Origin: Modestobacter marinus
GTDB lineage: Bacteria > Actinomycetota > Actinomycetes > Mycobacteriales > Geodermatophilaceae
Assembly (NCBI RefSeq): GCF_011758655.1
Contig: NZ_JAAMPA010000003.1
Coordinates: 186,001-250,000, forward strand
Length of the DNA stretch: 64,000 nt
Direction: 5' to 3'
The notes beneath the pieces were generated by a model that was given only the letters and a program-made list of their open reading frames with translations, was not told where the DNA came from and made no database searches. The number at the start of each line of letters is the position of its first letter. Position 1 is the stretch's first letter. This document shows positions 1-64,000 of the stretch, one piece after another. A program made the position numbers and the translations under genes.

Positions 1-1975
1 ACAGCTCCCGGCGCAGCACGATCGGCGCCTCCGCCGTCGTCGCGTGCTGCAGGGCGGCGGCGAGCTTGCGGGCGTGCAGCGGGTCGACCCGGGTGTCGGA
101 CTCGAAGGTCGTGAACAGCACCGCCGGGTACGCGGTGCCCTCGACCACCCGGTGGTACGGCGAGTAGCCCAGCAGCCAGCCCAGCTCCACCGGGTCGGCG
201 GCGGTGCCGTACTCGTCGTTCCAGGTGCGCCCCAGCCCGAACAGCTCGTACCGCACCATGTCCAGCAGCGGTGCGCTGCAGACCACGGCGGCCACCAGGT
301 CGGGGTGCTGGGTGGTCATGGCGCCCACCAGCAGCCCGCCGTTCGAGCCGCCCATCACGGCCAGCTGCGCCGGCGTCGTCCAGCCCTCGGCGACCAGGTG
401 GCCCGCGGCCGCGGCGAAGTCGTCGAACACGTTCTGCTTGTGCTCCCGCATCCCGGCCCGGTGCCACTCCTCGCCGTGCTCGGAGCCGCCGCGCAGGTTC
501 GCCACCACCCACACCCCGCCGGCGGCCACCCAGGCCAGGGCCTGCGCGCTGTAGGCCGGGGTGAGCGAGACGTTGAAGCCGCCGTAGCCGTAGAGCACGG
601 TCGGGCGCGGGGTGTCGGGGCTGCCGGTGGCCGACAGCACGAACAGGTGCACCGGCGTCCCGTCCGGGGAGGTCGCGTGGGCCTCGACCACCTGCACGGC
701 GGGCACGCTGCCGGCCACCGGGGCCTGCTCGTGTGCGGTGAGCGCGGTGGGGTCGGCGGCGTCCCAGCGCAGCACCGACGGTGGGGTCGCGTAGTCGGTG
801 AAGCCGACCCAGGCGGCCGTGCCGCCCTCCGGCGGTGCGCTGACGCCGGCGACGCTGCCCGGGGGGAGCGCGGTCACCTCGGTGAGCCGGCCGGAACCGT
901 CGGCGGCCCACACCGAGAGCCGGTCGGTGGCGTCGACCGCGTGGACGGCGAGCACCCGCAGGTCGCCGTCCGGGCCGTCGACCAGGGCGACGTCGCCGAG
1001 CACCCCGTCCTCGGACTGCGGGACCACCTCCTGCCAGGCAGCCGGGGCCCAGCCGGCCGGGTCGGTCGGGTCGGCCACCACCAGCCGCCCGCGGGGAGCG
1101 TCCCGATCGGTGTGCAGCCACAGCCGGCCGTCGCGGGCCACCCACGCCGAGGTCTGCGCGTCCACGCCGACCTGCAGCTCGCGGAGCACCCCGTCCCCGG
1201 CCAGGTCGGCCAGCCAGACGTCGTCCCGCGGCGCGGTGCCGACCGAGGCGGAGACGACCAGCCAGCGGCCGTCGGCGCTGGTGCGGGCGCCGAAGTAGGT
1301 GGAGGGGTCGCTGCCCTCGCCGTGCACCAGGACGTCGTCGGCGGGGTCACTGCCCACCCGGTGGCGCCACACCCGGCGGTGGAACTGCTCCTCGCCGGCC
1401 GGGACGAGCCCGGGGGCCAGCCGGCGCACGTAGAAGAGCTCCTGCCCGCCGGGCAGCCAGCCGACGGGGGAGTAGCGGCAGCGGTCGATCGGGCCCTCGA
1501 CCAGCTCGCCGGTGCCGACGTCCAGGACGAACAGCTGCGACTCCTCGTCGCCGCCGACCGACACCTGGTAGGCGAGCCGGTCGCCCTCCCACGAGGGGGA
1601 CCAGGCGTCCAGCGTGGTGGTGCCGGCCGGGTCCAGCGCCGTCGGGTCGACCAGCACCCGCACGGTGCCGTCGGGCTCGGTGACCCGCAGCACGGCGTGC
1701 TCCTGGCCGGGGTCGCGCCGGGTGGAGAACGCCCGCCCGTTGCGCCACACCGGGATGCCCACCGCACCGGCGTGCACCAGCTCGGCCAGCCGGTCGGCGA
1801 ACGCCGGACGGGCCGGGAGGCCGGCGAGGAGGCCCGCGGCCAGCTCGTCCTGCGCGGCGGCCCAGGCCACGGTGCGCGGGTCCCCGGCGTCCTCCAGCCA
1901 GCGGTAGGGGTCGGCGACCGGGTGACCGTGCAGGTCGTCGACCAGGTCCAGGCGGGGGGCATCGGGGTAGCGCAC
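1..1975 (-). CDS. Prolyl oligopeptidase (S9A), C-terminal end cut by window edge
   Basis: Serine peptidase that cleaves short peptides after proline; usually cytosolic. The N-terminal part reads as a beta-propeller domain with DPYRWLED near the start. The alpha/beta-hydrolase domain carries GGSNGGLL with the nucleophile at Ser544 and [11 protein letters not shown] with the catalytic Asp at 627. The catalytic His normally follows about 35-40 residues later, so it lies beyond the left edge; about 658 codons of an expected ~690-710 are present. The start is the GTG at 1975, the only in-frame start candidate I found just upstream of the conserved N-terminal motif. It is transcribed away from the HNH gene; the 133-bp gap between them must hold both promoters. 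Family assignment is secure, the exact substrate is not. Confidence 0.93.
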
Positions 1976-2108
1976 GCGCCGACCGTAGCTGCGGCCACCG
2001 ACGCACCGTCGGGTCGGTCGATGGCAGAGAACGCCGTCGTCAGTGCAGGATGAGGGTGCCCGTGGGCTGTCGAAGCCGTCGGTGGCCGGGGGCACTCGGA
2101 GGTGTCCC

Positions 2109-2738
2109 GTGTCGATCACCGCACTCGGGTCGTCGTCCGGGCCGGGTCACACCGGCTCCCGACGCGACGCCCCGTCCCGCCCGCACGCGCCTGCCCGTCC
2201 GCACACGCCGTCCCCGGCAGCCTGCACCATCGGCGCGACGTTGCTGCTCAACGCCACCTACGAGCCGTTGTGCGTGGTCTCCAGCCGCCGCGCGATCGTG
2301 CTCGTCCTGGCCGCCAAGGCCGAGGCCGTCGACGTCACCGACGACGAGGTGCACGCCGAGCGGGTCACCGTCGCCGTCCCGGTGGTCGTGCGGCTGACCC
2401 GGTACGTGCGGGTGCCCTACCCGGTCTCGGTGCCGCTGTCCCGCCGGGCGGTGTTCACCCGGGACGGGCAGACGTGCGTGTACTGCGGGGGCTCGGCGAC
2501 CAGCATCGACCACGTCGTGCCGCGCAGTCGCGGCGGTACGCACAGCTGGGACAACGTCGTCGCGGCCTGCCGGCGCTGCAACCACACCAAGGCCGACCGG
2601 TCGCTGGCCGAGATGGGCTGGTCGTTGCCGCACCCACCCGGCGCCCCCAGCGGCGCCGCCTGGCGGCTGCTCGGGCACCGCACCGTCGACCCGCGCTGGC
2701 GGGAGTGGCTCGGGATGCCCGACTCGGTGAGCGCTTGA
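2109..2738 (+). CDS. HNH endonuclease-family protein (Rv2469c-like)
   Basis: Small DNA-binding protein with an HNH nuclease fold. The core reads CVYCGG (Cys123, Cys126), then IDHVVPRSRGG (Asp134-His135), then CRRCNHTKADR, so both zinc-binding CxxC pairs and the HNH residues are intact. The upstream part LLLNATYEPLCVV followed by RAIVLVLAAKAEAV is the conserved N-terminal half of this actinobacterial family. I chose GTG 2109 because GGAGG sits at 2098-2102 with a 6-nt spacer. An ATG at 2043 would give a longer, unconserved leader, and conservation only begins about 40 residues into the 209-aa product. Orthologues next to pepN are a stable actinobacterial backbone feature. The physiological substrate is unknown. 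Confidence 0.9.
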   Translation: MSITALGSSSGPGHTGSRRDAPSRPHAPARPHTPSPAACTIGATLLLNATYEPLCVVSSRRAIVLVLAAKAEAVDVTDDEVHAERVTVAVPVVVRLTRYVRVPYPVSVPLSRRAVFTRDGQTCVYCGGSATSIDHVVPRSRGGTHSWDNVVAACRRCNHTKADRSLAEMGWSLPHPPGAPSGAAWRLLGHRTVDPRWREWLGMPDSVSA

Positions 2739-2760
2739 GCACCTTGGCAGGATCTCCCGT

Positions 2761-3615
2761 GTGAGCAACGGAGCACGGCGGTTGTGGGCACTCGGCGAGC
2801 CGTTCCACGCCCTCACCTACTTCGCCGACGAAGCCCGCACCGCCTACGCCGGCGCCGGGCTCCGCGGCTTTTGGGCCGGGTACTTCGCCGGCCGCGCCGC
2901 GCCCCTCGGGCCGGTCGGACCGGCGCTGGTCACGGCCACCTTCGGGTCGTTCGCCCCGGACTTCGTCGCCCGGCGGGTGCCCGAGGTCTGGACGGCGGTC
3001 GCCCCGGCCGACGCCCTGGCCGCCCGGCTGGCCGGGGTGGACGCCGCGGTCCAGCGGTCGCTGCCGCAGTGGATCGGCTCACCCGAGGCGCAGGAGGCCG
3101 CCACGCTCGCCCGCCGGGCGGCCGAGGCCGTCGACGTCCTCGGCCGGCCCCTGGCGGCGGCGAACGCCGACGTGCCCTGGCCGGCGGAGCCGCACCTGGT
3201 GCTGTGGCAGGCGCTGACCACGCTGCGCGAGCACCGGGGGGACGGCCACCTCGCCGTCCTGCTGCACCACGAACTGCTCGGGTTGCCGGCCCTGGTGCTG
3301 ACCGCCGCGGCCGGGACGACGTCGGCCGACTGGCTGCAGAAGGCCCGCGGCTGGTCGCCCGAGCAGTGGACGGCCTGCGCCGAGGAGCTCACCGGGCGCG
3401 GCCTGCTGGCCGACGGGGGGCTCAGCGCCGACGGGAGCGCGCTGCGGGCGGCCGTCGAGGCCGACACCGACCGCCTGGCGCAGGGCCCGTGGACGGCGCT
3501 CGGCGACCGCGGCTGCGACCGGCTGGCCGAGCTGCTGACGCCGGTGCGCCGGGCGGTCGTGGCGGCGGGGGAGTGGCCGGCGCAGAACCCGATCGGCGTC
3601 CCCGAGCCCGACTGA
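2761..3615 (+). CDS. SCO6745-family protein
   Basis: A 284-aa protein resembling the actinobacterial SCO6745 family (function unknown; predicted helical N-terminal part and a winged-helix-like C-terminal part). Visible landmarks are FWAGYFAGRAAPLG near residue 37, TFGSFAP, a helical middle with LREHRGDGHLAVLL, and GWSPEQWTACAEELTGRGLL. That last segment looks like the DNA- or ligand-binding helix-turn-helix common to the family. There is no signal peptide or membrane span. Start GTG 2761 is preceded by CAGGAT at 2748-2753 and a 7-nt gap, so the message may be leaderless. It lies 22 nt after the HNH stop in the same direction. I cannot assign a reaction. Confidence 0.8.
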   Translation: MSNGARRLWALGEPFHALTYFADEARTAYAGAGLRGFWAGYFAGRAAPLGPVGPALVTATFGSFAPDFVARRVPEVWTAVAPADALAARLAGVDAAVQRSLPQWIGSPEAQEAATLARRAAEAVDVLGRPLAAANADVPWPAEPHLVLWQALTTLREHRGDGHLAVLLHHELLGLPALVLTAAAGTTSADWLQKARGWSPEQWTACAEELTGRGLLADGGLSADGSALRAAVEADTDRLAQGPWTALGDRGCDRLAELLTPVRRAVVAAGEWPAQNPIGVPEPD

Positions 3616-3624
3616 GCGCCCTCG

Positions 3625-4890
3625 TCAGGTGACCCGGGCGCGTTCCACCGGGTAGGCCTCGTGGGCCCGGTCCGCGAGCACGGTGCGCAGCCGGGCCATC
3701 GCGTCCCAGACGTCGACGAACCGGGTGTACAGCGGTGCCGGGCCCAGCCGCAGCCGGTCCGGCGTGCGGAAGTCCGGGACGACGCCGCGGTCGATCAGCG
3801 CCTGGGTCAGCTGCCACGCCTGCGGGTGCGCCAGGCTGACGTGCGACCCGCGCCGGGCCGCCTCCCGCGGTGAGGCGACGGTGACCCCGTCCCCGGTCAG
3901 CCACTCGTCGGCCAGTGCGATCACCAGCTCGGTCAGGGCCTGGCCCTTGGCGGCCAGTCGCTCGATGCCGGCCTCCGCGGTCAGCCGGGCGCCGACCTCG
4001 ACCGCGGCCATGGCCAGCACCGGGGGGGTGCCGACGGCGAACCGGTCCACGCCGTCGGCCGGGTCGTACGCCGTCCCCATCGCGAACTGGTCGCGCTGCC
4101 CGAACCACCCCCAGATCGGCTGGCGCAGCTGCTCCTGGAGCTCGCGGCGCACGTAGAGGAAGGCCGGGGCGCCGGGCCCGCCGTTGAGGTACTTGTAGGT
4201 GCAGCCGACGGCCAGGTCGGCGCCGGCCGCGGTGAGGTCGGCGGGCACGGCGCCGGCGGCGTGGCTGAGGTCCCACACCACCAGGGCGCCAGCCTCGCGG
4301 GCCAGCCGGGTCACCTCGGCGATGTCGATCAGCGCGCCCGAGCGGTAGGCCACCTGCGAGAGGACGACGACGGCGACCCGCTCGTCCAGCGCGCCGGCCA
4401 GCACGTCGAGGTCCAGGCCGGTGTCGATGTGCGCGGCCACCTCGCGCACCGTCATCCCCCGCGCCTGCGCCACCCCGGCCACGATGTAGCGGTCGGTGGG
4501 GAAGTCGTCGGCGCAGCAGACCAGCACGTCGCGGCCCGGCCGGGCGTCGGCCGCGGCGACCAGCAGCTTGTACAGGTCGACGCTCGTCGTGTCCCCGACC
4601 AGCACCTCACCGGGCTGTGCGCCCAGGACCCCCTCGGCGAGGACGTCACCGATCCGGCGGGACTGCTGGACCCAGTCGCGCCAGGAGCCGACCAGGCCCT
4701 GCCCCCACTCCTGCTCCACGACCCGGGCGACGGCGGCGGGGGTCTCCGTCGGCAGCCGGCCCAGGGAGTTGCCGTCCAGGTAGAGCAGCCGGTCGGGGCC
4801 GTCGTCGTCGGTGCCGGTGAACCGCGAGCGGAACCCGGCCAGCGGGTCGGTGGCGTCGGCGGCTGCGGCGGCGGCGCGGGAGAGGTCCAC
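3625..4890 (-). CDS. kynU: Kynureninase
   Basis: PLP-dependent hydrolase that converts kynurenine to anthranilate and alanine in tryptophan catabolism. The 421-aa length fits the family. The fold-type I core is visible: YLDGNSLGRLP at the N-terminus, GDTTSVDLYK, SQVAYRSGALID, WDLSHAAGAVPADL, and the PLP-lysine motif TYKYLNGGPG with Lys233. A longer reading frame continues upstream, but homology begins at the GTG at 4890. The amidase starts only 36 bp away on the other strand, so each gene's promoter must overlap the other's 5' end. No kynA or kynB homologue is present nearby, so the upstream substrate source is not visible. Confidence 0.94.
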   Translation of the reverse strand: MDLSRAAAAAADATDPLAGFRSRFTGTDDDGPDRLLYLDGNSLGRLPTETPAAVARVVEQEWGQGLVGSWRDWVQQSRRIGDVLAEGVLGAQPGEVLVGDTTSVDLYKLLVAAADARPGRDVLVCCADDFPTDRYIVAGVAQARGMTVREVAAHIDTGLDLDVLAGALDERVAVVVLSQVAYRSGALIDIAEVTRLAREAGALVVWDLSHAAGAVPADLTAAGADLAVGCTYKYLNGGPGAPAFLYVRRELQEQLRQPIWGWFGQRDQFAMGTAYDPADGVDRFAVGTPPVLAMAAVEVGARLTAEAGIERLAAKGQALTELVIALADEWLTGDGVTVASPREAARRGSHVSLAHPQAWQLTQALIDRGVVPDFRTPDRLRLGPAPLYTRFVDVWDAMARLRTVLADRAHEAYPVERARVT

Positions 4891-4913
4891 GGGGAGATCC
4901 TGCCGGTGGCGGC

Positions 4914-4919
4914 TAGCGT
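4914..4919 (+). promoter_or_regulatory. -10 element (TAGCGT) for a leaderless amidase transcript
   Basis: TAGCGT matches the actinobacterial TANNNT -10 pattern and ends 7 nt before GTG 4927. That places the predicted transcription start at the start codon itself. There is no clear -35. Inference from spacing only. Confidence 0.4.
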
Positions 4920-4926
4920 CCGGGAG

Positions 4927-6363
4927 GTGACCTCCTCGACCGGCACCCAGCTGCACGACCTGACCGCCCTGGAGCAGGCAGCTGCGGTCCGCGCGAGGGA
5001 GGTGAGCCCCACCGAGCTCGTGGAGCACTCCCTGGCCCGCATCGAGGCGCTGGACACCGCCGTCGGGGCGTTCCTGACCGTCACCCCCGACCGGGCGCGC
5101 GCCGCAGCGGCGGCAGCCGACCGGGCGGTCCTGGCGGGCGGGGACCTGCCACCGCTGCACGGCGTCCCGACCGCGATCAAGGACCTGGCCAACACCGCCG
5201 GGGTGCGCACCACCTTCGGGTCGGCCGTGCTGGCCGACTTCGTGCCGGCCGTCGACGACGCCGTGGTCACCGCCCTGGCCGCGGCCGGCACGATCAGCCT
5301 GGGCAAGACGAACACCCCCGAGTTCGGCTTCCCCTGCTACACCGACAACGACCTCGCCGGACCGGCCCGCTGCCCGTGGGAGCCCTCGCTGCTGGCCGGC
5401 GGTTCCAGCGGTGGCGCGGCTGCTGCGGTGGCCGCCGGGCTGCTGCCGTTCGCCCACGGCTCCGACGGCGGCGGCTCGATCCGCATCCCGGCCGGGATCA
5501 ACGGGCTGTTCGGCATCAAGCCCAGCCGGGGCCGGGTGAGCAACGCCCCGCTGGGCAGCGAGACCACCGGCCTGGGTGTGCAGGGGCCGCTGGCCCGCAC
5601 CGTGCGGGACGCCGCCGCGATGCTCGACGCGATGGCCGGGCCGGTGCCCGGTGACCCGTTCTGGGCCCCGCCGCCCCCGCCCGGGGAGACCTTCCTCGGC
5701 TACGCCGACCGCCCGCCGGGCCGGCTGCGGATCGGCCGCTACCTGGACTCCGGCATGCCCGGCGCCGACCTGGACCCCGAGGTCCGGGCGGCGTTCGAGG
5801 ACGCGTCGGTGCTGCTGTCCGACCTCGGCCACGAGGTCGAGGACCTGCCGGCCGCGCCACTCACCCCGGAGGTGTTCCCCGCCTTCGAGGTGGTGTGGGC
5901 GCTGTCGGCCACCACGCTGCCCGTGCCCCCCTCCCAGCTGGACCGGCTGCGGCCGCTGACCCGTTTCCTGCGGGACCGCGGGCTGGCGCTGAGCGCGCGG
6001 GACGCCATGCAGGCGATGTTCACGCTGCGGGTCTTCGCCCGCCGCTTCGTCCAGGCGATCAGCCGCTACGACGTGCTGCTGGCCCCGATCTGCACGCTGC
6101 CGCCGCGGCCGGTGGGCTGGTTCGACGGGGACGGCGACGGGGCGGCCGACTTCGAGCGGCAGAAGCGGTACGCGGCCTTCCCGGCGGTCTACAACGTCAC
6201 CGGTCAGCCGGCCGTCAGCGTGCCGCTGTGGTGGACGGCGGGTGGGCTGCCCGTCGGCACGATGCTGGTGGGCCGCCCGGCCGACGAGGCGACGCTGATC
6301 TCGCTGTCCGCGCAGCTGGAGGAGGCGCGGCCGTGGGCGCACCGACACCCGGCGCTGTGGTGA
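4927..6363 (+). CDS. Amidase signature family hydrolase
   Basis: A 478-aa amidase hydrolysing carboxamide bonds; substrate not determinable. The amidase signature is complete: the catalytic Lys85 in AIKDLANTAG, the GGSSGG loop around Ser160/Ser161, and the nucleophile Ser184 in GSDGGGSIRIPAG. The C-terminal lobe contains YDVLLAPICTLPPRPVG and the conserved NVTGQPAVSVPL. GTG 4927 is preferred because TAGCGT lies 7 nt upstream, as for a leaderless message; GTG 4906 in the same frame with GGGGAG upstream is the alternative. It is divergent from kynU with almost no intergenic space. Amidases beside kynU suggest handling of aromatic amides or formylkynurenine-like substrates, but that is only a context guess. 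Confidence 0.9.
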   Translation: MTSSTGTQLHDLTALEQAAAVRAREVSPTELVEHSLARIEALDTAVGAFLTVTPDRARAAAAAADRAVLAGGDLPPLHGVPTAIKDLANTAGVRTTFGSAVLADFVPAVDDAVVTALAAAGTISLGKTNTPEFGFPCYTDNDLAGPARCPWEPSLLAGGSSGGAAAAVAAGLLPFAHGSDGGGSIRIPAGINGLFGIKPSRGRVSNAPLGSETTGLGVQGPLARTVRDAAAMLDAMAGPVPGDPFWAPPPPPGETFLGYADRPPGRLRIGRYLDSGMPGADLDPEVRAAFEDASVLLSDLGHEVEDLPAAPLTPEVFPAFEVVWALSATTLPVPPSQLDRLRPLTRFLRDRGLALSARDAMQAMFTLRVFARRFVQAISRYDVLLAPICTLPPRPVGWFDGDGDGAADFERQKRYAAFPAVYNVTGQPAVSVPLWWTAGGLPVGTMLVGRPADEATLISLSAQLEEARPWAHRHPALW

Positions 6364-6397
6364 CCCGTCCTGCCGGGCCGGTGATCGGTGGTCCCGG

Positions 6398-6403
6398 TAG
6401 ATT
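6398..6403 (+). promoter_or_regulatory. -10 element (TAGATT) before ctaJ
   Basis: TAGATT, then six C/G-rich nucleotides, then ATG 6410. This is the spacing of a leaderless actinobacterial promoter, and no ribosome binding site precedes the ATG. Confidence 0.5.
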
Positions 6404-6409
6404 GCCCCC

Positions 6410-6742
6410 ATGTCCGTGCTCGAGACCGTGCTCATCTACGGCGTCGTCCCGCTGGTGATCGTGCTGCTGTTCGCCGCGGTGACGTTGTTCCCCGGCCGCA
6501 GCAAGGACCGCACCAAGTACCGCCCCGGGCAGTCCTGGGACTACGCGCCCCTCTGGTACGAGCCGCACCCCGACGTCCCGGGTGTGGTCGGCGGCCACGC
6601 GGAGGACGCGCCCGGTGCCGGGCACGGGGCCTCGCGGCTGGGCGCCACCGCCTCGGCGCTGGCCATCGGCCAGCGCCCGCACGTGGCCGAACCCGACAGC
6701 GTCCGGCGCACCGCGGCCGGCGGCGCCCGTGGGACCTGGTGA
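6410..6742 (+). CDS. ctaJ: aa3-type cytochrome oxidase subunit CtaJ-like
   Basis: Small membrane protein of 110 aa. One transmembrane helix spans about residues 5-27 (TVLIYGVVPLVIVLLFAAV). It is followed by the conserved FPGRSKDRTKYRPGQSWDYAPLWYEPHP segment and a poorly conserved Ala/Gly-rich tail. This architecture and its position next to the DUF5130 gene match CtaJ, a small accessory subunit of the actinobacterial bcc-aa3 supercomplex. It should sit in the cell membrane at complex IV. The start is fixed by the -10 element 6 nt upstream; no Shine-Dalgarno is visible. It is likely co-transcribed with the next gene. Confidence 0.82.
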   Translation: MSVLETVLIYGVVPLVIVLLFAAVTLFPGRSKDRTKYRPGQSWDYAPLWYEPHPDVPGVVGGHAEDAPGAGHGASRLGATASALAIGQRPHVAEPDSVRRTAAGGARGTW

Positions 6743-6749
6743 CGGCGTC

Positions 6750-7271
6750 ATGAGCACCTCTGCCGCCCAGCGCCCCTCTTCCTCCGGAGACCTCCCCGCG
6801 ATGACCCAGCAGCTCAACCGGAAACCGGCCCCTGACCAGTACGGGCCCAGCGCGACGAAGGAGACCGGGAACAGCTCCGTCATGGAGCCCGGCTCCGGGC
6901 CGTTCAGCTACCGCGACCTCGCCCGGCTCGACGAGGCGCTGACCATGTCGGCCCGGGAGACCGGGCTGCGCTTCACCCTCTACGTGGGTGAGCTGGGCAC
7001 CGACACCCGGGCCACCGCCGAGGAGCTGCACTCCCGCTCCGGCGGGGACACCTCCAACAGCGTCCTGGTCGCCCTCTCACCCGGGCAGCGGGTGCTGGAG
7101 ATCGTCACCGGCACGGCTGCCGCCCGCCGGCTGCCCGACCGGGCGTGTGCCCTGGCCGTGCTGTCGATGACCAGCCGGCTGGGCGCCGGCGACCTGGTCG
7201 GGGCGATCATCAACGGGCTGCGACAGCTCTCCGACGCCGCCGGTCACCCCGCACGCCGCAACGCCCACTGA
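6750..7271 (+). CDS. DUF5130 family protein (Rv2468c-like)
   Basis: A 173-aa protein whose conserved core starts near GPFSYRDLARLDEAL and continues through GLRFTLYVGELG, SVLVALSPGQRVLEIVTG and a helical end GAGDLVGAIINGLRQLS. This is the DUF5130/TPM-like arrangement seen beside pepN in actinobacteria; the biochemical role is unknown. ATG 6750 lies 8 nt after the ctaJ stop. An internal ATG at 6801 with GGAGA upstream would give 156 aa and is a plausible alternative, since the first ~30 residues are low-complexity. Its transcript ends at the strong hairpin at 7331-7373. Confidence 0.82.
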   Translation: MSTSAAQRPSSSGDLPAMTQQLNRKPAPDQYGPSATKETGNSSVMEPGSGPFSYRDLARLDEALTMSARETGLRFTLYVGELGTDTRATAEELHSRSGGDTSNSVLVALSPGQRVLEIVTGTAAARRLPDRACALAVLSMTSRLGAGDLVGAIINGLRQLSDAAGHPARRNAH

Positions 7272-7330
7272 GAAAGGACCCCCGGCCCCTACCACTCGCA
7301 AGCTCGCGGTGGGCCCCGGCAGGGGGCCTC

Positions 7331-7373
7331 ACGCCAGCGGCCCAGGACTCGAGGAGTCCTGGGCCGCTGGCGT
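7331..7373. terminator. Bidirectional hairpin terminator
   Basis: A perfect 20-bp stem with a 3-nt loop (arms 7331-7350 and 7354-7373) between two convergent genes. It has no long T tail on either strand, as is common in high-GC actinobacteria. Confidence 0.85.
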
Positions 7374-7381
7374 TCACGGGG

Positions 7382-9940
<2,559 letters not shown>

Positions 9941-10095
9941 GCCCCGGAGCTTCCCATGCGGGGACGACGGTCTCCTCCGGTGTGGTCCCGGAGGGAGCGG
10001 GGAACAAGCCGGGGACGGCCCGACTTGGTCGGCCCAGAGGACCGGGTGTCGCCCGACCGACGGCCCGCCGCACCCACGACAGACTGAGGAGCACC

Positions 10096-10761
10096 ATGAC
10101 CGAGGCAGTGCAGAGCTCACCCGTGAAGGCCCGCGTCGACTTCTGGTTCGACCCGCTGTGCCCGTGGGCGTGGCTCACCAGCCGCTGGGTGCTGGAGGCG
10201 GCGAAGGTCCGCGACATCGACCTGCACTGGCACGTCATGTCGCTGTCGGTGCTCAACCGCGGCCGCGACCTCTCCGAGGAGTACCAGGAGATGATGGCCA
10301 AGGCGATCGGCCCGGTGCGGGTGGCGGTCGCCGCCGCTCAGCAGCACGGGGACGCCGTGCTCGGTGACCTCTACACCGCGATGGGCTCGCTGCGGCACCA
10401 CGACGGCCTGGAGATCGAGGACGTCATCGCGCCGGCCCTGGAGCGCGTGGGCCTGCCCGCCGAGCTGGCCGAGGCCGCCGGCTCCACCGAGTACGACGAG
10501 GCGCTGGAGAAGAGCCACCACGAGGGGATGGACCCGGTCGGCGACGACGTCGGCACCCCGGTCATGCACATCGACGGCGTCGCCTTCTTCGGTCCGGTGA
10601 TCAGCAAGGTGCCCACCGGCGAGGACGCCGGCAAGGCCTTCGACGGCGCCGTCCTGCTGGCCAACCTCCCCGACTTCTGGGAGCTCAAGCGCACCCGGCT
10701 CTCCGGGCCGGACATGTCCTCGGTGCCCGCCGACGCCCTGGAGCTCACCGGCACCCGCTGA
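10096..10761 (+). CDS. Rv2466c-family mycothiol-dependent nitroreductase / DsbA-fold protein
   Basis: A 221-aa thioredoxin-fold oxidoreductase of the DsbA type. In M. tuberculosis the homologue uses mycothiol to reduce nitro-compounds and protects against oxidative stress. The N-terminal motif is FDPLCPWAW: Cys22 is present but the second cysteine of a CPWC centre is Ala25, so only one thiol is available. The family landmarks GTPVMHIDG and [13 protein letters not shown] are intact. Start ATG 10096 has GAGGAG 4 nt upstream. Its last 52 nt are repeated at 27909-27960, marking the edges of island 1. A hairpin follows at 10844. Confidence 0.9.
10710..10761 (+). repeat. Left copy of 52-nt repeat flanking island 1
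   Basis: The last 52 nt of the Rv2466c-like gene. Compared with 27909-27960, 46 of 52 positions agree, including an uninterrupted 22-nt run. Both copies end in the same in-frame TGA. It is a candidate attachment-site scar. Confidence 0.7.
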
Positions 10762-10843
10762 CCACGGTGCTCCTCGCGGTCCCGCACGGCGCGGGTGCGT
10801 GACGGGTCGGGTGGCCGTGGGCGACCCCGCTCACCCGCCGCAG

Positions 10844-10877
10844 GACGGCCGCCTCCCCGGACGGGGAGGCGGCCGTC
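10844..10877. terminator. Hairpin terminator after the Rv2466c-like gene
   Basis: A perfect 15-bp G/C-rich stem with a 4-nt loop (arms 10844-10858 and 10863-10877), 82 nt after the stop codon. No T tract. Confidence 0.75.
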
Positions 10878-10984
10878 TCCGTCGATGGGGACGACCACAT
10901 CCCCGCTCGGGCGCGTGGACGGCGTGCGCGGGATGCCTCGTCGACCAGGGCGGGGGAGCGCTGGACCTGGCCAGCTCACCGTAG

Positions 10985-11318
10985 GCCTTCCCGAGCCGGG
11001 CAGTGCTCCAGCTCGAAGGGCGACCCGATGAGCTCGCGCATGTCCACGATCCCGCCCTCGCTGCGGGCCGCATCTTCGGCAGCAGCGGCGAGCTGCGGGT
11101 GCTGCGCGCCGCCGCATCCCTTTGTTGACGGCCAACCCGCCGACCTCGGTGACCTGGCTTCTGGCCTGGACCGTCGCGGACTCACCCTGTTGCTGGCCTA
11201 GATCGCCCACATCGGCGGCAGCCACGAACACTGCGAAGAGACCACCGACCCCGCCAGCGGCATCACCTATCTCGGGGACAAGGTGCCCCCGCTCATGGCC
11301 TGGCCCGCCCGGGGTTGA
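10985..11318 (+). pseudogene. Module gene A, copy 1 (decayed)
   Basis: Remnant of the gene that also occurs at 25396-25939. The left part reads VLQLEGRPDELAHVHDP and ELRVLRAAASL in one frame. After about position 11125 the homology jumps to another frame, DGQPADLGDLASGLDR then GLTLLLA, meets an in-frame TAG at 11199-11201, and resumes as IAHIGGSHEH to PPLMAWPARG. The same end (PLVAWPARG) closes copy 2. The start position is approximate. Function unknown; copy 2 has the same neighbour, an HTH gene 13 nt downstream. Confidence 0.6.
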
Positions 11319-11331
11319 GCACACTCGCCGG

Positions 11332-11583
11332 GTGCCCTACCCGCCCCGGTCCAGGCTGCGGCCCCTGCCGCAGTTCGCCGGCACCGCACGCACCGGCACC
11401 GTGCCCAGCGCCGAGCTGCAAGCGCAGCTGGAGGCCTACGTTCTCGAGCAGTATGGATCCGGCCGGTCCCTGTGACAGGTCGGCGAATTGGTCGACCGCT
11501 CCCAGACCGCGGTGCGAAGAATCCTGGACAAGCACGGAGTGCCTCGCCGTGAGGCGGGGGCCACCCGCGTGGCCAACGGCTGA
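11332..11583 (+). pseudogene. Small HTH protein, module gene B copy 1 (nonsense mutation)
   Basis: Reads VPYPPRSRLRPLPQFAGTA, then an HTH region ending RILDKHGVPRR, closely matching the intact 83-aa gene at 25953. A TGA at 11473-11475 replaces the CGG arginine codon of copy 2 (LREIAEL there); a CGA-to-TGA transition is the simplest route. The remaining frame stays open to its normal stop, so this is a single-codon knockout. The stop falls just before the HTH helices, so any truncated product would not bind DNA. Confidence 0.75.
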
Positions 11584-11623
11584 ATCGTCACCGAAGGGCG
11601 CGCCCTTGGCGCTGGATGAGCGA

Positions 11624-11651
11624 GGCCCTGGCGACCGAAGTCGCCAGGGCC
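11624..11651. terminator. Bidirectional hairpin terminator
   Basis: A perfect 12-bp stem with loop CGAA (arms 11624-11635 and 11640-11651). It lies between the HTH remnant on the plus strand and the small basic gene on the minus strand. Confidence 0.75.
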
Positions 11652-11672
11652 CCGTCCGGTCAGAAGGCTGAA

Positions 11673-11813
11673 CTACTTGCCCCTGCGCCGGCTGGGCGTT
11701 TGCGACAGGGCACTGCCCGCGGCGGTCTTGGACTCCTTGGACGTCCGACCGTCGCGCAGTACCTTCGACGCTGCTTGGGCGGCGGCCTTACCGGTCTGAT
11801 TCTTTGCAGCCAC
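11673..11813 (-). CDS. 46-aa basic protein with ASKVL and AGSALSQ motifs
   Basis: A very small gene. GTG 11813 has GGAGG 5 nt upstream, a strong fit. The product starts VAAKNQTGKAAAQAASKVL, continues RDGRTSKESKTAAGSALSQ and ends TPSRRRGK: lysine/arginine-rich and predicted helical. I recall short proteins with ASKVL...SK..AGSALSQ from plasmids, phages and islands of many bacteria, usually left as hypothetical. It has no membrane span and no cysteines. Nucleic-acid binding is only a guess from its charge. It faces the HTH remnant across a terminator. Confidence 0.65.
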   Translation of the reverse strand: MAAKNQTGKAAAQAASKVLRDGRTSKESKTAAGSALSQTPSRRRGK

Positions 11814-11948
11814 GAGGGCCTCCAGAGGTAGGACAGTGAGCGGATGACCGGCTCAAGCCAGACGCTGGTTCTGCGGACAGGACCGACCGCAGAAGCCAAC
11901 GTGAGACTGGAGCCGGCGGCGATCAGCGACACCCGGAGGTGCCGCTGA

Positions 11949-12035
11949 TCAGCGCGGCTTGACCCGGATGGTGACCGTGCGGGTCACCTTGACCGGGACC
12001 CGAACGACCTTCGTCGTACGCACGACGCGAGGCAT
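11949..12035 (-). CDS. 28-aa Arg/Val-rich basic peptide
   Basis: Reads MPRVVRTTKVVRVPVKV then TRTVTIRVKPR: alternating valine and basic residues, as in an amphipathic beta-strand. AAGGAG is centred 6 nt before ATG 12035. An ATG two codons earlier touches the Shine-Dalgarno and is unlikely to be used. Good ribosome binding site and codon use support translation, but 28 codons is too short for certainty. It could also be a leader peptide. It lies between the 46-aa gene (minus strand) and the RAMA gene. Confidence 0.45.
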   Translation of the reverse strand: MPRVVRTTKVVRVPVKVTRTVTIRVKPR

Positions 12036-12143
12036 CGGCATCTCCTTCCCGACAGCCTCTGGAGTCCCGACCGAAGCCCCCGCGGTCCGCGGACGGCGTC
12101 GGCGACCTGTAGCTTCGGGTTCCCTCTCGCCAAGAGGAACACC

Positions 12144-12182
12144 AAGCCCCGGAACGGTCCCACCCCGGACCTTCCGGGGCTT
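12144..12182. terminator. Hairpin terminator
   Basis: An 11-bp perfect stem AAGCCCCGGAA / TTCCGGGGCTT with A/T at its base and a 17-nt loop that can fold further. On the minus strand it could end the RAMA-gene transcript. Confidence 0.6.
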
Positions 12183-12251
12183 TGTGCTGCCTAGGAGTAG
12201 TCGTATCACACCGTTGTGCTTCGCCGCGCCTCCCACCGGTAAGAAACCCCA

Positions 12252-12289
12252 ACATGTTGTGGTTGTGCACAGGATGGGCCACAACATGT
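12252..12289. repeat. 11-bp perfect inverted repeat
   Basis: ACATGTTGTGG at 12252-12262 and its complement at 12279-12289. The half-sites are spaced like a dimeric regulator operator upstream of the 28-aa peptide. Confidence 0.45.
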
Positions 12290-12511
12290 GCACACCCGCC
12301 TGTGGATAGTGGTGGCCGGTGGGCCTTCAGGTCCTCGGTCGGGACGGAGGCTACCGGCGGCCACCGACAATCCTGTGGGGCGAAGACCGCCGCCCCAGGA
12401 TCCCCGGCTGCAACCGAGGGTTTCTTCCTGGTGTAGGCGCCCTGTTGGGAGCGTGCGCGGCGCGGAGCGGTGAGCAACTGGAGCACTCTGGTGTGCGAGC
12501 TGCCTGTTCGA

Positions 12512-12937
12512 TCAGGCGGCGCTCTCGTCGGACTCCCGGCGACGCAGCTCCTCGCGCACGTCCTGCAACCGCTGGCCTGTGCGGGTGAGCACCCACTGAC
12601 CCCAACCGTTGATCTCGTGCCCGACCACGGCCTTCAGTGCGGGAGACACCTTCGGGTAGACCTCGCCGCCCACCTTGATGCCACCGTCGGGTGTGACCGT
12701 TCCGCGATGGACGCGACCCTTTCGGGGCTGTTCGTGGACCAGCTCGTCGCCGACCTCGAGTAGTCCTGCGTCCAGGTACGGCAGGAGGTCCCCTGGTCGA
12801 CTGGCGGCCTTTGGCTCGAACGAGGCGTCATCGGCGAACAGCAGTCGACGGAGGACGTCGTTCTCCCGGTCCTCGAAGGGGCGAGCGTAGCGCTGCAGGA
12901 GCGCGTATACCTCGTCGTCGATCTCGATCTTGCGCAT
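12512..12937 (-). CDS. RHH-like N-terminus plus RAMA modified-DNA-reader domain
   Basis: A 141-aa protein. Residues 1-35 (MRKIEIDDEVYALLQRYARP then ENDVLRRLL) resemble the ribbon-helix-helix N-terminus of SeqA-type proteins. Residues ~55-125 (LLEVGDELVHEQPRKGRVHR, GTVTPDGGIKVGGEVY, INGWGQWVL) match the RAMA domain, which in restriction systems is thought to recognise modified DNA. No nuclease or methylase domain is attached and none is adjacent. ATG 12937 has AGAGGA 6 nt upstream; the frame is open further upstream but unconserved. An A/T-rich promoter-like block lies directly upstream. Its role could be transcriptional sensing of methylated DNA or a solitary restriction accessory. Confidence 0.75.
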   Translation of the reverse strand: MRKIEIDDEVYALLQRYARPFEDRENDVLRRLLFADDASFEPKAASRPGDLLPYLDAGLLEVGDELVHEQPRKGRVHRGTVTPDGGIKVGGEVYPKVSPALKAVVGHEINGWGQWVLTRTGQRLQDVREELRRRESDESAA

Positions 12938-12974
12938 GGTGAATCCTCTCGGACAAAAAAACTTCAACACGTAA

Positions 12975-13003
12975 AGTCTCCAAGTATCAAAGTTTTTAGT
13001 CAA
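12975..13003 (-). promoter_or_regulatory. Promoter of the RAMA-domain gene
   Basis: On the minus strand TTGACT (13003-12998), a 17-nt spacer, then GAGACT (12980-12975). It lies in an A/T-rich block (about 12945-13005) that stands out from the surrounding G/C-rich DNA and suggests imported sequence. Confidence 0.45.
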
Positions 13004-13177
13004 CCTGTGCGGTCTCGGCCCCCTGGCCCCGCGCCGGAACCCGCCGGACCCGCGGGCGCGCAAGAGCCGTGGAGCTATACCGCTGCTTCTGCCGCGACGT
13101 CATCCTCACCGCCTGACTGTCACCCAAAAACCACCCAAGCAACTAGCCGCCGACCTGCCAGTTGGCTACGGTTAGGT

Positions 13178-13537
13178 GTGGCCACGATGGGACCGACTAC
13201 GACGCGGAACACGGAACGCCTGGCCGGGAACTTGCTGCGGGTTGCCCGGGCCAAGGCCGGGGTCACCCAGGCCCAGCTCGCCGAGCTCGCCGAGGTGCCC
13301 CGCTCCACCGTCGAGCGGATCGAGGCCGGGACCCGCCAGCCGTCCCTGCTGACTCTGAGCAAGCTGCTGGCCGCGGTCGACCTGGAGATGCGTGTGCGGG
13401 TCGATGACTACGACGACCACGACGACATCCTGGACGCCCGCTACGCCGCCATGAGTTCCCAGCAGCGTGAGGCCACCGATCGGCGACACAACGCCCTGGT
13501 CGCCCTGGTCGACGCTGGAGCAGCGTCGCCGGCGTGA
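13178..13537 (+). CDS. XRE-family HTH protein, first gene of a three-gene module
   Basis: A 119-aa protein with an N-terminal Cro/C1-type helix-turn-helix: LAGNLLRVARAKAGVTQAQL, AELAEVPRSTVERIEAG, QPSLLTLSKLLAAV. An acidic segment follows (VDDYDDHDDILDARYAAM). This layout is the one I associate with antitoxins paired with nucleotidyltransferase toxins in actinobacteria. TACGGT at 13167-13172 lies 5 nt before GTG 13178, so a leaderless start is likely; ATG 13187 is the alternative. The stop overlaps the next start by 4 nt, so translation is probably coupled. It likely autoregulates the operon. Confidence 0.82.
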   Translation: MATMGPTTTRNTERLAGNLLRVARAKAGVTQAQLAELAEVPRSTVERIEAGTRQPSLLTLSKLLAAVDLEMRVRVDDYDDHDDILDARYAAMSSQQREATDRRHNALVALVDAGAASPA

Positions 13538-13755
13538 GCGTCACCGATGCCCTTGCCGTGGTCGGTGCGTTCGTGTGTGCTTGCTTCGTCCTTGTCGGGC
13601 TGGTGCACCTGCGGACCGCCGTCGTCGGTGGTGAGTGCCGGCCCCCGCTGCGAGAGGACGTGCGCGGCAACCTGGCGATGGTCAGCCTCAGCACGGGGTT
13701 GGTTTTCTCAGAATCGTTCCTGCTGGCCACCCTGGTCTGGACTGTTGTCGCGTGA
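13534..13755 (+). CDS. 73-aa membrane protein, middle gene of the module
   Basis: Two predicted transmembrane helices, one at residues ~5-27 (ALAVVGAFVCACFVLVGLVH) and one at ~46-72 (NLAMVSLSTGLVFSESFLLA), joined by a charged loop (GGECRPPLREDVRG). It starts at GTG 13534 inside the stop region of the HTH gene and ends inside the start of the nucleotidyltransferase gene, with 4-nt GTGA overlaps on both sides. I do not recognise a family. The tight coupling suggests it works with its neighbours, for example as a membrane anchor or a membrane-acting effector. A small membrane protein in this position is unusual for a two-component toxin-antitoxin pair. Confidence 0.7.
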   Translation: MSVTDALAVVGAFVCACFVLVGLVHLRTAVVGGECRPPLREDVRGNLAMVSLSTGLVFSESFLLATLVWTVVA

Positions 13756-14419
13756 GCGAGCTGCAGCCCGGGACCGAGTCGGGCACTGAGTTCGATCCCC
13801 GGCCCATTCTGGACGCCCTGGAGCGGCACCGGGTGGATTACGTCATGGTCGGTGGCTATGCCGCCCGCATGCACGGCGCCCGCCGGCCCACCAGTGACAT
13901 CGACGTCGCTCCCAAGATCACCCGGGAGAACCTCGACCGGGTCGCGGCCGCGCTGCGCGACCTCAGTGCACGTGTGCGCACCGAGGAGGTCCCCGAGGGC
14001 CTGCCGTTCAGCGCCACCGGGGGAGCCTGTCGGGCTACCGGATGCTGAACCTCCAAACCCTGCACGGGGACCTGGACCTCACGATGCGGCCAGCAGCGTT
14101 CGACCGCGGGTACGACGACCTGGTGGCTCGGTCGACCTACAAGCCACTGGGTGAGGTCCGCGTGCGCGTCGCGGCACTGGGTGACGTGATCCGGTCCAAG
14201 GAGACCGCCGGGCGTCCCAAGGACCTGGAGGCGCTGCCGGAGCTGATGAAGCTGGCCAACCAGGCACGCACCGCGGTGAACTTTCCCCACCCGCCGCAGC
14301 CCGCGACCAGGAAGCCGACGGCTGCACCGACCGCGGCTGAGCGGATCGCAGCCGCCCGCCAGCAAGCCGGCGAGCGGCGCCGCCTAGCTCCCGAGGCAGG
14401 CCCGGACCTGGGCCGCTGA
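13752..14419 (+). pseudogene. Nucleotidyltransferase-like gene (AbiEii/DUF6036 type), frameshifted
   Basis: The first part reads VDYVMVGGYAARMHGARRP followed by TSDIDV, the GG(x)n-DxD nucleotide-binding motif of Pol-beta-like transferases. At a G5 run (14019-14023) the frame is lost (LPFSATGGACRATGC then stop). The homologous continuation lies in another frame: GSLSGYRMLNLQTLHGDLDL, then LGDVIRSKETAGRPKDLEAL, typical of the family's C-terminal part, to the stop at 14419. Adding one G restores a single ~222-codon frame. This may be real decay, slippage-based switching, or an assembly error. GTG 13752 overlaps the upstream stop. Confidence 0.72.
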
Positions 14420-14527
14420 GAGAACGGCCCGCGATGGACCCGGCACGGCAGCAGATCAGCCTCCCCCGAGGGCGTCCCCGCGCCCAGGACGAGGGACTGG
14501 GTACGTGGTGCGGGCTGGCTCGGCCGG

Positions 14528-14686
14528 ATGTTCGCCCACGAGCTCAGGAAGCAGAAGGGGTGGGCCCGGGCCAGAGCGGCCGCCAGCCTCATCGTCTACC
14601 CGGCCGCCGCGCCCGTGGTCGCGTGGTCCAAGCGCAGGAACACTGTGGTCGAGCATGAAGGGCGAGCCGACGCTGACCAGCGGTGA
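14528..14686 (+). CDS. Small basic protein, possibly a gene remnant
   Basis: A 52-aa reading MFAHELRKQKGWARARAAAS, then LIVYPAAAPVVAWSKRRN and an acidic end. Third codon positions are almost all G or C, which supports coding. There is no good ribosome binding site, and the frame remains open upstream without a start, so this may be the 3' end of a larger lost gene. The middle is hydrophobic but short for a membrane span. Family not recognised. Confidence 0.35.
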   Translation: MFAHELRKQKGWARARAAASLIVYPAAAPVVAWSKRRNTVVEHEGRADADQR

Positions 14687-14877
14687 GTCGCTGAGCGATG
14701 GGCGGCTGCCGGTGGAGTCCCGCACTGCTGCAGGCGCATCGAGGAATGCTCTTCGTGTCTGTGGGTGTGGAGTGCGGCAGGCCGTACACCCTCTCGGGGC
14801 AGCATCGCCGACTCCTCGCAGCCCGGGTGCGCCGGCTGTACTGTAGTGGGCGCCGCGTACAACGCTGCCCGCCGCCA

Positions 14878-14902
14878 GGCCCCAACCACTGAGGTTGGGG
14901 CC
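14878..14902 (+). terminator. Rho-independent-like terminator
   Basis: A perfect 10-bp stem GGCCCCAACC / GGTTGGGGCC with a 5-nt loop, followed by a pyrimidine-rich TCTCCTCTCTCC tail. Confidence 0.6.
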
Positions 14903-15084
14903 TCTCCTCTCTCCGGGCCCGCCAGCGACCAGGCGGCCGTGAGCAGCCGGCCAGCGTCTCGCAGAACTCTTCCCCGAGAGAGCGCGACGTTAGGGCTTCC
15001 GGTCCTGTCTCCTGCACGCGTGCCTCGAGGCTCGATGGCTGTCGCGATGAACACGCGTCGGACAAGCACGCCCACTCACACCTC

Positions 15085-15120
15085 AAGGCCCCTCCGCTCA
15101 GCGGCTGGGGCCTTTCTTAT
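15085..15120 (+). terminator. Rho-independent-like terminator
   Basis: Stem AAGGCCCC / GGGGCCTT (15085-15092, 15107-15114) with an inner CCGC/GCGG hairpin, then TTTCTTAT-like T-rich sequence. Confidence 0.6.
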
Positions 15121-15412
15121 GTCCGAAGCGCGCCTGTAACTGCGCAGGCCAGCCGGCGCCGAGGCGAACACGGCGCCACGGCCGGAGGTTCTCGGCCAAG
15201 TGGCCGGATCCTCACGCCAGGTGAATCGGCGGAACCGCCGGCCCATGACTTTGGTGAGCGACTGAGCTAGCGCTCACCAACATCCAGGACGCGACTTTAG
15301 GCGCCGCGGTCCTGTTCCGTGCTCGCTGCCATGCGAGCTTCCACAACCGCCGAAGCCACCCCGAGACAGCCAGGAGCTTGACCCGGTTCTCCGGACACGT
15401 TCGGTTCGGTGA

Positions 15413-16243
15413 TCATGCCGCGGTGAGTGCGGCGGTGTGAAGGGCTTCGAACTCTGCGGGGCTGCGGTAGCCGAGGCCGGAGTGGCGTCGTCGGGGGTTG
15501 TAGAAGCCTTCGATCCACTCGAAGATCGCCGAGCCCAGTTCGGCTCTGGTCGACCACTGGCGGCGGTCCAGGAGCTCGCGCTGCATGGTCGACCAGAAGC
15601 TCTCCATCATGGTGTTGTCCACGCTGGAGGCGACTCGGCCCATCGAGCCCAGCAGCCCGGCCGAGCGGAGCCGGTGCCCGAAGATCCAACTGGTGTACTG
15701 CGATCCGCGGTCGCTGTGCACGATCGCGCCGGGTGCTGGCCGGCGGCGCCAGCGGGCCATCTCCAGGGCGTCGACGACCAGCTCAGAGCGCATGTGGTCA
15801 GCGATCGACCAGCCGACGATGGTCCGGCTGAACACGTCGAGCACGGCGGCGCAGTAGACCTTTCCCTCGGCCGTGGGGTGTTCGGTGATGTCGGTGGCCC
15901 ACAGCCGGTCCGGTGCGTCAGCGGCGAACCGGCGCTGCACCAGGTCCTCGTGCGGTGCCGGCAGGGGTCCGGTGCGGCGGTGCTTGCGCCGGTGGCAGAC
16001 CCCGACCAGCCCAGCGGTGCGCATCAGCCGGGCGACCCGCTTGCGCCCGCACGCCAGCCCGAGACCGAGACGGAGTTCGGCGTGCACCCGAGGCGCCCCA
16101 TAGGTGGCGCGAGAGCTGACGTGCACCTCGCGGATCGTCGTGGTCAGCGACGCGTCGGCGACTGCCCGGAGCGATGGTGGGCGGCCGTTCCACTCGTAGA
16201 AGCCTGAGCGGGAGACCCGCAGAATCCGGCAGGTCACCGTCAC
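15413..16243 (-). CDS. IS3-family transposase OrfB (DDE integrase core)
   Basis: Catalytic half of the transposase. It has the HTH_21-like start RVSRSGFYEW, then RVARLMRTAGLVG, then the rve core with the first Asp in WATDITEHPT, the second in HSDRGSQYTS and the Glu in SFWSTMQRELLD, ending with FYNPRRRHSGLGYRSP. GTG 16243 gives a 276-aa product, but the same frame continues upstream to the slippery site at 16288-16294. The functional product is therefore probably an OrfAB fusion made by -1 frameshifting. Confidence 0.92.
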   Translation of the reverse strand: MTVTCRILRVSRSGFYEWNGRPPSLRAVADASLTTTIREVHVSSRATYGAPRVHAELRLGLGLACGRKRVARLMRTAGLVGVCHRRKHRRTGPLPAPHEDLVQRRFAADAPDRLWATDITEHPTAEGKVYCAAVLDVFSRTIVGWSIADHMRSELVVDALEMARWRRRPAPGAIVHSDRGSQYTSWIFGHRLRSAGLLGSMGRVASSVDNTMMESFWSTMQRELLDRRQWSTRAELGSAIFEWIEGFYNPRRRHSGLGYRSPAEFEALHTAALTAA

Positions 16244-16284
16244 GGGGAAGCCGTCGGCGGCGAGCTCACGAACCAGCCGGAACG

Positions 16285-16575
16285 CTATTTTGGGTCCGGG
16301 AGCACCTCGCGGGCGAAGTAGGCAGAGGCCCGCTTGAGGATCTCGATCTCCATCTTCGCGACCCGCAGCTCCCGGCGCAGGCGCACCAGCTCGGCCCTCT
16401 CATCGCTGGTCGTGCCCTCGACCCGGCCGGCGTCGACGTCATCGAGCTTCATCCACCGCCGCAGGCAGGACTCCGCGATCCCCAGATCATGGGCGATCTC
16501 AGCGATCGGCTTCTCCCGCTGGCGGGCCAGCTCCACGGCACGGCGACGGAACTCCAGCGGCTTGGCTGCAGGCAT
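16285..16575 (-). CDS. IS3-family OrfA (HTH, DNA-end binding)
   Basis: A 96-aa protein with the homeodomain-like HTH (FRRRAVELARQREKPIAEIA, GIAESCLRRWMK) and a leucine-zipper-like region (ELVRLRRELRVAKMEIEILK). This is the usual OrfA layout: it binds the IS ends and dimerises. It ends with LPDPK and TAG; the CCCAAAA just before the stop is a canonical -1 slippery heptamer leading into the orfB frame. Confidence 0.92.
   Translation of the reverse strand: MPAAKPLEFRRRAVELARQREKPIAEIAHDLGIAESCLRRWMKLDDVDAGRVEGTTSDERAELVRLRRELRVAKMEIEILKRASAYFAREVLPDPK
16288..16294 (-). promoter_or_regulatory. Programmed -1 frameshift site C_CCA_AAA
   Basis: On the minus strand the last two sense codons of orfA are CCA AAA preceded by C, then TAG. 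Slipping back one base reads CCC AAA ATA and continues into OrfB (IAFRLVRELAADGF). This fits the X_XXY_YYZ rule. Confidence 0.7.
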
Positions 16576-16681
16576 CCAGGACTCCTCTCCCAGGCGATTC
16601 TCGCCTCAGGTCAGGTGTCCGGGAAACCGGGTCAAGCTCCGCCATGTCCTCGGGGCTTTCGGCCTGCCTTGGAGACGACAC

Positions 16682-16897
16682 ATGCTGCCCGCTGCTGTCT
16701 TCGACACCTCTGCACTCGCGGCCATCGTCTGGGGGGTCATTTATGTCATCCAGATGACTGTGAACTGGCAGGAGGGGCGCTCGATGATCAAAAAGACTCC
16801 GGCTGGTCATATAGTTCAGCTGGCCCGAGCCCTCAACTCACCCAGGATCATCGGCCGTAGGGCTGAGCCGGAGAAGCCTGCGCCGCCGGCTGACTGA
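16682..16897 (+). CDS. 71-aa single-span membrane protein
   Basis: Starts MLPAAVFDTSALAAIVWGVI, with one predicted transmembrane helix at about residues 5-28. A basic cytoplasmic-type tail follows (MIKKTPAGHIVQLARAL, IGRRAEPEKPAPP). GGAG is 7-8 nt before ATG 16682. It sits 47 nt outside the right IS end, so the IS may have separated it from its original promoter. No family recognised. Confidence 0.5.
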   Translation: MLPAAVFDTSALAAIVWGVIYVIQMTVNWQEGRSMIKKTPAGHIVQLARALNSPRIIGRRAEPEKPAPPAD

Positions 16898-16932
16898 CTC
16901 TGGTCAGCAGACGCGGCTCTCGTAGCCGGCTG

Positions 16933-16954
16933 GGGTTGGTCTACGGACCAACCC
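16933..16954. terminator. Hairpin terminator between convergent genes
   Basis: A perfect 9-bp stem GGGTTGGTC / GACCAACCC with loop TACG, between the 71-aa gene and the HEPN-like gene. Confidence 0.6.
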
Positions 16955-17069
16955 GCCATGTCGGCATGCCTGGAAACGGCTCAGCGGGCCCGCACGTAGA
17001 TTGGTATCCCGCTGTTCGGACGGTCAGGTCGAGTTCTCAAGCAGCTCAGCGAGGCGGCGTCCGCAGCGC

Positions 17070-18188
17070 TCAGAGATCTGGCTGGTCAGCGTCCGGAGGA
17101 ACGTCGAGCTGGGTATCGAGGTGGGCGTAGTGCGCTTCCAGGCTCTCCAGCTGAGCAGGGCCAAGCTCGAGATTGGCATCCAGCGCAACCGCCGCCAGTT
17201 CCTCCCCGCCCTGCAGTCGAAGACCACAGGAGGGGCAGCGGAAGGCGGTGGGGAACAGCACGGCTCGGGGGTGGCCGATTGTAAAGAAGCTGTGCCCCTC
17301 CTCGGTGACCGTCTCCTCGGCGTTCCAGTCCAGGTCCGCGGAGCCGCTGAGGATGCCGACCCGCTCGCAAGCGGGGCAGGGCGTGGCAGCTCGATCGTGC
17401 TCATCTTCGATCCCGACGGCGGCCACCTTGTCCGTCGCGGCCAGCTCTGTGGCTCGCTGTTCCGCAGGCAGATCGCCGTAGCGCTCCTTGAAGACCTGCT
17501 TTGCGCGGGCTACGAGTAGGGCGACCCTCTGCTGCACCTTCGTGCCGTGCTGGTCGCGGAGTCCCTCGGCCACGGAGGTGAAGTCGCCGAACAGCTCGCT
17601 GAGTGAGCGGCCCATCAGGACCAGGATCTCGTCTGCGCCCTGAACGGCTAGCTGGGCTACCTCATCGGCGAGGCCACCGTCGTCCCCGATGTGGGCGACG
17701 CCGTTGCGGGCCTGGAAGACCAGGGTGAAGCGGTTGGCGAAGGTCTTACCCGCTCCGTCGTTGCCGGTCGCCTGGATCGTGCCGATCCGCACGAGCGCTT
17801 CCCACATGCCGACCGTCTTCAGGACATGCCCCGGCTTGACACGCTGCCCCTGGCCGGCGAGCCGAAGGAGCGAGGAGAAGTCGAATTTGCTGTCCATCAC
17901 CAGGGTGGGATGCAGACTGGCCAGGTAGGCCTTGGCCAGGTGCTCGAGCATGATGCCGAGCTGCAGGGAAGCGTCATCGTGCTCTGACCCAGCTCGAGCG
18001 CGCAGCCCTCGGCTGGCGTGCCTCTGCGCCGACTCGAACAGCGAAGCAGAGCTGATCGGGGTCACGGCACCCGCGACACCGATCCCGGCCCCCAGAGATA
18101 TCCAAGATCCTGCGCCTGTCCCGCGGTGCATCCGTGCCTCGAAGATCCGCATGATGGGGTCGAGGGAGAGGTCGGGGGAATCGGTCAC
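17070..18188 (-). CDS. HEPN-like protein with C-terminal zinc ribbon
   Basis: A 372-aa protein. Residues ~75-200 are helical and contain FQARNGVAHIG with Arg161 and His166. R-N-x3-H is the Rx4-6H signature of HEPN ribonucleases, and the surrounding helices (GIMLEHLAKAYLASLHP; GADEILVLMGRSLSELF) fit a HEPN bundle. The C-terminus has CPACERVGILSG and FRCPSCGLRLQGG, a four-cysteine zinc ribbon. Such combinations occur in RNA-targeting defence or toxin proteins, but I do not recognise a named family and the HEPN call rests on one motif. GTG 18188 is the start. It has no obvious partner and stands alone between a membrane protein and a PIN gene. Confidence 0.6.
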   Translation of the reverse strand: MTDSPDLSLDPIMRIFEARMHRGTGAGSWISLGAGIGVAGAVTPISSASLFESAQRHASRGLRARAGSEHDDASLQLGIMLEHLAKAYLASLHPTLVMDSKFDFSSLLRLAGQGQRVKPGHVLKTVGMWEALVRIGTIQATGNDGAGKTFANRFTLVFQARNGVAHIGDDGGLADEVAQLAVQGADEILVLMGRSLSELFGDFTSVAEGLRDQHGTKVQQRVALLVARAKQVFKERYGDLPAEQRATELAATDKVAAVGIEDEHDRAATPCPACERVGILSGSADLDWNAEETVTEEGHSFFTIGHPRAVLFPTAFRCPSCGLRLQGGEELAAVALDANLELGPAQLESLEAHYAHLDTQLDVPPDADQPDL

Positions 18189-18261
18189 GTAGTGGTTCTA
18201 CCCCTGCGCTGGGAGCCAGAGCGTCGGGCGGGCCCCGCCCGTAGAGGGCTCGGTCGGGCGG

Positions 18262-18813
18262 TCAGGAGCGCAGCGCGGCCACGGTCGCCACGAGCCCCTC
18301 GTTGCCCAGGGCGGTGAGCAGCTGGTCGACATCCATCGGGGGCTTGCTGAGGCTGTCGGCGATCTTCTGCACCAGGGAGAAGACGACCTTGGAATCAAAA
18401 TCGACCATGGCGTGCAGGAAGTCATCGGCGCTGCTGGCCTCGACGTCCCAAGCGCTCAGTCGGTCGGCCGGGAAGTCCTTGAGGTTGATGGTGACGATCG
18501 TCTAGGCGCCGACCTTGATCGCCGAGGCCACCACGTGCCGGTCATCGGGGTCAGGCAGCTCGAGGACGTCGATCAGTGGCTCGTAGCCGGTGATCAGCAC
18601 GTCCCGGATCGCGCCGTTCATCAGCTCCCGGGTGCGGTCGAGGCTGGCGGGATTGAGGTCCGGCCGGTTCTTCTTGAGGTTCCGGAAGACCTCATCGATG
18701 ATTTGCTCGGTCCAGCGGGCGCGCACCAGTCCCGCCCGGGCGACCTCGATCAGCAGGCTCCGCTGGTGGGAGGGGTAGAGCACGTTGGCGTCGTAAACGA
18801 CGACGAAGGCCAC
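18262..18813 (-). pseudogene. PIN-domain toxin with internal amber codon
   Basis: VapC-like RNase fold: VVVYDANVLYP gives the first acidic residue (Asp8), TEQIIDEV the glutamate (Glu41), and ELPDPDDRHVVASAIKVGA the later aspartates. A TAG at 18502-18504 then interrupts the frame. The same frame continues as TIVTINLKDFPADRLSAWDV to VATVAALRS and a TGA at 18262. CAG-to-TAG is the simplest mutation, giving an intact ~183-aa protein of the PIN_3-like size. As it stands the product would lack the last strand and C-terminal helices. Its antitoxin-like partner is 41 nt upstream. Confidence 0.8.
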
Positions 18814-18854
18814 GCGGCGCGCTTCTCTCCCTCAGCTTTCGGTCTTGGCCGGGG

Positions 18855-19307
18855 TCAGATCATCTCCTGGGTGAGGGCGTGCAGCTCACCGGCCGCGGCA
18901 CTGCGGCGGCGGTCGTCGGCGCGCATGTAGGCCATCAGCGAAGCGGCCTTGATCCGCCGGTGCGTGCCCACCTTGCGGTAGTCGATCGCGCCCTGCTCCA
19001 GCAGCCCGATGAGGAACGGGCGGCTGATGTTGAGCATGTCCGCGGCCTGCTGGGTGGTCAGCTCGGCCTGGGCAGGGACGATCGAGACGCCTTGGCCGGC
19101 GGCCATGTGAGCCAGCACGCGCGCCAGCAGCTCCACCGCGGAGCGGGGGACGGTGAGTGAGTCCCCGTGCTCGTCGTCGACGAGCAGGCGCACGGCCTCG
19201 CGCCCGGGGTGGGTGGCCAGGAAGTCCTTGACTTGCGGGAGGGCTGCGACGGCGGCGGTGATGTCACCGTCATCGGGCATGACCGGGCGGTCCAGTAGGG
19301 AAGTCAT
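18855..19307 (-). CDS. Excisionase-type HTH antitoxin of the PIN gene
   Basis: A 150-aa protein. Residues ~85-135 carry a MerR/excisionase-like helix-turn-helix: LTTQQAADMLNISRPFLIGL, LEQGAIDYRKVGTHRRI, KAASLMAYMR. The N-terminal half is acidic. HTH proteins of this type directly upstream of PIN genes form a common actinobacterial toxin-antitoxin arrangement and usually repress their own promoter. AGGAG lies about 6 nt before ATG 19307. Three 9-bp repeats upstream (19364-19390) could be its operator. The gene is intact although its toxin partner is broken, as expected if the toxin was lost first. Confidence 0.78.
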   Translation of the reverse strand: MTSLLDRPVMPDDGDITAAVAALPQVKDFLATHPGREAVRLLVDDEHGDSLTVPRSAVELLARVLAHMAAGQGVSIVPAQAELTTQQAADMLNISRPFLIGLLEQGAIDYRKVGTHRRIKAASLMAYMRADDRRRSAAAGELHALTQEMI

Positions 19308-19628
19308 GGCGATCTCCTGATCACTCAGCGGCTCGGGGGGCCTCCTGCACCGCTACGTCCATCAAACGCAGTAAACGAAGCGAACGCAATATCTATCGGT
19401 CGACGGTGGCTGTGACTTCACCCGACCGGGTGACCGCGTCCCGCGATGTGGCGCTGGCTGCGATGCTTGTCGTCGCCGTGAGGTCTGTTGATTGATCCGG
19501 TGCCGGTTCAGCCGTCGATCGGGCCGCCTGAAAAGCGCACTCGTACGGACACGCAGCCACCTGGCGTCTGCGAGACAGCAGGGTGCCGGCCGTCCGCTCA
19601 ACGACCTGGCCATCCCGTCCTCGCCGAG
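19308..19628. other. Gap between HTH/PIN operon and recombinase fragment
   Basis: Apart from the 9-bp repeats I see no supported gene. A minus-strand frame ending near 19393 (VVERTAGTLLSRRRQVAAC onward) is open but has no start, and its third-position G/C is lower than in neighbouring genes. Confidence 0.3.
19364..19390. repeat. Three tandem 9-bp repeats upstream of the HTH/PIN operon
   Basis: AAACGCAGT, AAACGAAGC, GAACGCAAT directly abutting. They lie about 57 nt before the HTH start codon, overlapping the expected promoter region; candidate operator. Confidence 0.45.
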
Positions 19629-19892
19629 TCAGTCGTCGGCGAGGGCGGCGGCGACGGCGTAGGTGGCGTTGCGGGAGAGGTTGCCGCGGGTGCGGTCGTA
19701 GAGCCGGGTGGTGCGGGGGTCGCGGTGGCCCATGGAATCCTGGACGTCGCGGAGTGCAACACCGGCGTCGAGGGCGGTGGTGGCGTAGGTGTGCCGGGCG
19801 GAGTGTGGGCTGATCCGGTCGGGGGCGGCGATGCCGGCGTCGGTGGCCAGGCGGCGGAGCAGTCGCCAGGCGGCCGTGCGGTCCAGCGTCCC
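19629..19892 (-). pseudogene. Tyrosine recombinase/integrase, C-terminal fragment
   Basis: Only the last ~85 residues survive: TAAWRLLRRLATDAGI, then HSARHTYATTALDAG (HxxR box), GHRDPRTTRLYDRTRG (His and the nucleophilic Tyr), ending VAAALADD. The N-terminal and first-arginine regions are missing. Upstream of about 19892 the minus frame no longer resembles an integrase and a plus-strand gene fragment begins, so this is a recombination junction. It is the only site-specific recombinase trace in island 1 and may be what is left of its integrase. Confidence 0.8.
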
Positions 19893-20084
19893 TACCTGAC
19901 CTGCCAGGCCGGTGGGCTGGTGCTGGTGCCGCACGACGCGGAGGCGGTGGCGCGGCTGGTGGAGGTCGCGGAGACCGCCTACCGGGTGGCGGGTGCGCTG
20001 TGGCCGGTCGAGGCGTCGATGGCTGCGCAGGCCGAGGCCGATGAGCTGGCCGAGCGGCGGGTGCGCGAGCGCGCTGGGCGATGA
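19893..20084 (+). pseudogene. 3' fragment of an unidentified gene
   Basis: A plus-strand reading LTCQAGGLVLVPHDAEAVAR, LVEVAETAYRVAGALWPVEA, ending ELAERRVRERAGR. Codon third positions are strongly G/C, so it looks coding, but it has no start and abuts the truncated integrase head-on. It is most likely the 3' end of a gene cut by the same rearrangement. Confidence 0.4.
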
Positions 20085-20264
20085 CCGTGGCCGGGGGCCG
20101 CCGCGTGGCGGTTGCCGGTTCGCGCCGATGGTGCTGCTCGCCGCCTCGCCGGTGGCGTGCTGTGCCGTCCTGGCCCAAGGGCTGGCCGCGGTGGTCGCAC
20201 CGGGGTTCGACTCCTCTGGGCAGCGCGCACGGTGACGGGGGGTCCGTCGCCGGGAGAGGCAGAC

Positions 20265-20606
20265 ATGGGCACCCGTTACGAGTTCGCCGCAGCCAGCACT
20301 GCGACGGTGGAGCTGTGGTCCTCGGCCGAGGTGGCCGAGCAGACCGGTGAGGAGCTTCCTGCCGACCAGGTGGCTCTGACCCTCGCTGGGGACGAGGCGA
20401 CCGTGCTGGTCGGCACGCCGGGGGAGCTGCGGGCACTGGTCGAGAAGATCGCCAGCGCTGTGGCTGAGAAGCCCTGCGAGCTGCGCATCCTGATCCCGGG
20501 GGAGGTCGACGAGTTCCTGACGTGCCCGCACTGCGGCAGCGAGCGCAGTCGGACTCGGCCCGACTCTTACCGACTCGCAACGAGCCCCCTTGTGATCACG
20601 CAGTAG
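20265..20606 (+). CDS. Hypothetical 113-aa protein with a CxxC motif
   Basis: Starts MGTRYEFAAASTATVELWSS, then a compact acidic domain (EELPADQVALTLAGDEATVL, GTPGELRALVEKIASAV) and a C-terminal CPHCGSERSRTRPDSY. A single CxxC could bind metal in a dimer. GAGAGG lies 6 nt before ATG 20265. It has no signal peptide. I do not recognise the family. It lies 3' of the recombination junction and may be the gene partner of the upstream fragment. Confidence 0.6.
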   Translation: MGTRYEFAAASTATVELWSSAEVAEQTGEELPADQVALTLAGDEATVLVGTPGELRALVEKIASAVAEKPCELRILIPGEVDEFLTCPHCGSERSRTRPDSYRLATSPLVITQ

Positions 20607-20807
20607 AAGCCTGTACACAGGCTGCGCGCGCCGGATACCCGATCTCGAATGGTTCGCACGGCGGGCGCACGGAGCGGGGGGCTGGCGATTTTTGATTCTT
20701 CACTGACAGTTCGTGCGGGCCTACGCCTGGCTGTTCTCTGGGTCATGCCTGAGCGCACTCATTGCCTAGTGTCATGCCATAGTTAGGGAAGCCAACGGCT
20801 TTTGGTT

Positions 20808-21308
20808 ATGCAACGAAAGCAGATTTTTTTCGTACGTGTCGGCCTGCTGGCCGCGGTGGCGGTCGCCGTACTAGCGGCGTGCGGCGTGAGCCTGTCTTCT
20901 GGCGCATCGGACGACCGGCCGGACTTCGCCACCATTCAGACAGCTGCCGAAAGCCTGCCCGCTCCTACCGACGCGCGACGCTACCCCGAGCGGGACGAAC
21001 TGCGGCGCGATGACTCATGTCTCGATGCGGCTTGCCCATTCGTCAGGCGGGCGTACCTCGCTCCGATACCGGCCGGGCAAGTGACCGCCTTCGCCGAAAA
21101 AATCGTCACGACCGCCGGGTACGAGTTGCTTCGAGCGACGGATCCAGATTGCGACCCGGAACGCTTGACCTGCTTCGCGCGCGCCCGTGCCGGCGGCATC
21201 GAGGTTGCTGCCTCTGTGCTCCCTTTGGGTGCTGTGTCCCAGCCCGAAGAGGCCGCCCCGGCCGGTCACGTCTGGCGACTGGTCTACCTCGACGCGCACG
21301 CCCAGTAG
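20808..21308 (+). CDS. Secreted lipoprotein of unknown function
   Basis: Starts MQRKQIFFVRVGLLAAVAVA then VLAACG: a type II signal peptide with lipobox LAAC, so the mature protein should be acylated and held at the outer face of the membrane. The 166-aa product has four more cysteines in two spaced pairs (DSCLDAACP and DCDPERLTCF), which probably form disulfides outside the cell. ATG 20808 follows the A/T-rich leader GCTTTTGGTT; no clear Shine-Dalgarno. It is 41 nt upstream of the cutinase-VWA gene in the same direction, so the two are likely co-expressed. Confidence 0.72.
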   Translation: MQRKQIFFVRVGLLAAVAVAVLAACGVSLSSGASDDRPDFATIQTAAESLPAPTDARRYPERDELRRDDSCLDAACPFVRRAYLAPIPAGQVTAFAEKIVTTAGYELLRATDPDCDPERLTCFARARAGGIEVAASVLPLGAVSQPEEAAPAGHVWRLVYLDAHAQ

Positions 21309-21349
21309 ACCTGCCCACCGTTCCGCTCATCCAGTCGCCGGGAGGCCCC

Positions 21350-23680
21350 GTGAAAATTCAGCGTTCCTTTGCGCTACTTGCGACCAGTACGCTCATATTC
21401 GGGGCGCTGGCGGCAACCGCAGGTTCGTCTATGGCGGCGACGCCCGGCTGTCAGCAGATTCTGTCAATCTTCGCGCGCGGCTCCGGTCAGCCGCTCAACT
21501 TCCGAGAGGCGCCCGCCTTCGCCGCCATCGTCGACCGCAACATTGCGGACGGCGTGCGCTTCGAAAGCCTCGAACTCGGCGATCTCGACGCCAACGGCGT
21601 CGTCGACGAGAGCGATTACCCGGCGAACGACAAGGACGAGTGGTTCGGCCCGACTTCAGTCTGGGATCCGAACAGCGACCTGATCGTGGGCAAGTACAAC
21701 GCGAGCCGGCAGGCGGGGACCGACGAGCTGGTCACGTTCCTCAATGCGCGAGTAGCCGCATGCCCCGGTGAGGTGTACGTCCTTGGTGGCTATTCGCAGG
21801 GCGCTGATGCGGTCGGTGCAGCCTTGCCTGGCCTCAGCAGTGCGGCCCGGGCGGCAATCGGCTACATCGCGCTCTTCGGCGACCCAGAGTTCAACCCCTT
21901 CGGCGCCTGGGCGCGCGGAGACTTCCCGTGGTACACCGTCGGCGGCGTCTTCGGGCCGAGGGTGCCTTACATCCCGGGTGACCTCGCCGGCAGGGTCGGC
22001 AGTTGGTGTGACAAGAGCGACGGCATTTGCCAGGGCAACCCGCTTAACCTGAACAATGCTGCGCACGGGCAGTACCCAGACTTCGAGATGCAGCAGGCGG
22101 CGAATGAAATCGCCATCACGCTGCGCGCCATCCGCCCGGAACTGCGCGACGACCTGACGGTCACGCCGATCCCGATCAGCCTGCGGCCGACGCAGAACGT
22201 CGACGTGACCTTCGTCGTCGATACGACCGGCAGCATGGGCGACGACATCGACGCCGCCCAGACCTCGATCACTGCGGTCACCGACGCCTTGTTCGGCGTT
22301 GCGGCCTCGCCGCGCGTCGCCTTGGTCAACTACAAAGATCTCGGAGACCCGTACCAGGCGCGGGTTGACGCCCCCTTCACGGCCGACCGGGCGGCGTTCG
22401 CCGCGGCGGTCAACACGCTCGGAGCGAGCGGTGGTGGCGACTACCCGGAGTCGGTGTACTCCGGGCTCATGACCTCCTTTGGCCTCGACTGGCGACCCGG
22501 CGCCCTGAAGTTGGCGATTGTCATCGGCGACGCCCCGGCGCACAACCCGGAGCCTGGAACGGGCTACACGCTCGAGCAGGTATTGCGGACGGCCTTCGAG
22601 CTCGACCCAGTGGTAATCAACCCCATCGTGGTCGGCGGCGAAGCGACGGCGGTGGCGAGCTTCACAGAACTGGCTGACGGCTCTGGCGGCCAGGTCTTCG
22701 ATGCTGCCAATGCCGGCGAAGTGGTTACCGCCATCGAGGCCGCCGTCGAAGGCTTCTCATCGGCGCCGGTTGCCCAGGCGGGCGGGCCGTATGTGGCCGC
22801 GCCGGGCGACGAGCTCACCTTCACCGGTGCCGGATCCTTCGATCCGGCCGGCGCCATCGTTGAGTACGCCTGGGACTTCGACGCGGACGGGGTCGTCGAC
22901 CAGAGAGGCGACTCGCCGGTCGTCTCCCACACCTACCCGCAGCCGTTCACCGGCCTGGCCTCGTTGACGGTGACGAACGTCGACGGGCGGACCAACACGG
23001 CGACCGCTGAGGTGACGGTGGCGCCGGGACAGCAGCGGCCGCAGCCGCCGGCGGCGCCGACGGGAGTCCAGGCAGTTGACGCCGGTGGCGGCACGGTGAC
23101 GCTCAGCTGGCAGCCGCCGGCAAACGCCGGGGACAGCCCAATCGGAGGCTTCCGGGTGTCCCGCAGTGACGGCGTCTTGCTCGGCGTCACGCCGGCCGAC
23201 CAGCTGACGCTGGACATCGCCGAGGTGCCGACCGACGCGGACGTCAGCTTCCAGGTTCGAGCTGTCAATGAGTTCGGCCTGAGTGAGCCGGCCACCAGCA
23301 ATACACTGCGGCCATCACCCGGCGGCCCGGTGGCGCCGGCGGTCGACATCAAGCCAGGCTCGGCGGACAACCCGATCAATCTGCGCAGCCGCGGCGTGAT
23401 TCCGGTGGCCCTGCTGTCGGCGGACGGCTTCGAAGCCACCGCCGTCGACTACCGCACGCTGTGCTTCGGCGATGCCGAGGCGCCAGCCGAGCGTGACTGC
23501 GGGGAGAGCCATGGCCGGGGTCACGTCGAGGACGCCAACAGTGACGGCCGGCCTGACTTGGTGCTGCACTTCAACACCCAGCAGACCGGCATCGACCGCG
23601 GTGACAGCCGGGCCTGCGTGAACGGCCGGCTGCCGGGCGGGGACGTCTTCGAGGCCTGCGACGTCGTGCGCGTGCGCTAA
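21350..23680 (+). CDS. Secreted multidomain cutinase / VWA / PKD / FN3 protein
   Basis: A 776-aa exported protein. Signal peptide residues 1-30 (cleavage near SSMAA). Residues ~33-260 resemble a cutinase-family serine esterase: ILSIFARGSGQ and GGYSQGADAVG with Ser149. Residues ~285-470 are a von Willebrand A domain with an intact MIDAS start DTTGSMGDD (Asp291, Ser295). A PKD domain (~475-560, GGPYVAAPGDELTFTG, YAWDFDADG) and an FN3 domain (~567-660) follow. A C-terminal domain begins VDIKPGSADNPINLRSRG. GTG 21350 has GGAGG 4 nt upstream. Base use is less G/C-rich than its neighbours, suggesting transfer. A role in hydrolysing or binding extracellular polyester or lipid is plausible, not shown. 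Confidence 0.85.
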   Translation: MKIQRSFALLATSTLIFGALAATAGSSMAATPGCQQILSIFARGSGQPLNFREAPAFAAIVDRNIADGVRFESLELGDLDANGVVDESDYPANDKDEWFGPTSVWDPNSDLIVGKYNASRQAGTDELVTFLNARVAACPGEVYVLGGYSQGADAVGAALPGLSSAARAAIGYIALFGDPEFNPFGAWARGDFPWYTVGGVFGPRVPYIPGDLAGRVGSWCDKSDGICQGNPLNLNNAAHGQYPDFEMQQAANEIAITLRAIRPELRDDLTVTPIPISLRPTQNVDVTFVVDTTGSMGDDIDAAQTSITAVTDALFGVAASPRVALVNYKDLGDPYQARVDAPFTADRAAFAAAVNTLGASGGGDYPESVYSGLMTSFGLDWRPGALKLAIVIGDAPAHNPEPGTGYTLEQVLRTAFELDPVVINPIVVGGEATAVASFTELADGSGGQVFDAANAGEVVTAIEAAVEGFSSAPVAQAGGPYVAAPGDELTFTGAGSFDPAGAIVEYAWDFDADGVVDQRGDSPVVSHTYPQPFTGLASLTVTNVDGRTNTATAEVTVAPGQQRPQPPAAPTGVQAVDAGGGTVTLSWQPPANAGDSPIGGFRVSRSDGVLLGVTPADQLTLDIAEVPTDADVSFQVRAVNEFGLSEPATSNTLRPSPGGPVAPAVDIKPGSADNPINLRSRGVIPVALLSADGFEATAVDYRTLCFGDAEAPAERDCGESHGRGHVEDANSDGRPDLVLHFNTQQTGIDRGDSRACVNGRLPGGDVFEACDVVRVR

Positions 23681-23980
23681 CTGCGCGCCGGGGCGGGGTG
23701 GGCGGGGCAGTATGTCCCCGGCACCCCGCTCCGGGCTGGTTTAGGTGGGGGACGCCCAGGTCAGTTCAAATCGCCGGGGATTGGCTCGTGGGCCGCTGGT
23801 CGGCCCGACGTGCCGCAGTCGCAGGTCGGCAAACAGCACCGCCAGAATCACGCCCGGCGGCCTACCGAGTCGCGTCCTGATGTTCACCCACGGCCAGATG
23901 AAAGATCCGGGCTAACAGCATCCGAGGCGACAAGCGGCTGCCCAAGCGTCGTGCGGCCGCAGCTGACTGAGCTCTTGGCC
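23681..23980. other. Non-coding gap
   Basis: 300 nt after the cutinase-VWA gene with no supported gene, tRNA or clear hairpin. Short open frames here have no start or homology. Confidence 0.3.
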
Positions 23981-24440
23981 TCAGGGCAGGTCGGTGATGG
24001 TTATGCAGGCCCGGTTGGCGGCCACGCAAACCGCGGTCAGGCGATCGCCGGCGCCCAGGGTGAGCGGCACGCTGTCGGGGGCGGCGGTGAGTTCCTCGAG
24101 CTGGGCACGGTCACCGAAGAGGACGACGGCGGTGCTGGTGTTGTGCCGCCGGGAGACCCACCGGAGCCCGTCGGGCTGCGTCGGGTGGTCGTGCAGCGCC
24201 TGGGCCCAGGCCGCGGTGGCGCGGTAGCTGGGGGGGTGAGATCCCGGCCGACGGAGACGAGAACGTGTTGCTGAACCGCATGGCCCAGGCTCGTCACACG
24301 CAAGGGACCTGGGAGTGTGTCGTCGACGGAGACGTGGTGGTCTGCACCCGCCGTTGACCGAGCACCGACGTCGATCCCGTCGAACAGCCGCGCTGAGGCC
24401 ATGTCGACGAGCACCGCCCCAAGCGCGCACGCCGCCCTCT
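23981..24440 (-). pseudogene. RES-domain toxin remnant, frameshifted
   Basis: The C-terminal part reads YRATAAWAQALHDHPTQPDG, LRWVSRRHNTSTAVVLFGD and ends ACITITDLP, characteristic of RES-family NAD-phosphorylase toxins. At a run of seven C (24230-24236 as G on the plus strand) the frame changes. The upstream piece VDDTLPGPLRVTSLGHAV is in another frame, and the N-terminal catalytic arginine region is gone or unrecognisable. No Xre/MbcA-like antitoxin is adjacent. The left boundary is the stop; the right boundary is approximate and overlaps the dprA fragment. Confidence 0.55.
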
Positions 24441-24761
24441 TCGAGCGCATCGTCGGCAGCGGCGGGCTGCTGGTATCCCAGGCCCCGCCGGGCCGCGCCG
24501 ACCAACGTCCGCTTCCGGCGGCGCACCGCGCTGATGGTGGCCCTGAGCGCCGGTGCCGTGGTCGTCGAGGCCGCGGCCCGCTCCCGCGCCCTGTCCGCGG
24601 TGCACTCCGCACAGGCCATCGGGCGCCCGGTCTTCGCCGTCCCCGGGCCGGTGACCTCCGCCTGTTCGGTGAGCTGCCATGTGCTCCTCTCCAGTGGTGA
24701 GGCCCGGTTGGTCACCGGCGCCGCCGACGTCCTGTCGGCCCTCACCATCCGGTCGGCCTGA
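24430..24761 (+). pseudogene. DprA-like fragment, frameshifted
   Basis: Reads AALFERIVGSGGLLVSQ in one frame, then after ~24490 PTNVRFRRRTALMVALSAG, VVVEAAARSRALSAVHSAQ, IGRPVFAVPGPVTSACSVSC in another. This is the Rossmann-like core of DNA-processing protein DprA (GLLVSE.PPG...R...R...A.L.....VVEA...SGA). The first ~200 residues are missing, so it is a truncated and shifted copy, not the chromosomal competence gene. Confidence 0.68.
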
Positions 24762-24938
24762 GGAGGCCGCCCCCGCATTTCCCCGGCCGGTCATCAGCCG
24801 GCCGGGGAGGCCCGGCGGCCACCGCCGAAGGGTCTGCCGATCAGAATCACCTGTCCGCGTGGCGACGACGTCTGATCAGCGGCGCGGGCCCGTAGCGTCC
24901 CCGAGGCCAACCCCGCATCCCAGACAGGAGCACCTCCA

Positions 24939-25151
24939 ATGGCAGGTCCAGACGCCGCGACGATCCGCGCGTGGGCACGGGCGGTGGGCAAGCCCGTCGG
25001 CTCCCGCGGCGCGATCGCCGCCGAGCTCTACAACGCCTACCGCCGGGCGCAGATGATCGGCCGGCTGCGCCGCGTCGGCAGCGTGGCAGTGGCGGTCGCA
25101 CCCGAGGTCCTCCGCGCGGTCTCCAAGCGCGGGCCTCGTCCCCAGCAGTGA
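24939..25151 (+). CDS. Small Lsr2 C-terminal-domain-like protein
   Basis: A 70-aa protein beginning MAGPDAATIRAWARAVGKPV, then GSRGAIAAELYNAYRRAQ. The IRAWAR...G...RG.I..E...AY pattern is the AT-hook-like DNA-binding domain of the xenogeneic silencer Lsr2. The N-terminal dimerisation domain is absent; a basic helix (MIGRLRRVGSVAVAVAPEVL) follows instead. It may bind A/T-rich minor grooves without bridging. GGAG lies 8 nt before ATG 24939. Confidence 0.7.
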   Translation: MAGPDAATIRAWARAVGKPVGSRGAIAAELYNAYRRAQMIGRLRRVGSVAVAVAPEVLRAVSKRGPRPQQ

Positions 25152-25155
25152 CCCC

Positions 25156-25305
25156 GTGGGCGAGGTCGACCTGGTGCTCGTACTGGCCGTCGCCACGGGC
25201 AACACCTCGAGCGGGCGCGAGGACTCAGTCGCTTGGATCGGCTGGCTCGCCGTCGTGGTCATCGTCCTGATCGCCCTGTGGGTGAAGAGGCGTCGCAGCA
25301 AGTAG
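25156..25305 (+). CDS. 49-aa single-span membrane protein
   Basis: A short acidic lead (VGEVDLVLVLAVATGN) is followed by a transmembrane helix (SVAWIGWLAVVVIVLIALWV) and a basic anchor KRRRSK. Codon third positions are G/C-rich. GTG 25156 lies 4 nt after the Lsr2-like stop, so the two are probably translated from one message. Function unknown. Confidence 0.5.
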   Translation: MGEVDLVLVLAVATGNTSSGREDSVAWIGWLAVVVIVLIALWVKRRRSK

Positions 25306-25395
25306 GTGGGCGCGCCGAGGCCCCCCATACGTTCCCGGCCGGACGAGCCGGCTAATTCGCCGGCCGGCACCGTGCTGCACGGCGGTTGCTGCAGC

Positions 25396-25939
25396 ATGGT
25401 GACCGCCGGTCGGCAGGGGAAGGTGACCGAGGGAAGTCTCGGCAGCCGGCCGAGCAAGTTCACTGGAGCGGTGATCTTCGAGCCGCGAGCGTCCGACCCG
25501 GACCTGGTCGACGTCGAGAACGCCCTCGTGCGCGCCGCCGTGGGCGAATACGCCGTCGAGGCTGCGGTGCTGCTGCTGGCCAACGGCGGTCACTGGCTGC
25601 CCGCACTGCAGGCCGCCGGCCTCATCGACCTCGAGCCCGACCCCGCCGGTGGGGAGACCTGGGCGCAGGTGCGATGGGACGACGTCCGCGGGGCCCTGCA
25701 GGCCGGCACTCTCGGCCGGCGACGACGGTCAGCAGCGGCTGCTACGCGCCCCTGAGAGCCTCGCGGACGGTCAGCCGGTCGACCTGGGCGACCTAACCGG
25801 TGACCTCGACCGGGCGAGCCTCCGGCTGTTGTTGGCCGCCCTCGCGCACGCCGCCGGCAGCCACGACCAGCAGGACCCCGACGTTCCCCTATCCGGGGAT
25901 CCGCTGCCTCCGCTGGTGGCCTGGCCCGCTCGAGGCTGA
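25396..25939 (+). pseudogene. Module gene A, copy 2 (single frameshift)
   Basis: The first ~105 codons read MVTAGRQGKVTEGSLGSRPS, FTGAVIFEPRASDPDLVDVE, AALLLANGGHW-type helices and ALQAGTLG. Near 25703 the frame changes; the continuation SAGDDGQQRLLRAPESLADG, QPVDLGDLTGDLDRASLRLL, ending LPPLVAWPARG lies one frame over. Removing one G from GGCC-GGCAC restores a continuous ~180-codon gene. Its 3' end matches the decayed copy at 10985-11318. Family and function unknown. It ends 13 nt before the HTH gene. Confidence 0.6.
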
Positions 25940-25952
25940 CCACACTCGACCC

Positions 25953-26204
25953 ATGCCGTACCCGTCCCGGCCGTCGCTGCGGCCGCTGCCGGAGTTCGCG
26001 GGCACCGCGCGCACCGGCACTGTGCTCAGCGCCGACCTGCAGGCGCGGATGGAGGCCTACGTCCTGGAGTCCTACGCCGGCGGGCGATCACTGCGGGAGA
26101 TCGCTGAACTGATCGACCGCTCGGTGACCGCCGTGCGGCGCATCCTCGCCCGCCACAAGTTGCCCACACGGCGGGCCGGCGCGCGTCCGGTAGCCGACGG
26201 CTGA
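25953..26204 (+). CDS. Small HTH DNA-binding protein, module gene B copy 2
   Basis: An 83-aa protein starting MPYPSRPSLRPLPEFAGTAR, then SADLQARMEAYVLESYAGG, then a resolvase/CRP-like helix-turn-helix SLREIAELIDRSVTAVRRIL and a basic end HKLPTRRAGAR. The HTH is single and complete, so it may bind DNA as a dimer through the preceding helix. It is intact, unlike the copy at 11332. Four copies of a 17-bp motif lie just downstream and are candidate binding sites. Confidence 0.75.
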   Translation: MPYPSRPSLRPLPEFAGTARTGTVLSADLQARMEAYVLESYAGGRSLREIAELIDRSVTAVRRILARHKLPTRRAGARPVADG

Positions 26205-26545
26205 GAATTAATACGGCTCGTCAAGAATGCGCCCCGGGCTACCTGGCTGCGGGACCGCTCCTGCGACGGCAGAAAAACGCATACGTCTTGTCAAGAAGAC
26301 CCTGGATCTCTCGGCAGCGCCGGCACAGTGTCGGCTGCTGCGCCGCGGCCGAACCCCGGAAACCCTTGCTGCGCAAGGAATCAAAGGGAATGAGCACCGG
26401 CTGCACGCCTGGCGGATGTTAGTACGACTCGTGAACTTGACAGGACGTATGCAAAAGCGGATTCTTCAAGGCGCGGGTGTTCGAGGCCCGCGGCTGAGCC
26501 GCCCGGCCCCTGTGACGAGGGACCGGACGGCGTCCAGCAGGTGGA
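26205..26545. other. Non-coding stretch with 17-bp motif copies
   Basis: 341 nt without a supported gene. It holds four copies of the ATACGnCTyGTCAAGAA motif described separately. Confidence 0.45.
26211..26450. repeat. Four copies of a 17-bp motif (three direct, one inverted)
   Basis: Copies at 26211-26227 (ATACGGCTCGTCAAGAA), 26281-26297 (ATACGTCTTGTCAAGAA), 26422-26438 (GTACGACTCGTGAACTT) and, inverted, 26450-26434 (ATACGTCCTGTCAAGTT). The first two start exactly 70 nt apart. The last two overlap head-to-head as an imperfect palindrome. They look like protein-binding or recombination sites. Confidence 0.6.
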
Positions 26546-26806
26546 TCAGTTCGACTGCCGCCGCAAACGGCAGACGAGGGCGTTACCAGCGCTCAGGACG
26601 AGCATCACCACGGTCGACCCCGCCCACTGGGTGGGGTCATCGTGCTGTCCGAGGACAGCCGCGACCTGGTTGCCCAGGGCCAGGGCCTTGGAGATCAAGA
26701 CCAGGGTCTTGGTCGCCACCTCGAGGTCTACGTCCGGCAGGCGCTCGCGGAAGTTCGCCGGATCCTTGCGGTGCCGACCCCTTCCGCTACTAGAGTTTTC
26801 AGGCAT
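26546..26806 (-). CDS. 86-aa membrane protein
   Basis: Starts MPENSSSGRGRHRKDPANFR with a basic head. Two hydrophobic segments follow (ATKTLVLISKALALGNQVAA and STVVMLVLSAGNALVCRLRR), predicted as transmembrane helices. GAGAGGA lies 5 nt before ATG 26806, a good ribosome binding site. No family recognised. It converges on the HTH gene and its promoter lies in the A/T-richer stretch to the right. Confidence 0.55.
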   Translation of the reverse strand: MPENSSSGRGRHRKDPANFRERLPDVDLEVATKTLVLISKALALGNQVAAVLGQHDDPTQWAGSTVVMLVLSAGNALVCRLRRQSN

Positions 26807-27236
26807 TCTTGTCCTCTCCGCGGCTCCGGCCTCCCCTCTCGACGGGTTGTGTTACCGGTACCATTTCTCGGTGACCGGGAAGGTCACTGAGAGCAACCTA
26901 GTCGACAGGTCCGACACGTGAAAGCCACCCTGGACGGGTGGGCTCACCGGCGCGCCCCTGCCTTTAGATTACCCGATTCATAAATTGCGTATTTACGCAA
27001 GCATGTGTGCAGGTGGCGCCGTCCATGCGGTGAGCGCACGCGCCCTCCCGAGCATTCGGAATGTCCTTTACGGGCCAGACCGAGCCGCGAAAAGTTACGG
27101 CGTGTCGGCGACTCCCGCGCGTGTCGCGCCCCGACGCCGGCAGGTCGTCAAGCGGGGGACGTGCCGCGGCTGAGCCACTAGACATGCCGCAGCCGGCCCA
27201 GGCCGACCGGGTCGCCGAACAGCGACGGAGACCCCC
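26807..27236. other. Non-coding stretch with an A/T-rich palindrome
   Basis: 430 nt without a supported gene. It includes an A/T-rich block (26965-27000) with the 16-bp palindrome below. Likely holds divergent promoters for the membrane protein on the left and the secreted protein on the right. Confidence 0.4.
26985..27000. promoter_or_regulatory. 16-bp palindrome TTGCGTATTTACGCAA
   Basis: Two 7-bp perfect half-sites with a TT centre in A/T-rich DNA between divergent genes; operator-like. Confidence 0.45.
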
Positions 27237-27866
27237 ATGTCCGCCCTGTCCACGCGCCGCATCGCCGCCGTCACCATGGCCGGGCTGGTCACCGGTGCAG
27301 CCACCCTGGTTGCTGCTCTAGCGGCCCTGGCCGCACCGGCACCGCTGCCGACCCCCGTCGTCTCGGACACGACCCTCGTCCCGGGGCAGCCGTTCACCGT
27401 GACCTTCACCGGGTGCACCCCCGACCCGGTCGGCTCGACCCCCGACGCCGACGGATCGACACCCTTCATCTGGTACGAGATCACCAACGTGACCGTCCAG
27501 TTCGCCGACGTCACCCTCCCTGACGGCAGCGTCGTCTTCGAGAACTCGTTGCCGCTCGGGACGCCCCCGGGGGAGTACACGATCGAGGGCGTCTGCGACC
27601 ACCTCTACCGGGTGCAGTTCTACCCGGACGTCACCGTGACGGTGGCCGAGACCGCACCCACCCCGCCGGCCCCGCCGACCGACCCGGAGAAGGACGACGC
27701 CAAAGCCAAGGCCAAGGCGTTGGTCCTGGCCAAGGCCAAGGCGTTGGTCCTGGCCAAGGCCAAGGCGTTCATCAAGGACAAGGACCTGACCAAGGACACC
27801 GCGAAGGCGAAGGCCAAGGTGTTGGCCAAGGTGCTGGCGAAGGCCAAGGCCAAGGCCAAGGGGTGA
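27237..27866 (+). CDS. Secreted protein with lysine-rich repeat tail
   Basis: A 209-aa protein. It has an N-terminal signal (MSALSTRRIAAVTMAGLVTG then AATLVAALAALAAPAP), a beta-rich domain (~40-135: TTLVPGQPFTVTFTGCTPDP, PPGEYTIEGVCDHLYRVQFY), a proline linker, then a tail of about 60 residues built from KAKALVLA-type repeats and ending AKAKAKAKG. The tail is strongly basic and predicted helical, and could bind the cell wall or other polyanions. GGAG lies about 6-7 nt before ATG 27237. The repeat region is internally duplicated at the DNA level. Confidence 0.72.
   Translation: MSALSTRRIAAVTMAGLVTGAATLVAALAALAAPAPLPTPVVSDTTLVPGQPFTVTFTGCTPDPVGSTPDADGSTPFIWYEITNVTVQFADVTLPDGSVVFENSLPLGTPPGEYTIEGVCDHLYRVQFYPDVTVTVAETAPTPPAPPTDPEKDDAKAKAKALVLAKAKALVLAKAKAFIKDKDLTKDTAKAKAKVLAKVLAKAKAKAKG
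27705..27770 (+). repeat. 24-bp tandem repeat inside the lysine-rich tail
   Basis: Two identical 24-bp units (27705-27728, 27729-27752) and a partial third unit encode AKAKALVL. Copy number could vary by slippage. Confidence 0.75.
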
Positions 27867-27875
27867 GCTCGGGCG

Positions 27876-27960
27876 CGACGTGCGGCTGAGCGACGAGGCG
27901 GGCACCGAGGACACGTCCTCGGTGCCCGCCGACGCCGTGGAGCTGCGCGGCACCGGCTGA
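27876..27960 (+). pseudogene. Displaced 3' end of an Rv2466c-like gene
   Basis: Reads RDVRLSDEAGTEDTSS then VPADAVELRGTG and TGA, matching the end of the gene at 10096-10761 ([22 protein letters not shown]). There is no start and no room for the catalytic domain. The last 52 nt are 46/52 identical to 10710-10761. Confidence 0.7.
27909..27960 (+). repeat. Right copy of 52-nt repeat flanking island 1
   Basis: Partner of 10710-10761; see that entry. Backbone genes resume 39 nt downstream. Confidence 0.7.
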
Positions 27961-27998
27961 GCACCCCCGTCCGGGAGCGGGTGCGGCAGGATGACCCG

Positions 27999-28766
27999 AT
28001 GCCGCACCCCCTTCGTCAGCGGATCTTCATCACCGGTGCCAGCGCGGGCCTCGGTCAGGGCATGGCCCGGGAGTTCGCCGCCCGCGGCCGGGACCTGGTC
28101 CTGGTCGCCCGGCGGCTGGACCGGCTGTCGGAGCTCCGCGGGGAGCTGCTGGCCCGGCACCCCGGCATCCGCGTCGTGGTCGGTGAGCTGGACGTCGACG
28201 ACCCCGAGGCCGTCGCCGAGACCGTGCCGCGGCTGGCCGGTCAGCTCGGGGGCATCGACCGGTTCGTCGCCAACGCCGGCATCGGCAAGGGGGCGCCGGT
28301 GGGCACCGGGCACGCCCGGCCCAACCGCCAGGTGCTGGTCACCAACGTGCTGGGCACCCACGCCAGCTGCGAGGCGGCGGTCGCGTTGTTCCGGTCCCAG
28401 GGGAGTGGCCACCTGGTGGTGATCTCCTCGGTCGCCGGGGTGCGGGGGATGGGCGGCACCCGGACGGCGTACGCCACCTCCAAGGCCGCCGACGCCGTGC
28501 TCGCCGAGGGCATCCGGGCCGACCTGCTGGGCGACCGGCGCACCCGCGACATCCGGGTGACGACGATCCACCCCGGCTTCATCGAGACCGACATCAACAC
28601 CGGCCGCCGCGGCCCGTTCACCGTCGACCTGCCGACCGGCGTGACCGCGCTGACCGCGGCGATCGAGCGGGAGCCGGTGCGCGCCTACGTCCCCGAGTGG
28701 CCGTGGCGCCCGGTCGCCGGCCTGCTGCGCGTTCTGCCGCTGCCCGTCGTCCGGAAGCTCGCCTGA
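27999..28766 (+). CDS. Short-chain dehydrogenase/reductase
   Basis: NAD(P)-dependent oxidoreductase of 255 aa, classical SDR. Rossmann glycine motif TGASAGLGQG (residues ~13-22), NAG at FVANAGIGKG, catalytic Ser in VVISSVAGVRG and YATSK with Tyr and Lys. It ends with a short hydrophobic C-terminus (LLRVLPLPVVRKLA), as in SDRs of lipid metabolism. ATG 27999 is preferred; CAGGAT lies 6 nt upstream, suggesting a leaderless message. It is the first backbone gene right of island 1. Substrate unknown. Confidence 0.9.
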   Translation: MPHPLRQRIFITGASAGLGQGMAREFAARGRDLVLVARRLDRLSELRGELLARHPGIRVVVGELDVDDPEAVAETVPRLAGQLGGIDRFVANAGIGKGAPVGTGHARPNRQVLVTNVLGTHASCEAAVALFRSQGSGHLVVISSVAGVRGMGGTRTAYATSKAADAVLAEGIRADLLGDRRTRDIRVTTIHPGFIETDINTGRRGPFTVDLPTGVTALTAAIEREPVRAYVPEWPWRPVAGLLRVLPLPVVRKLA

Positions 28767-28782
28767 GCCGAGGGCCGGGGCC

Positions 28783-29538
28783 TCAGAGCCGGGAGCGGGC
28801 GATCTCCCTGGTCCGCTCGTCGAACGGCGGGTCGGTGGCCGGGTCGGCGAGCCACCGGGCCAGCAGGGCCAGCTCGTCGCGCTGGGCGGTCACGAAGGCC
28901 GCGTCCACCACCCCGCCGTGCCCGGGGACCACGGGCCCCCGCACCAGCTCGAGCAGCGCCGTGGTCGTGACCGCCCACTCCAGCGGATAGGCGTCCTCCA
29001 TCGCCGGGGGCGCCCCGTCCTCGACCAGGTCCCCGGCGAACAGGACGTCGTCCACGGCGACCACCAGGTCCGCGCCGGTGTGCCCCCGCCCCAGGTGGCG
29101 CAGCGTCACCGTCCGGCCGCCCACGTCGAGCACGGCGAGGTCGTCGACCAGGCGGTCGGGCGGGTCGATCGGTGCGGTCGCGACGAGCTCGGCCGCGGGG
29201 TCGCCGTCCTCGCGGAGACCGGTGACCACCGAGGCGCGCTGCTGCTCACCGGTCGCCTCGAGCTCCTCGGCGCACTGGCGGTGCCCCCAGATGTCGGCCG
29301 GGCGGAAGGCGGCGTTGCCGAAGCAGTGGTCGAAGTGCGCGTGGGTGTTCACCACCGTCCACGGGTGCGGGGTGACCGCCCGGACCGCCTCGGCCAGGGC
29401 CCGGCCCTCACCGAGGTGCGAGCGGGTGTCGACCACCAGGCAGCCGCCGTCGCCGACCACCAGGCCGCAGTTGAGGTCGAGCTCCCGGTGCCGGCGGACG
29501 AACACCCGGTCGCCGATCTCCCGCCAGCCGGCGGTCAC
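28783..29538 (-). CDS. Metallo-beta-lactamase-fold hydrolase
   Basis: A 251-aa protein. The zinc motif is THAHFDHCFGN (HxHxDH) near residue 68; GRGHTGADLV and FAGDLVEDG supply later ligands and VVPGHGGVVD the last histidine. It resembles the glyoxalase II/QuiB-like subgroup, so a thioester or lactone substrate is more likely than a beta-lactam. The GTG start overlaps the DUF429 stop by 4 nt, so the two are translationally coupled. It converges with the SDR gene 16 nt away. Confidence 0.88.
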   Translation of the reverse strand: MTAGWREIGDRVFVRRHRELDLNCGLVVGDGGCLVVDTRSHLGEGRALAEAVRAVTPHPWTVVNTHAHFDHCFGNAAFRPADIWGHRQCAEELEATGEQQRASVVTGLREDGDPAAELVATAPIDPPDRLVDDLAVLDVGGRTVTLRHLGRGHTGADLVVAVDDVLFAGDLVEDGAPPAMEDAYPLEWAVTTTALLELVRGPVVPGHGGVVDAAFVTAQRDELALLARWLADPATDPPFDERTREIARSRL

Positions 29539-30212
29539 CAGCAGATCCGCATCGGCCGGCCGCGGGAGTCGGTCGTCCCGTTCCCCACGCACTCGGCCGC
29601 TCCGGCGGCCAGCCGCTGGGCCGACCAGGCGGCGGCGCAGGCGTCGAGGGCGTCGACCAGGGGGACGCCGGTGGGCGCTGCGGCGAGCGCCTCCTCGACG
29701 TCCATCACCGCGCGCAGCGTCGCCAGCCGCTGCACCGTGCCGCGGGCGGTGCCCTTGCGGTCGGTGACCCCGCCCAGCCCGAGCCGGAACGCCAGCTCGG
29801 GGTGCACCTCGACCACCCGGTCGGTCGGTGGGTCGCCGAGGACGTCGTCCAGGGCCCGGATGGAGCGGACCAGCATGAACGCCTGGGCCGACGGCGCGCG
29901 CGGGGGATCGGTGGCCGCACGGGAGATGGCCCGGGCCTCCGCGTAGTCGTCGGTGGCCAGCACCGCCCGCACCGGTGTGGGGAACACCGAGCTGGCCGCG
30001 CCCGTGGGCCGCAGCAGCCCGGCAGCCGCGACGTCGCAGGCCCGGGCGCCGTCCTCGGAGAGACCGATCGGCATGTCGATGGCCACCACCTCGACGTCCG
30101 GCACCGCGAGCACCGCCGCCGCGTCGTCCAGCACCCTCAGCTCCACCGTGCGTCCGTCGAGCAGCGCACCGACCCACTTCCCGCGCCAGCCGTCGACCCC
30201 CAGAACCGCCAC
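29535..30212 (-). CDS. DUF429 family protein
   Basis: A 225-aa protein with VLGVDGWRGKWVGALLDG at the start, AIDMPIGLSEDGARACD, FPTPVRAVL and EVHPELAFRLGLG, followed by ALDACAAAWSAQRL. This is the DUF429 pattern, an RNase-H-like fold with conserved acidic residues predicted to be a nuclease-like enzyme; the activity is not known. GTG 30212 is 38 bp from the rpiB start on the other strand. Coupled to the downstream metallo-hydrolase. Confidence 0.87.
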   Translation of the reverse strand: MAVLGVDGWRGKWVGALLDGRTVELRVLDDAAAVLAVPDVEVVAIDMPIGLSEDGARACDVAAAGLLRPTGAASSVFPTPVRAVLATDDYAEARAISRAATDPPRAPSAQAFMLVRSIRALDDVLGDPPTDRVVEVHPELAFRLGLGGVTDRKGTARGTVQRLATLRAVMDVEEALAAAPTGVPLVDALDACAAAWSAQRLAAGAAECVGNGTTDSRGRPMRICW

Positions 30213-30250
30213 CGGGCCAGCCTGCCAGGAGTCGGTGAGAAGATCGGCAC

Positions 30251-30736
30251 ATGCGCGTCTTCCTCGGTACCGACCACGCCGGTCTCGAACTGAAGTCCCA
30301 CCTGATGCAGGTGCTCGCCGACGAGGGCTTCGAGCCGGTCGACTGCGGGGCCTACGACTACGACCCGCAGGACGACTACCCGCCGTTCTGCTTCGAGGTC
30401 GGGGAGCGGGTCGTCACCGAGCCGGGCAGCCTCGGCATCGTCATCGGCGGCTCGGGCAACGGCGAGCAGATCGCCGCCAACAAGGTCCCCGGCGTCCGCG
30501 CCGCGCTGATCTGGAACGAGAGCACCGCCCAGCTGGCCCGCCAGCACAACGACGCCAACGTCGCCGCGGTGGGCAACCGGCAGCACAGCGTGGAGGAGGC
30601 CACCGCCCTGGTGCTGACCTACCTGCGCGAGCCGTTCAGCGGCGAGGAGCGGCACAGCCGCCGGATCGGTCTGCTCAGCGAGTACGAGCAGAACCGGCAG
30701 CGTCCGGCCGGCGGGCTGCCCACCCGCACCCCGTGA
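30251..30736 (+). CDS. rpiB: Ribose-5-phosphate isomerase B
   Basis: Interconverts ribose-5-phosphate and ribulose-5-phosphate in the pentose phosphate pathway; cytosolic. The 161-aa product matches the RpiB/LacAB family: GTDHAGLELK at the N-terminus, GIVIGGSGNGEQIAANK phosphate-binding loop, ALIWNESTAQLARQHNDANV and VGNRQHS. The actinobacterial type lacks the catalytic Cys seen in E. coli RpiB and uses an acidic residue, consistent with SGNGE here. It is the Rv2465c orthologue and resumes the conserved order after island 1. Confidence 0.95.
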   Translation: MRVFLGTDHAGLELKSHLMQVLADEGFEPVDCGAYDYDPQDDYPPFCFEVGERVVTEPGSLGIVIGGSGNGEQIAANKVPGVRAALIWNESTAQLARQHNDANVAAVGNRQHSVEEATALVLTYLREPFSGEERHSRRIGLLSEYEQNRQRPAGGLPTRTP

Positions 30737-30746
30737 GCGGGCGCCG

Positions 30747-31337
30747 GTGACCGGGGACGACCTGCGGGCCGCCGGCGCCGCGGTGCGGGAGCTGTTCGCC
30801 CGGGTGCCCGACGGTGCGGCGGCGGTGCCGACGCTGGGCACCGACGTCGTCGGCGTCGCCGCGCACATCACCTCCTGCCTGACCTGGTACGCCCAGGACC
30901 TGGTCGCCGGGCCGGTGGAGGTGAGCGCCTTCGACGTCGTCCGCCGGCCGGACGCCGACCTCGCCGAGACGTGCCTGCAGTTGGCTGCCGCGACCGAGGT
31001 GCTCGCCCGGGTGGTCGACACCGCCGGACCGGACGAGCGCGGCGCGCACGACTGGGGGCTGGCCGACGCCTCCGGCTTCGCCGGGATGGGCTGCGCGGAG
31101 CTGCTGCTGCACACCGGCGACGTCGCCATGGACCGCGAGCTGGCGTGGAGGCCGCCGTCCCGGCTGGCCGAGGCGACCCGGGCGCGGCTCTTCCCCTGGG
31201 CCCCGGCCGACGCCGACCCGTGGGCGGCCCTGCTGTGGGCCACCGGCCGTGGCGAGCTGCCCGGCCGGGAACCGGTCACCTCCTGGCGCTGGCACTGCGC
31301 CCCGCTGTCGGAGTGGGACGGCACCCAGCCCGGCTGA
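30747..31337 (+). CDS. Maleylpyruvate isomerase-family, mycothiol-dependent (DinB-like) protein
   Basis: A 196-aa four-helix-bundle protein of the DinB/MDMPI type: VVGVAAHITSCLTWYAQDLV near the N-terminus carries the metal-ligand histidine, and ELLLHTGDVAMDRELAW the second histidine. Members use mycothiol as co-substrate for isomerisation or transfer reactions. GTG 30747 lies 10 nt after the rpiB stop, so it is probably in the same operon. The exact reaction cannot be read from sequence. Confidence 0.78.
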   Translation: MTGDDLRAAGAAVRELFARVPDGAAAVPTLGTDVVGVAAHITSCLTWYAQDLVAGPVEVSAFDVVRRPDADLAETCLQLAAATEVLARVVDTAGPDERGAHDWGLADASGFAGMGCAELLLHTGDVAMDRELAWRPPSRLAEATRARLFPWAPADADPWAALLWATGRGELPGREPVTSWRWHCAPLSEWDGTQPG

Positions 31338-31354
31338 GGCGCCGGAGCGGTCAG

Positions 31355-31371
31355 GCCCCTCCCAGAGGGGC
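31355..31371. terminator. Hairpin terminator between convergent genes
   Basis: Stem GCCCCTC / GAGGGGC with a 3-nt loop between the isomerase-family gene and the acetyltransferase gene; further G/C pairing is possible outside it. Confidence 0.6.
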
Positions 31372-31382
31372 GCGGGGCCCGC

Positions 31383-32624
31383 TCAGAAGTCGTCGGGGCA
31401 CCAGGGCGCGACCGGCCAGCCGAAGGCCGTCGACGCCTGGGTCACCGCACCCGGGCTGATCTCGGTCACCCGGCCGGCGGCCTGCAGCGAGGCGAACGAG
31501 ACGCCGCCCAGGTAGGCCGCTGCCAGCGCGTCCACGTCCACGACCAGGTCCGGGTCGCGGTCGGTGCGGTCACTGTAAGCACCGGCCGGGTGGCCCCAGA
31601 CGTGCCAGCGCCCGTCGTTCCAGTCACAGAACCGGTCGCGCACCTCGAACACCATGTCCAGCCGGGCCGGGTACCGGCGGGCGGACAGGGCAGCGCCCAC
31701 GTCGACCAGCCGCACCCAGAGCGCATCGACCGGCCGGGCGTGCCACGCCCGGCCGTTCACCAGCAGGTGCGCCAGCGGGTCGTCGACGGGACCGGAGGGG
31801 TACTCGATCGTGCGCATGAGGTCCTGCCCGAGCAGGAAGCGCCACAGCGCGGCGTAGCCGGTCGGGCTGCTCGCCCGGACCTCCTCGACGGTCAGCGTGC
31901 CGTCGGGCTCGCTGGTGTCGGTCCAGGCCGCCCGCAGCCGGTAGCTGGCGAAGCCGGTGACCGTCCCGTCCGCCTCCACGTGCAGGGCCAGCTGGCGGGG
32001 CGGGCCACCGGCGGCGCGCTCGGCGGAGTCGTACAGCCGCCGCTCCCACCACGTCTCGTCCCGGGCCATGTTGCCCGGCACCCACCGGCGTAGCTGCTCG
32101 TGCAGCGCCTCGGCCGCCGGGCGGAACTGCTCGACGTCGACCAGCCGGACCGTGCCGGTGCCGCAGTCGACGTCCGGGCGCAGCTGCAGCCGCTCGGTCA
32201 GCCCGGTCCAGCCGCCGCGCCGGGCGGCCGGGGCGTACCCGAAGCGGCCGTAGATCGGCCACTCCGCGGCCCACAGCGCCGCCACCGGCTCCCGGCCGGC
32301 CGCGTGCACCTCGGCCAGCTGCCGCCGCATCATCGCCGTCAGCACCCCGCGCCGCCGGTGGGTGGGGGAGACGGTCACCCAGGTGACGCCCGCGGTCGGC
32401 ACCACCGCCCCGGGCACGGTCATCTCCAGGCTGTAGATCCCGGCGGTGGCGGCCACCCGCTCGCCGTCGAACAGGGCCAGCGAGCGGTCCAGCTCGGCCA
32501 TCGGGGACGGGGAGTCCATGTAGGGGCCGGTGTGGTCGTGGCCGAAGGTGGTGCGCATCCCGCGGACGAATCGCGGCCACTCCTCGGCGGTGATGGGGCG
32601 GAGCTGGTCGGCGAAGTCGGTCAC
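31383..32624 (-). CDS. Eis-family GNAT N-acetyltransferase
   Basis: A 413-aa protein with the Eis layout: N-terminal GNAT domain with acetyl-CoA loop VTVSPTHRRRGVLTAMMRRQ, YGRFGYAPAARRG, a second degenerate GNAT domain in the middle and a sterol-carrier-like C-terminal domain ending in the carboxylate (APWCPDDF) that in Eis acts as base. Family members acetylate amines, including aminoglycosides in mycobacteria; the substrate here is unknown. GTG 32624 has TAGACA 6 nt upstream, a likely leaderless start. Confidence 0.9.
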   Translation of the reverse strand: MTDFADQLRPITAEEWPRFVRGMRTTFGHDHTGPYMDSPSPMAELDRSLALFDGERVAATAGIYSLEMTVPGAVVPTAGVTWVTVSPTHRRRGVLTAMMRRQLAEVHAAGREPVAALWAAEWPIYGRFGYAPAARRGGWTGLTERLQLRPDVDCGTGTVRLVDVEQFRPAAEALHEQLRRWVPGNMARDETWWERRLYDSAERAAGGPPRQLALHVEADGTVTGFASYRLRAAWTDTSEPDGTLTVEEVRASSPTGYAALWRFLLGQDLMRTIEYPSGPVDDPLAHLLVNGRAWHARPVDALWVRLVDVGAALSARRYPARLDMVFEVRDRFCDWNDGRWHVWGHPAGAYSDRTDRDPDLVVDVDALAAAYLGGVSFASLQAAGRVTEISPGAVTQASTAFGWPVAPWCPDDF

Positions 32625-32733
32625 GGGAGGTGTCTACCCGGCGGGTACGACGCTCGGCCAACGAGTTCCGGCCTCAGTGACCGGCGGCCGGCAGCCAGCC
32701 CTCCCTGTCGGTGGCCGGTGGCACCCTGCCGCC

Positions 32734-33081
32734 ATGGCAGCCACCCCCGACGACGTACGGGCGATCGCCCTGGCCCTGCCGGAGGCCACCGAGCGGCCGG
32801 CGTGGGACATGGCCTGCCTGCGGGTGCGCGACAAGGTCTTCGCGTCGATGCCGCCGGCGGAGGAGTGGGTGGCGATCCGGCTGGCGCCCGGGGAGAACGC
32901 CGAGCTGGCCGCCGAGCGGCCGGCGGTGTTCTCGGTGCCCCACCACTACCGCAACAGCAGCATGGTCGTCGTCCAGCTCGCGGCCGTGGACCGGACGGAG
33001 CTGGCCGAGCTGCTCACCGAGGCGTGGCGGCTGCGGGCACCGGCCCGGCTGCGGGCGGCCTTCGACGCCGGGGCCGGCTGA
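32734..33081 (+). CDS. MmcQ/YjbR family DNA-binding protein
   Basis: A 115-aa protein: ATPDDVRAIALALPEATERP, then WDMACLRVRDKVFASMPPAE and the family end FSVPHHYRNSSMVVVQL, ELAELLTEAWRLRAPARLR. The CyaY-like fold of this family is thought to bind DNA; no catalytic residues are known. ATG 32734 fits the conserved N-terminus; there is no strong Shine-Dalgarno. A divergent partner (acetyltransferase) starts 109 bp away. Confidence 0.85.
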   Translation: MAATPDDVRAIALALPEATERPAWDMACLRVRDKVFASMPPAEEWVAIRLAPGENAELAAERPAVFSVPHHYRNSSMVVVQLAAVDRTELAELLTEAWRLRAPARLRAAFDAGAG

Positions 33082-33097
33082 GCCGGTGCGCCCCCGG

Positions 33098-33742
33098 TCA
33101 GCTGCGCAGGTAGGCCAGGGTCGCCATCACCCGGCGGTGCTGGTCCTCGTCCTGGGACAGGCCGAGCTTGGCGAAGATGTGCTGGGTGTGCTTCTCCACC
33201 GCCCCCTGGGTGACGACCAGCTCGCGGGCGATCGCGGCGTTGGAGTGCCCCTCGGCGATCAGTCCCAGCACCTCCCGCTCCCGAGGGGAGAGGGAGCGCA
33301 CCGGGTCGTCCCTCCGGCGCCGGGCGAACAGCTGGGCGACCACCTGCGGGTCGAGCACGGTGCCGCCGGCCACGACGTCGTCCAGCGCGGTCAGGAACTG
33401 GTCCACCTGCGCGACCCGGTCCTTGAGCAGGTACCCGACACCGCCGGCGCCGTCGGCGAGCAGCTCGTCGGCGTAGGCCACCTCGACGTACTGGGAGAGC
33501 ACCAGCACCGCGGTGCTGGGGACGGCGCGGCGCGCCTCGACCGCGGCCCGCAGCCCCTCGTCGGTGTGGGTCGGCGGCATCCGGACGTCGACGACGGCGA
33601 CGTCCGGGCGGTGCTCGACGACCGACCGCACCAGCGACGGCCCGTCGGCGACGGCGGCCACCACCTCGGTGCCGGCCTCGCCGAGCAACCGGACGAGGCC
33701 CTCCCGGAGCAGCACCGAGTCCTCGGCCAGCACGACCCGCAT
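33098..33742 (-). CDS. NarL/LuxR-type response regulator
   Basis: A 214-aa cytosolic transcription regulator. Receiver domain: MRVVLAEDSVLLREGLVRLL with the acidic pair, VVDVRMPP containing the phosphoacceptor Asp, and LLKDR with the conserved Lys. LuxR-type HTH: LSPREREVLGLIAEGHSNAA, IARELVVTQGAVEKHTQHIF. GGAGGA lies 6 nt before ATG 33742. It starts 17 nt after the kinase gene, so the pair is one operon and the kinase should phosphorylate it. Target genes unknown. Confidence 0.94.
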   Translation of the reverse strand: MRVVLAEDSVLLREGLVRLLGEAGTEVVAAVADGPSLVRSVVEHRPDVAVVDVRMPPTHTDEGLRAAVEARRAVPSTAVLVLSQYVEVAYADELLADGAGGVGYLLKDRVAQVDQFLTALDDVVAGGTVLDPQVVAQLFARRRRDDPVRSLSPREREVLGLIAEGHSNAAIARELVVTQGAVEKHTQHIFAKLGLSQDEDQHRRVMATLAYLRS

Positions 33743-33759
33743 CCGGTGTCCTCCCTCGG

Positions 33760-35085
33760 TCACCGGCACGGCAGCTCGCCGATCAGCCGGGTCGGCCCGC
33801 CGCGCGGGCTGTCCACGGTCAGCACCCCGTCGACCGCGCGCAGCCGGTCGGTCAGTCCGGCCAGCCCGTGGCCGGGGGCGAGCACGGCACCGCCGCGGCC
33901 GTCGTCCTCGACCACCACCCGCAGGCGGTCGTCCTCGCAGACCACCGTCACCCGGCTCCCGGTCGCCTCGCTGTGCTTGGCGACGTTCGCCAGCGCCTCG
34001 CTCACCAGGAAGTACGCCGAGTTCTCCACGGCCGGCGTCAGCCGCTGCCCGGGCGGCAGGGCGACGGCCAGCTCGACGGGCACGGGGGAGCGGGCCGCGA
34101 GGGCGGCGAGCGCGGCGGCCAGGCCGCGGTCGGCCAGCACCGGTGGCGCGATGCCGCGGGACAGCGCCCGCAGCTCCTCCAGCGTCTCCCGGGTCTGCGT
34201 GGCCGCCTCGTCCAGCGTCGCGCGGGCGCCGTCGGGGTCGCTGTCCACCATCCGGCGGGCCCGGTGCAGGTCCATGCTCAGCCGGACGAGCCGCTGCTGG
34301 GGACCGTCGTGGATGTCCCGCTCCAGCCGGCGCAGGGCGACGGCCTCGGCCGCCACGGCCGCGTCCCGGCCCTCCGACAGCCGGCCGATCTCGGCCTGGG
34401 TGGCGGCCCGGGAGGTCAGCAGCCCCCGGCCGAGCTGGGCCTGGGCGAGGGCGCACCCCCGGACGACGACCGGCAGCGTCAGCGCGAACAGCAGGCCGAC
34501 CGCGGTGTAGAGGAGCACCCGGTTGGTGGCGGTGTCGGCGAGACCGATGACCTCGGGGAGCGTGTGGTTGTCCGGCCGGCCCGTCTCGTCGTAGGGGATC
34601 GACCAGTCCCACGTCACCGAGCTCAGCCCGGCCAGCGTGACCGCCCACCAGACCACCGCCACGACGAACGCCGGTGCCGCGACGAACAGCCGGAGCACCG
34701 CGTGCAGCGCGTCCATCCAGTACTGCGGCTCGCGCATCGGCCCGGACAGCCGGCGCAACCGGCCGGCGCCCGGCTCGGGCAGCCGGTAGACCGGGCGGGT
34801 CACCGGCCGGCGCAGGACCGCGGGCAACCAGGCGCGCTCGGCGGTGGCGAACCCGCGGGCGACGGCCAGGGTGCCGACCGCCACGGGCAGGCCGATCCAC
34901 ACCACGAGCAGCCCGAGCCCGACCGCGGCACCGGTCACCACCAGGACGAAGGCGAGCAGCGACAGCGGGAAGGCGACCAGGACGTAGCCGGTGTCGATGC
35001 CGAGCTGGTGCCACCAGCCGCGCCGGGTCTCCCGAGCGACGGGCAGCCCGGCCCGGACGGGGAGCTCGGCGGTGGTCGTCGTCAT
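33760..35085 (-). CDS. Membrane sensor histidine kinase (HisKA_3)
   Basis: A 441-aa protein. An N-terminal membrane region has four predicted helices (YVLVAFPLSLLAFVLVVTG, LLVVWIGLPVAVGTLAVA, VAAPAFVVAVVWWAVTLAG, LLYTAVGLLFALTLPVVV) in the style of PspC/DUF4118-like actinobacterial sensors. The dimerisation box RRLERDIHDGPQQRLVRLSM carries the phospho-His, followed by an HATPase with N-box ALANVAKHSEA, VEDDGRGG and GHGLAGLTDRL. Pairs with the regulator just downstream. The signal sensed is unknown; the short extracytoplasmic loops suggest membrane or envelope stress. Confidence 0.93.
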   Translation of the reverse strand: MTTTTAELPVRAGLPVARETRRGWWHQLGIDTGYVLVAFPLSLLAFVLVVTGAAVGLGLLVVWIGLPVAVGTLAVARGFATAERAWLPAVLRRPVTRPVYRLPEPGAGRLRRLSGPMREPQYWMDALHAVLRLFVAAPAFVVAVVWWAVTLAGLSSVTWDWSIPYDETGRPDNHTLPEVIGLADTATNRVLLYTAVGLLFALTLPVVVRGCALAQAQLGRGLLTSRAATQAEIGRLSEGRDAAVAAEAVALRRLERDIHDGPQQRLVRLSMDLHRARRMVDSDPDGARATLDEAATQTRETLEELRALSRGIAPPVLADRGLAAALAALAARSPVPVELAVALPPGQRLTPAVENSAYFLVSEALANVAKHSEATGSRVTVVCEDDRLRVVVEDDGRGGAVLAPGHGLAGLTDRLRAVDGVLTVDSPRGGPTRLIGELPCR

Positions 35086-35269
35086 GCCGACCAGCCTGGC
35101 CGGGGGGAACGCGTGGTCCCAGCCCGCTGGCTGGCCGGTGCGGGGTCGGGCTGTCCCGACCTGTGTGCGCTCATCTCGGGCGGAGATGTTCCCGGCGTGC
35201 CCCGGGCGTGTCCAGGACCCGGCCCGAGCCGTGGGTTTCGCGCCGACGCGGGGCGCCTCTACTGTCGGG

Positions 35270-35275
35270 GAGCCC
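35270..35275 (+). promoter_or_regulatory. -10 element TACTGT in the 260-bp divergent region
   Basis: TACTGT fits TANNNT and would start the lipoprotein message about 64 nt before its ATG. A small inverted repeat CATCTC-n5-GAGATG (35172-35188) lies upstream and may be an operator for either divergent gene. Confidence 0.4.
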
Positions 35276-35345
35276 CCGACCGTGTTCGCGCCCGCCCGCC
35301 CCGGGACCCCGGCTCCCTGGTGGCTGCGGGCGCAGGAAGTAGCCC

Positions 35346-37148
35346 ATGCGCCGCACCGCAGTCCTCCCCCGTACCCCGCGCGGTCCCGCCGTCCCGGCGC
35401 TCGCCCTGGTCACCGCCCTGGTGCTCGCCGGGTGCACCGGCTCGGACGACGGGGACTCCGGTGGCTCGGGCAGCGCGGGCGGCTCGGACGAGCCTGCCGC
35501 CGCCGGCGCCGTGACCGTGGCCCCGGATGCGACGCGCACCCTCGTGCCCGACACCGACCCGGTGGCTGCGGCGGTCTCCACCAGCCGCGCGCTCTACGAG
35601 AGCTCCGACGTCGCCGTCGTCGCCGGCAGCGGCGATGCGGACGCGGAGCTCCTGGGCGCGGTGGCCGCGGTGGGTCTCGGGGTGCCCCTGCTGCTGGGCT
35701 CCGACGCCCCCGCCGACGCGCTCGGGACGGAGCTGGACCGCCTCGGCGTGCAGACCGTGCTCGCCGTCGGAGACGACGCCGGTGACCTGCTCCCGGGCGG
35801 TTCGGACGTCGAGGTCGTGGCCGTCCCCGCCGACGCCGGGGCGCTCGAGGAGGCGACCGGCCTGGACCTCGCCGAGCCCACCACCGTGCCGGACGCCGAG
35901 CGGGCGACGGCGGTGGCCGGGCTGGCCCCGGACGCGCTGCCGGTCCTGACGGCGGAGGCCCCGCCGGCCCCGGCGACCCCCTCCGACGCCCCGGCGGACG
36001 GCACGGAGACCGAGGCGTCCGAGACCGAGGCCGCTGAGTCCGAGTCCTTCGAGTCCGAGGCGTCCGAGACCGGCTCGGCGGAGCCGACGGGGGAGCTGCC
36101 CGAGGTGCAGCGCCCCGAGCCGCTGGAGGACGTCGTGGTCCTGGCCAGCGGGGGCGCCCAGTCGCTGGCCGGCATCGCGACCGCCCGGGCCGCGGGCGCC
36201 GAGGTGCTGCTCACCGGTGGGGTGGCCGACCCGCGCGGGTCGGCGGAGGTCGTCGAGCGCCTCGCGGCCGAGCCCACGGTGCTGGTGCTCGGTGCCGACC
36301 TGGCCGGGGCGCCGGGGATCGACTGGAAGCTGGACGCCGCGGCCACCGGCACCCAGCTGCCCGGCGGCGGCCAGCTGCTGTTCCCGGAGCACACGCTGAT
36401 CGCCCTCTACGGCATCCCCGGCAGTGGCGCGCTGGGCCTGCTGGGCGAGCAGGACCTGCCCGCCTCCATCGCGCGGGCCCAGCAGTACGCCGACGAGTAC
36501 CGGCCGCTGGTCGACAACACCGTCGTCCCGACGTTCGAGATCATCGCCACGGTGGCCTCCGCCTCGGCCGGCCCGGACAACAACTACTCCGCCGAGCAGG
36601 ACGTCGAGACGCTGCGCCCGTGGGTGGAGCAGGCCGGCGCGGCCGGCCTGTACGTGGTGCTGGACCTGCAGCCGGGCCGCACCGACTTCCTGACCCAGGC
36701 CAAGCAGTACGAGTCGCTGCTGGAGCTGCCCTACGTCGGCCTGGCGCTGGACCCGGAGTGGCGGCTCGGGCCGAACGAGGTGCACCTGGTCCAGATCGGC
36801 CAGGTCGGCATCGACGAGGTCAACCAGGTGGTCACCTGGCTGGCCGACCTGGTCCAGGAGAACGACCTGCCGCAGAAGCTGCTCGTGCTGCACCAGTTCC
36901 AGGTGCGGATGATCGTCGACCGCGAGCGGCTGGACACCTCGCGGGACGAGCTGGCGATCCTGGTCCACGTCGACGGTCAGGGCTCGCAGCCGGCCAAGCA
37001 GAGCACCTGGGAGGTGCTGCACCGCGACGCCCCGCAGCCGCTGTACTGGGGCTGGAAGAACTTCATCGACGAGGACGTCCCGATGATCTCGCCGCAGGAG
37101 ACCATCGAGACGGTGCAGCCGACCCCGGAACTGGTCACCTACCAGTAG
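35346..37148 (+). CDS. Lipoprotein with cell-wall-binding-repeat-like and TIM-barrel-like regions
   Basis: A 600-aa exported lipoprotein. The signal ends in lipobox LAGC (LVTALVLAGC, residue ~31), followed by a Gly/Ser linker. Residues ~70-320 show alpha/beta repeats (DVAVVAGSGDADAELLGAVA, VVVLASGGAQSLAGIATARA) like cell-wall-binding repeat 2, interrupted by an acidic Glu/Ser/Thr segment (~215-250). The C-terminal ~230 residues (TFEIIATVASASAG, GLYVVLDLQPGRTDFL, LALDPEWRLGP, LHQFQVRMIVDRE) resemble a glycoside-hydrolase-like barrel. AGGAAG lies 6 nt before ATG 35346. It probably works at the cell envelope. Confidence 0.78.
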   Translation: MRRTAVLPRTPRGPAVPALALVTALVLAGCTGSDDGDSGGSGSAGGSDEPAAAGAVTVAPDATRTLVPDTDPVAAAVSTSRALYESSDVAVVAGSGDADAELLGAVAAVGLGVPLLLGSDAPADALGTELDRLGVQTVLAVGDDAGDLLPGGSDVEVVAVPADAGALEEATGLDLAEPTTVPDAERATAVAGLAPDALPVLTAEAPPAPATPSDAPADGTETEASETEAAESESFESEASETGSAEPTGELPEVQRPEPLEDVVVLASGGAQSLAGIATARAAGAEVLLTGGVADPRGSAEVVERLAAEPTVLVLGADLAGAPGIDWKLDAAATGTQLPGGGQLLFPEHTLIALYGIPGSGALGLLGEQDLPASIARAQQYADEYRPLVDNTVVPTFEIIATVASASAGPDNNYSAEQDVETLRPWVEQAGAAGLYVVLDLQPGRTDFLTQAKQYESLLELPYVGLALDPEWRLGPNEVHLVQIGQVGIDEVNQVVTWLADLVQENDLPQKLLVLHQFQVRMIVDRERLDTSRDELAILVHVDGQGSQPAKQSTWEVLHRDAPQPLYWGWKNFIDEDVPMISPQETIETVQPTPELVTYQ

Positions 37149-37255
37149 CCGGACTCCTTGGTTCTGTCGGACCCCTCCGGCAGGATCGACCGGGACGTCG
37201 CAGCGCGCCTCTGTCCGGGGCCGACCGAGCGGCGACCGAGAGCGGGAGTGCTGCG

Positions 37256-38272
37256 ATGACCGGTGTCGTCACCGAGCCGCCGGGCGTGAGCCCGGCCGCC
37301 GAGCTGGAGCCGCGCCTGGCCGAGCACCGGCGGGAGCTGACCGGGTACTGCTACCGGATGCTGGGGTCGTCCTTCGACGCGGAGGACGCCGTCCAGGAGA
37401 CGATGGTGCGGGCCTGGCGCTCGCTGGACCGGCTGCAGGGCGCCGGGGCGCTGCGCTCGTGGCTGTACCGGATCGCCACCAACGTCTGCCTCGACGCCCT
37501 GGACGGGCGCAAGCGGCGGGCGCTGCCGGTCGACCTGTCCGGCGGTGAGCCGAGCGCGCCGGTGGTGGCGTCCCTGGCCGGGGTGCTGCCCGACGGGGCG
37601 TGGATCCAGCCGGCGCTCGACCGCCAGGTGCTGCCCACCGGCGCCGACCCGGCCGAGCTCGCCGTCCAGCGGGAGTCGGTGAAGCTGGCGTTCGTCGCCG
37701 CGCTGCAGCACCTGCCGCCGAAGCAGCGGGCGGTGCTGATCCTGCGCGACGTGCTCCGCTGGCGGGCCGACGAGGTCGCCGGGCTGCTGGAGACGTCGGT
37801 CGCGGCGGCCAACAGCGCGCTGCAGCGGGCCCGCGCCACCCTCGCCGCCCACCGGCCCGCGGCCGACGCGCCCACGCCGGTGGTCGCCGCCGATCAGACC
37901 GAGCTGCTGGCCCGCTACCTCGACGCCTTCGAGCGGTACGACGTCGAGGCGCTGGTGGAGCTGCTGCACGAGGACGCGGTGATGGACATGCCGCCCTACG
38001 CCATGTGGCTGCGCGGCTCGGCCGACATCGCCACCTGGTACGTCGGCCCCGGGCACGGCTGCCGCGGGTCACACGTGGTGCCGCTGGAGATGAACGGCAA
38101 CCCGGCCTTCGCCCAGTGGCGGCCCAGCGGGCCGGGTGGGTCGTTCGAGCCGTGGGCGGTGCACGCCCTGGAGTTCCGCGACGGCCTGGTGGTGCGGACG
38201 ACGGCGTTCCTGGGGCCGCAGCTGTTCGAGCTGTTCGGCCTCCCGCGCAACCCGGAGCCGGCCGGCCGATGA
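37256..38272 (+). CDS. ECF sigma factor with SnoaL-like C-terminal domain (SigG type)
   Basis: A 338-aa transcription factor. Region 2: YCYRMLGSSFDAEDAVQETM, VRAWRSLDRL, SWLYRIATNVCLDALDGRKR. Region 4: LQHLPPKQRAVLILRDVLRW and EVAGLLETSVAAANSALQRA. Residues ~210-330 form a SnoaL/NTF2-like domain (YLDAFERYDVEALVELLHED) as in the SigG/SigJ groups, where it modulates activity without a classical anti-sigma factor. GGGAG precedes ATG 37256. It probably heads a unit with the two following genes. The stimulus is unknown. Confidence 0.93.
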   Translation: MTGVVTEPPGVSPAAELEPRLAEHRRELTGYCYRMLGSSFDAEDAVQETMVRAWRSLDRLQGAGALRSWLYRIATNVCLDALDGRKRRALPVDLSGGEPSAPVVASLAGVLPDGAWIQPALDRQVLPTGADPAELAVQRESVKLAFVAALQHLPPKQRAVLILRDVLRWRADEVAGLLETSVAAANSALQRARATLAAHRPAADAPTPVVAADQTELLARYLDAFERYDVEALVELLHEDAVMDMPPYAMWLRGSADIATWYVGPGHGCRGSHVVPLEMNGNPAFAQWRPSGPGGSFEPWAVHALEFRDGLVVRTTAFLGPQLFELFGLPRNPEPAGR

Positions 38273-38302
38273 GTCCGGCGGCCGGTCAGGGTCTGTAGGG
38301 GC

Positions 38303-38710
38303 ATGACCGCGACCCAGGAACCGATCCCGCTGCTCGCCGCCAGCGAGGCGTTCAGCGGCTTCTCCGTCGACGACCTCGACCGTGCCCGCGCCTTCTACGA
38401 GCAGGTGCTGGGCCTGCGCACCTCACCGACCGCGATGGCCGGGGTGGTGCACCTGCACCTGGCCGGTGACCGGCAGGTGCTGGTCTACGCGAAGGGCGGT
38501 GACCACACCCCGGCCACGTACACGGTGCTCAACTTCCCGGTCGCCGACGTGGACGCGACCGTCGCCGAGCTCGCGGCCCGCGGGGTTGAGTTCCTCCGGT
38601 ACGACTCCCCGCCGACCGACGAGAACGGGGTCATGCGCGCCGGTGGTCCGCTGATCGCCTGGTTCACCGACCCCGCCGGCAACGTGTTCTCCGTGATCGA
38701 GCAGGGCTGA
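38303..38710 (+). CDS. VOC (glyoxalase/bleomycin-resistance fold) protein
   Basis: A 135-aa single vicinal-oxygen-chelate domain pair: FSGFSVDDLDRARAFYEQVL, VVHLHLAGDRQVLVYAKG, LNFPVADVDATVAELAARG and the metal-ligand-type end WFTDPAGNVFSVIEQ. Substrate unknown. The gene lies 30 nt after the sigma factor and its stop overlaps the next start (TGATG), so the three genes likely form one operon. Confidence 0.88.
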   Translation: MTATQEPIPLLAASEAFSGFSVDDLDRARAFYEQVLGLRTSPTAMAGVVHLHLAGDRQVLVYAKGGDHTPATYTVLNFPVADVDATVAELAARGVEFLRYDSPPTDENGVMRAGGPLIAWFTDPAGNVFSVIEQG

Positions 38711-39264
38711 TGGCGCGGCTGGTCTACGCGGTCATCTGCTCGCTGGACGGCTACACGGTCGACGCGGAGGGGAGCTTCGACTGGGCCGCCCCCGACGAGG
38801 AGGTGCACGCCGCCGCCAACCACCTCGAGCAGCAGGTGGGCACCGCCCTCTACGGCCGGCGCATGTACGAGACGCTCGCGGTCTGGCAGAGCATCGGCGG
38901 CCCGGACGTGTCGGCCGTCGAGAACGAGTACGCCGATCTCTGGCGCGCCACCGACAAGGTCGTCTACTCGAGGTCGCTGGCCGAGGTCGGCACGCCACGG
39001 ACCCGGCTGGAACGCCAGTTCGACCCGGAGGTGGTCCGGCAGCTGGTGGCGGCCGCCGACCGGGACGTCAGCATCGGGGGCCCGGAGCTGGCCGCGCAGG
39101 CGCTGCGCGCCGGGCTGGTCGACGACCTGCACCAGTTCCTGCACCCGGTCGTCGTGGGCGGTGGCACCCGGGCGCTGCCCGACGGCATCCGGCTCGACCT
39201 GGAGCTGGTCGCCGAACGGCGGTTCACCGGCGGCGTCGTGTACCTGCACCACCGCCGGCGCTGA
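38710..39264 (+). CDS. RibD C-terminal / dihydrofolate-reductase-fold protein
   Basis: A 184-aa protein: VYAVICSLDGYTVDAEGSFD, GTALYGRRMYETLAVWQ, VVYSRSLAEV, DVSIGGPELAAQALRAGLVD, LHPVVVGGGTRALP. This is the DHFR-like RibD_C family of small NADPH-binding reductases. It is too divergent to be a true DHFR, and no riboflavin genes are nearby. Translation is coupled to the VOC gene by a 1-nt overlap. Role inferred only as a reductase. Confidence 0.88.
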   Translation: MARLVYAVICSLDGYTVDAEGSFDWAAPDEEVHAAANHLEQQVGTALYGRRMYETLAVWQSIGGPDVSAVENEYADLWRATDKVVYSRSLAEVGTPRTRLERQFDPEVVRQLVAAADRDVSIGGPELAAQALRAGLVDDLHQFLHPVVVGGGTRALPDGIRLDLELVAERRFTGGVVYLHHRRR

Positions 39265-39285
39265 ACCGCGCAGCAGGACGGCGCC

Positions 39286-39342
39286 GTGCCGCTGTTCGAC
39301 CTCCTCGGCCTCCCGCACGACCCGGCCGTCGTCGACCGGTGA
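39286..39342 (+). pseudogene. 3' remnant of an ECF sigma factor gene
   Basis: Reads VPLFDLLGLPHDPAVVDR then TGA. The same pattern ends the sigma factor at 38272 (QLFELFGLPRNPEPAGR). It sits directly after the DHFR-like gene with no upstream part, so it is probably a leftover of a duplication or rearrangement of the operon. The match is short. Confidence 0.4.
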
Positions 39343-39392
39343 GCCGTCGACCGGCGTTCCCTCCGGCACAGCTCACCGGCCGACGCCCGGTG

Positions 39393-39788
39393 TCACCTGC
39401 CCGCCGGCTGGAACAACTCGACGAGGTTGCCGGACGGGTCCTGGACCAGCACCTGTCGGCCGCCGGGACCGGTCACGACGTCGTTGCGGAAGCTCAGACC
39501 AGCGGCACGCAGGCGAGCGACCTCCTCCTCGATGTCGGCCACGATGAGGTGGATCCGGTTCCACCCGCCAGGCACCGGTTGGGTGCCGTCGGACATCGGA
39601 CGAGCCGCCGAGCTCTGCGGGCCGCTGAGCAGGAGTCGGAGGTCGCCCCGGACCACGTCGGCGAACGCGGGTGCGGCGTTCGTCCGGACGCTGAAGCCCA
39701 GGTGAGCGGTGTAGAAGTCGATCGCGGTCCCGACGTCATGGACCAGGTAGCGAACGCTGACCAGGTCAGCGAGGTCGTTCTCGGACAT
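39393..39788 (-). CDS. VOC family protein
   Basis: A 131-aa glyoxalase-fold protein starting MSENDLADLVSVRYLVHDVG, with AIDFYTAHLGFSVRTN, GDLRLLLSGPQSSA and GRQVLVQDPSGNLVELFQPA. GAGGAGGA lies 4-6 nt before ATG 39788, a near-ideal ribosome binding site that fixes the start against a much longer open frame. It is divergent from the SigJ-like gene 181 bp away, a common pairing in which the VOC gene is a regulon member. Substrate unknown. Confidence 0.9.
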   Translation of the reverse strand: MSENDLADLVSVRYLVHDVGTAIDFYTAHLGFSVRTNAAPAFADVVRGDLRLLLSGPQSSAARPMSDGTQPVPGGWNRIHLIVADIEEEVARLRAAGLSFRNDVVTGPGGRQVLVQDPSGNLVELFQPAGR

Positions 39789-39968
39789 GGTTCCTCCTCG
39801 GAGTCTCTGCGCGGGGTGGAGCGACCCAGGGGGCCGGGATCGTCGGGTCCGGCCGCCATGGACGCTGGGTGGTGTCCACGAGCGAGCACGGCGCGCTCCG
39901 CTGCGTGTCACATCGCGGCGGTCGGCGTCGTCACTGGACTGACGGAGCGCGCCGGGAGGATGTGACAG

Positions 39969-40928
39969 GTGGACGAGGACGGAGCCAGGACGCAACTGCT
40001 GGTGGAGCAGTTCAAGGCACATCGCGGGCACCTGCAGGCGGTCGCGCAGCGGGTGCTCGGCTCCTCGAACGAGGCGGAGGACGCCGTCCAGGAGGCATGG
40101 CTGCGACTCCAGCGCAGCGGAGCCATGGGCGTGGAGAACCTCGGCGGCTGGTTGACCACGGTCGTCGGCCGGGTGTGCCTGGACATGCTGCGGCGCCGGG
40201 GCGCGCGCCGCGAGGAGCCGCTGGAGCTGCACCTGTCGGAACGCCAGGGCGGTGTCCAGCCGGAGGACGAGGCCGTCCTGGCCGACTCGGTCGGCCTCGC
40301 GCTGCTCGTGGTGCTCGACGCGCTGACGCCGTCGGAGCGGCTGGCGTTCGTGCTGCACGACCTCTTCGCCGTCCCGTTCACCGAGGTGGCGGTGGTCCTC
40401 GACCGGAGCCCGGTGGCGGCCCGCCAGCTGGCCAGCCGCGCCCGGCGCCGGGTGCATGGCGCGGCTCCGGACGCCGCGGACCCCCGCGACGCCCTGCGCC
40501 GCCAGGAGGTCGTCCGGGCGTTCCTCGCCGCCGCGCGGGACGGGGACTTCGCCGGACTGCTGGCGGTCCTGGACCCGGACGTCGTCCTCCGCGCGGACGC
40601 GCCCGTTCCCGCGCTCGGCGGGGTCGAGCGGCTCGCCGGACATCAGGCCGTCGCCGGCGCCTTCCTCGGCAAGGCACGTGCCGCCCGCGCCGCGCTGCTC
40701 GACGGAGCTGCCGGGGCTGTCTTCCTCTCGGGCGGCCGGCTGCACGGAGCGCTGGAGTTCGTCGTCTCGGGGGGCCGGGTGTGCGCCGTCGACGTCATCC
40801 TCGACCCGGTCGTCCTCGGTGCGCTGGACGTCGTGCTCCTCGAGGCCCGAGGGTTCGATCCGCGGGGACTCGCAGGCTGCACGACGGTCCGAACGGCGTC
40901 CACCGGTCATGGGCGGTCCACGCGCTGA
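39969..40928 (+). CDS. ECF sigma factor with SnoaL-like tail (SigJ type)
   Basis: A 319-aa protein: region 2 HLQAVAQRVLGSSNEAEDAV, QEAWLRLQRSG, NLGGWLTTVVGRVCLDMLRR; region 4 ALTPSERLAFVLHDLFAVPF, TEVAVVLDRSPVAARQLASR. A C-terminal NTF2-like domain (~180-290, RAFLAAARDGDFAGLLAVLD, DVVLRADAP) regulates this group. GTG 39969 has GGGAGGA 8 nt upstream. The last ~25 residues (RGFDPRGLAGCTTVRTASTG) extend past the usual end and may come from a lost original stop. In mycobacteria SigJ relates to peroxide stress; not shown here. Confidence 0.9.
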   Translation: MDEDGARTQLLVEQFKAHRGHLQAVAQRVLGSSNEAEDAVQEAWLRLQRSGAMGVENLGGWLTTVVGRVCLDMLRRRGARREEPLELHLSERQGGVQPEDEAVLADSVGLALLVVLDALTPSERLAFVLHDLFAVPFTEVAVVLDRSPVAARQLASRARRRVHGAAPDAADPRDALRRQEVVRAFLAAARDGDFAGLLAVLDPDVVLRADAPVPALGGVERLAGHQAVAGAFLGKARAARAALLDGAAGAVFLSGGRLHGALEFVVSGGRVCAVDVILDPVVLGALDVVLLEARGFDPRGLAGCTTVRTASTGHGRSTR

Positions 40929-41038
40929 CCATGTCCGACGGGCGGCTCCTGCGGCCCGGCCCGCGAGTCCGGCAGGACACGCCGAGGAACCGGTGCCGAC
41001 CGAGAGATCCCCTGTGACCCGACGCGAGGGCTGGCAAC

Positions 41039-42526
41039 ATGCCGGATGTGAGGCACATCACAGCCGCAGTCGCCGCCCTCAGCCTGGTCCTCGTCGGCGC
41101 CGGCGGCGCCCAGGCCACGCCCGCGGAGGGCCCGGTGCCGGCCCCGCCCGCGGACGGCCCGGTGCCGCCGGGACCGGTGGCGCTGGACGACCCGGAGTTC
41201 ACCGCCAACGTGATGGCGCCGCTGAAGGTGACCGACTGGGCGGACTTCGAGGCCGACCTCGAGACCGTGGCCGCCTACGGCGTGGACGCGGTGAGCGTCG
41301 ACGTGTGGTGGGGCGACGTCGAGGGGGCTGCGGACAACCAGTTCGACTGGAGCTACTACGACCGGGTCTTCGACCTGATCACGTCGAAGGGCCTGGACCT
41401 CGCGCCGATCCTGTCGTTCCACCAGGCCGGCGGCAACGTGGGGGACGACTACACCAGCCTGCTGCCGTCGTGGCTGTGGCCGAAGTACGCCGACGAGAGG
41501 CACCACGGCGTCGAACTCGGCCCGACCGGGCTCCAGTACCAGAGCGAGCAGGGCAACCACAGCGCCGAGAGCGTGCAGGGCTGGGCCGACGAGGTCGTCC
41601 TGGACGAGTACCGGGACTTCACCGACGCCTTCGAGCAGCAGTACGGGGACGTCTACGCCGACGAGGTGGTGGAGGTCAACGTCTCGCTCGGCCCGTCCGG
41701 TGAGCTGAGGTACCCCTCCTACAACCAGCACGACGAGGGCACCGGCTACCCGACCCGGGGTGCGCTGCAGTCCTACTCCCCGCTGGCCGTGCAGGACCTC
41801 CGCAGCGAGATGCTGCACCGTTACGGCTCGATCGAGGCGGTCAACGCCGCCTGGGGCACCGACCTCGCGTCGGTGCAGGAGATCGCTCCGCCCGAGGACG
41901 CCGACGCCTTCTTCACCGACCTGGACCACCTGGACACGCAGTACGGGCGCGACTTCGTCGACTGGTACAACGGCTCGCTCGTCGAGCACGGCGAGCGCGT
42001 GCTGTGGGCGGTCATCGACTCGCTCTGCGGGGACTTCCCCGAGGCGGACATCGGCTACAAGGTGCCGGGGATCCACTGGTCCATGACCAACCCGGCCCAT
42101 CCGCGGGCGGCCGAGGTGACCACCGGCCTGATCCAGACCAGCCTCGACCTCGACTCCTGGGCGACCGGGCACGGCTACCAGCGGGTCGTCGAGCTGGCCA
42201 ACCGGTTCGACGGCGGCCCCCGTGAGGTGGTCATGCACTTCACCGCACTGGAGATGGACGACGACCCGGTGGAGCCCGCGTACTCGCTCGCGCAGACCCT
42301 GGTCGAGTGGATCGGCGACTACGCCTACCGGGCCGGCGTCGACCTCAAGGGCGAGAACGCACTCGCCGGGGGGGTCGGCTCGGACGAGGGTTGGGACAAC
42401 ATCAACGAGGCCTTCGAGACCTGGGGCTACCTCGGGCTGACCGTGCTCCGGATGGGTGACGTGTCCTCGGGCATTGGGGCCGCCCGGTACGCAGAGTTCA
42501 TCAAGACCTACAGCCCCGACGTCTGA
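41039..42526 (+). CDS. Secreted beta-amylase (GH14)
   Basis: A 495-aa exported glycoside hydrolase releasing maltose from the non-reducing ends of starch or glycogen. Signal peptide residues ~1-27 ending GAGGAQA. GH14 hallmarks: VDAVSVDVWWGDVEG, ILSFHQAGGNVGD, the acid Glu222 in NVSLGPSGELRYPSY and the base Glu439 in LKGENALAG. The flexible inner-loop region is present. There is no starch-binding domain. GAGGG lies about 8 nt before ATG 41039. It is the last gene before the tRNA-Gly remnant, immediately left of island 2. GH14 enzymes are uncommon in actinobacteria as far as I know. Confidence 0.93.
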   Translation: MPDVRHITAAVAALSLVLVGAGGAQATPAEGPVPAPPADGPVPPGPVALDDPEFTANVMAPLKVTDWADFEADLETVAAYGVDAVSVDVWWGDVEGAADNQFDWSYYDRVFDLITSKGLDLAPILSFHQAGGNVGDDYTSLLPSWLWPKYADERHHGVELGPTGLQYQSEQGNHSAESVQGWADEVVLDEYRDFTDAFEQQYGDVYADEVVEVNVSLGPSGELRYPSYNQHDEGTGYPTRGALQSYSPLAVQDLRSEMLHRYGSIEAVNAAWGTDLASVQEIAPPEDADAFFTDLDHLDTQYGRDFVDWYNGSLVEHGERVLWAVIDSLCGDFPEADIGYKVPGIHWSMTNPAHPRAAEVTTGLIQTSLDLDSWATGHGYQRVVELANRFDGGPREVVMHFTALEMDDDPVEPAYSLAQTLVEWIGDYAYRAGVDLKGENALAGGVGSDEGWDNINEAFETWGYLGLTVLRMGDVSSGIGAARYAEFIKTYSPDV

Positions 42527-42578
42527 CGCACGGCGGCGCCGCCGGTCGGCCTGCCTCGGCGAGGCACTCGCTCGATCA

Positions 42579-42630
42579 TGGAGCGGGTGACCGGGACCCG
42601 AACCGGTATGTCCAGCTCGGACGGTCAGGC
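42579..42630 (-). pseudogene. tRNA-Gly 3'-half remnant (candidate att site)
   Basis: The first 18 nt (42579-42596, ending GACCGGGA) are identical to the CCA end and T-stem side of the intact tRNA-Gly(TCC) at 57893-57966. With one inserted base the match continues through the T-loop, variable region and anticodon stem to the TCC anticodon (about 42-44 nt, several substitutions). The 5' half is absent. Same orientation as the intact tRNA, 15.3 kb away. Confidence 0.75.
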
Positions 42631-42706
42631 CGCACCTCGTGCGGGCCGTTGCCGGCGCACGTCGTCCCCACCGCCGGCGCACGTCCGTGACCGCCGGAGG
42701 GCGGGG

Positions 42707-43483
42707 TCAGGCCGGCACGGCCACCGGCTTCGCCGTCCCCTGCTCGACCCGTGCCGGGCGCCGCTGTTCGCGCAGGGCGGCGAGGGGGGCGAGCAGCAAC
42801 CCGAGGGCCACCCAGCCGGTGAGGACCCACAGCGGCCCCGCCGCTCCGGCGCCGTCGAAGAAGGCGACCGAGCGCACGGCGCTGACCGTCGCACCCGGGG
42901 GCAGCAGCTGGCCGAGGACCGACCAGCCCGCGGGCAGGGTGCGCTCGTCGCGGCCGGCAGCGGGTTGCCGAGCAGCACCATGGTGGCCGATCGGACGCCC
43001 AGGCCCGAGGTCTCCCGCCGGCGCGTACAGGCCCAGCAAGGTCCAGGCCACGGCGAGCAGCCCGAGGGCGAGCACGGCGCTGTTGGCGAGCCAGTCGCCG
43101 GCCAGGGCGCCGAGCCAGCCCTGGAACAGCCCGGCGAGGACCAGGCCCGCACCGACTGCCACGCACGCCGCGACGAGGAGGCGGGTCCGGAGGCGGGGGA
43201 GGGCTCTGCTGAGCAGCCCGGCGGTCAGCACGCCGCCCAGCCCCAGAGGAAGCGCGCCGGCGGCGAGCTCGTCGGCGATCTCGACGGCGTCTCCCGTCGT
43301 GCCCGGATCGGGGGTCGCGGGCGCCGTCTCCGGGTTCGGCCTGATCGGCTGGTACTGCTGGGTGGCCGCCGTGCTGCTGCGCCCGGCCGTGCCCGCTCGG
43401 GACGGTTCTGCGCCGAGGTCGTGATCCGGTCCAGCAAGTCGTCGGGCCGGCACCGGGCCGACGACGACGGTGGACGCCGACAA
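42707..43483 (-). pseudogene. Membrane permease (ABC-2/YhgE-like), frameshifted
   Basis: The frame contains transmembrane segments ELAAGALPLGLGGVLTAGLL, LLVAACVAVGAGLVLAGLF, LANSAVLALGLLAVAWTLLG and WVLTGWVALGLLLAPLAAL. Between ~42945 and 43040 the expected sequence (SATMVLLGNPLPAATSAP) is in another frame, with re-entry at LPAGWSVLGQLLPPGA. Two compensating indels therefore scramble about 30 residues of a conserved loop. The N-terminal ~60 residues look random, so the true start is uncertain. Transport substrate unknown. Confidence 0.6.
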
Positions 43484-43621
43484 CGAGTCGCTGACCGCCG
43501 CCGTCCGCCGGAGAGCCGCCCACCAGGCTGGCTACGACGGGCTGCGCGCACTGACCAGCACGGGCCGGTGCGGCGGATCCTGCCCGAGGGCTCGCGGGGC
43601 GCGGGTCGGCGGGAGTCACCA

Positions 43622-44080
43622 TCACCTCGTGTACCGCAGGGCTGGCTGCCCCACCTCCCTGGTCGGGGTCTCGGTCCTGGCGAGCAGGGCCATGGAGCCC
43701 TGGAAGAGGTGGCGGCGGTCGGAGACCTGCCATCCGTCGTGGGCCTCGACCAGCACCGAGCCGGCGAGGTGGAGCAGGGCGTCAGGAGCGGGCAGACGCC
43801 GACGACGTCGGTGTGGCGTTTGATCTCCTCGTCGAGTCGTTCCAGCGGGTTGGTACACGAGATCTCCTTCCAGGGCGCAACGGGGAAGCCGGTGAAGGCC
43901 AGCAGGTCCTCGACCGCGTCGCGCAGGATCGCGTCGGGAGGCGTTGCGCTGGGCGGTGCAGGCCTCGGTGCGCTCGCGCGGGCCGGCACCGATCACCGCG
44001 GTGATCTCCGCCTCGATCAACGCCGGGGAGATCGTGGTCACTGCCGACCGGATCCGGTCACCTGCGGTCCTCGTGTCCCT
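43622..44080 (-). pseudogene. IS256-family transposase remnant
   Basis: N-terminal piece PALIEAEITAVIGAGPRERT (mutator-type start) is followed, in changing frames, by the C-terminal block LLAFTGFPVAPWKEISCTNP, LERLDEEIKRHTDVVGV, LLHLAGSVLVEAHDGWQVSD and EVGQPALRYTR. The central catalytic region is deleted and several frameshifts are present. No terminal inverted repeats could be paired. Inactive debris near the left end of island 2. Confidence 0.8.
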
Positions 44081-44273
44081 GCGACGACGAGCAGGTCGAC
44101 CACTCACCGGGCGATGGGGCCAGGTGCCTCGACGTCCTGGTCATGGTGGCAGCGAGCGGCACTTCCCCCCGGCGCGGCCCGCTGGTGGCCCAGCGGCGGG
44201 AAGGGTGCGGCGTTCGGACGGGACGTCGGCCCCCGACGGCCTGTGAGGCGTTCATCCGTGGACACAGCCCACC

Positions 44274-45941
44274 TCACGCGGTCTCCGTGCCGTCGCGGCC
44301 TGCCCTGGGCGTGACCCTGTCCAGGAGGACGGCCGCACCGCTGTCGGCGGCCGCGTGGAACGGTCGCAGGACGACGTCCACCCCGGCGGCCTCGAGCCGC
44401 TCGGCATCGTGGTCGTTGTGCGCGGTGAGCGCGATGGCCCCGGTGTAGTCGGCCTGCTCGAGCCCGTTCAGCAGGCCCAGGTTGACCGACCGGTCGGGGA
44501 CGGTGCTGACCACCCAGGACGTGCCGTGCAGCGGCAGTGCGTCGATCAGCTCCGGTTCCTCGGCGTCGCCGTAGAGCGTCTGGGCCCCCTCCTCCCTGAT
44601 CTTCTCCAGGGCTTGGGGATCGGTGTCGACCACGAGGACGCCGACATCCCGGTCGAGCACGTGGCGCACCAGTCGACTGCCGTAGCGGCCGGCTCCGACG
44701 ACGATGATGTCGACGGTGGACCCGGCTGCGCCTCCTTCGTCGTCCGCATGCCGTGGCCGGGTCCGCTCGAACACCGACAGCAGCGGTGCGAGCCGGGCGA
44801 AGAGCGGCGCCGAGTACAGGATCATGTAGGTCGACAGGGCGATCGTGACGATCCCGACCGCGGTGATCAGTCCGACGGTGTCCGCGGCGATGTGGCCGAG
44901 GCTGAGGCCGAGGGCCGCCAGGACCAGGGAGAACTCGCTGATCTGCGCGACGGTCAGTCCGGCCAGGAAGCTGGTCCGCTTCCGGTAGCCCATCAGTCCC
45001 ATGATCACCAGGACGATCAACGGGTTGCCGATCAGCACGAACAGCGACAGCACCGTGGCGGCCACCAGTTGGCTGGCGGCGTCGGAGAAGTCCAGCCAGG
45101 ACCCGAGGTCGATGAAGAAGAACAGCAGCAGGAAGTCCCGGAGGCTGATCAGCCGCGATCCGATCGCCTCCCGGTAGGGGGTGGCGGCGAGGGAGATGCC
45201 GCTGAGGAAGGCCCCGACCTCGATGCTGAAGCCCAGGCGGTCGCCGAGGCCGGCCAGCGCGATTCCCCAGGCGAGGGCGAAGAGGACCAGCAGCTCCTTC
45301 GATCGGGCCATCCAGCCCAACGCCGGCCGGAGCAGGTACCGCATGGCCAGGAGGACGCCACCGACGAACAGTGCACCCTTGGCCAGAGCCAGCGCCAGGT
45401 CGGCGACCAGGTCGTCGCCCTGCCCGGCGGCGCCGACAGCGGTCAACAGGATCATCACGAGGACGACGACGATGTCCTGGACGATGAGGAAACCGACGGC
45501 GATGCGGCCGTGCAGCTGGTCGATCTCGCGTTTGTCGGACAGCAGCTTGACGATGATGATCGTGCTGGAGAACGTCAGCGCGACGGCGACGTAGATGGCC
45601 TCGACCGGGGACAGCCCCAGCATCAGCCCGAGTCCGAACCCGACGATCGAGGTGAAGGCCACCTGGCCGAGCCCGGTGGCGACGGCGACCGGCCCGGTGG
45701 TGCGGATGAGGTGCGGGTCGAGCTTGAGCCCCACCAGGAACAACAGCAGGGCGATGCCCAGCTCGGCCAGCAACGCGACCTGGTCGTTGCCCTGCACCCA
45801 CCCCAGTCCGACCGGGCCGACGAGGATGCCCACGGCGATGAAGCTGATGATCAGCGGCTGGCAGAGCTTGACCGCGGCCGCGGCGACCACTGCGGCCACC
45901 GCCAGGAGTGCGGCGATGACCTGGAACTCCTGTTCGAACAC
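44274..45941 (-). CDS. CPA2 cation:proton antiporter with TrkA-N domain (KefB/KhtU-like)
   Basis: A 555-aa membrane protein. Residues ~1-380 hold about 12 transmembrane helices of the Na/H-exchanger fold (LIISFIAVGILVGPVGLGWV, ELGIALLLFLVGLKLD, VALTFSSTIIIVKLLSDKR, GFLIVQDIVVVLVMILL). Residues ~410-530 are a Rossmann TrkA-N domain (VDIIVVGAGRYGSRLVRHVL, DTDPQALEKIREEGAQTLYG) that binds nucleotide and gates the pore. GTG 45941 has GAGGAGG about 5 nt upstream. The regulatory subunit gene lies just upstream, as in khtTU; K+ efflux is the likely role. Confidence 0.92.
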   Translation of the reverse strand: MFEQEFQVIAALLAVAAVVAAAAVKLCQPLIISFIAVGILVGPVGLGWVQGNDQVALLAELGIALLLFLVGLKLDPHLIRTTGPVAVATGLGQVAFTSIVGFGLGLMLGLSPVEAIYVAVALTFSSTIIIVKLLSDKREIDQLHGRIAVGFLIVQDIVVVLVMILLTAVGAAGQGDDLVADLALALAKGALFVGGVLLAMRYLLRPALGWMARSKELLVLFALAWGIALAGLGDRLGFSIEVGAFLSGISLAATPYREAIGSRLISLRDFLLLFFFIDLGSWLDFSDAASQLVAATVLSLFVLIGNPLIVLVIMGLMGYRKRTSFLAGLTVAQISEFSLVLAALGLSLGHIAADTVGLITAVGIVTIALSTYMILYSAPLFARLAPLLSVFERTRPRHADDEGGAAGSTVDIIVVGAGRYGSRLVRHVLDRDVGVLVVDTDPQALEKIREEGAQTLYGDAEEPELIDALPLHGTSWVVSTVPDRSVNLGLLNGLEQADYTGAIALTAHNDHDAERLEAAGVDVVLRPFHAAADSGAAVLLDRVTPRAGRDGTETA

Positions 45942-46040
45942 GGTGCCTCCTCGGCCGACCGACCGTCGCTGGTGGGCGGGGTCAACGGCCCCGGCGGCCG
46001 ACGGGGACGGTGTCCGTGCGACGCCTGCGGTCGCCGCTGC

Positions 46041-46535
46041 TCACACGGCGTCCCGGAGCTGGTGCAGGCGGCTGCGGCGGGCGGCGACGACGAGCTTGTC
46101 GCCGGCCCGGACGCTTCGGCCGTCGTCGTTCTCGACCAGTTGCGGGGTCGCATCGCAGATCACGCCGAGCAACGCTGCGTCCGGGCCGAGCCGCCTCACG
46201 ATGTCGTCGGGAGCCAGGCCCAGTGCCGGTGAGCCGCCGGCGATGGCCACTGTCTCGACGACGACCTCCGCCTGGTCCGGCGTCGTCGTAGGAGCGGCCT
46301 CACTGGTCTCGAGGGTGAAACGTGCCCCGGTGAGCAGCGCCGCCAGCACGGACGTGTGCTCGGCAGGCAGTCGGACGGTCGTGAGCGGTTCGTCCAGCCG
46401 GGGGTCGACGAGGACGAGGTGCGTGGGACCTCGGTCCTCCACGACCACCACGACCCGTCTGCCCCGGTCCGCCGGAAGGCTGTAGCGCCAGCCGATCCCC
46501 GGAAGCCGCTCAGCGTGCACGCGTACGTCGGTCAT
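46041..46535 (-). CDS. Antiporter regulatory subunit with TrkA-C domain (KhtT/AmhM-like)
   Basis: A 164-aa soluble protein. The N-terminal half (RVHAERLPGIGWRYSLPADR, VVVVVEDRGPTHLVLVD) is the KhtT-type domain. The C-terminal half is a TrkA-C/RCK_C ligand-binding domain (AIAGGSPALGLAPDDIVRRL, VRAGDKLVVAARRSRLHQLR). GGGAGG lies 4 nt before ATG 46535. It overlaps the 3' end of the ATPase gene by 26 nt and precedes the antiporter by 99 nt, forming a three-gene unit. It should control the antiporter in response to nucleotide or pH. Confidence 0.88.
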   Translation of the reverse strand: MTDVRVHAERLPGIGWRYSLPADRGRRVVVVVEDRGPTHLVLVDPRLDEPLTTVRLPAEHTSVLAALLTGARFTLETSEAAPTTTPDQAEVVVETVAIAGGSPALGLAPDDIVRRLGPDAALLGVICDATPQLVENDDGRSVRAGDKLVVAARRSRLHQLRDAV

Positions 46536-49311
46536 GGCGCCTCCCTGGGTCAACCGGCGTCGGAGGGCGGCGCGGACGGGTGGGCGCCGCCCGCCGCGCG
46601 TGCCGCGGATGGCGCAGCCACTTCTCGACCTCGACGACGGTGAAGACGACGACGCCGAGGCCGGTGATCCCCAGCCACCACGCCGGGTGGATCGGCGCGC
46701 TGTGGAACAGGTCGTTCATCCACGGCGCGTAGGTGAACAGCAGTTGCAGGCCCAGCATCGCCGTGAGACCGGCCGGCACCCAGCGGTTGCTGAACAGCCC
46801 GACCCGCCACATGGGTCGCTCCAGCGACCGGCAGTTGAGCAGGTAGGCGACCTGGACGACGACGAACACGTTGACCGCGACGGTCCGGGCGACCGCCACC
46901 GGCTCGTCCTGGCCGAGCGCCCACTCGAACAACCCGAAGGCCCCGAACAGCATGAGAGCGGAGACCAGCGCGATCCGGCCGGCGAGCGAGCGGGTGAGCA
47001 GCGGGCGTGACGACGGCACCGGTGGTCGGCGCATGACGTCGGCCTCGGGCGGCTCGAAGGCCAGCACCAGGCCCAGTGCCACGGCGGTGGTCATGTTCAC
47101 CCACAGCACCTGGACCGGGAGGATCGGCAGCGTGGTGGCCAGCGCGATGGCCGCCAGGATGACCAGTCCCTGTCCGATGCTGGTGGGCAGGATGAAGGTG
47201 ATGAACTTGCGCAGGTTGTCGAAGACGCCGCGTCCCTCCTCCACGGCGGCCTCGATGGAGGCGAAGTCGTCGTCGGTGAGGACCATGTCGGCGGCCTCCT
47301 TGGCCACCTCGGTCCCGCCCTCTCCCATCGCCACGCCGATGTCCGCCCGCCGCAGGGCGGGGGCGTCGTTGACCCCGTCGCCGGTCATCGCCACCACGTG
47401 GCCGGCGGCCTGCAGACTGCGCACCAGGCGCAGCTTCTGCTCCGGGCTCACCCGGGCGAACACCGCCGTGCCGGCCACCAGCTCGGGCAGGTCCTCGTCC
47501 GGGCAGGCCGCCAGGTCGGTCCCCGTGACCACCGTCGGCACACCGCCGTGCCCGAGGGCGAAGCGCTCTGCGATGGCGCGGGCGGTGCCGGCGTGGTCAC
47601 CGGTGATCATCTTGACCTCGATGCCGGCGTCCCGGCACGCGGACACTGCGGTGAGCGCCTCCGGTCGCGGCGGGTCGAACATGGCCTGCAGGCCCAGCAG
47701 GGTGACCCGGCCGTCGATCAGCCCCTCGGTGAGCGCGGTCGTGCTCGCCGGCATCTCGGCCCGGCCGAACGCCAGCACCCGCAGTGCCCGCCCGGCCAGC
47801 TCGTCCGCGCGGGCATGCCCCGCGTCGGTGTCGATGGCGGTCACCGTGCCGTCGCGGTCGAGCTCGTGTGTGGCCATGTCCAGCAGCCGTTCGACCGCCC
47901 CCTTGATGTAGACGACGACCCGCCCGGACTCGTCCCGGTGCAGAGTGGCCATGTACCGGCGCTCGGAGTCGAAGGGCACCGCGTCCAGGCGGGGCAGCCG
48001 CCTCCTCAGCTGGTCGGGGTCGAGGCCGGCCTTCTCCGCCGCCACGAGCAGAGCTGCCTCGGTGGGGTCGCCGGCCACCTCCCGCCGCCCGGCAGTCTCG
48101 GTCAGGTGGGTGTCGTTGCACAGCGCTCCCGCGACCAGGCACTCCCGCAACGCCGGGTGCCGCGCGAGATCGGCGGGGTCGTCGTCGTCGAGGACCTGGC
48201 CCTCGGAGGCGTAGCCGGTGCCGGTGACCGGGTGGCTCCGCCCGCCGGCCACGATGGTGGTGACCGTCATCGCGTTGGCCGTCAGTGTCCCGGTCTTGTC
48301 GGTGCAGATCACCGTGGTGCTGCCCAGGGTCTCCACCGCAGGCAGCCGGCGGATGATCGCCCGCCGGCGCGCCATCCGCGCCACCCCGATCGCCAGGGTG
48401 ATCGTCACCACCGCGGGCAGTCCCTCGGGGATGGCGCCGACGGCCAGCGCGACCGCCGCGGTCAGCATCTCGTCGACCGGCTCACCTCGCACGGTCCCCA
48501 GTGCGAAGGCCAGCGCCGCGAGCCCCAGGATGATCACCGTCAACACCCGGCTGAACCGGCCGATCTTGCGGGTCAGCGGGGTCTGCAGCACCTCCGCCTC
48601 ACCGACGAGGCGGTGGATGCGCCCGATCTCGGTGTCGGCACCCGTGGCCACCACGATCCCGTGACCACGCCCGCGGGTGACCAGGCCACCCGAGTACGCC
48701 ATGTTGGCCCGATCGGCCAGCGCGGTCTCGGCCGGCAGCGCCATGGGGACCTTCTCCACCGGCACCGACTCCCCGGTAAGGGCCGACTCGTCGATCTGCA
48801 GCTCGTGTGCGGTGACGAACCGCAGATCCGCGGGCACCCGGTCCCCGGTCTCCAGGACCACCAGGTCCCCGGGGACGAGGTCCTCGGAGGTGATCCGGCG
48901 CCGCACGCCGTCCCGGACGACCGTGGCCTGGGTGCGCACCATCGCCATCAGGGCGTTCAGCGCCTGCTCCGCACGCGTCTCCTGCACGAAGCCGATCCCC
49001 GCGTTGATCAGCACCACGGCGAGGATGACGCCGGCGTCGACCACCTCTCCCAGGAGCAGCGTCGCCACCGCGGCAGCCAGCAGCACGTAGATCAGCGGAT
49101 GGTGGAACTGCACGAGGAAGCGGACCAGTGGACCCCGGCGGTCGACCGGTGGGAGCGCGTTCGGGCCTTCCAGCTCCAGCCGCAGCGCGGCCTCGTCGAG
49201 GCCCAGACCGCGCTCGTGGTCGGTCTCGAGCAGCAGCACCACCTCGTGCACCGGCAGCTCGTGGTGATCGCCGCGCGGAGGTGGGTGGAGCGTCCGGTCC
49301 GGCGAGGCCAT
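46510..49311 (-). CDS. P2-type cation-transporting ATPase
   Basis: A 933-aa membrane pump. N-terminal cation-ATPase domain (HEVVLLLETDHERGLGLDEA), actuator loop DESALTGESVPVEK, phosphorylation motif ICTDKTGTLTANAMTV, nucleotide domain with KGAVERLL, hinge MTGDGVNDAPALRRADIGVA and about 10 transmembrane helices, including VGAIPEGLPAVVTITLAIGV with the PEGL motif of Ca/Na-K-type pumps. Length and motifs match PMR1/SERCA-like bacterial P2 ATPases (Ca2+, Mn2+, Na+ or K+; not decided). It is first in the operon with the KhtT- and KefB-like genes, which points to ion homeostasis. The C-terminal ~30 residues are Arg-rich. Confidence 0.92.
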   Translation of the reverse strand: MASPDRTLHPPPRGDHHELPVHEVVLLLETDHERGLGLDEAALRLELEGPNALPPVDRRGPLVRFLVQFHHPLIYVLLAAAVATLLLGEVVDAGVILAVVLINAGIGFVQETRAEQALNALMAMVRTQATVVRDGVRRRITSEDLVPGDLVVLETGDRVPADLRFVTAHELQIDESALTGESVPVEKVPMALPAETALADRANMAYSGGLVTRGRGHGIVVATGADTEIGRIHRLVGEAEVLQTPLTRKIGRFSRVLTVIILGLAALAFALGTVRGEPVDEMLTAAVALAVGAIPEGLPAVVTITLAIGVARMARRRAIIRRLPAVETLGSTTVICTDKTGTLTANAMTVTTIVAGGRSHPVTGTGYASEGQVLDDDDPADLARHPALRECLVAGALCNDTHLTETAGRREVAGDPTEAALLVAAEKAGLDPDQLRRRLPRLDAVPFDSERRYMATLHRDESGRVVVYIKGAVERLLDMATHELDRDGTVTAIDTDAGHARADELAGRALRVLAFGRAEMPASTTALTEGLIDGRVTLLGLQAMFDPPRPEALTAVSACRDAGIEVKMITGDHAGTARAIAERFALGHGGVPTVVTGTDLAACPDEDLPELVAGTAVFARVSPEQKLRLVRSLQAAGHVVAMTGDGVNDAPALRRADIGVAMGEGGTEVAKEAADMVLTDDDFASIEAAVEEGRGVFDNLRKFITFILPTSIGQGLVILAAIALATTLPILPVQVLWVNMTTAVALGLVLAFEPPEADVMRRPPVPSSRPLLTRSLAGRIALVSALMLFGAFGLFEWALGQDEPVAVARTVAVNVFVVVQVAYLLNCRSLERPMWRVGLFSNRWVPAGLTAMLGLQLLFTYAPWMNDLFHSAPIHPAWWLGITGLGVVVFTVVEVEKWLRHPRHARRAAPTRPRRPPTPVDPGRRHDRRTRAR

Positions 49312-49550
49312 GCCTCAGCCTCGTCGGCATCCGCTGCGGCGGGGCAGGGACCTTCGTCCAGATCGTCGGGACCAAGCGCATGGCCTTCCGATCGTCAGCC
49401 CGGTCGTCGGCACCAGGTCCAGAGATCAACGTCCCCCTCCCGGAGGGCAAGGAGTCCGGCTACGCCGGCGCGGAGCTCCGGTACTCGGACGGGCGCACCG
49501 AGATCCTCGGCTGCCCGCCGGTGGGCCACCTCGACCTCCGCTCCCCGTGC

Positions 49551-52508
49551 TCAGCCGGCCGAGGTGGCCCCAGCCGCCAGTTGATAGGCCGCGACGGCGG
49601 CCCCGAGCTCCACCAGTGCCTGCCCCAGCTCGGTGAGATCACCCGACCGTTGCGCGTCAGCCACCCGGTCGAGGGCGGTGTCGATGTCGGTCACCGCCTG
49701 GGTCAGTCGCGCATCGGTGGGACCTCCGCCGTCTGCCGTCGCGGAGGCGGCTCCGGGTGGTGGTGTCGGCTCGGGGCCGCCGCCGGGTGGTGGTGTCGAC
49801 ACGGGCCCGCCGTCGGGTGGCGGGGGCTCGGCGGCCGTCGTCGGCTCGCCCGCTCCCGCACCGAACACCTGGTCCAGGGCCTGGTCCAGGGTGTCGGCGT
49901 AGCCGATCCGGTCCGCGTAGTTGACCAGCACCTTCTGCAGCAGCGGGAATCCGCCGTCGTTCGTGCCACGTACGTAGAGCGGGGTGACGTACAGCAGGCC
50001 GGCGTCGCCGATGGGCAGGGTCAGCAGGTTCCCGAACACCGGCTCGGAGTTCTCGCTGTCGAACAGCGTGAGGTCTGGGCGCACCTGGTTGTTGGACTCG
50101 AACGCGTTCTGCACCTGCGCTGGGCCGCGGAAGGGTGTGTTCCCCGGCAGCCTCAGCACCTGGATCTCGCCGTAGGTCTCGGGATCGCTGGACGCGGAGA
50201 TGAAGGCGGAGAGGTTGTCGCGCTGGAAGGCGTTGAGCGCGCTGGTCAACTGGAACGTGGCCTCGTCGTCACCCGGCCGCTGGGCGAGGATGTAGTAGGG
50301 GGGCTGGTCCTCCTCGGTGTCCCGGGTCGGGTCGTCGGGGATCTGCCAGCGGTTGTTGGCGTTGTAGAAGTCCACCGGGTCGTCGACGTGGTACCGCGTC
50401 AGGATGTCCCGCTGCACCTTGAACAGGTCCTGCGGGTACCGCACGTGGGCGAGCAACGCGTCCGGGATGTCGCTCCGTTGTTGCACCACGCCCGGGAAGG
50501 CCTTCATGTGGGTCTGCAGGACCGGGTCCTGGGTGTCCCACTCGTAGAGCGTGACCGTGCCGTCGTAGGCGTCGACGGTCGCCTTGACCGAGTTGCGGAT
50601 GTAGTTGACCGTCTCGTCGGGCAGCGCGGTGGTCCCGGTGCCGGTGAGCGCGTCCTGCGCCGCCTCGCCCAGCTCGGTCTGCTCGGCGTACGGGTAGGAG
50701 TCCGACGTGGTGTAGGCGTCGACGATCCAGGTGATCCGGCCCGCGACCACGGCTGGGTAGGGGTCGCCGTCGACCTCGAGAAAGGGTGCGACCTTCTCGA
50801 CCCGTTCGCGTGGATCGCGGACGTAGAGCACCCGCGACTCCTCGTTGACCGCGTTCGACAGCAGGAAGTTGTGCTCTCGGTGGTGGATCGCGAAGACCAG
50901 CTACCGGAAGAAGCTGCCCACCGCGACGCCGCCCTCGCCGTCGTAGGTGTTGTTGATCTGCCTGTCGTCCGAGCCCCCCTCGGGCCGGTCGAACTCCCGC
51001 GGTGCGGCCCCCTGTGGCGCACCGACGACCGAGTAGTCCTCGATGAGCTCGCCGTAGTAGATGCGACTCTGGTCCACCTCGATGTCACCTCGCACCGGCA
51101 GGTCGCCGGTGGTGAAGTTGGGCTCGCCGCCCTCCGTGCCGGCGACCACCTGGTTCGCGGGTGCGGCCACGAAGCCGTTGCCGTGGGTGAAGACCGTGTG
51201 CCGGTTGATCCAGGTGCGCTGGTTCTCCGACAGCCCGGCGCTGTTGAGCTCGCGCAGCGCCACGACGTAGTCCCGGATCTCCCCGTCGATGGTGTACCGG
51301 TCGATGTCGAGCTTCTCGGGGAAGCCGTAGACGTTGCGGATCTGCTGGCGTGCGGTGAAGGTGTCGGTCAGGACGTTGGGGTCCAGCAGGCGGGCGTTGG
51401 GGATGGTCTCGGCGTCGTCGCGGAGCTCCGCCAGGGCGACCTCGGGATCGACGTCGCCCGTGGTCTCCTGGGCGTAGTCGACGTACTCCACACCGGCGAG
51501 CCCGTAGGCCTGACGGGTCATCTCGATGGCCCGCTCGATGTAGGGCGCCTCCTTCTCGTCGGCGCTCGGGCGGACGACGAACTGCTGGACGATCGCGGGG
51601 TAGGCCACGCTGATGACCGAGCTGGCGACCAGCAGGAGCACGAGCGAGACGGCCGGCAGCACGATGTTGCGGACGACGATGCCGGCCAAGAAGGCCAGCG
51701 CGCACACCGCGGCGGCGAAGACGAGGATCGTCTTGGGCACCAGCAGGGCGTTGACGTCGGTGTAGCCGGCCCCGGTGAACACCTCGCCGCGGTCGCTGTA
51801 GACCAGCCCGTAGCGGTCGAACCAGTAGGCAACCGACTTCAGCGCGACGAACAGACCCAGCAGCACCGACAGCTGCACCTGGGCAGCGCCGGAGAGCTTC
51901 GGGCCCGGGGTCTGCAGCCGCAGCCCGCCGAACACGTAGTGGGTGAGGACCGCACCGATCAGCGCCAGCAGCGCGATCGCGAAGCCGGCGCCCAGCAGCA
52001 ACCGGTAGAAGGGGTACTCGAAGACGAAGAAGGCCAGGTCGATCTCAAACAGTGGATCGACCTGGCCGAACGCCGTGGAGTTGCGGAACAGGAGCCAGGT
52101 CTCCCAGTTGCGCTGCGCGGCGAAGCCGGCGAGCAGGCCGAGCACCACACCGATCGCGGCCAGCGCCAGATGGCGGCGCGGCTCGATCGACTGGCGGTAG
52201 CGCTCCAGGTTCTGCTGCTCCAGGGACATGGGCCGGAACGCCGGGCGGGATCGGTAGGCCAGGTACATCGACAAGGCCACCAGGCCGCCGGTGGCCACCC
52301 CGGCCACGGCGAACAGCAACAGGCGCGTCTGCAGTTCGGTCCAGAAGACCTCGGTGTACCCGGTCTCGTCGAACCAGGCGTGGTCGACGTAGACGTCGAT
52401 CAGTGTGCTGATGGCCGCGAAAGAGACCAGCAGCACGGCGATGGCCCCGCTGACCAGCTTCGCGCGACGGGAGAGGACAGGCACCGGCGCGGGGGGGCGC
52501 ATGGCCAC
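49551..52508 (-). pseudogene. UPF0182 (COG1615) membrane protein with one in-frame amber codon
   Basis: Full frame of about 985 codons: ~7 transmembrane helices in the first 330 residues (AIAVLLVSFAAISTLIDVYV, LLLFAVAGVATGGLVALSMY, YRLLLGAGFAIALLALIGAV), a large extracytoplasmic domain and a Pro/Gly-rich acidic linker near the C-terminus. After GGVAVGSFFR a TAG (50901-50903) stands where relatives have Lys or a similar residue. The same frame then continues LVFAIHHREHNFLLSNAVNE, ESRVLYVRDPRERV to the normal end. GTG 52508 has GGAGG 8 nt upstream. Without readthrough the product stops at ~535 aa. Confidence 0.85.
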
Positions 52509-52517
52509 GGGGACCAC

Positions 52518-52874
52518 CTCCGGCTACGGCACGGTCACGGTCGTCGTCCTGGGGCACCGGCGGGCCGTTCGCCGGAGGATCTCGCTGGTCTCCTCCTCGA
52601 CAGGGACAGGGCGGCCACGGCTCCGCCCGTCAGCCACCGCCCCGCCGTCGGGGCGGTCGTGTCGAGGACCGGGGCGGGAAGGGTGCGTGGACGGTGCCTG
52701 CTCGACCCGGGCACACCGGGAGGGAGTCCTGCTGAGACACCGGCTCCCACACATCGCCACCTCCCGCGCGTTCGTCGCGGAAGCGGTCTGGTCCACCGTC
52801 TCGGGCGGCGACCCCGGGCGGGTGCCGGGATGACGGGATCGCCCTGCGGACCACTCCCCGGTTCCGGTGTCAGT
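52518..52874. other. Non-coding gap
   Basis: 357 nt between the acyltransferase stop and the UPF0182 start region, both genes on the minus strand. It must hold the UPF0182 promoter; I see no supported gene, repeat or strong hairpin. Confidence 0.35.
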
Positions 52875-54167
52875 TTAGCGAATCGCATTTCGTTCGTCCA
52901 GGCTCTCGAGCATGGTCCCGTCGGGCGCGCTGTCGATCTTGCGGCGACCCGGCCGCATCGTCCGGACGGCGCCCTGTCGCCTTCGGGGAGGACACGTCCG
53001 CGCCCTCCGGCGGTTCCTCGGCCGGCGACGTCCCCAGCGGGCCACGACCTCCACCCGGCCGACCACGGCGACCAGCGCGGCCAGCACGGCGGCCGGCGCG
53101 AGCAACCACAGCCAGCGCTGAGCCCACCACTGCGCGGTGGGCTCGGCGAGCAGCGTGCCGCCGAGGCCCTCGACGGTGCGGACGACGAGCAGCAGCGCGG
53201 TCATGTGCCAGAGGAAGACGGTGATCGCGACGACGTTCAGGGCCACGACCGGGCGCCACACGGCGGGCCGCCGCAGCAGTCGGCCGGCGGCCGGCGCGAT
53301 GAGCACCAGCAGGCCGAGCTGGAAGACCGCCAGCGCGGCGATCGCGGCGGTCGTGGGGAACATGTTCGACTCGAGGTCGCCGACCGTCGCCACCATCGAG
53401 CGCGGGTAGCCGCCGGCGGTGGTCAGCGCCACGAGGGCAAGCAGACCCGTTCCGGCGACGGCCAGCCGGTGCCGCAACGGCCGCGTGCCCAGGCCGGAGG
53501 TGCGCCAGGCACAGCCGAGCTGGTGGCAGAACAGCCAGACGAGCCCCGTGGTGACCCAGCCAGCCCCGGCCAGGCCAGTGATCCGGTCGACCGCGCTGCC
53601 GGCGGCGATCCCCAGACCCAGCAGCGCCAGCGCGAGCCCGCCGCGCCGCCGGTGCACCCGTGCGGTGACCGGCACGAGGACGACCAGGACGACGTGGACG
53701 CCGAGGAACCACAGCGGCACGAGGATGCCGGCGAACCACTCCCACACCCAGCGGTGTGGCCCCGGCAGCAGAGCCGCGACCAGTTCCACCGCCAGCCACA
53801 CCGCCACCCACACCACGGTGGGCACCAGGAGCCGGCGCAGCCGGTCGCCGAGGAAGGAGGCATCCGAGCCGCCGGCCGCCCGTGCCCGCTCCCAGGCGGC
53901 CAGGTTCGCGTACCCGCCCACGAGGAAGAAGACCGGCACCACCTGCAGCACCCAGGTGGCGAGCCAGCCGCCCGGGACGGCGTCGATCGGGTTGGGCATG
54001 ACGAGCACACCGTCGGCGGTGCGGTGGGTCACCGACAGCGTCCAGTGCCAGACGACGACGACGACGATGCTGGTCGCCCGGGCGGCGTCGACCAGCCGGT
54101 CGCGGGTGTCCGGGGTCGCGTCGGCCAGCGCGGCGAGCGACCCGGACGCGCCGCGCCGGGCGCTCAC
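52875..54167 (-). CDS. Acyltransferase 3 family membrane protein
   Basis: A 430-aa integral membrane protein with about 10 helices: DRLVDAARATSIVVVVVWHW (family start with the conserved R..D..R..A..H), VVPVFFLVGGYANLAAWERA, LLVPTVVWVAVWLAVELVA, WFLGVHVVLVVLVPVTARVH, VVAITVFLWHMTALLLV. It probably O-acylates an envelope carbohydrate or lipid. The last ~60 residues are basic and unconserved. GTG 54167 overlaps the symporter stop by 4 nt, so the two are translationally coupled and the gene ends the lipid-related operon. Confidence 0.85.
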   Translation of the reverse strand: MSARRGASGSLAALADATPDTRDRLVDAARATSIVVVVVWHWTLSVTHRTADGVLVMPNPIDAVPGGWLATWVLQVVPVFFLVGGYANLAAWERARAAGGSDASFLGDRLRRLLVPTVVWVAVWLAVELVAALLPGPHRWVWEWFAGILVPLWFLGVHVVLVVLVPVTARVHRRRGGLALALLGLGIAAGSAVDRITGLAGAGWVTTGLVWLFCHQLGCAWRTSGLGTRPLRHRLAVAGTGLLALVALTTAGGYPRSMVATVGDLESNMFPTTAAIAALAVFQLGLLVLIAPAAGRLLRRPAVWRPVVALNVVAITVFLWHMTALLLVVRTVEGLGGTLLAEPTAQWWAQRWLWLLAPAAVLAALVAVVGRVEVVARWGRRRPRNRRRARTCPPRRRQGAVRTMRPGRRKIDSAPDGTMLESLDERNAIR

Positions 54168-55048
54168 AGGAGTTCGGGGACCTTCTGCTGAGCGCGATCG
54201 TGCGCCCGGCGGAAGCCGATGGTCACGAAGGTCGCGGTGATCACCACGAACAGCGAGTAGAGCGCAGGGAGGAGCAGCACGTCCTGCTCGACGGCACCGG
54301 TGAAGGACAGCAGGACGATCGTGATGGCCAGCGGGCCGTTGACGATGCCGATCTCCAGCGCCAGCGTCCGCCGGTCGAGCACCGGCATGCCCAGCAGCCC
54401 GGCGTACCCGTAGGCGGCCGCCATGCCCAGCAGCGGGAGGCCGATCGCGCCGACGTAGACCTGCCACGGCGACTCGACCAGCAGCTGCCAGTTGCGTGGC
54501 ACCCAGGTGACCATGAGCAGGACGATGAACAGCACACCCAGCACGCTGCCCACGAGCTCGAGCGTCGCTCCGAGGTTGGCCGTCCGGCGCCGGATCCAGA
54601 GGCCGAGCAGCACGGGCAGGATCAGCAGCACCAGGCTGGCCACCACGTTCGAGGTCGGCACGTCGATGCCCTCGGCCAGCGCGCCGCCGTAGAGCAGCAG
54701 CATGAGCGGGGCGAGCACTATGGCCGCGACCGTCGTCCCGATCGTGACCACGACGCTGAGGGCGAGGTTGGCCCGGGCGAAGTAGGTGTACAGGTTCGAC
54801 GTCGTGCCGCCGGGCATGCAGCCGACGATCACCAGGCCGATCGCCAGCGCCGGGGGCAGCCGGAGCAGCCAGGCCAGCGAGAAGGCGATCAACGGCATGA
54901 TGGCGAACTGCCCCGCGACCGCCAGGGCGAGGTACCGGGGACGGTGGAGCTCGTCGCCCAGGTCGCGGAAGGTCATCGCCGCGCCCATGCCCAGCATCAC
55001 CGCGGCGAGGACGGCGGTGAGCATCGCCTGCTCGAACGGGCCGACCAC
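54164..55048 (-). CDS. Bile-acid:sodium symporter family transporter
   Basis: A 294-aa membrane protein with 9-10 helices: MLTAVLAAVMLGMGAAMTFR, FAIMPLIAFSLAWLLRLPPA, the crossover motif GLVIVGCMPGGTTSNLYTYF, LALSVVVTIGTTVAAIVLAP and a late LALEIGIVNGPLAITIVLL matching the second conserved unwound helix. Bacterial homologues take up organic anions with Na+; the cargo is unknown. GTG 55048 starts 5 nt after the acyl-CoA ligase stop; GGGAG overlaps that stop. Confidence 0.88.
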   Translation of the reverse strand: MVGPFEQAMLTAVLAAVMLGMGAAMTFRDLGDELHRPRYLALAVAGQFAIMPLIAFSLAWLLRLPPALAIGLVIVGCMPGGTTSNLYTYFARANLALSVVVTIGTTVAAIVLAPLMLLLYGGALAEGIDVPTSNVVASLVLLILPVLLGLWIRRRTANLGATLELVGSVLGVLFIVLLMVTWVPRNWQLLVESPWQVYVGAIGLPLLGMAAAYGYAGLLGMPVLDRRTLALEIGIVNGPLAITIVLLSFTGAVEQDVLLLPALYSLFVVITATFVTIGFRRAHDRAQQKVPELL

Positions 55049-55053
55049 CGCCG

Positions 55054-56823
55054 TCAGCTCCCGGCCTGCGGGGCCGGCAGCGGCGCGGCCGTCTGCGCTG
55101 CCCGGACGTCCTTGCGCAGGACCTTGCCGATCGGCGACGTGGGCAGCTCGGCGGTGAACACCACCTCGCGCGGCACCTTGTACCCGGTCAGGCGCTCCGC
55201 CGCCCACGCACGCACCTGGTCGGCGGTCAGCGCCGGGTCGGTGCGGACGACGACGGCGCGCACCCGCTCTCCGGACGCGGCGTCCGGCACGCCGACCACC
55301 GCGGCCCCGCGGATGCCCGGATGCGCGGTGAGCACCTCCTCCACCTCGGTCGGGTACACGTTGAAGCCGCTGACCAGGACCAGGTCCTTCTTCCGGTCCA
55401 CCAGGCGCACGAAGCCGTCGGCGTCCACGACGGCGATGTCGCCGGTGCGGAGCTCGCCGTCCCGCAGCACCGCAGTGGTCTCCTCCGGCCGGCGCCAGTA
55501 GCCCGCCATCACCTGCGGGCCGCGGGCGCACAGCTCCCCGGGCTCGCCGGCCGGCACGGTCCGCCCCTCGTCGTCGGCGCAGCGGAGTCCCGTCCCCGGC
55601 ACCGGGACGCCGACGGTGCCCGGCCGCGCCCGGCCGTCGAGCGGGTTGAAGCTGAGCACCGGCGAGGCCTCCGTCAGGCCGTAGCCCTCGACGACGGGGA
55701 CGCCCGTGACCTGCTCCCATCGGTGCGCGACCGAACCGTGCAGCGCCATGCCTCCAGCGACCGCCGCCCGCAGCGTCGGCGGTGGGTGGTCGAGGAACCA
55801 CTGCTCGCGGCACAGGCCGTCGAACAACGTGTTCACCCCGGTGAACCACGTGACGGGGTGGTTCTCCAGCGCTCGCTTCAGGTTGCTCAACGGCCGGGGG
55901 TTGGGGATCAGCACGTTGTGCCCCCCGCGGCGGTGGAAGCCCAGCAGGTTCACCGTGAAGGCGAACACGTGGTAGAGCGGCAGGGCGGTGAGCACCGTCT
56001 CGCGGCCGGGTCGCACCGCGTCGCCGACGAAGGCCAGCATCTGCTCGCAGTTCACCAGCAGGTTGTGGTTGGTGAGCATCGCCCCCTTGCTCACCCCGGT
56101 CGTGCCGCCGGTGTACTGCAGTGCCGCGATGTCCCCGGGGTGGAGGTCCTCCCAGTACCGACGGGCGTCGTCGTCCCCGAGCTGCGCCCGTCCCCGGCGC
56201 AGCGCATCGGCCAGCGCCGTGGCCGGGTAGGGGACCGGTGGCAGCGCCCGGTCCCAGTACCGCTGCACCAGCCGAACGATGCCGGCGACGTGGCGTGGGA
56301 GGAACTCGGTGACGCGTGCCAGGACCACGGGTGGGTTCCCGAGGGCCGGCAGCACCGGCGTCAGCCGGTCGGCGAAGAGGTCCACCACGACGATCGCGGC
56401 GACCTGGGCGTCGGCGTACTGCCGCTGCAGCTCGGCCGTGGTGTACAGCGGGTTGGTGTTCACCAGCACGCAGCCGGCCTTGAGGACGCCGAAGGCGACG
56501 ACGGGGTAGGCGAGGCAGTTGGGCATCTGCACGGCCACCCGGTCGCCTCGGGCCAGCCCGAGCTCCGCGCGCAGGTAGGCGGCGAAGGCGTCGGCGGCCC
56601 GGTCGGTCTCGGTGAAGGTGAGCCGGCCGTTCATGCCGTTGGGCAGGCAGACGGTGAACGCCGTCGCTGCCCCGTGTTCCGCAGCCGAGGCGGTGAGCAT
56701 CGCGGGGAGGCTGCCGAACGGGACATGCGGGACGGGAGGCGTGCCGCGCCGGTCCGACCGGCTCGGTAGCGTGGCTGCGTCGACACCGAGGGGCGGGACG
56801 GGCCCGTCGGGGGAGCTGCTCAC
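55054..56823 (-). CDS. Long-chain fatty-acid-CoA ligase (FadD-like)
   Basis: A 589-aa ANL-superfamily enzyme activating a carboxylic acid to its CoA thioester through an acyl-adenylate. P-loop YTGGTTGVSKGAMLTNHN, A5-type VVEGYGLTEASPVLSFNP, LRTGDIAVVDADGFVRLVDR, KDLVLVSGFNVYPTEVE and the catalytic Lys in PTSPIGKVLRKDVR are all present. The N-terminal PNCLAYPVVAFGVLKAGCVL fits long-chain FadD. ATG 56823 overlaps the lipoprotein stop by 4 nt. The operon (lipoprotein, ligase, Na+ symporter, acyltransferase) suggests uptake and attachment of an acid. Confidence 0.92.
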   Translation of the reverse strand: MSSSPDGPVPPLGVDAATLPSRSDRRGTPPVPHVPFGSLPAMLTASAAEHGAATAFTVCLPNGMNGRLTFTETDRAADAFAAYLRAELGLARGDRVAVQMPNCLAYPVVAFGVLKAGCVLVNTNPLYTTAELQRQYADAQVAAIVVVDLFADRLTPVLPALGNPPVVLARVTEFLPRHVAGIVRLVQRYWDRALPPVPYPATALADALRRGRAQLGDDDARRYWEDLHPGDIAALQYTGGTTGVSKGAMLTNHNLLVNCEQMLAFVGDAVRPGRETVLTALPLYHVFAFTVNLLGFHRRGGHNVLIPNPRPLSNLKRALENHPVTWFTGVNTLFDGLCREQWFLDHPPPTLRAAVAGGMALHGSVAHRWEQVTGVPVVEGYGLTEASPVLSFNPLDGRARPGTVGVPVPGTGLRCADDEGRTVPAGEPGELCARGPQVMAGYWRRPEETTAVLRDGELRTGDIAVVDADGFVRLVDRKKDLVLVSGFNVYPTEVEEVLTAHPGIRGAAVVGVPDAASGERVRAVVVRTDPALTADQVRAWAAERLTGYKVPREVVFTAELPTSPIGKVLRKDVRAAQTAAPLPAPQAGS

Positions 56824-57374
56824 AGCAGGTCCTCCTCCCCGGTCTCCCGGTGGAAGTCGAACGCGGGGGCGCGCGGCTGGAGCCCCGGCGCCGGGGCGGT
56901 GATGGCGCGCACCGTCGTCTCGCCGGCCCGGGCGAAGGTGAGTGTCAGCTCCACCGAGTGGGCCGCGGTCCTCCGTTCGGCGAGCCCGGTCAGGGTGACG
57001 GTGGGGCCCTCCGGGTCGCTGCCCACGAAGACCTTCGCGTCGGACGGGAGGGAGAGGCCCGGTCCACCTCCGCCGGCCCCGATCGTCGCGCCGGTGAACG
57101 GTGCACCGGTCACGGCGACCAGCTCGTCGTCGACGCGACCGCCGTTGACGATGACCATGGTGAGCTCGACCGGATCACCTGGGTCGTGGACGCCGTCGGG
57201 TGGGTGGGCCAGCGCCGCTGCGCGCACGGTGATGTCCCCGATCCGGGTGGTGCCGCCCGTGCGGTCACGCTCCTGCGTGGCGGTCTGGGCGACCTGCCCC
57301 GCGCTGCACCCGCTGAGCACCAGGGCCGCGATCGGGAGCACGGCGACCAGCGCTGCCCGCCGTTTCCGGATCAC
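56820..57374 (-). CDS. Exported lipoprotein
   Basis: A 184-aa protein starting VIRKRRAALVAVLPIAALVL then SGCSAG: a type II signal with lipobox LSGC. The mature part is beta-rich (RIGDITVRAAALAHPPDGV, LTMVIVNGGRVDDELVAVTG, VFVGSDPEGPTVTLTGL), resembling the copper-chaperone PCuAC-like or DUF461 fold of actinobacterial lipoproteins, although the metal-binding Met/His residues are not evident. GTG 57374 overlaps the TGA of the preceding short gene; its stop overlaps the fadD start. Confidence 0.8.
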   Translation of the reverse strand: MIRKRRAALVAVLPIAALVLSGCSAGQVAQTATQERDRTGGTTRIGDITVRAAALAHPPDGVHDPGDPVELTMVIVNGGRVDDELVAVTGAPFTGATIGAGGGGPGLSLPSDAKVFVGSDPEGPTVTLTGLAERRTAAHSVELTLTFARAGETTVRAITAPAPGLQPRAPAFDFHRETGEEDLL

Positions 57375-57572
57375 TGCGCTGCCCCCGGGGGCAGCCCCGC
57401 CCGATCCGCCAGGACGTCGACGCCGTCCATCCAGGGGACTCGGGGCGCGCGGCTGTGCACCCGCCTCACGACCGCGCCCACGAGCCGGCCCGGAGGGGGC
57501 GTCGAGCGCGGGGTCGTCGTGCCACGGCTGCGGTCCGGACGCCGGTCGCGGGGCCCTGCTGATCGAGGTCAT
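57371..57572 (-). pseudogene. Short gene upstream of the lipoprotein, probably frameshifted
   Basis: ATG 57572 has GGGGAG 7 nt upstream and a TATAAG -10 element further up, so expression looks real. It begins MTSISRAPRPASGPQPWHDD then PALDAPSG. After ~57495 the coding-like sequence moves one frame over (LVGAVVRRVHSRAPRVPWMD, GVDVLADRAGLPPGAAQ) and ends in a TGA overlapping the lipoprotein GTG. In its own frame it would run into the lipoprotein as an implausible N-terminal extension. One indel is the simplest explanation. Family unknown. Confidence 0.4.
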
Positions 57573-57892
57573 GATCACGCTCCCCTGCAGTGTGCACTTA
57601 TAGCGCAGATTGTTACGCGAAAAGCTCATCATGTGAAGGCGTGCGGGCGTCCCCTGGTTCACGTCATGGGTACGGGAGCACGGTCCGGACGAGTCATCGA
57701 CCGAGCCGCTCGTCCGATGTGAGCAGGACCGGTACGAGGAGCCGCGCCCCCGTCGCCCGACGGGACGGATGCCGCCCTGTCGTGGCCGGTCCATGACCCG
57801 AGTGGCGTGGGTCGACGCAGGAGGAGAGGGCGTCGACGACGACGGCCCGTCGACCCCCGGGGTGATGGCGGGCCGCGCCTGCAGTTCGTGCG
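57573..57892. other. Gap with promoter of the lipid-related operon
   Basis: 320 nt before tRNA-Gly. On the minus strand TATAAG (57602-57597) lies 25-30 nt before ATG 57572 in an A/T-richer patch; no good -35. Nothing else is supported. Confidence 0.4.
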
Positions 57893-57966
57893 TGGAGCGG
57901 GTGACCGGGATCGAACCGGCATGGCCAGCTTGGAAGGCTGGGGCTCTACCATTGAGCTACACCCGC
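57893..57966 (-). tRNA. tRNA-Gly (anticodon TCC)
   Basis: A complete cloverleaf: acceptor GCGGGTG / CACCCGC, D-arm with AATGGTAGAGC, anticodon loop CTTCCAA (TCC, reads GGA), T-loop TTCGATC, discriminator T, and an encoded CCA end (57893-57895 complement). Its 3' half is the template of the remnant at 42579. Confidence 0.95.
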
Positions 57967-58042
57967 ATGCGTACCGCGGCAGCCTATCCCGTGCCCGCGC
58001 GGCGCCGTCCGCAGGCCGTCGGCCTAGACTCGCCGGTGGCCA

Positions 58043-58116
58043 CGGGGTGTAGCGCAGCTTGGTAGCGCACCTGCTTTGGGAGCAGGGGGCCGCAGGTTCA
58101 AATCCTGTCACCCCGA
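58043..58116 (+). tRNA. tRNA-Pro (anticodon TGG)
   Basis: Acceptor CGGGGTG / CACCCCG, D-arm with TTGGTAGCGC, anticodon loop TTTGGGA (TGG, reads CCA), T-loop TTCAAAT, discriminator A. CCA is not encoded. A divergent tRNA-Gly lies 76 bp away. Confidence 0.95.
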
Positions 58117-58211
58117 CACCGCCGTGAGGTCTGGAAGACTCGCGGGCACGATCGGCCACCGTCCCCACGGAGGCCGCGCCCACCCCCGTCGTACCTGAGG
58201 AGCACGCCGCT

Positions 58212-59648
58212 GTGAAGAGCACCATCGAGAACCTGGGCCCGACCCGGGTCCGGCTCGCGATCGAGGTGCCGTGGAGCGACCTGGACCACGCCTTCGGTGA
58301 GGTCTACAAGGAGCTGGGCAAGCAGGTGCGCGTTCCCGGCTTCCGCCCCGGCAAGGTCCCCAACCGCGTGCTCGACCAGCGCATCGGCCGCCCGGTCGTG
58401 CTCGAGCAGGTCGTCCAGCACGCCGTCCCGGAGGTCTACTCCGAGGCGATCCGGGAGAACCAGGTCCGCGTCATCAGCCAGCCCGACGTCGAGGTCACCC
58501 GCCTCGACGACGGCGAGGCCCTCGCCTTCACCGCCGAGGTCGACGTCGCCCCCACCCTCGAGCTGCCCCCGCTGGACTCCCTGGCCGTGACCGTCGACGA
58601 CGTCGAGGTCACCGACGAGGAGATCGACCAGCAGATCAGCGTCATGCGCGAGCGCTTCTCCACCCTCTCCGGTGTCGAGCGCGCGGCCGAGGACGGCGAC
58701 TTCGTCTCCATCGACCTGGAGGCCACGCTGAACGGCGAGGTGCTCGAGGACGGCAGCACCACCGGGATGTCCTACGAGGTCGGCTCCGGCAACCTGATGA
58801 ACGGCCTGGACGAGGCCGTGCGCGGGCTGTCCGCCGACGAGAGCGCCACGTTCTCCACCGCCCTCCTCGCCGGTGACCAGGCCGGTGAGATGGCCGACGT
58901 GACCGTCACCGTGCGGTCGGTCAAGGCCAAGGAGCTGCCGGAGCTGGACGACGAGTTCGCCTCGATCGCCAGCGAGTTCGACACCCTGGACGAGCTGCGC
59001 GAGGACGTCCGCACCCGGCTGGCCCGCACCAAGGTGCTGCAGCAGGGTGCGCAGGCCCGCGACAAGCTGGTCGAGCACCTGCTCGAGACCATCGAGGTCC
59101 CGGTGCCGGAGAAGCTGGTCGAGCAGGAGCTGAGCTGGCGCAGCCAGGCCATGGAGCGCGAGCTCCAGCAGGCCGGCATGGACTGGGACGCCTACTTCTC
59201 GATGGCCGAGGTCGAGAGCCGCGAGGCCTACGACGCCGAGATGCGCGAGAACGTCGAGAAGGCGGTCAAGACGCAGTTCGTGCTCGACTCGATCGCCGAC
59301 GCCCGCGAGGTCACCGTCGACAACGAGGACCTCTCCGCGCAGATCATGGCGCAGGCCCAGCGCAACCGGGTCAGCCCCGAGCAGTACGCCCAGCAGCTCC
59401 AGCAGGGCAACAACATCGCCGAGTTCGTCGCCGACGTGCGGCGCACCAAGGCGCTGGCCCAGCTGCTGGAGGAGACGACGATCACCGACAAGTCGGGCAA
59501 CGTCGTCGACCTGGAGGCGCTGCGTCCCCGCACCGTCGCCGCCGACGCGACCGAGGACGCCGACGCCGCTGAGGCGGCCGAGGCCGACGCCGTCGAGGCC
59601 GACGCTGCCGAGGAGACCGACACCGAGGCGACGGCCGACAAGGCCTGA
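58212..59648 (+). CDS. tig: Trigger factor
   Basis: Ribosome-bound chaperone with peptidyl-prolyl isomerase activity; binds near the tunnel exit. Residues ~1-150 form the ribosome-binding domain with the signature GFRPGKVP. Residues ~160-245 are the FKBP-like PPIase insert (EDGDFVSIDLEATLNGEVLE). The rest is the helical arm and back region. The 478-aa product ends in a ~40-residue Ala/Glu/Asp tail (ATEDADAAEAAEADAVEADA) typical of actinobacterial trigger factors. GTG 58212 has GAGGAG about 9 nt upstream. It is followed by its own terminator, so clpP1 is separately transcribed. Confidence 0.96.
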   Translation: MKSTIENLGPTRVRLAIEVPWSDLDHAFGEVYKELGKQVRVPGFRPGKVPNRVLDQRIGRPVVLEQVVQHAVPEVYSEAIRENQVRVISQPDVEVTRLDDGEALAFTAEVDVAPTLELPPLDSLAVTVDDVEVTDEEIDQQISVMRERFSTLSGVERAAEDGDFVSIDLEATLNGEVLEDGSTTGMSYEVGSGNLMNGLDEAVRGLSADESATFSTALLAGDQAGEMADVTVTVRSVKAKELPELDDEFASIASEFDTLDELREDVRTRLARTKVLQQGAQARDKLVEHLLETIEVPVPEKLVEQELSWRSQAMERELQQAGMDWDAYFSMAEVESREAYDAEMRENVEKAVKTQFVLDSIADAREVTVDNEDLSAQIMAQAQRNRVSPEQYAQQLQQGNNIAEFVADVRRTKALAQLLEETTITDKSGNVVDLEALRPRTVAADATEDADAAEAAEADAVEADAAEETDTEATADKA

Positions 59649-59663
59649 CCCACCCGGCACACC

Positions 59664-59697
59664 GCGCCGCCCGTACCCAGCTGGGTGCGGGCGGCGC
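59664..59697. terminator. Hairpin terminator after tig
   Basis: A 16-bp stem with one G-T pair and a 2-nt loop, 16 nt after the tig stop. Confidence 0.75.
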
Positions 59698-59731
59698 TGT
59701 CGTTCCCGGGACCCGGACCCCGGCGCCGCTG

Positions 59732-59745
59732 CGCCCACGGCGAAC
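59732..59745. promoter_or_regulatory. Candidate ClgR box upstream of clpP1P2
   Basis: CGCCCACGGCG followed by AAC matches the core CGCYNANRGCG plus WWS of the ClgR consensus as I remember it from corynebacteria and relatives. The two upstream A/T positions do not fit. It lies about 43 nt upstream of the -10 element, a usual activator position. ClgR activates clpP1P2 in actinobacteria. Confidence 0.5.
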
Positions 59746-59784
59746 ACCGGCCCGCGCCGGGAGGAACCGGTCGGGGGTGCGCGT

Positions 59785-59790
59785 TAGGGT
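59785..59790 (+). promoter_or_regulatory. -10 element TAGGGT of clpP1P2
   Basis: TANNNT match about 160 nt before the clpP1 start. The leader that follows contains a palindrome TCAGGC-AA-GCCTGA (59802-59815). Confidence 0.4.
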
Positions 59791-59949
59791 CGACGTGACA
59801 CTCAGGCAAGCCTGAAGGACGACTCCACGAGGCCGCACCGACGACCGGCACCGAGGGTCGTCCGCAGCGTCGTCGGTCGCCCCACGACCACCGGCCAACC
59901 CGTTCCACGAGACCGACTGCACCGCAGTCCTACGGAGGTCACCGCACCC

Positions 59950-60600
59950 GTGAGCAACTCAGACCTGATCACCGCCAGCGCGCCGCTGATGCGCGCCGGC
60001 GGCTCGATGATGAACCTCAACGACTCGGTCTACGAGCGCCTGCTGCGTGAGCGGATCATCTTCCTCGGCAGCCAGGTCGACGACGTCATCGCCAACCAGC
60101 TCGCCGCGCAGATGCTGCTGCTGTCCGCAGAGGACCCCAAGCGCGACATCCACCTCTACATCAACTCGCCCGGCGGCTCCGTCACCGCCGGCATGGCGAT
60201 CTTCGACACGATGCAGTTCATCGACTGCGACGTCGCCACCTACGCGATGGGCCTGGCCGCCTCGATGGGCCAGTTCCTGCTCACCGCCGGCACCAAGGGC
60301 AAGCGCTACTCGCTGCCCCACACGCGGATCCTGATGCACCAGCCCTCGGCCGGCGTCGGCGGCACCGCCTCCGACATCGCCATCCAGGCCGAGCTGTTCC
60401 GCAACACCAAGGCCCAGCTCAACGAGCTGCAGGCGCAGTTCACCGGGCAGACGGTCGAGCAGATCGAGAAGGACTCCGACCGCGACCGCTGGTTCACCGC
60501 GCAGGAAGCCCTCGAGTACGGCTTCGTCGACCACGTGGTGACCCGCGCGGAGACCATGACCTCGACCGACAACCCGGTCACCGACGGACCGGAGAAGTGA
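59950..60600 (+). CDS. clpP1: ATP-dependent Clp protease proteolytic subunit 1
   Basis: A 216-aa serine protease subunit forming mixed ClpP1P2 tetradecamers that degrade proteins fed by ClpX or ClpC1. Catalytic Ser105 in [11 protein letters not shown] and His130 in [12 protein letters not shown]; the Asp follows in the C-terminal part ([20 protein letters not shown]). GTG 59950 has GGAGG 11 nt upstream; about 20 residues of propeptide precede [13 protein letters not shown]. It is co-transcribed with clpP2 (stop GTGACCATG overlap) and probably driven by the ClgR-type promoter upstream. Confidence 0.97.
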
Positions 60601-60602
60601 CC

Positions 60603-61235
60603 ATGAGCAGCAGCTTCGAGATGCCCTCCAGCCGGTACATCCTGCCCTCCTTCGTGGAGCGCACGAGCTACGGCATGAAGGAGTCGAACCCGTACAACAA
60701 GCTCTTCGAGGAGCGCATCATCTTCCTCGGGGTGCAGGTCGACGACGCGTCGGCCAACGACGTCATGGCGCAGCTGATCACGCTGGAGTCCAACGACCCC
60801 GACCGTGACATCACCATGTACATCAACAGCCCCGGTGGCTCGTTCACCGCGCTGACGGCCATCTACGACACGATGATGTTCGTCCGGCCCGACATCCAGA
60901 CCGTCTGCATGGGCCAGGCCGCCTCCGCGGCCGCCGTCCTGCTGGCCGCCGGGACGAAGGGCAAGCGCCTGGCGCTGCCGTACTCCCGGGTGCTGATCCA
61001 CCAGCCCTCCGGTGAGGCCGGCGGTCAGGTCACCGACCTGGAGATCCACGCCCGCGAGATCGAGCGGGTGCGCACCCAGATGGAGAGCATCCTGGCCCGG
61101 CACACCGGGCAGACGCAGGAGCAGGTCCGCAAGGACATCGACCGGGACAAGATCCTCACGGCCGAGGAGGCCATGGAGTACGGGATCGTCGACCAGGTCA
61201 TCCAGAGCCGCAAGCTCAACGCCCTGCCGGCCTGA
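60603..61235 (+). CDS. clpP2: ATP-dependent Clp protease proteolytic subunit 2
   Basis: A 210-aa partner of ClpP1. Catalytic Ser108 in [12 protein letters not shown] and His133 in [13 protein letters not shown], Asp in [23 protein letters not shown] 60603 is 2 nt after the clpP1 stop with GGAGAAG 6 nt upstream; GTG 60597 overlapping the stop is a less likely start. The N-terminal [14 protein letters not shown] is the actinobacterial ClpP2 propeptide region. The operon ends at a 16-bp perfect hairpin. Confidence 0.97.
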
Positions 61236-61552
61236 TCTGCTGATCGGACGGGCCGAGAGCGCGCGTGTCGCGCTCTCGGCCCGTACCGTTCTCCCATCCC
61301 GCCTCCCGGCGGCTGCCTGACTCCGCCGGGTCGTGGGGGAGGGCCGGGACGGGTGTTACGGGCCGGGCGACCCGGGTGAGTTCCTGCCCGGGAACGTCGG
61401 AGCAGCCGGGTAGGTTCGGCGAACGCCCGATCCCCGGTCGACGACCGCAGGGGCACCGGACGCCAGCGCGAAGGGCGTCGACGAGGGCATGACACAGCAC
61501 GTACCAACGGGACCGCGGCAGCGCCGTCCCATTCGAGGTGGAGGTCAGCCAG
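61236..61552. other. Terminator plus clpX leader region
   Basis: 317 nt. The left part is the clpP2 terminator; the rest must contain the clpX promoter, but I could not pick a convincing -10/-35 pair. No gene is supported. Confidence 0.4.
61248..61284. terminator. Hairpin terminator after clpP2
   Basis: A perfect 16-bp stem with a 5-nt loop (arms 61248-61263 and 61269-61284), 13 nt after the stop; no T tract. Confidence 0.85.
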
Positions 61553-62824
61553 GTGGCACGTATCGGTGAGAGCGGCGACCTGCTCAAGTGCTCGTTCTGC
61601 GGGAAGAGCCAGAAGCAGGTCAAGAAGCTCATCGCTGGCCCCGGGGTCTACATCTGCGACGAGTGCATCGACCTCTGCAACGAGATCATCGAGGAAGAGC
61701 TCTCGGAGTCCTCGGACCTCAAGTTCGACGAGCTGCCCAAGCCCAAGGAGATCCACGACTTCCTCGAGCAGTACGTCATCGGCCAGGACCAGGCCAAGCG
61801 CACGCTCGCCGTCGCCGTCTACAACCACTACAAGCGGGTGCAGGCCGGCGGTGACCGCGCTCGCGACGAGGGCGTCGAGCTCGCCAAGTCCAACATCCTG
61901 CTGATGGGCCCGACCGGGTGTGGCAAGACCCACCTGGCGCAGACCCTCGCCCGGATGCTGAACGTCCCCTTCGCCATCGCCGACGCCACGGCGCTGACCG
62001 AGGCTGGCTACGTCGGCGAGGACGTCGAGAACATCCTGCTCAAGCTGATCCAGGCGGCCGACTACGACGTCAAGCGCGCCGAGACCGGGATCATCTACAT
62101 CGACGAGGTCGACAAGATCGCCCGCAAAAGCGAGAACCCGTCGATCACCCGCGACGTCTCCGGTGAGGGCGTGCAGCAGGCGCTGCTGAAGATCCTCGAG
62201 GGCACGACCGCGTCGGTGCCCCCGCAGGGTGGCCGCAAGCACCCGCACCAGGAGTTCATCCAGATCGACACCACCAACGTGCTGTTCATCGTCGGTGGCG
62301 CCTTCGCCGGGCTGGACCAGGTAATCGAGGCCCGCACCGGCAAGCAGGGCATCGGCTTCGGCGCCGAGGTCCGCGGCAAGGCCGAGATCGAGGAGGCCAA
62401 CGCCTTCGCCCAGGTCATGCCCGAGGACCTGCTGAAGTTCGGCATGATCCCCGAGTTCATCGGCCGGCTGCCGGTGATCACCAGCGTGCAGAAGCTCGAC
62501 CGCACCGCGCTGATGAACATCCTCACCGAGCCGAAGAACGCCCTGGTGCGCCAGTACCGGCGGCTGTTCGAGCTGGACGGGGTGGAGCTGGAGTTCACCG
62601 ACGACGCGCTCGAGTCGATCGCCGACCAGGCCATCCTGCGGGGCACCGGTGCCCGCGGGCTGCGGGCGATCATGGAGGAGGTGCTCCAGTCGGTGATGTA
62701 CGACATCCCCAGCCGCGAGGACGTCGCCACCGTCGTCATCACCCGCGAGGTCGTGCTGGAGCACGTGAACCCGACGATCGTCCCCCGCAAGCCCGCCCGC
62801 GCCCCCCGCGAGAAGTCCGCCTAG
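61553..62824 (+). CDS. clpX: Clp protease ATP-binding subunit ClpX
   Basis: A 423-aa AAA+ unfoldase that delivers substrates to ClpP1P2. N-terminal zinc finger with Cys13, Cys16, Cys35 and Cys38 ([16 protein letters not shown]). Walker A GPTGCGKT at 119-126, Walker [12 protein letters not shown], pore motif [11 protein letters not shown]-type ClpP-binding loop [10 protein letters not shown] and sensor 2 [13 protein letters not shown] are intact. GTG 61553 has GGAGG 8 nt upstream. It ends in TAG, showing that amber is a normal stop here. It is separated from clpP2 by a terminator. Confidence 0.97.
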
Positions 62825-62843
62825 GCCACCGGGTCACCCGACA

Positions 62844-62870
62844 GCCCGTTCCCCTTCCGGGGGAGCGGGC
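62844..62870. terminator. Hairpin terminator after clpX
   Basis: An 11-bp stem with one G-T pair (62844-62854, 62860-62870) 20 nt after the stop. Confidence 0.65.
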
Positions 62871-63002
62871 CGTCGCCGTTCCCAGCAGGAAGAGCGTGCG
62901 GGAACTGCTGCTCAGGGCGGTCCGGGCTGGCACTCCGCGCCCGCTGTAGGCCCCCTCCACAGGTGGCACCTGTGGGTGGTCGGGGGCGGGCAGGCTTGCG
63001 CC

Positions 63003-63917
63003 GTGCGACCTGATCCCGATGCCGTCGTCGGACCCACCGGGTGGACGACCTGGGCGCAGCTGACCCGGCAGCTCAGCCCGACGACCGTGCGGGCCTGGGT
63101 GGCCACCGGGCGGCTCGTCCAGCTCGGCCCGGCCCGCTACGCGACCCCGGCAGCGGCCGGGCGGTGGCGCACCAGGGTGGCCGCAGCGCTGCACGAGAGG
63201 GACGCGGTCGCCAGCCACACCACCGCGCTGGCGCTGTGGGGACTGCTGGCACCGCCGGCCGGCCCAGTGCACGTCACCGTCCACACCGGCGCCAGCGGCC
63301 GGGGGTCGGCGGCGGTGGTCCGCCACCGGGGGCTGGACGTGGACTGGCACCGCCGGAGGGCCGACGGGCTGCCGGTGACCTCGGTCGAGCGTTCGCTGGT
63401 CGACGCCTGGGCGTGCCCGGCCGGGGTCGACCGGGAGGACCTCCGAGGTGCGGCGATCACCGCCGTCCGGAACCGGCTGTGCACGGCATCCGCGGTCGCG
63501 GACGAGCTCGTCCTGCGGCCACGCCTGCCTGGTCGCCGCGAGCTGGTCGAGCTGGTGCAGCTGCTCGCCGACGGCTGCCAGAGCGAGCTGGAGATCTGGG
63601 GCTGCCTCCGGGTGCTGCGCGGGCCAGGCATGCCCCGCTTCGTTCAGCAACGCCCGCTCGTCCTGGCTGGGAAGCGGGTCTTCCTGGACGTCGCCTACGA
63701 GGAGGTGCTGCTGGCGGTCGAGCTGGACGGCGCCGCGTGGCACGGCTCTCGGGAGCAGCGGGAGCGTGACATCCGCCGGGATGCGCTGGCCGCGACACTC
63801 GGGTGGCAGACGCTCCGGTTCGGCCACCGCCGGCTCACCGGATCACCCGACGAGTGCCGCCGCCTCATCTGCGCCACCCACGACGCGCGCCGCCGGTTGT
63901 TCGACGGTGGGCGCTGA
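63003..63917 (+). CDS. AbiEi-antitoxin-like N-terminus with DUF559/Vsr-like nuclease-fold C-terminus
   Basis: A 304-aa protein. Residues ~1-60 (GPTGWTTWAQLTRQLSPTTV, RAWVATGRLVQLGPARYATP) form a winged-helix similar to the AbiEi antitoxin N-terminal domain. The C-terminal ~110 residues (SELEIWGCLRVLRGPGMP, AYEEVLLAVELDGAAWHGSR, QRERDIRRDALAATLGWQTL, RFGHRRLTGSPDEC) match the DUF559 restriction-endonuclease-like fold with E..DG..WH and a late basic motif. Such genes are frequent solitary actinobacterial genes of unknown role. GTG 63003 is chosen at the conserved start; no strong Shine-Dalgarno. Confidence 0.82.
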   Translation: MRPDPDAVVGPTGWTTWAQLTRQLSPTTVRAWVATGRLVQLGPARYATPAAAGRWRTRVAAALHERDAVASHTTALALWGLLAPPAGPVHVTVHTGASGRGSAAVVRHRGLDVDWHRRRADGLPVTSVERSLVDAWACPAGVDREDLRGAAITAVRNRLCTASAVADELVLRPRLPGRRELVELVQLLADGCQSELEIWGCLRVLRGPGMPRFVQQRPLVLAGKRVFLDVAYEEVLLAVELDGAAWHGSREQRERDIRRDALAATLGWQTLRFGHRRLTGSPDECRRLICATHDARRRLFDGGR

Positions 63918-63960
63918 GTGACAGGTCCTGGGTGCGGGACCGGCACTCAGCGCCCACCGT
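63904..63960. terminator. Long bidirectional hairpin terminator
   Basis: A perfect 17-bp stem (63904-63920 and 63944-63960) around a 23-nt loop with an internal hairpin. The left arm overlaps the stop codon of the preceding gene. Confidence 0.7.
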
Positions 63961-63967
63961 TCGGCGG

Positions 63968-64000
63968 TCAGCTCTCGGTGGGGGTCTCGGCCAGGACGAC
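63968..64000 (-). CDS. C-terminal end of an unidentified gene (cut by window edge)
   Basis: A minus-strand frame reading VVLAETPTES and TGA at 63968-63970, running off the right edge. Only ten residues are visible. valS or folC would be expected near clpX in actinobacteria, but there is too little sequence to identify it. Confidence 0.4.
   Translation of the reverse strand, partial: VVLAETPTES

Follow-up and report, generated by a model that had tools for sequence, protein, structure and literature searches.

In the available portion of the Islander report (PMC4383910), tRNA-targeted islands consist of an intact tRNA gene, the island and a displaced 3′ fragment of the gene, with an attachment subsite centred on the anticodon, and the locus analysed here is built in the same way; Islander demands an integrase inside the island, however, and ours has none. 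CIMEs and ICE-CIME accretion, in the part of PMC5704250 that we could draw on, resemble the locus in lacking integration and transfer genes, in lying between att sites (putative ones here), and in having tandem neighbours at the locus and a related ICE in relatives. The locus departs from them in its candidate distal att site, which is degenerate (6 differences in 46 columns) and lacks the flanking motif, and in that the source genome has no ICE there. From the accessible text, the additive flexible genomic islands of Alteromonas (PMC4119200, PMC5217437) and the tRNA-Lys 3′-end repeats of the Methylophilaceae (PMC10872708) likewise show cassettes gained next to a conserved tRNA gene, repeats of its 3′ end and a shared location across species; these involve another lineage and another tRNA, whereas in the present case an apparent ICE with a matching att site is seen. 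Tycheposons, as summarized in the same available text (PMC10872708), are likewise tRNA-adjacent cargo islands but carry a tyrosine recombinase, unlike our window. The kind of system is already known, and we found no description of one in Geodermatophilaceae in the literature searched. This family is known for its stone- and desert-dwelling bacteria. The window, by which we mean the whole stretch of DNA analysed, spans 64,000 nucleotides; as judged by sequence comparison, 15.3 kb of it is very probably an old, integrase-less (CIME-like) island, itself probably immobile, at an additive integration hotspot.

The probable displaced end of the tRNA-Gly(TCC) gene

The fragment aligns with nt 30-74 of the intact gene in 46 columns, 40 of them identical, with five mismatches and one inserted base. 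The first-pass annotation had described 18 identical nucleotides at the CCA end followed by divergence with one insertion, and the alignment confirmed this, together with the same orientation of the two copies and an arrangement in which the enclosed DNA stands between the tRNA 3′ end and the 3′ fragment. The recurrence that it had placed at 42579-42630 is real, although the end was about 6 nt too generous (the alignment stops at 42624), and its bracket of about 15.3 kb agrees with an enclosed length of 15,268 bp (Table 1). A low-threshold scan of 38272-57892 yielded no convincing second relic.

When the 5.1-Mb genome was searched, the best other match of the fragment was the intact gene (E 3.8e-8) and the next had an E of only 0.005, so the fragment is not a dispersed repeat in the source genome, a possibility that the first-pass annotation had raised against its own reading. 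Its local-alignment score is 60; when L013, a 20-kb locus of one congener, was resampled 60 times under a Markov model, the best score averaged 25.2 ± 2.3 and never exceeded 35. Chance similarity between GC-rich sequences, which the high GC of the genome would favour, is in the face of this E value and these null scores extremely improbable. The degenerate state of the fragment would also suit a decayed tandem duplicate of the tRNA gene that arose without a mobile element. This is very improbable too: nothing of the 5′ half is left and similarity sets in only at nt 30, the onset lies at nt 17-30 in 39 of 42 partial tRNA-Gly rows (the window's row included), and in the tracts fetched 16 congeners out of 17 had one intact tRNA-Gly(TCC) gene, the remaining one, represented by a short tract, having none; a second at the fragment position was never seen there. 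Both readings were rejected on the genome-wide E, the null scores and the alignment start, and the fragment is best read as the remnant of an attachment site.

Table 1. Features of the tRNA-Gly(TCC) locus in window coordinates.
Feature	Coordinates	Strand	Evidence	Role or remark
Sigma-factor gene	37301..38272	+		Conserved flank marking the distal edge of the hotspot
Beta-amylase (GH14)	41039..42526	+	PF01373	Foreign cargo outside the bracket, ending ~50 bp short of the fragment
Decayed tRNA-Gly, nt 30-74 (anticodon loop to CCA)	42579..42624	-		Displaced target end, distal end of the island
Enclosed island, 15,268 bp	42625..57892			DNA between intact tRNA and fragment
IS256/Mutator transposase remnant, C-terminal piece	43225..43989	-	Pfam	Profile 310-356, other frame
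IS256/Mutator transposase remnant, N-terminal piece	43622..44107	-	Pfam PF00872	Profile 19-65
KefB-type Na+(K+)/H+ antiporter with TrkA-N domain	44274..45941	-	PF00999, PF02254	
Small protein beside antiporter	46041..46553	-	No Pfam match	Neighbour of the antiporter also in G054, G061
P-type cation ATPase	46510..49311	-	Profile match	91% in G054
Second UPF0182 copy	49551..52517	-		Pseudogene-like, in-frame TAG at 50901-50903
Acyltransferase 3 family protein	52875..54107	-	PF01757	Start uncertain
Sodium/bile-acid symporter family protein	54164..55040	-	PF01758	Start uncertain
AMP-binding acyl-CoA ligase	55054..56823	-	PF00501	
Probable lipoprotein	56820..57400	-	By eye; no Pfam match	Start uncertain
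Intact tRNA-Gly(TCC)	57893..57966	-	ARAGORN	Reconstituted target gene, proximal end of the island

Content and composition of the enclosed DNA

Pfam identified no integration or transfer genes among the 13 enclosed ORFs, and six integrases of two groups, used as queries, found no tyrosine integrase or remnant of one in the window; such genes may once have been present in the island. The first-pass annotation had held that an integrase was later lost. Its absence stands, but the loss is only possible, since cassettes of relatives occur with an integrase (G074) and with none in the proteins scanned (G054, G002). To regard sibling cassettes as mostly integrase-less would be too strong, two integrases being present in the G074 array.

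The island genes are carried by few of 112 family genomes and had no close match at the same place in the tracts from 17 congeners. The antiporter reaches 30% identity in its best congener match and is present at E 1e-60 or better in five of the 112 genomes, the source genome included; G054 and G084 have a protein similar to the probable lipoprotein near the same genes. Within the distal end of the island sit the IS256 remnants, where window positions 43637-43936 and 43933-44060 match G001:C72:28538-28838 and 29569-29696, respectively, about 0.73 kb of the congener copy being absent between the two pieces.

The compositional bias for which the first-pass annotation had proposed to look is absent: GC is 0.722 in the island and 0.722 in the remaining window, and the 4-mers of the island show no anomaly against that remainder. 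At four-fold sites, identity to G054 (another genus) is 0.76-0.81 for the KefB/TrkX/ATPase genes; the UPF0182 and lipid genes reach 0.49-0.64, near the 0.42-0.59 of core genes. Because the antiporter/ATPase and lipid modules diverge differently from G054, the island content is a mosaic, which speaks against the earlier claim that the operons arrived as one island; an island that was mosaic beforehand could still have come in a single step.

The locus in congeners and in the family

We mapped the hotspot in 17 congeners, for five of which the fetched tract was short. In the 12 whose tract reaches it, and in G054, the sigma-factor gene lies 3′ of tRNA-Gly, either directly or past an insert, and in all congeners mapped the variable DNA follows the 3′ end of the tRNA gene. 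The distance between the two genes ranges from 94 bp (G018) to 60 kb (G021), with differing inserts between them. The arrays of G054 and G002 (the latter interrupted by a contig gap) also extend from the tRNA as far as this sigma-factor flank, and at this locus in relatives variable cassettes are separated by repeats of the tRNA 3′ end.

By gene order, G018 is a near-empty site, the only one among the 12 congeners. Its junction sequence, however, aligns weakly, so that the empty site which the first-pass annotation expected in relatives is borne out by gene order rather than by the junction. The 94 bp of G018 score 37 against the DNA beyond the window fragment (shuffles 24.3 ± 4.3) and do not align with the DNA beyond the G021 fragment (score 36 against 34.4 for shuffles). 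When the post-tRNA sequences of G018 and six other congeners were compared with both window ends (14 comparisons), three lay 2.5-4 sd above shuffles, namely G018 and G019 on the fragment side and G003 on the tRNA side. The other 11 lay less than 2 sd above shuffles, and junction alignment was dropped as support for an empty site.

The best-preserved insert is that of G021, in which the intact tRNA gene (C8:116747) and a perfect 47-nt 3′ copy (C8:56273-56319) enclose an integrase, a TrwC relaxase-helicase, a TraG/TraD coupling protein and a T2SSE ATPase, along with two heavy-metal P-type ATPases; by its gene content the 60-kb insert looks like a conjugative element. The hotspot, the near-empty congener site and this element, with its tyrosine integrase between the same two marks, uphold the first-pass view of the 15.3-kb stretch as a tRNA-integrated island, as do the lack of close matches to the island genes at this place in the tracts of the 17 congeners and the IS256 remnants within its distal end.

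Of 112 genomes of the family, 60 contain two to seven matches to the tRNA-Gly 3′ pattern, with no match to a reversed control in any genome, and in several genomes the copies punctuate arrays. In all nine one-contig genomes with at least two matches, these lie on one strand. At least three matches occur in 26 of the 112 genomes; the available portion of the Islander report gives just 4 tandems with three or more members among 2168 genomes (PMC4383910), a figure not strictly comparable because Islander needs an integrase per member and the matches counted here do not all demonstrably lie in arrays. Upstream of 24 of the 42 partial rows lies the motif CTGACCAGC, against a mean of 0.5 and a maximum of 3 in shuffles, in a count that omitted short search loci, repeats and near-copies (L001-L008, L026-L032, L053-L064, L087, L093 and L096-L098) and retained L085, a repeat of L052. 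The window ends share no such motifs: the sequence upstream of the fragment has three mismatches, and the post-tRNA end motifs of relatives are absent. In a 5.2-kb stretch common to the congeners G007 and G004 and to G054, homology starts at tRNA nt 26, in the anticodon stem; since G043 holds a 5′ half (nt 1-38), the crossover is bracketed to the anticodon stem-loop. An 11-kb stretch is 99.99% identical in three genomes, where contamination is a possible cause.

Beta-amylase was found in none of 22 congeners and in 16 of the 112 family genomes, the source genome included. As this gene outside the bracket is also foreign, the acquired stretch is longer than the bracket. The fragment might instead be the end of a beta-amylase cassette from an older event, the modules having entered later by homologous recombination or IS256 transposition without the tRNA site. 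In G070 (L074) beta-amylase is followed by a tRNA-Gly fragment as in the window, and the adjoining IS256 remnants, the unequal divergence of the modules and the motif-less window ends would fit. We nevertheless regard this course of events as unlikely, given the position of the variable DNA 3′ of the tRNA in congeners and of the integrase-bearing G021 insert between tRNA and fragment, and the antiporter module of G054, which likewise has a tRNA-Gly fragment 4.7 kb away. In the stretches fetched from G041, G042 and G061, no fragment was found near the antiporter.

A possible mechanism and the integrases of relatives

For a tRNA-integrated island, a tyrosine recombinase would insert an element at the anticodon stem-loop of tRNA-Gly(TCC). 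The 3′ half that the element brings with it would restore the gene, and the host 3′ half would be pushed to its present position at the far end. Later elements could reuse the restored tRNA or the displaced fragment repeatedly, and cargo would thus accumulate on the stretch that separates the tRNA from the sigma-factor gene. At this site in a congener there appears to be a conjugative element that carries an integrase of this kind, and it could promote integration either in cis or in trans. The integrase responsible, arrival by conjugation, the order and number of arrivals and the present immobility of the island are points that we infer. Several of the relatives' fragments are remote from the tRNA gene (for example in G070 and G054), for which a simple accretion picture has no explanation.

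More tentatively, and as a possibility rather than an expectation, the tRNA-Gly(TCC) stem-loop of the family may serve as a platform for cassette capture, with related integrases acting in trans to carry metabolic cassettes that lack an integrase from one tRNA-Gly site to another and from genus to genus, one integrase group riding on a T4SS-type conjugative element, and the window island a fossil cassette. Such a platform would resemble an integron in capturing cassettes, but these would be several kb long and the site half a tRNA. One worn fragment leads to a testable, family-wide hotspot, where a single tRNA gene marks the entry of accessory transport and metabolism genes. Elements with and without an integrase offer material for asking about cassette movement in trans.

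The integrases of relatives suggest a natural site-specific integration site. Besides the integrase of G021, one of 85% identity adjoins a weak tRNA-Gly fragment in G004, and members of a second group, which shares about 40% identity with the first, occur close to fragments in G072 and G074. Among the matches listed, tRNA-Gly sequence was absent from the flanks (up to 5 kb) of eight of 15 integrase loci; of the seven that have it, four are near-identical copies.

The tRNA-Gly bracket and its site in congeners

The first-pass annotation had noticed that the 3' half of tRNA-Gly(TCC) recurs at 42579, and the alignment confirms it, with 40 of 46 columns identical to the intact gene, including all of the final 18 nt. 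Its score of 60 compares with a resampling null of 25.2 ± 2.3 for the best score per 20 kb (maximum 35 in 60 resamplings). When the whole 5.1-Mb genome was searched with the fragment, the intact gene was the top other match (E 3.8e-8) and the next, at E 0.005, was noise, so the fragment is no dispersed repeat in its own genome. Besides the tabulated features, the bracket encloses genes for a KefB-type antiporter, a small protein, a P-type ATPase, an acyltransferase, a bile-acid/sodium symporter, an acyl-CoA ligase and a probable lipoprotein. The pieces of the IS256 remnant are in different frames, with a large internal deletion. Elsewhere, positions 8001-28000 have a GC content of 0.67-0.73 (2-kb steps), below both neighbouring stretches (about 0.74-0.78).

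Features of the tRNA-Gly bracket (window coordinates)
Feature	Position	Strand	Remark
Partial tRNA-Gly(TCC) copy, nt 30-74	42579-42624	(-)	alignment
IS256-family transposase remnant, two pieces	43225-44107		inside bracket
UPF0182 gene with in-frame TAG, second copy in genome	49551-52517		inside bracket
Intact tRNA-Gly(TCC)	57893-57966	(-)	
tRNA-Pro(TGG), then tig	58043-58117	(+)	

The tig gene was found in 18 of the 23 Modestobacter genomes, own included, and the tracts upstream of it were taken from the 17 others (G-numbers; L-numbers are fetched loci), five being shortened by contig ends (L010, L015, L018, L020 and L024). The recurring order is rpiB, DinB, GNAT, MmcQ, response regulator, kinase, hypothetical, sigma factor, tRNA-Gly, tRNA-Pro and tig, single genes of which are absent in some congeners. 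Twelve of the 17 tracts extend as far as the sigma-factor flank. Comparison of these rpiB-to-tig regions, which the first-pass annotation had suggested, revealed a variable site. In G018 the sigma-factor match ends 94 bp from tRNA-Gly; the distance from the tRNA to the closest gene of the conserved flank (the sigma factor or an adjoining DHFR-like gene) is about 0.75 kb in G003, 1.0 kb in G009 and 1.3 kb in G008, intermediate in G017 (5.1 kb), G019 (5.3 kb), G015 (6.3 kb) and G022 (10.4 kb), and large in G016 (18 kb), G005 (about 21 kb) and G021 (60 kb). A contig gap separates tRNA-Gly from the conserved flank in G002. The inserts vary, yet one stretch is common to G016, G017 and G019 at 94-95%, and that of G022 contains a second tRNA-Gly 3' fragment (nt 27-74, 94%). 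None of the 17 tracts holds a close match to the antiporter, ATPase, UPF0182 or lipid genes of the window; weak family matches to island genes (26-35%) occur, for example in G021 and G005. The interval from sigma factor to tRNA-Gly is an insertion hotspot.

Fragment arrays, integrases and the crossover point

A pattern of the tRNA-Gly 3' half, allowing up to one mismatch, matched in 96 of 112 Geodermatophilaceae genomes (at least two matches in 60, at least three in 26, maximum 7), while the reversed control pattern matched in none. The single match in the window's genome must be the intact gene; the window fragment has decayed too far to fit the pattern. All matches lie on one strand in each of the nine one-contig genomes having two or more. 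In G054 the span from the tRNA to the same sigma-factor flank contains four fragments; G002 has four before that flank, its tRNA being at the end of a different contig, and G074 has three within 41 kb next to the tRNA. The tRNA-Gly(TCC) of G002 (contig C64; L010 747-820) has a divergent 3' half, 92% to the window gene, which matches the fragments of its own array; it is perhaps a hybrid tRNA left behind by an incoming element. Distant fragments in G054 (1.47-1.52 and 2.54 Mb, tRNA at 1.66 Mb) and G070 (2.67 and 2.74 Mb, tRNA at 1.63 Mb) count against this simple picture of arrays beside the tRNA.

The array cargo sampled includes metabolic, transport, envelope, regulatory, DNA methylation and restriction (GmrSD) genes. 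Integrases were absent among the scanned array proteins of G054 (0/14) and G002 (0/11) and made up two of nine in G074, where one is separated from a fragment by 93 bp. Judging from the part of the array proteins scanned, cassettes without an integrase are likely to exist. Queries with six integrases detected one in 6 of the 77 loci fetched and none in the window. The enzymes form two groups, about 40% identical: G021/G004/G043 and G072/G074. In the tRNA-Gly array of G074 (L117-L118) an integrase of the second group adjoins a GmrSD-type restriction gene and an IS110-type transposase.

In G021, tRNA nt 26-72 recur as a perfect 47-nt copy, separated by 60 kb from the intact gene and by about 135 bp from the match to the sigma factor. 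Between tRNA and copy lie genes for a tyrosine integrase (PF00589), a TrwC relaxase-helicase-primase and a TraG/TraD coupling protein, together with those for a T2SSE-type ATPase, two T2SSF proteins, LysM and M23 proteins, and two heavy-metal P-type ATPases; by gene content this insert would be an integrative conjugative element (ICE), apparently complete. The G004 integrase, 85% identical to that of G021 over 389 aa, adjoins a weak fragment 44 kb from the tRNA, scoring 38 against the window tRNA and 58 against a variant. Searching genome contigs with the G021 integrase returned 15 loci, the query's own included, in records bearing the titles Modestobacter, Blastococcus, Geodermatophilus and Klenkia, plus one putative 'Bacillus'; tRNA-Gly sequence lies within the flanks (up to 5 kb) at seven, four of these being near-identical copies. 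Over 11.1 kb, L092, L093 and L098 (Klenkia terrae, Blastococcus aggregatus and Blastococcus sp. MG754426) are 99.99% identical, and L096 99.2%; the identity among the first three reflects either very recent transfer or contamination.

Stretches beside the intact tRNA of G007 and G004 match, at 86-87% over 5.2-5.3 kb, a G054 stretch beside an isolated fragment. In each of these three genomes the homology starts at tRNA nt 26, and no fragment marks its far end. G043 (contig C1) retains a stranded tRNA-Gly 5' half, nt 1-38 (L080 6215-6252), 37.5 kb from the intact tRNA (L081 8763-8836), directly upstream of which is a related integrase (62%). Together, the nt-26 start and the nt 1-38 half locate the crossover within the anticodon stem-loop (nt 26-38), which is among the attachment subsites listed in the Islander article (PMC4383910).

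History of the enclosed genes

The top congener match of KefB is 30%, and matches at E 1e-60 or better occur in 5 of the 112 family genomes, own included. Scoring two candidates per genome, long DNA matches to the ligase/symporter/acyltransferase block (3.0-3.7 kb, 82%) were found only in G054 and G084, with short ones in 11 other genomes. UPF0182 is usually single-copy: among 108 genomes matching at E 1e-100, two copies occur only in the window's own and G054, and in a 22-row tree the two extra copies group together (100/99), separate from the 20 others. G054 carries the antiporter/ATPase, the lipid block and the extra UPF0182 inside 60 kb; a tRNA-Gly fragment stands 4.7 kb ahead of its ATPase gene. 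This linkage, the extra UPF0182 copies and the lipid-block matches show that the cargo set has a shared past.

Identity to G054 at four-fold sites is 0.76-0.81 for KefB, TrkX and the ATPase, 0.49-0.64 for the other island genes (the ligase over 282 aa only) and 0.42-0.59 for six core genes; the antiporter module's common ancestor with G054 is thus much later than that of the other genes. By these values the window island is a mosaic. The first-pass annotation had proposed an old tRNA-integrated island whose antiporter/ATPase and lipid operons arrived together and whose integrase was later lost. Integration at the tRNA is upheld by the bracket, at a congener hotspot near-empty in G018, but arrival as one unit is not, given this mosaic content. 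The island works like accretion of ICEs and cis-mobilizable elements (CIMEs) at a tRNA gene, as the defining passages of PMC5704250 describe it; with its degenerate distal site, the island is a candidate CIME. None of the paper titles listed for islands, ICEs and tRNA-Gly in Geodermatophilaceae, Modestobacter and Blastococcus concerns such a system, and 'Geodermatophilus' and 'tRNA-Gly' are both absent from the main text of an Actinobacteria ICE survey (PMC3218068).

Outside the bracket lies the beta-amylase gene, which the 22 congeners lack and 15 other family genomes carry. Eleven of these 15 loci were fetched with 1.5-kb flanks; at a cut-off score of 34, a tRNA-Gly fragment lies near the gene in one (G070, 780 bp after it) and in none of the other ten, although in one of these (L059) 16 nt match the tRNA end exactly. 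We infer that the window fragment marks where an older beta-amylase cassette meets the later island.

Motifs beside tRNA-Gly fragments

In the loci counted, the motif CTGACCAGC (up to one mismatch, within 80 nt upstream) accompanies 24 of 42 partial tRNA-Gly rows, which include the window's, L085 as a repeat of L052, and the 5' half L080; 50 shuffles gave a mean of 0.5 and a maximum of 3. Under the same limits it was not found upstream of the window fragment, and it precedes none of 25 intact tRNA-Gly genes. Downstream of tRNA-Gly genes and fragments in the relatives, three end motifs recur after the CCA, around CTGACCAGC, GCAGGTCA and CGGGACACCGT; they may be arm-type sites of integrases, or mark three families of elements.
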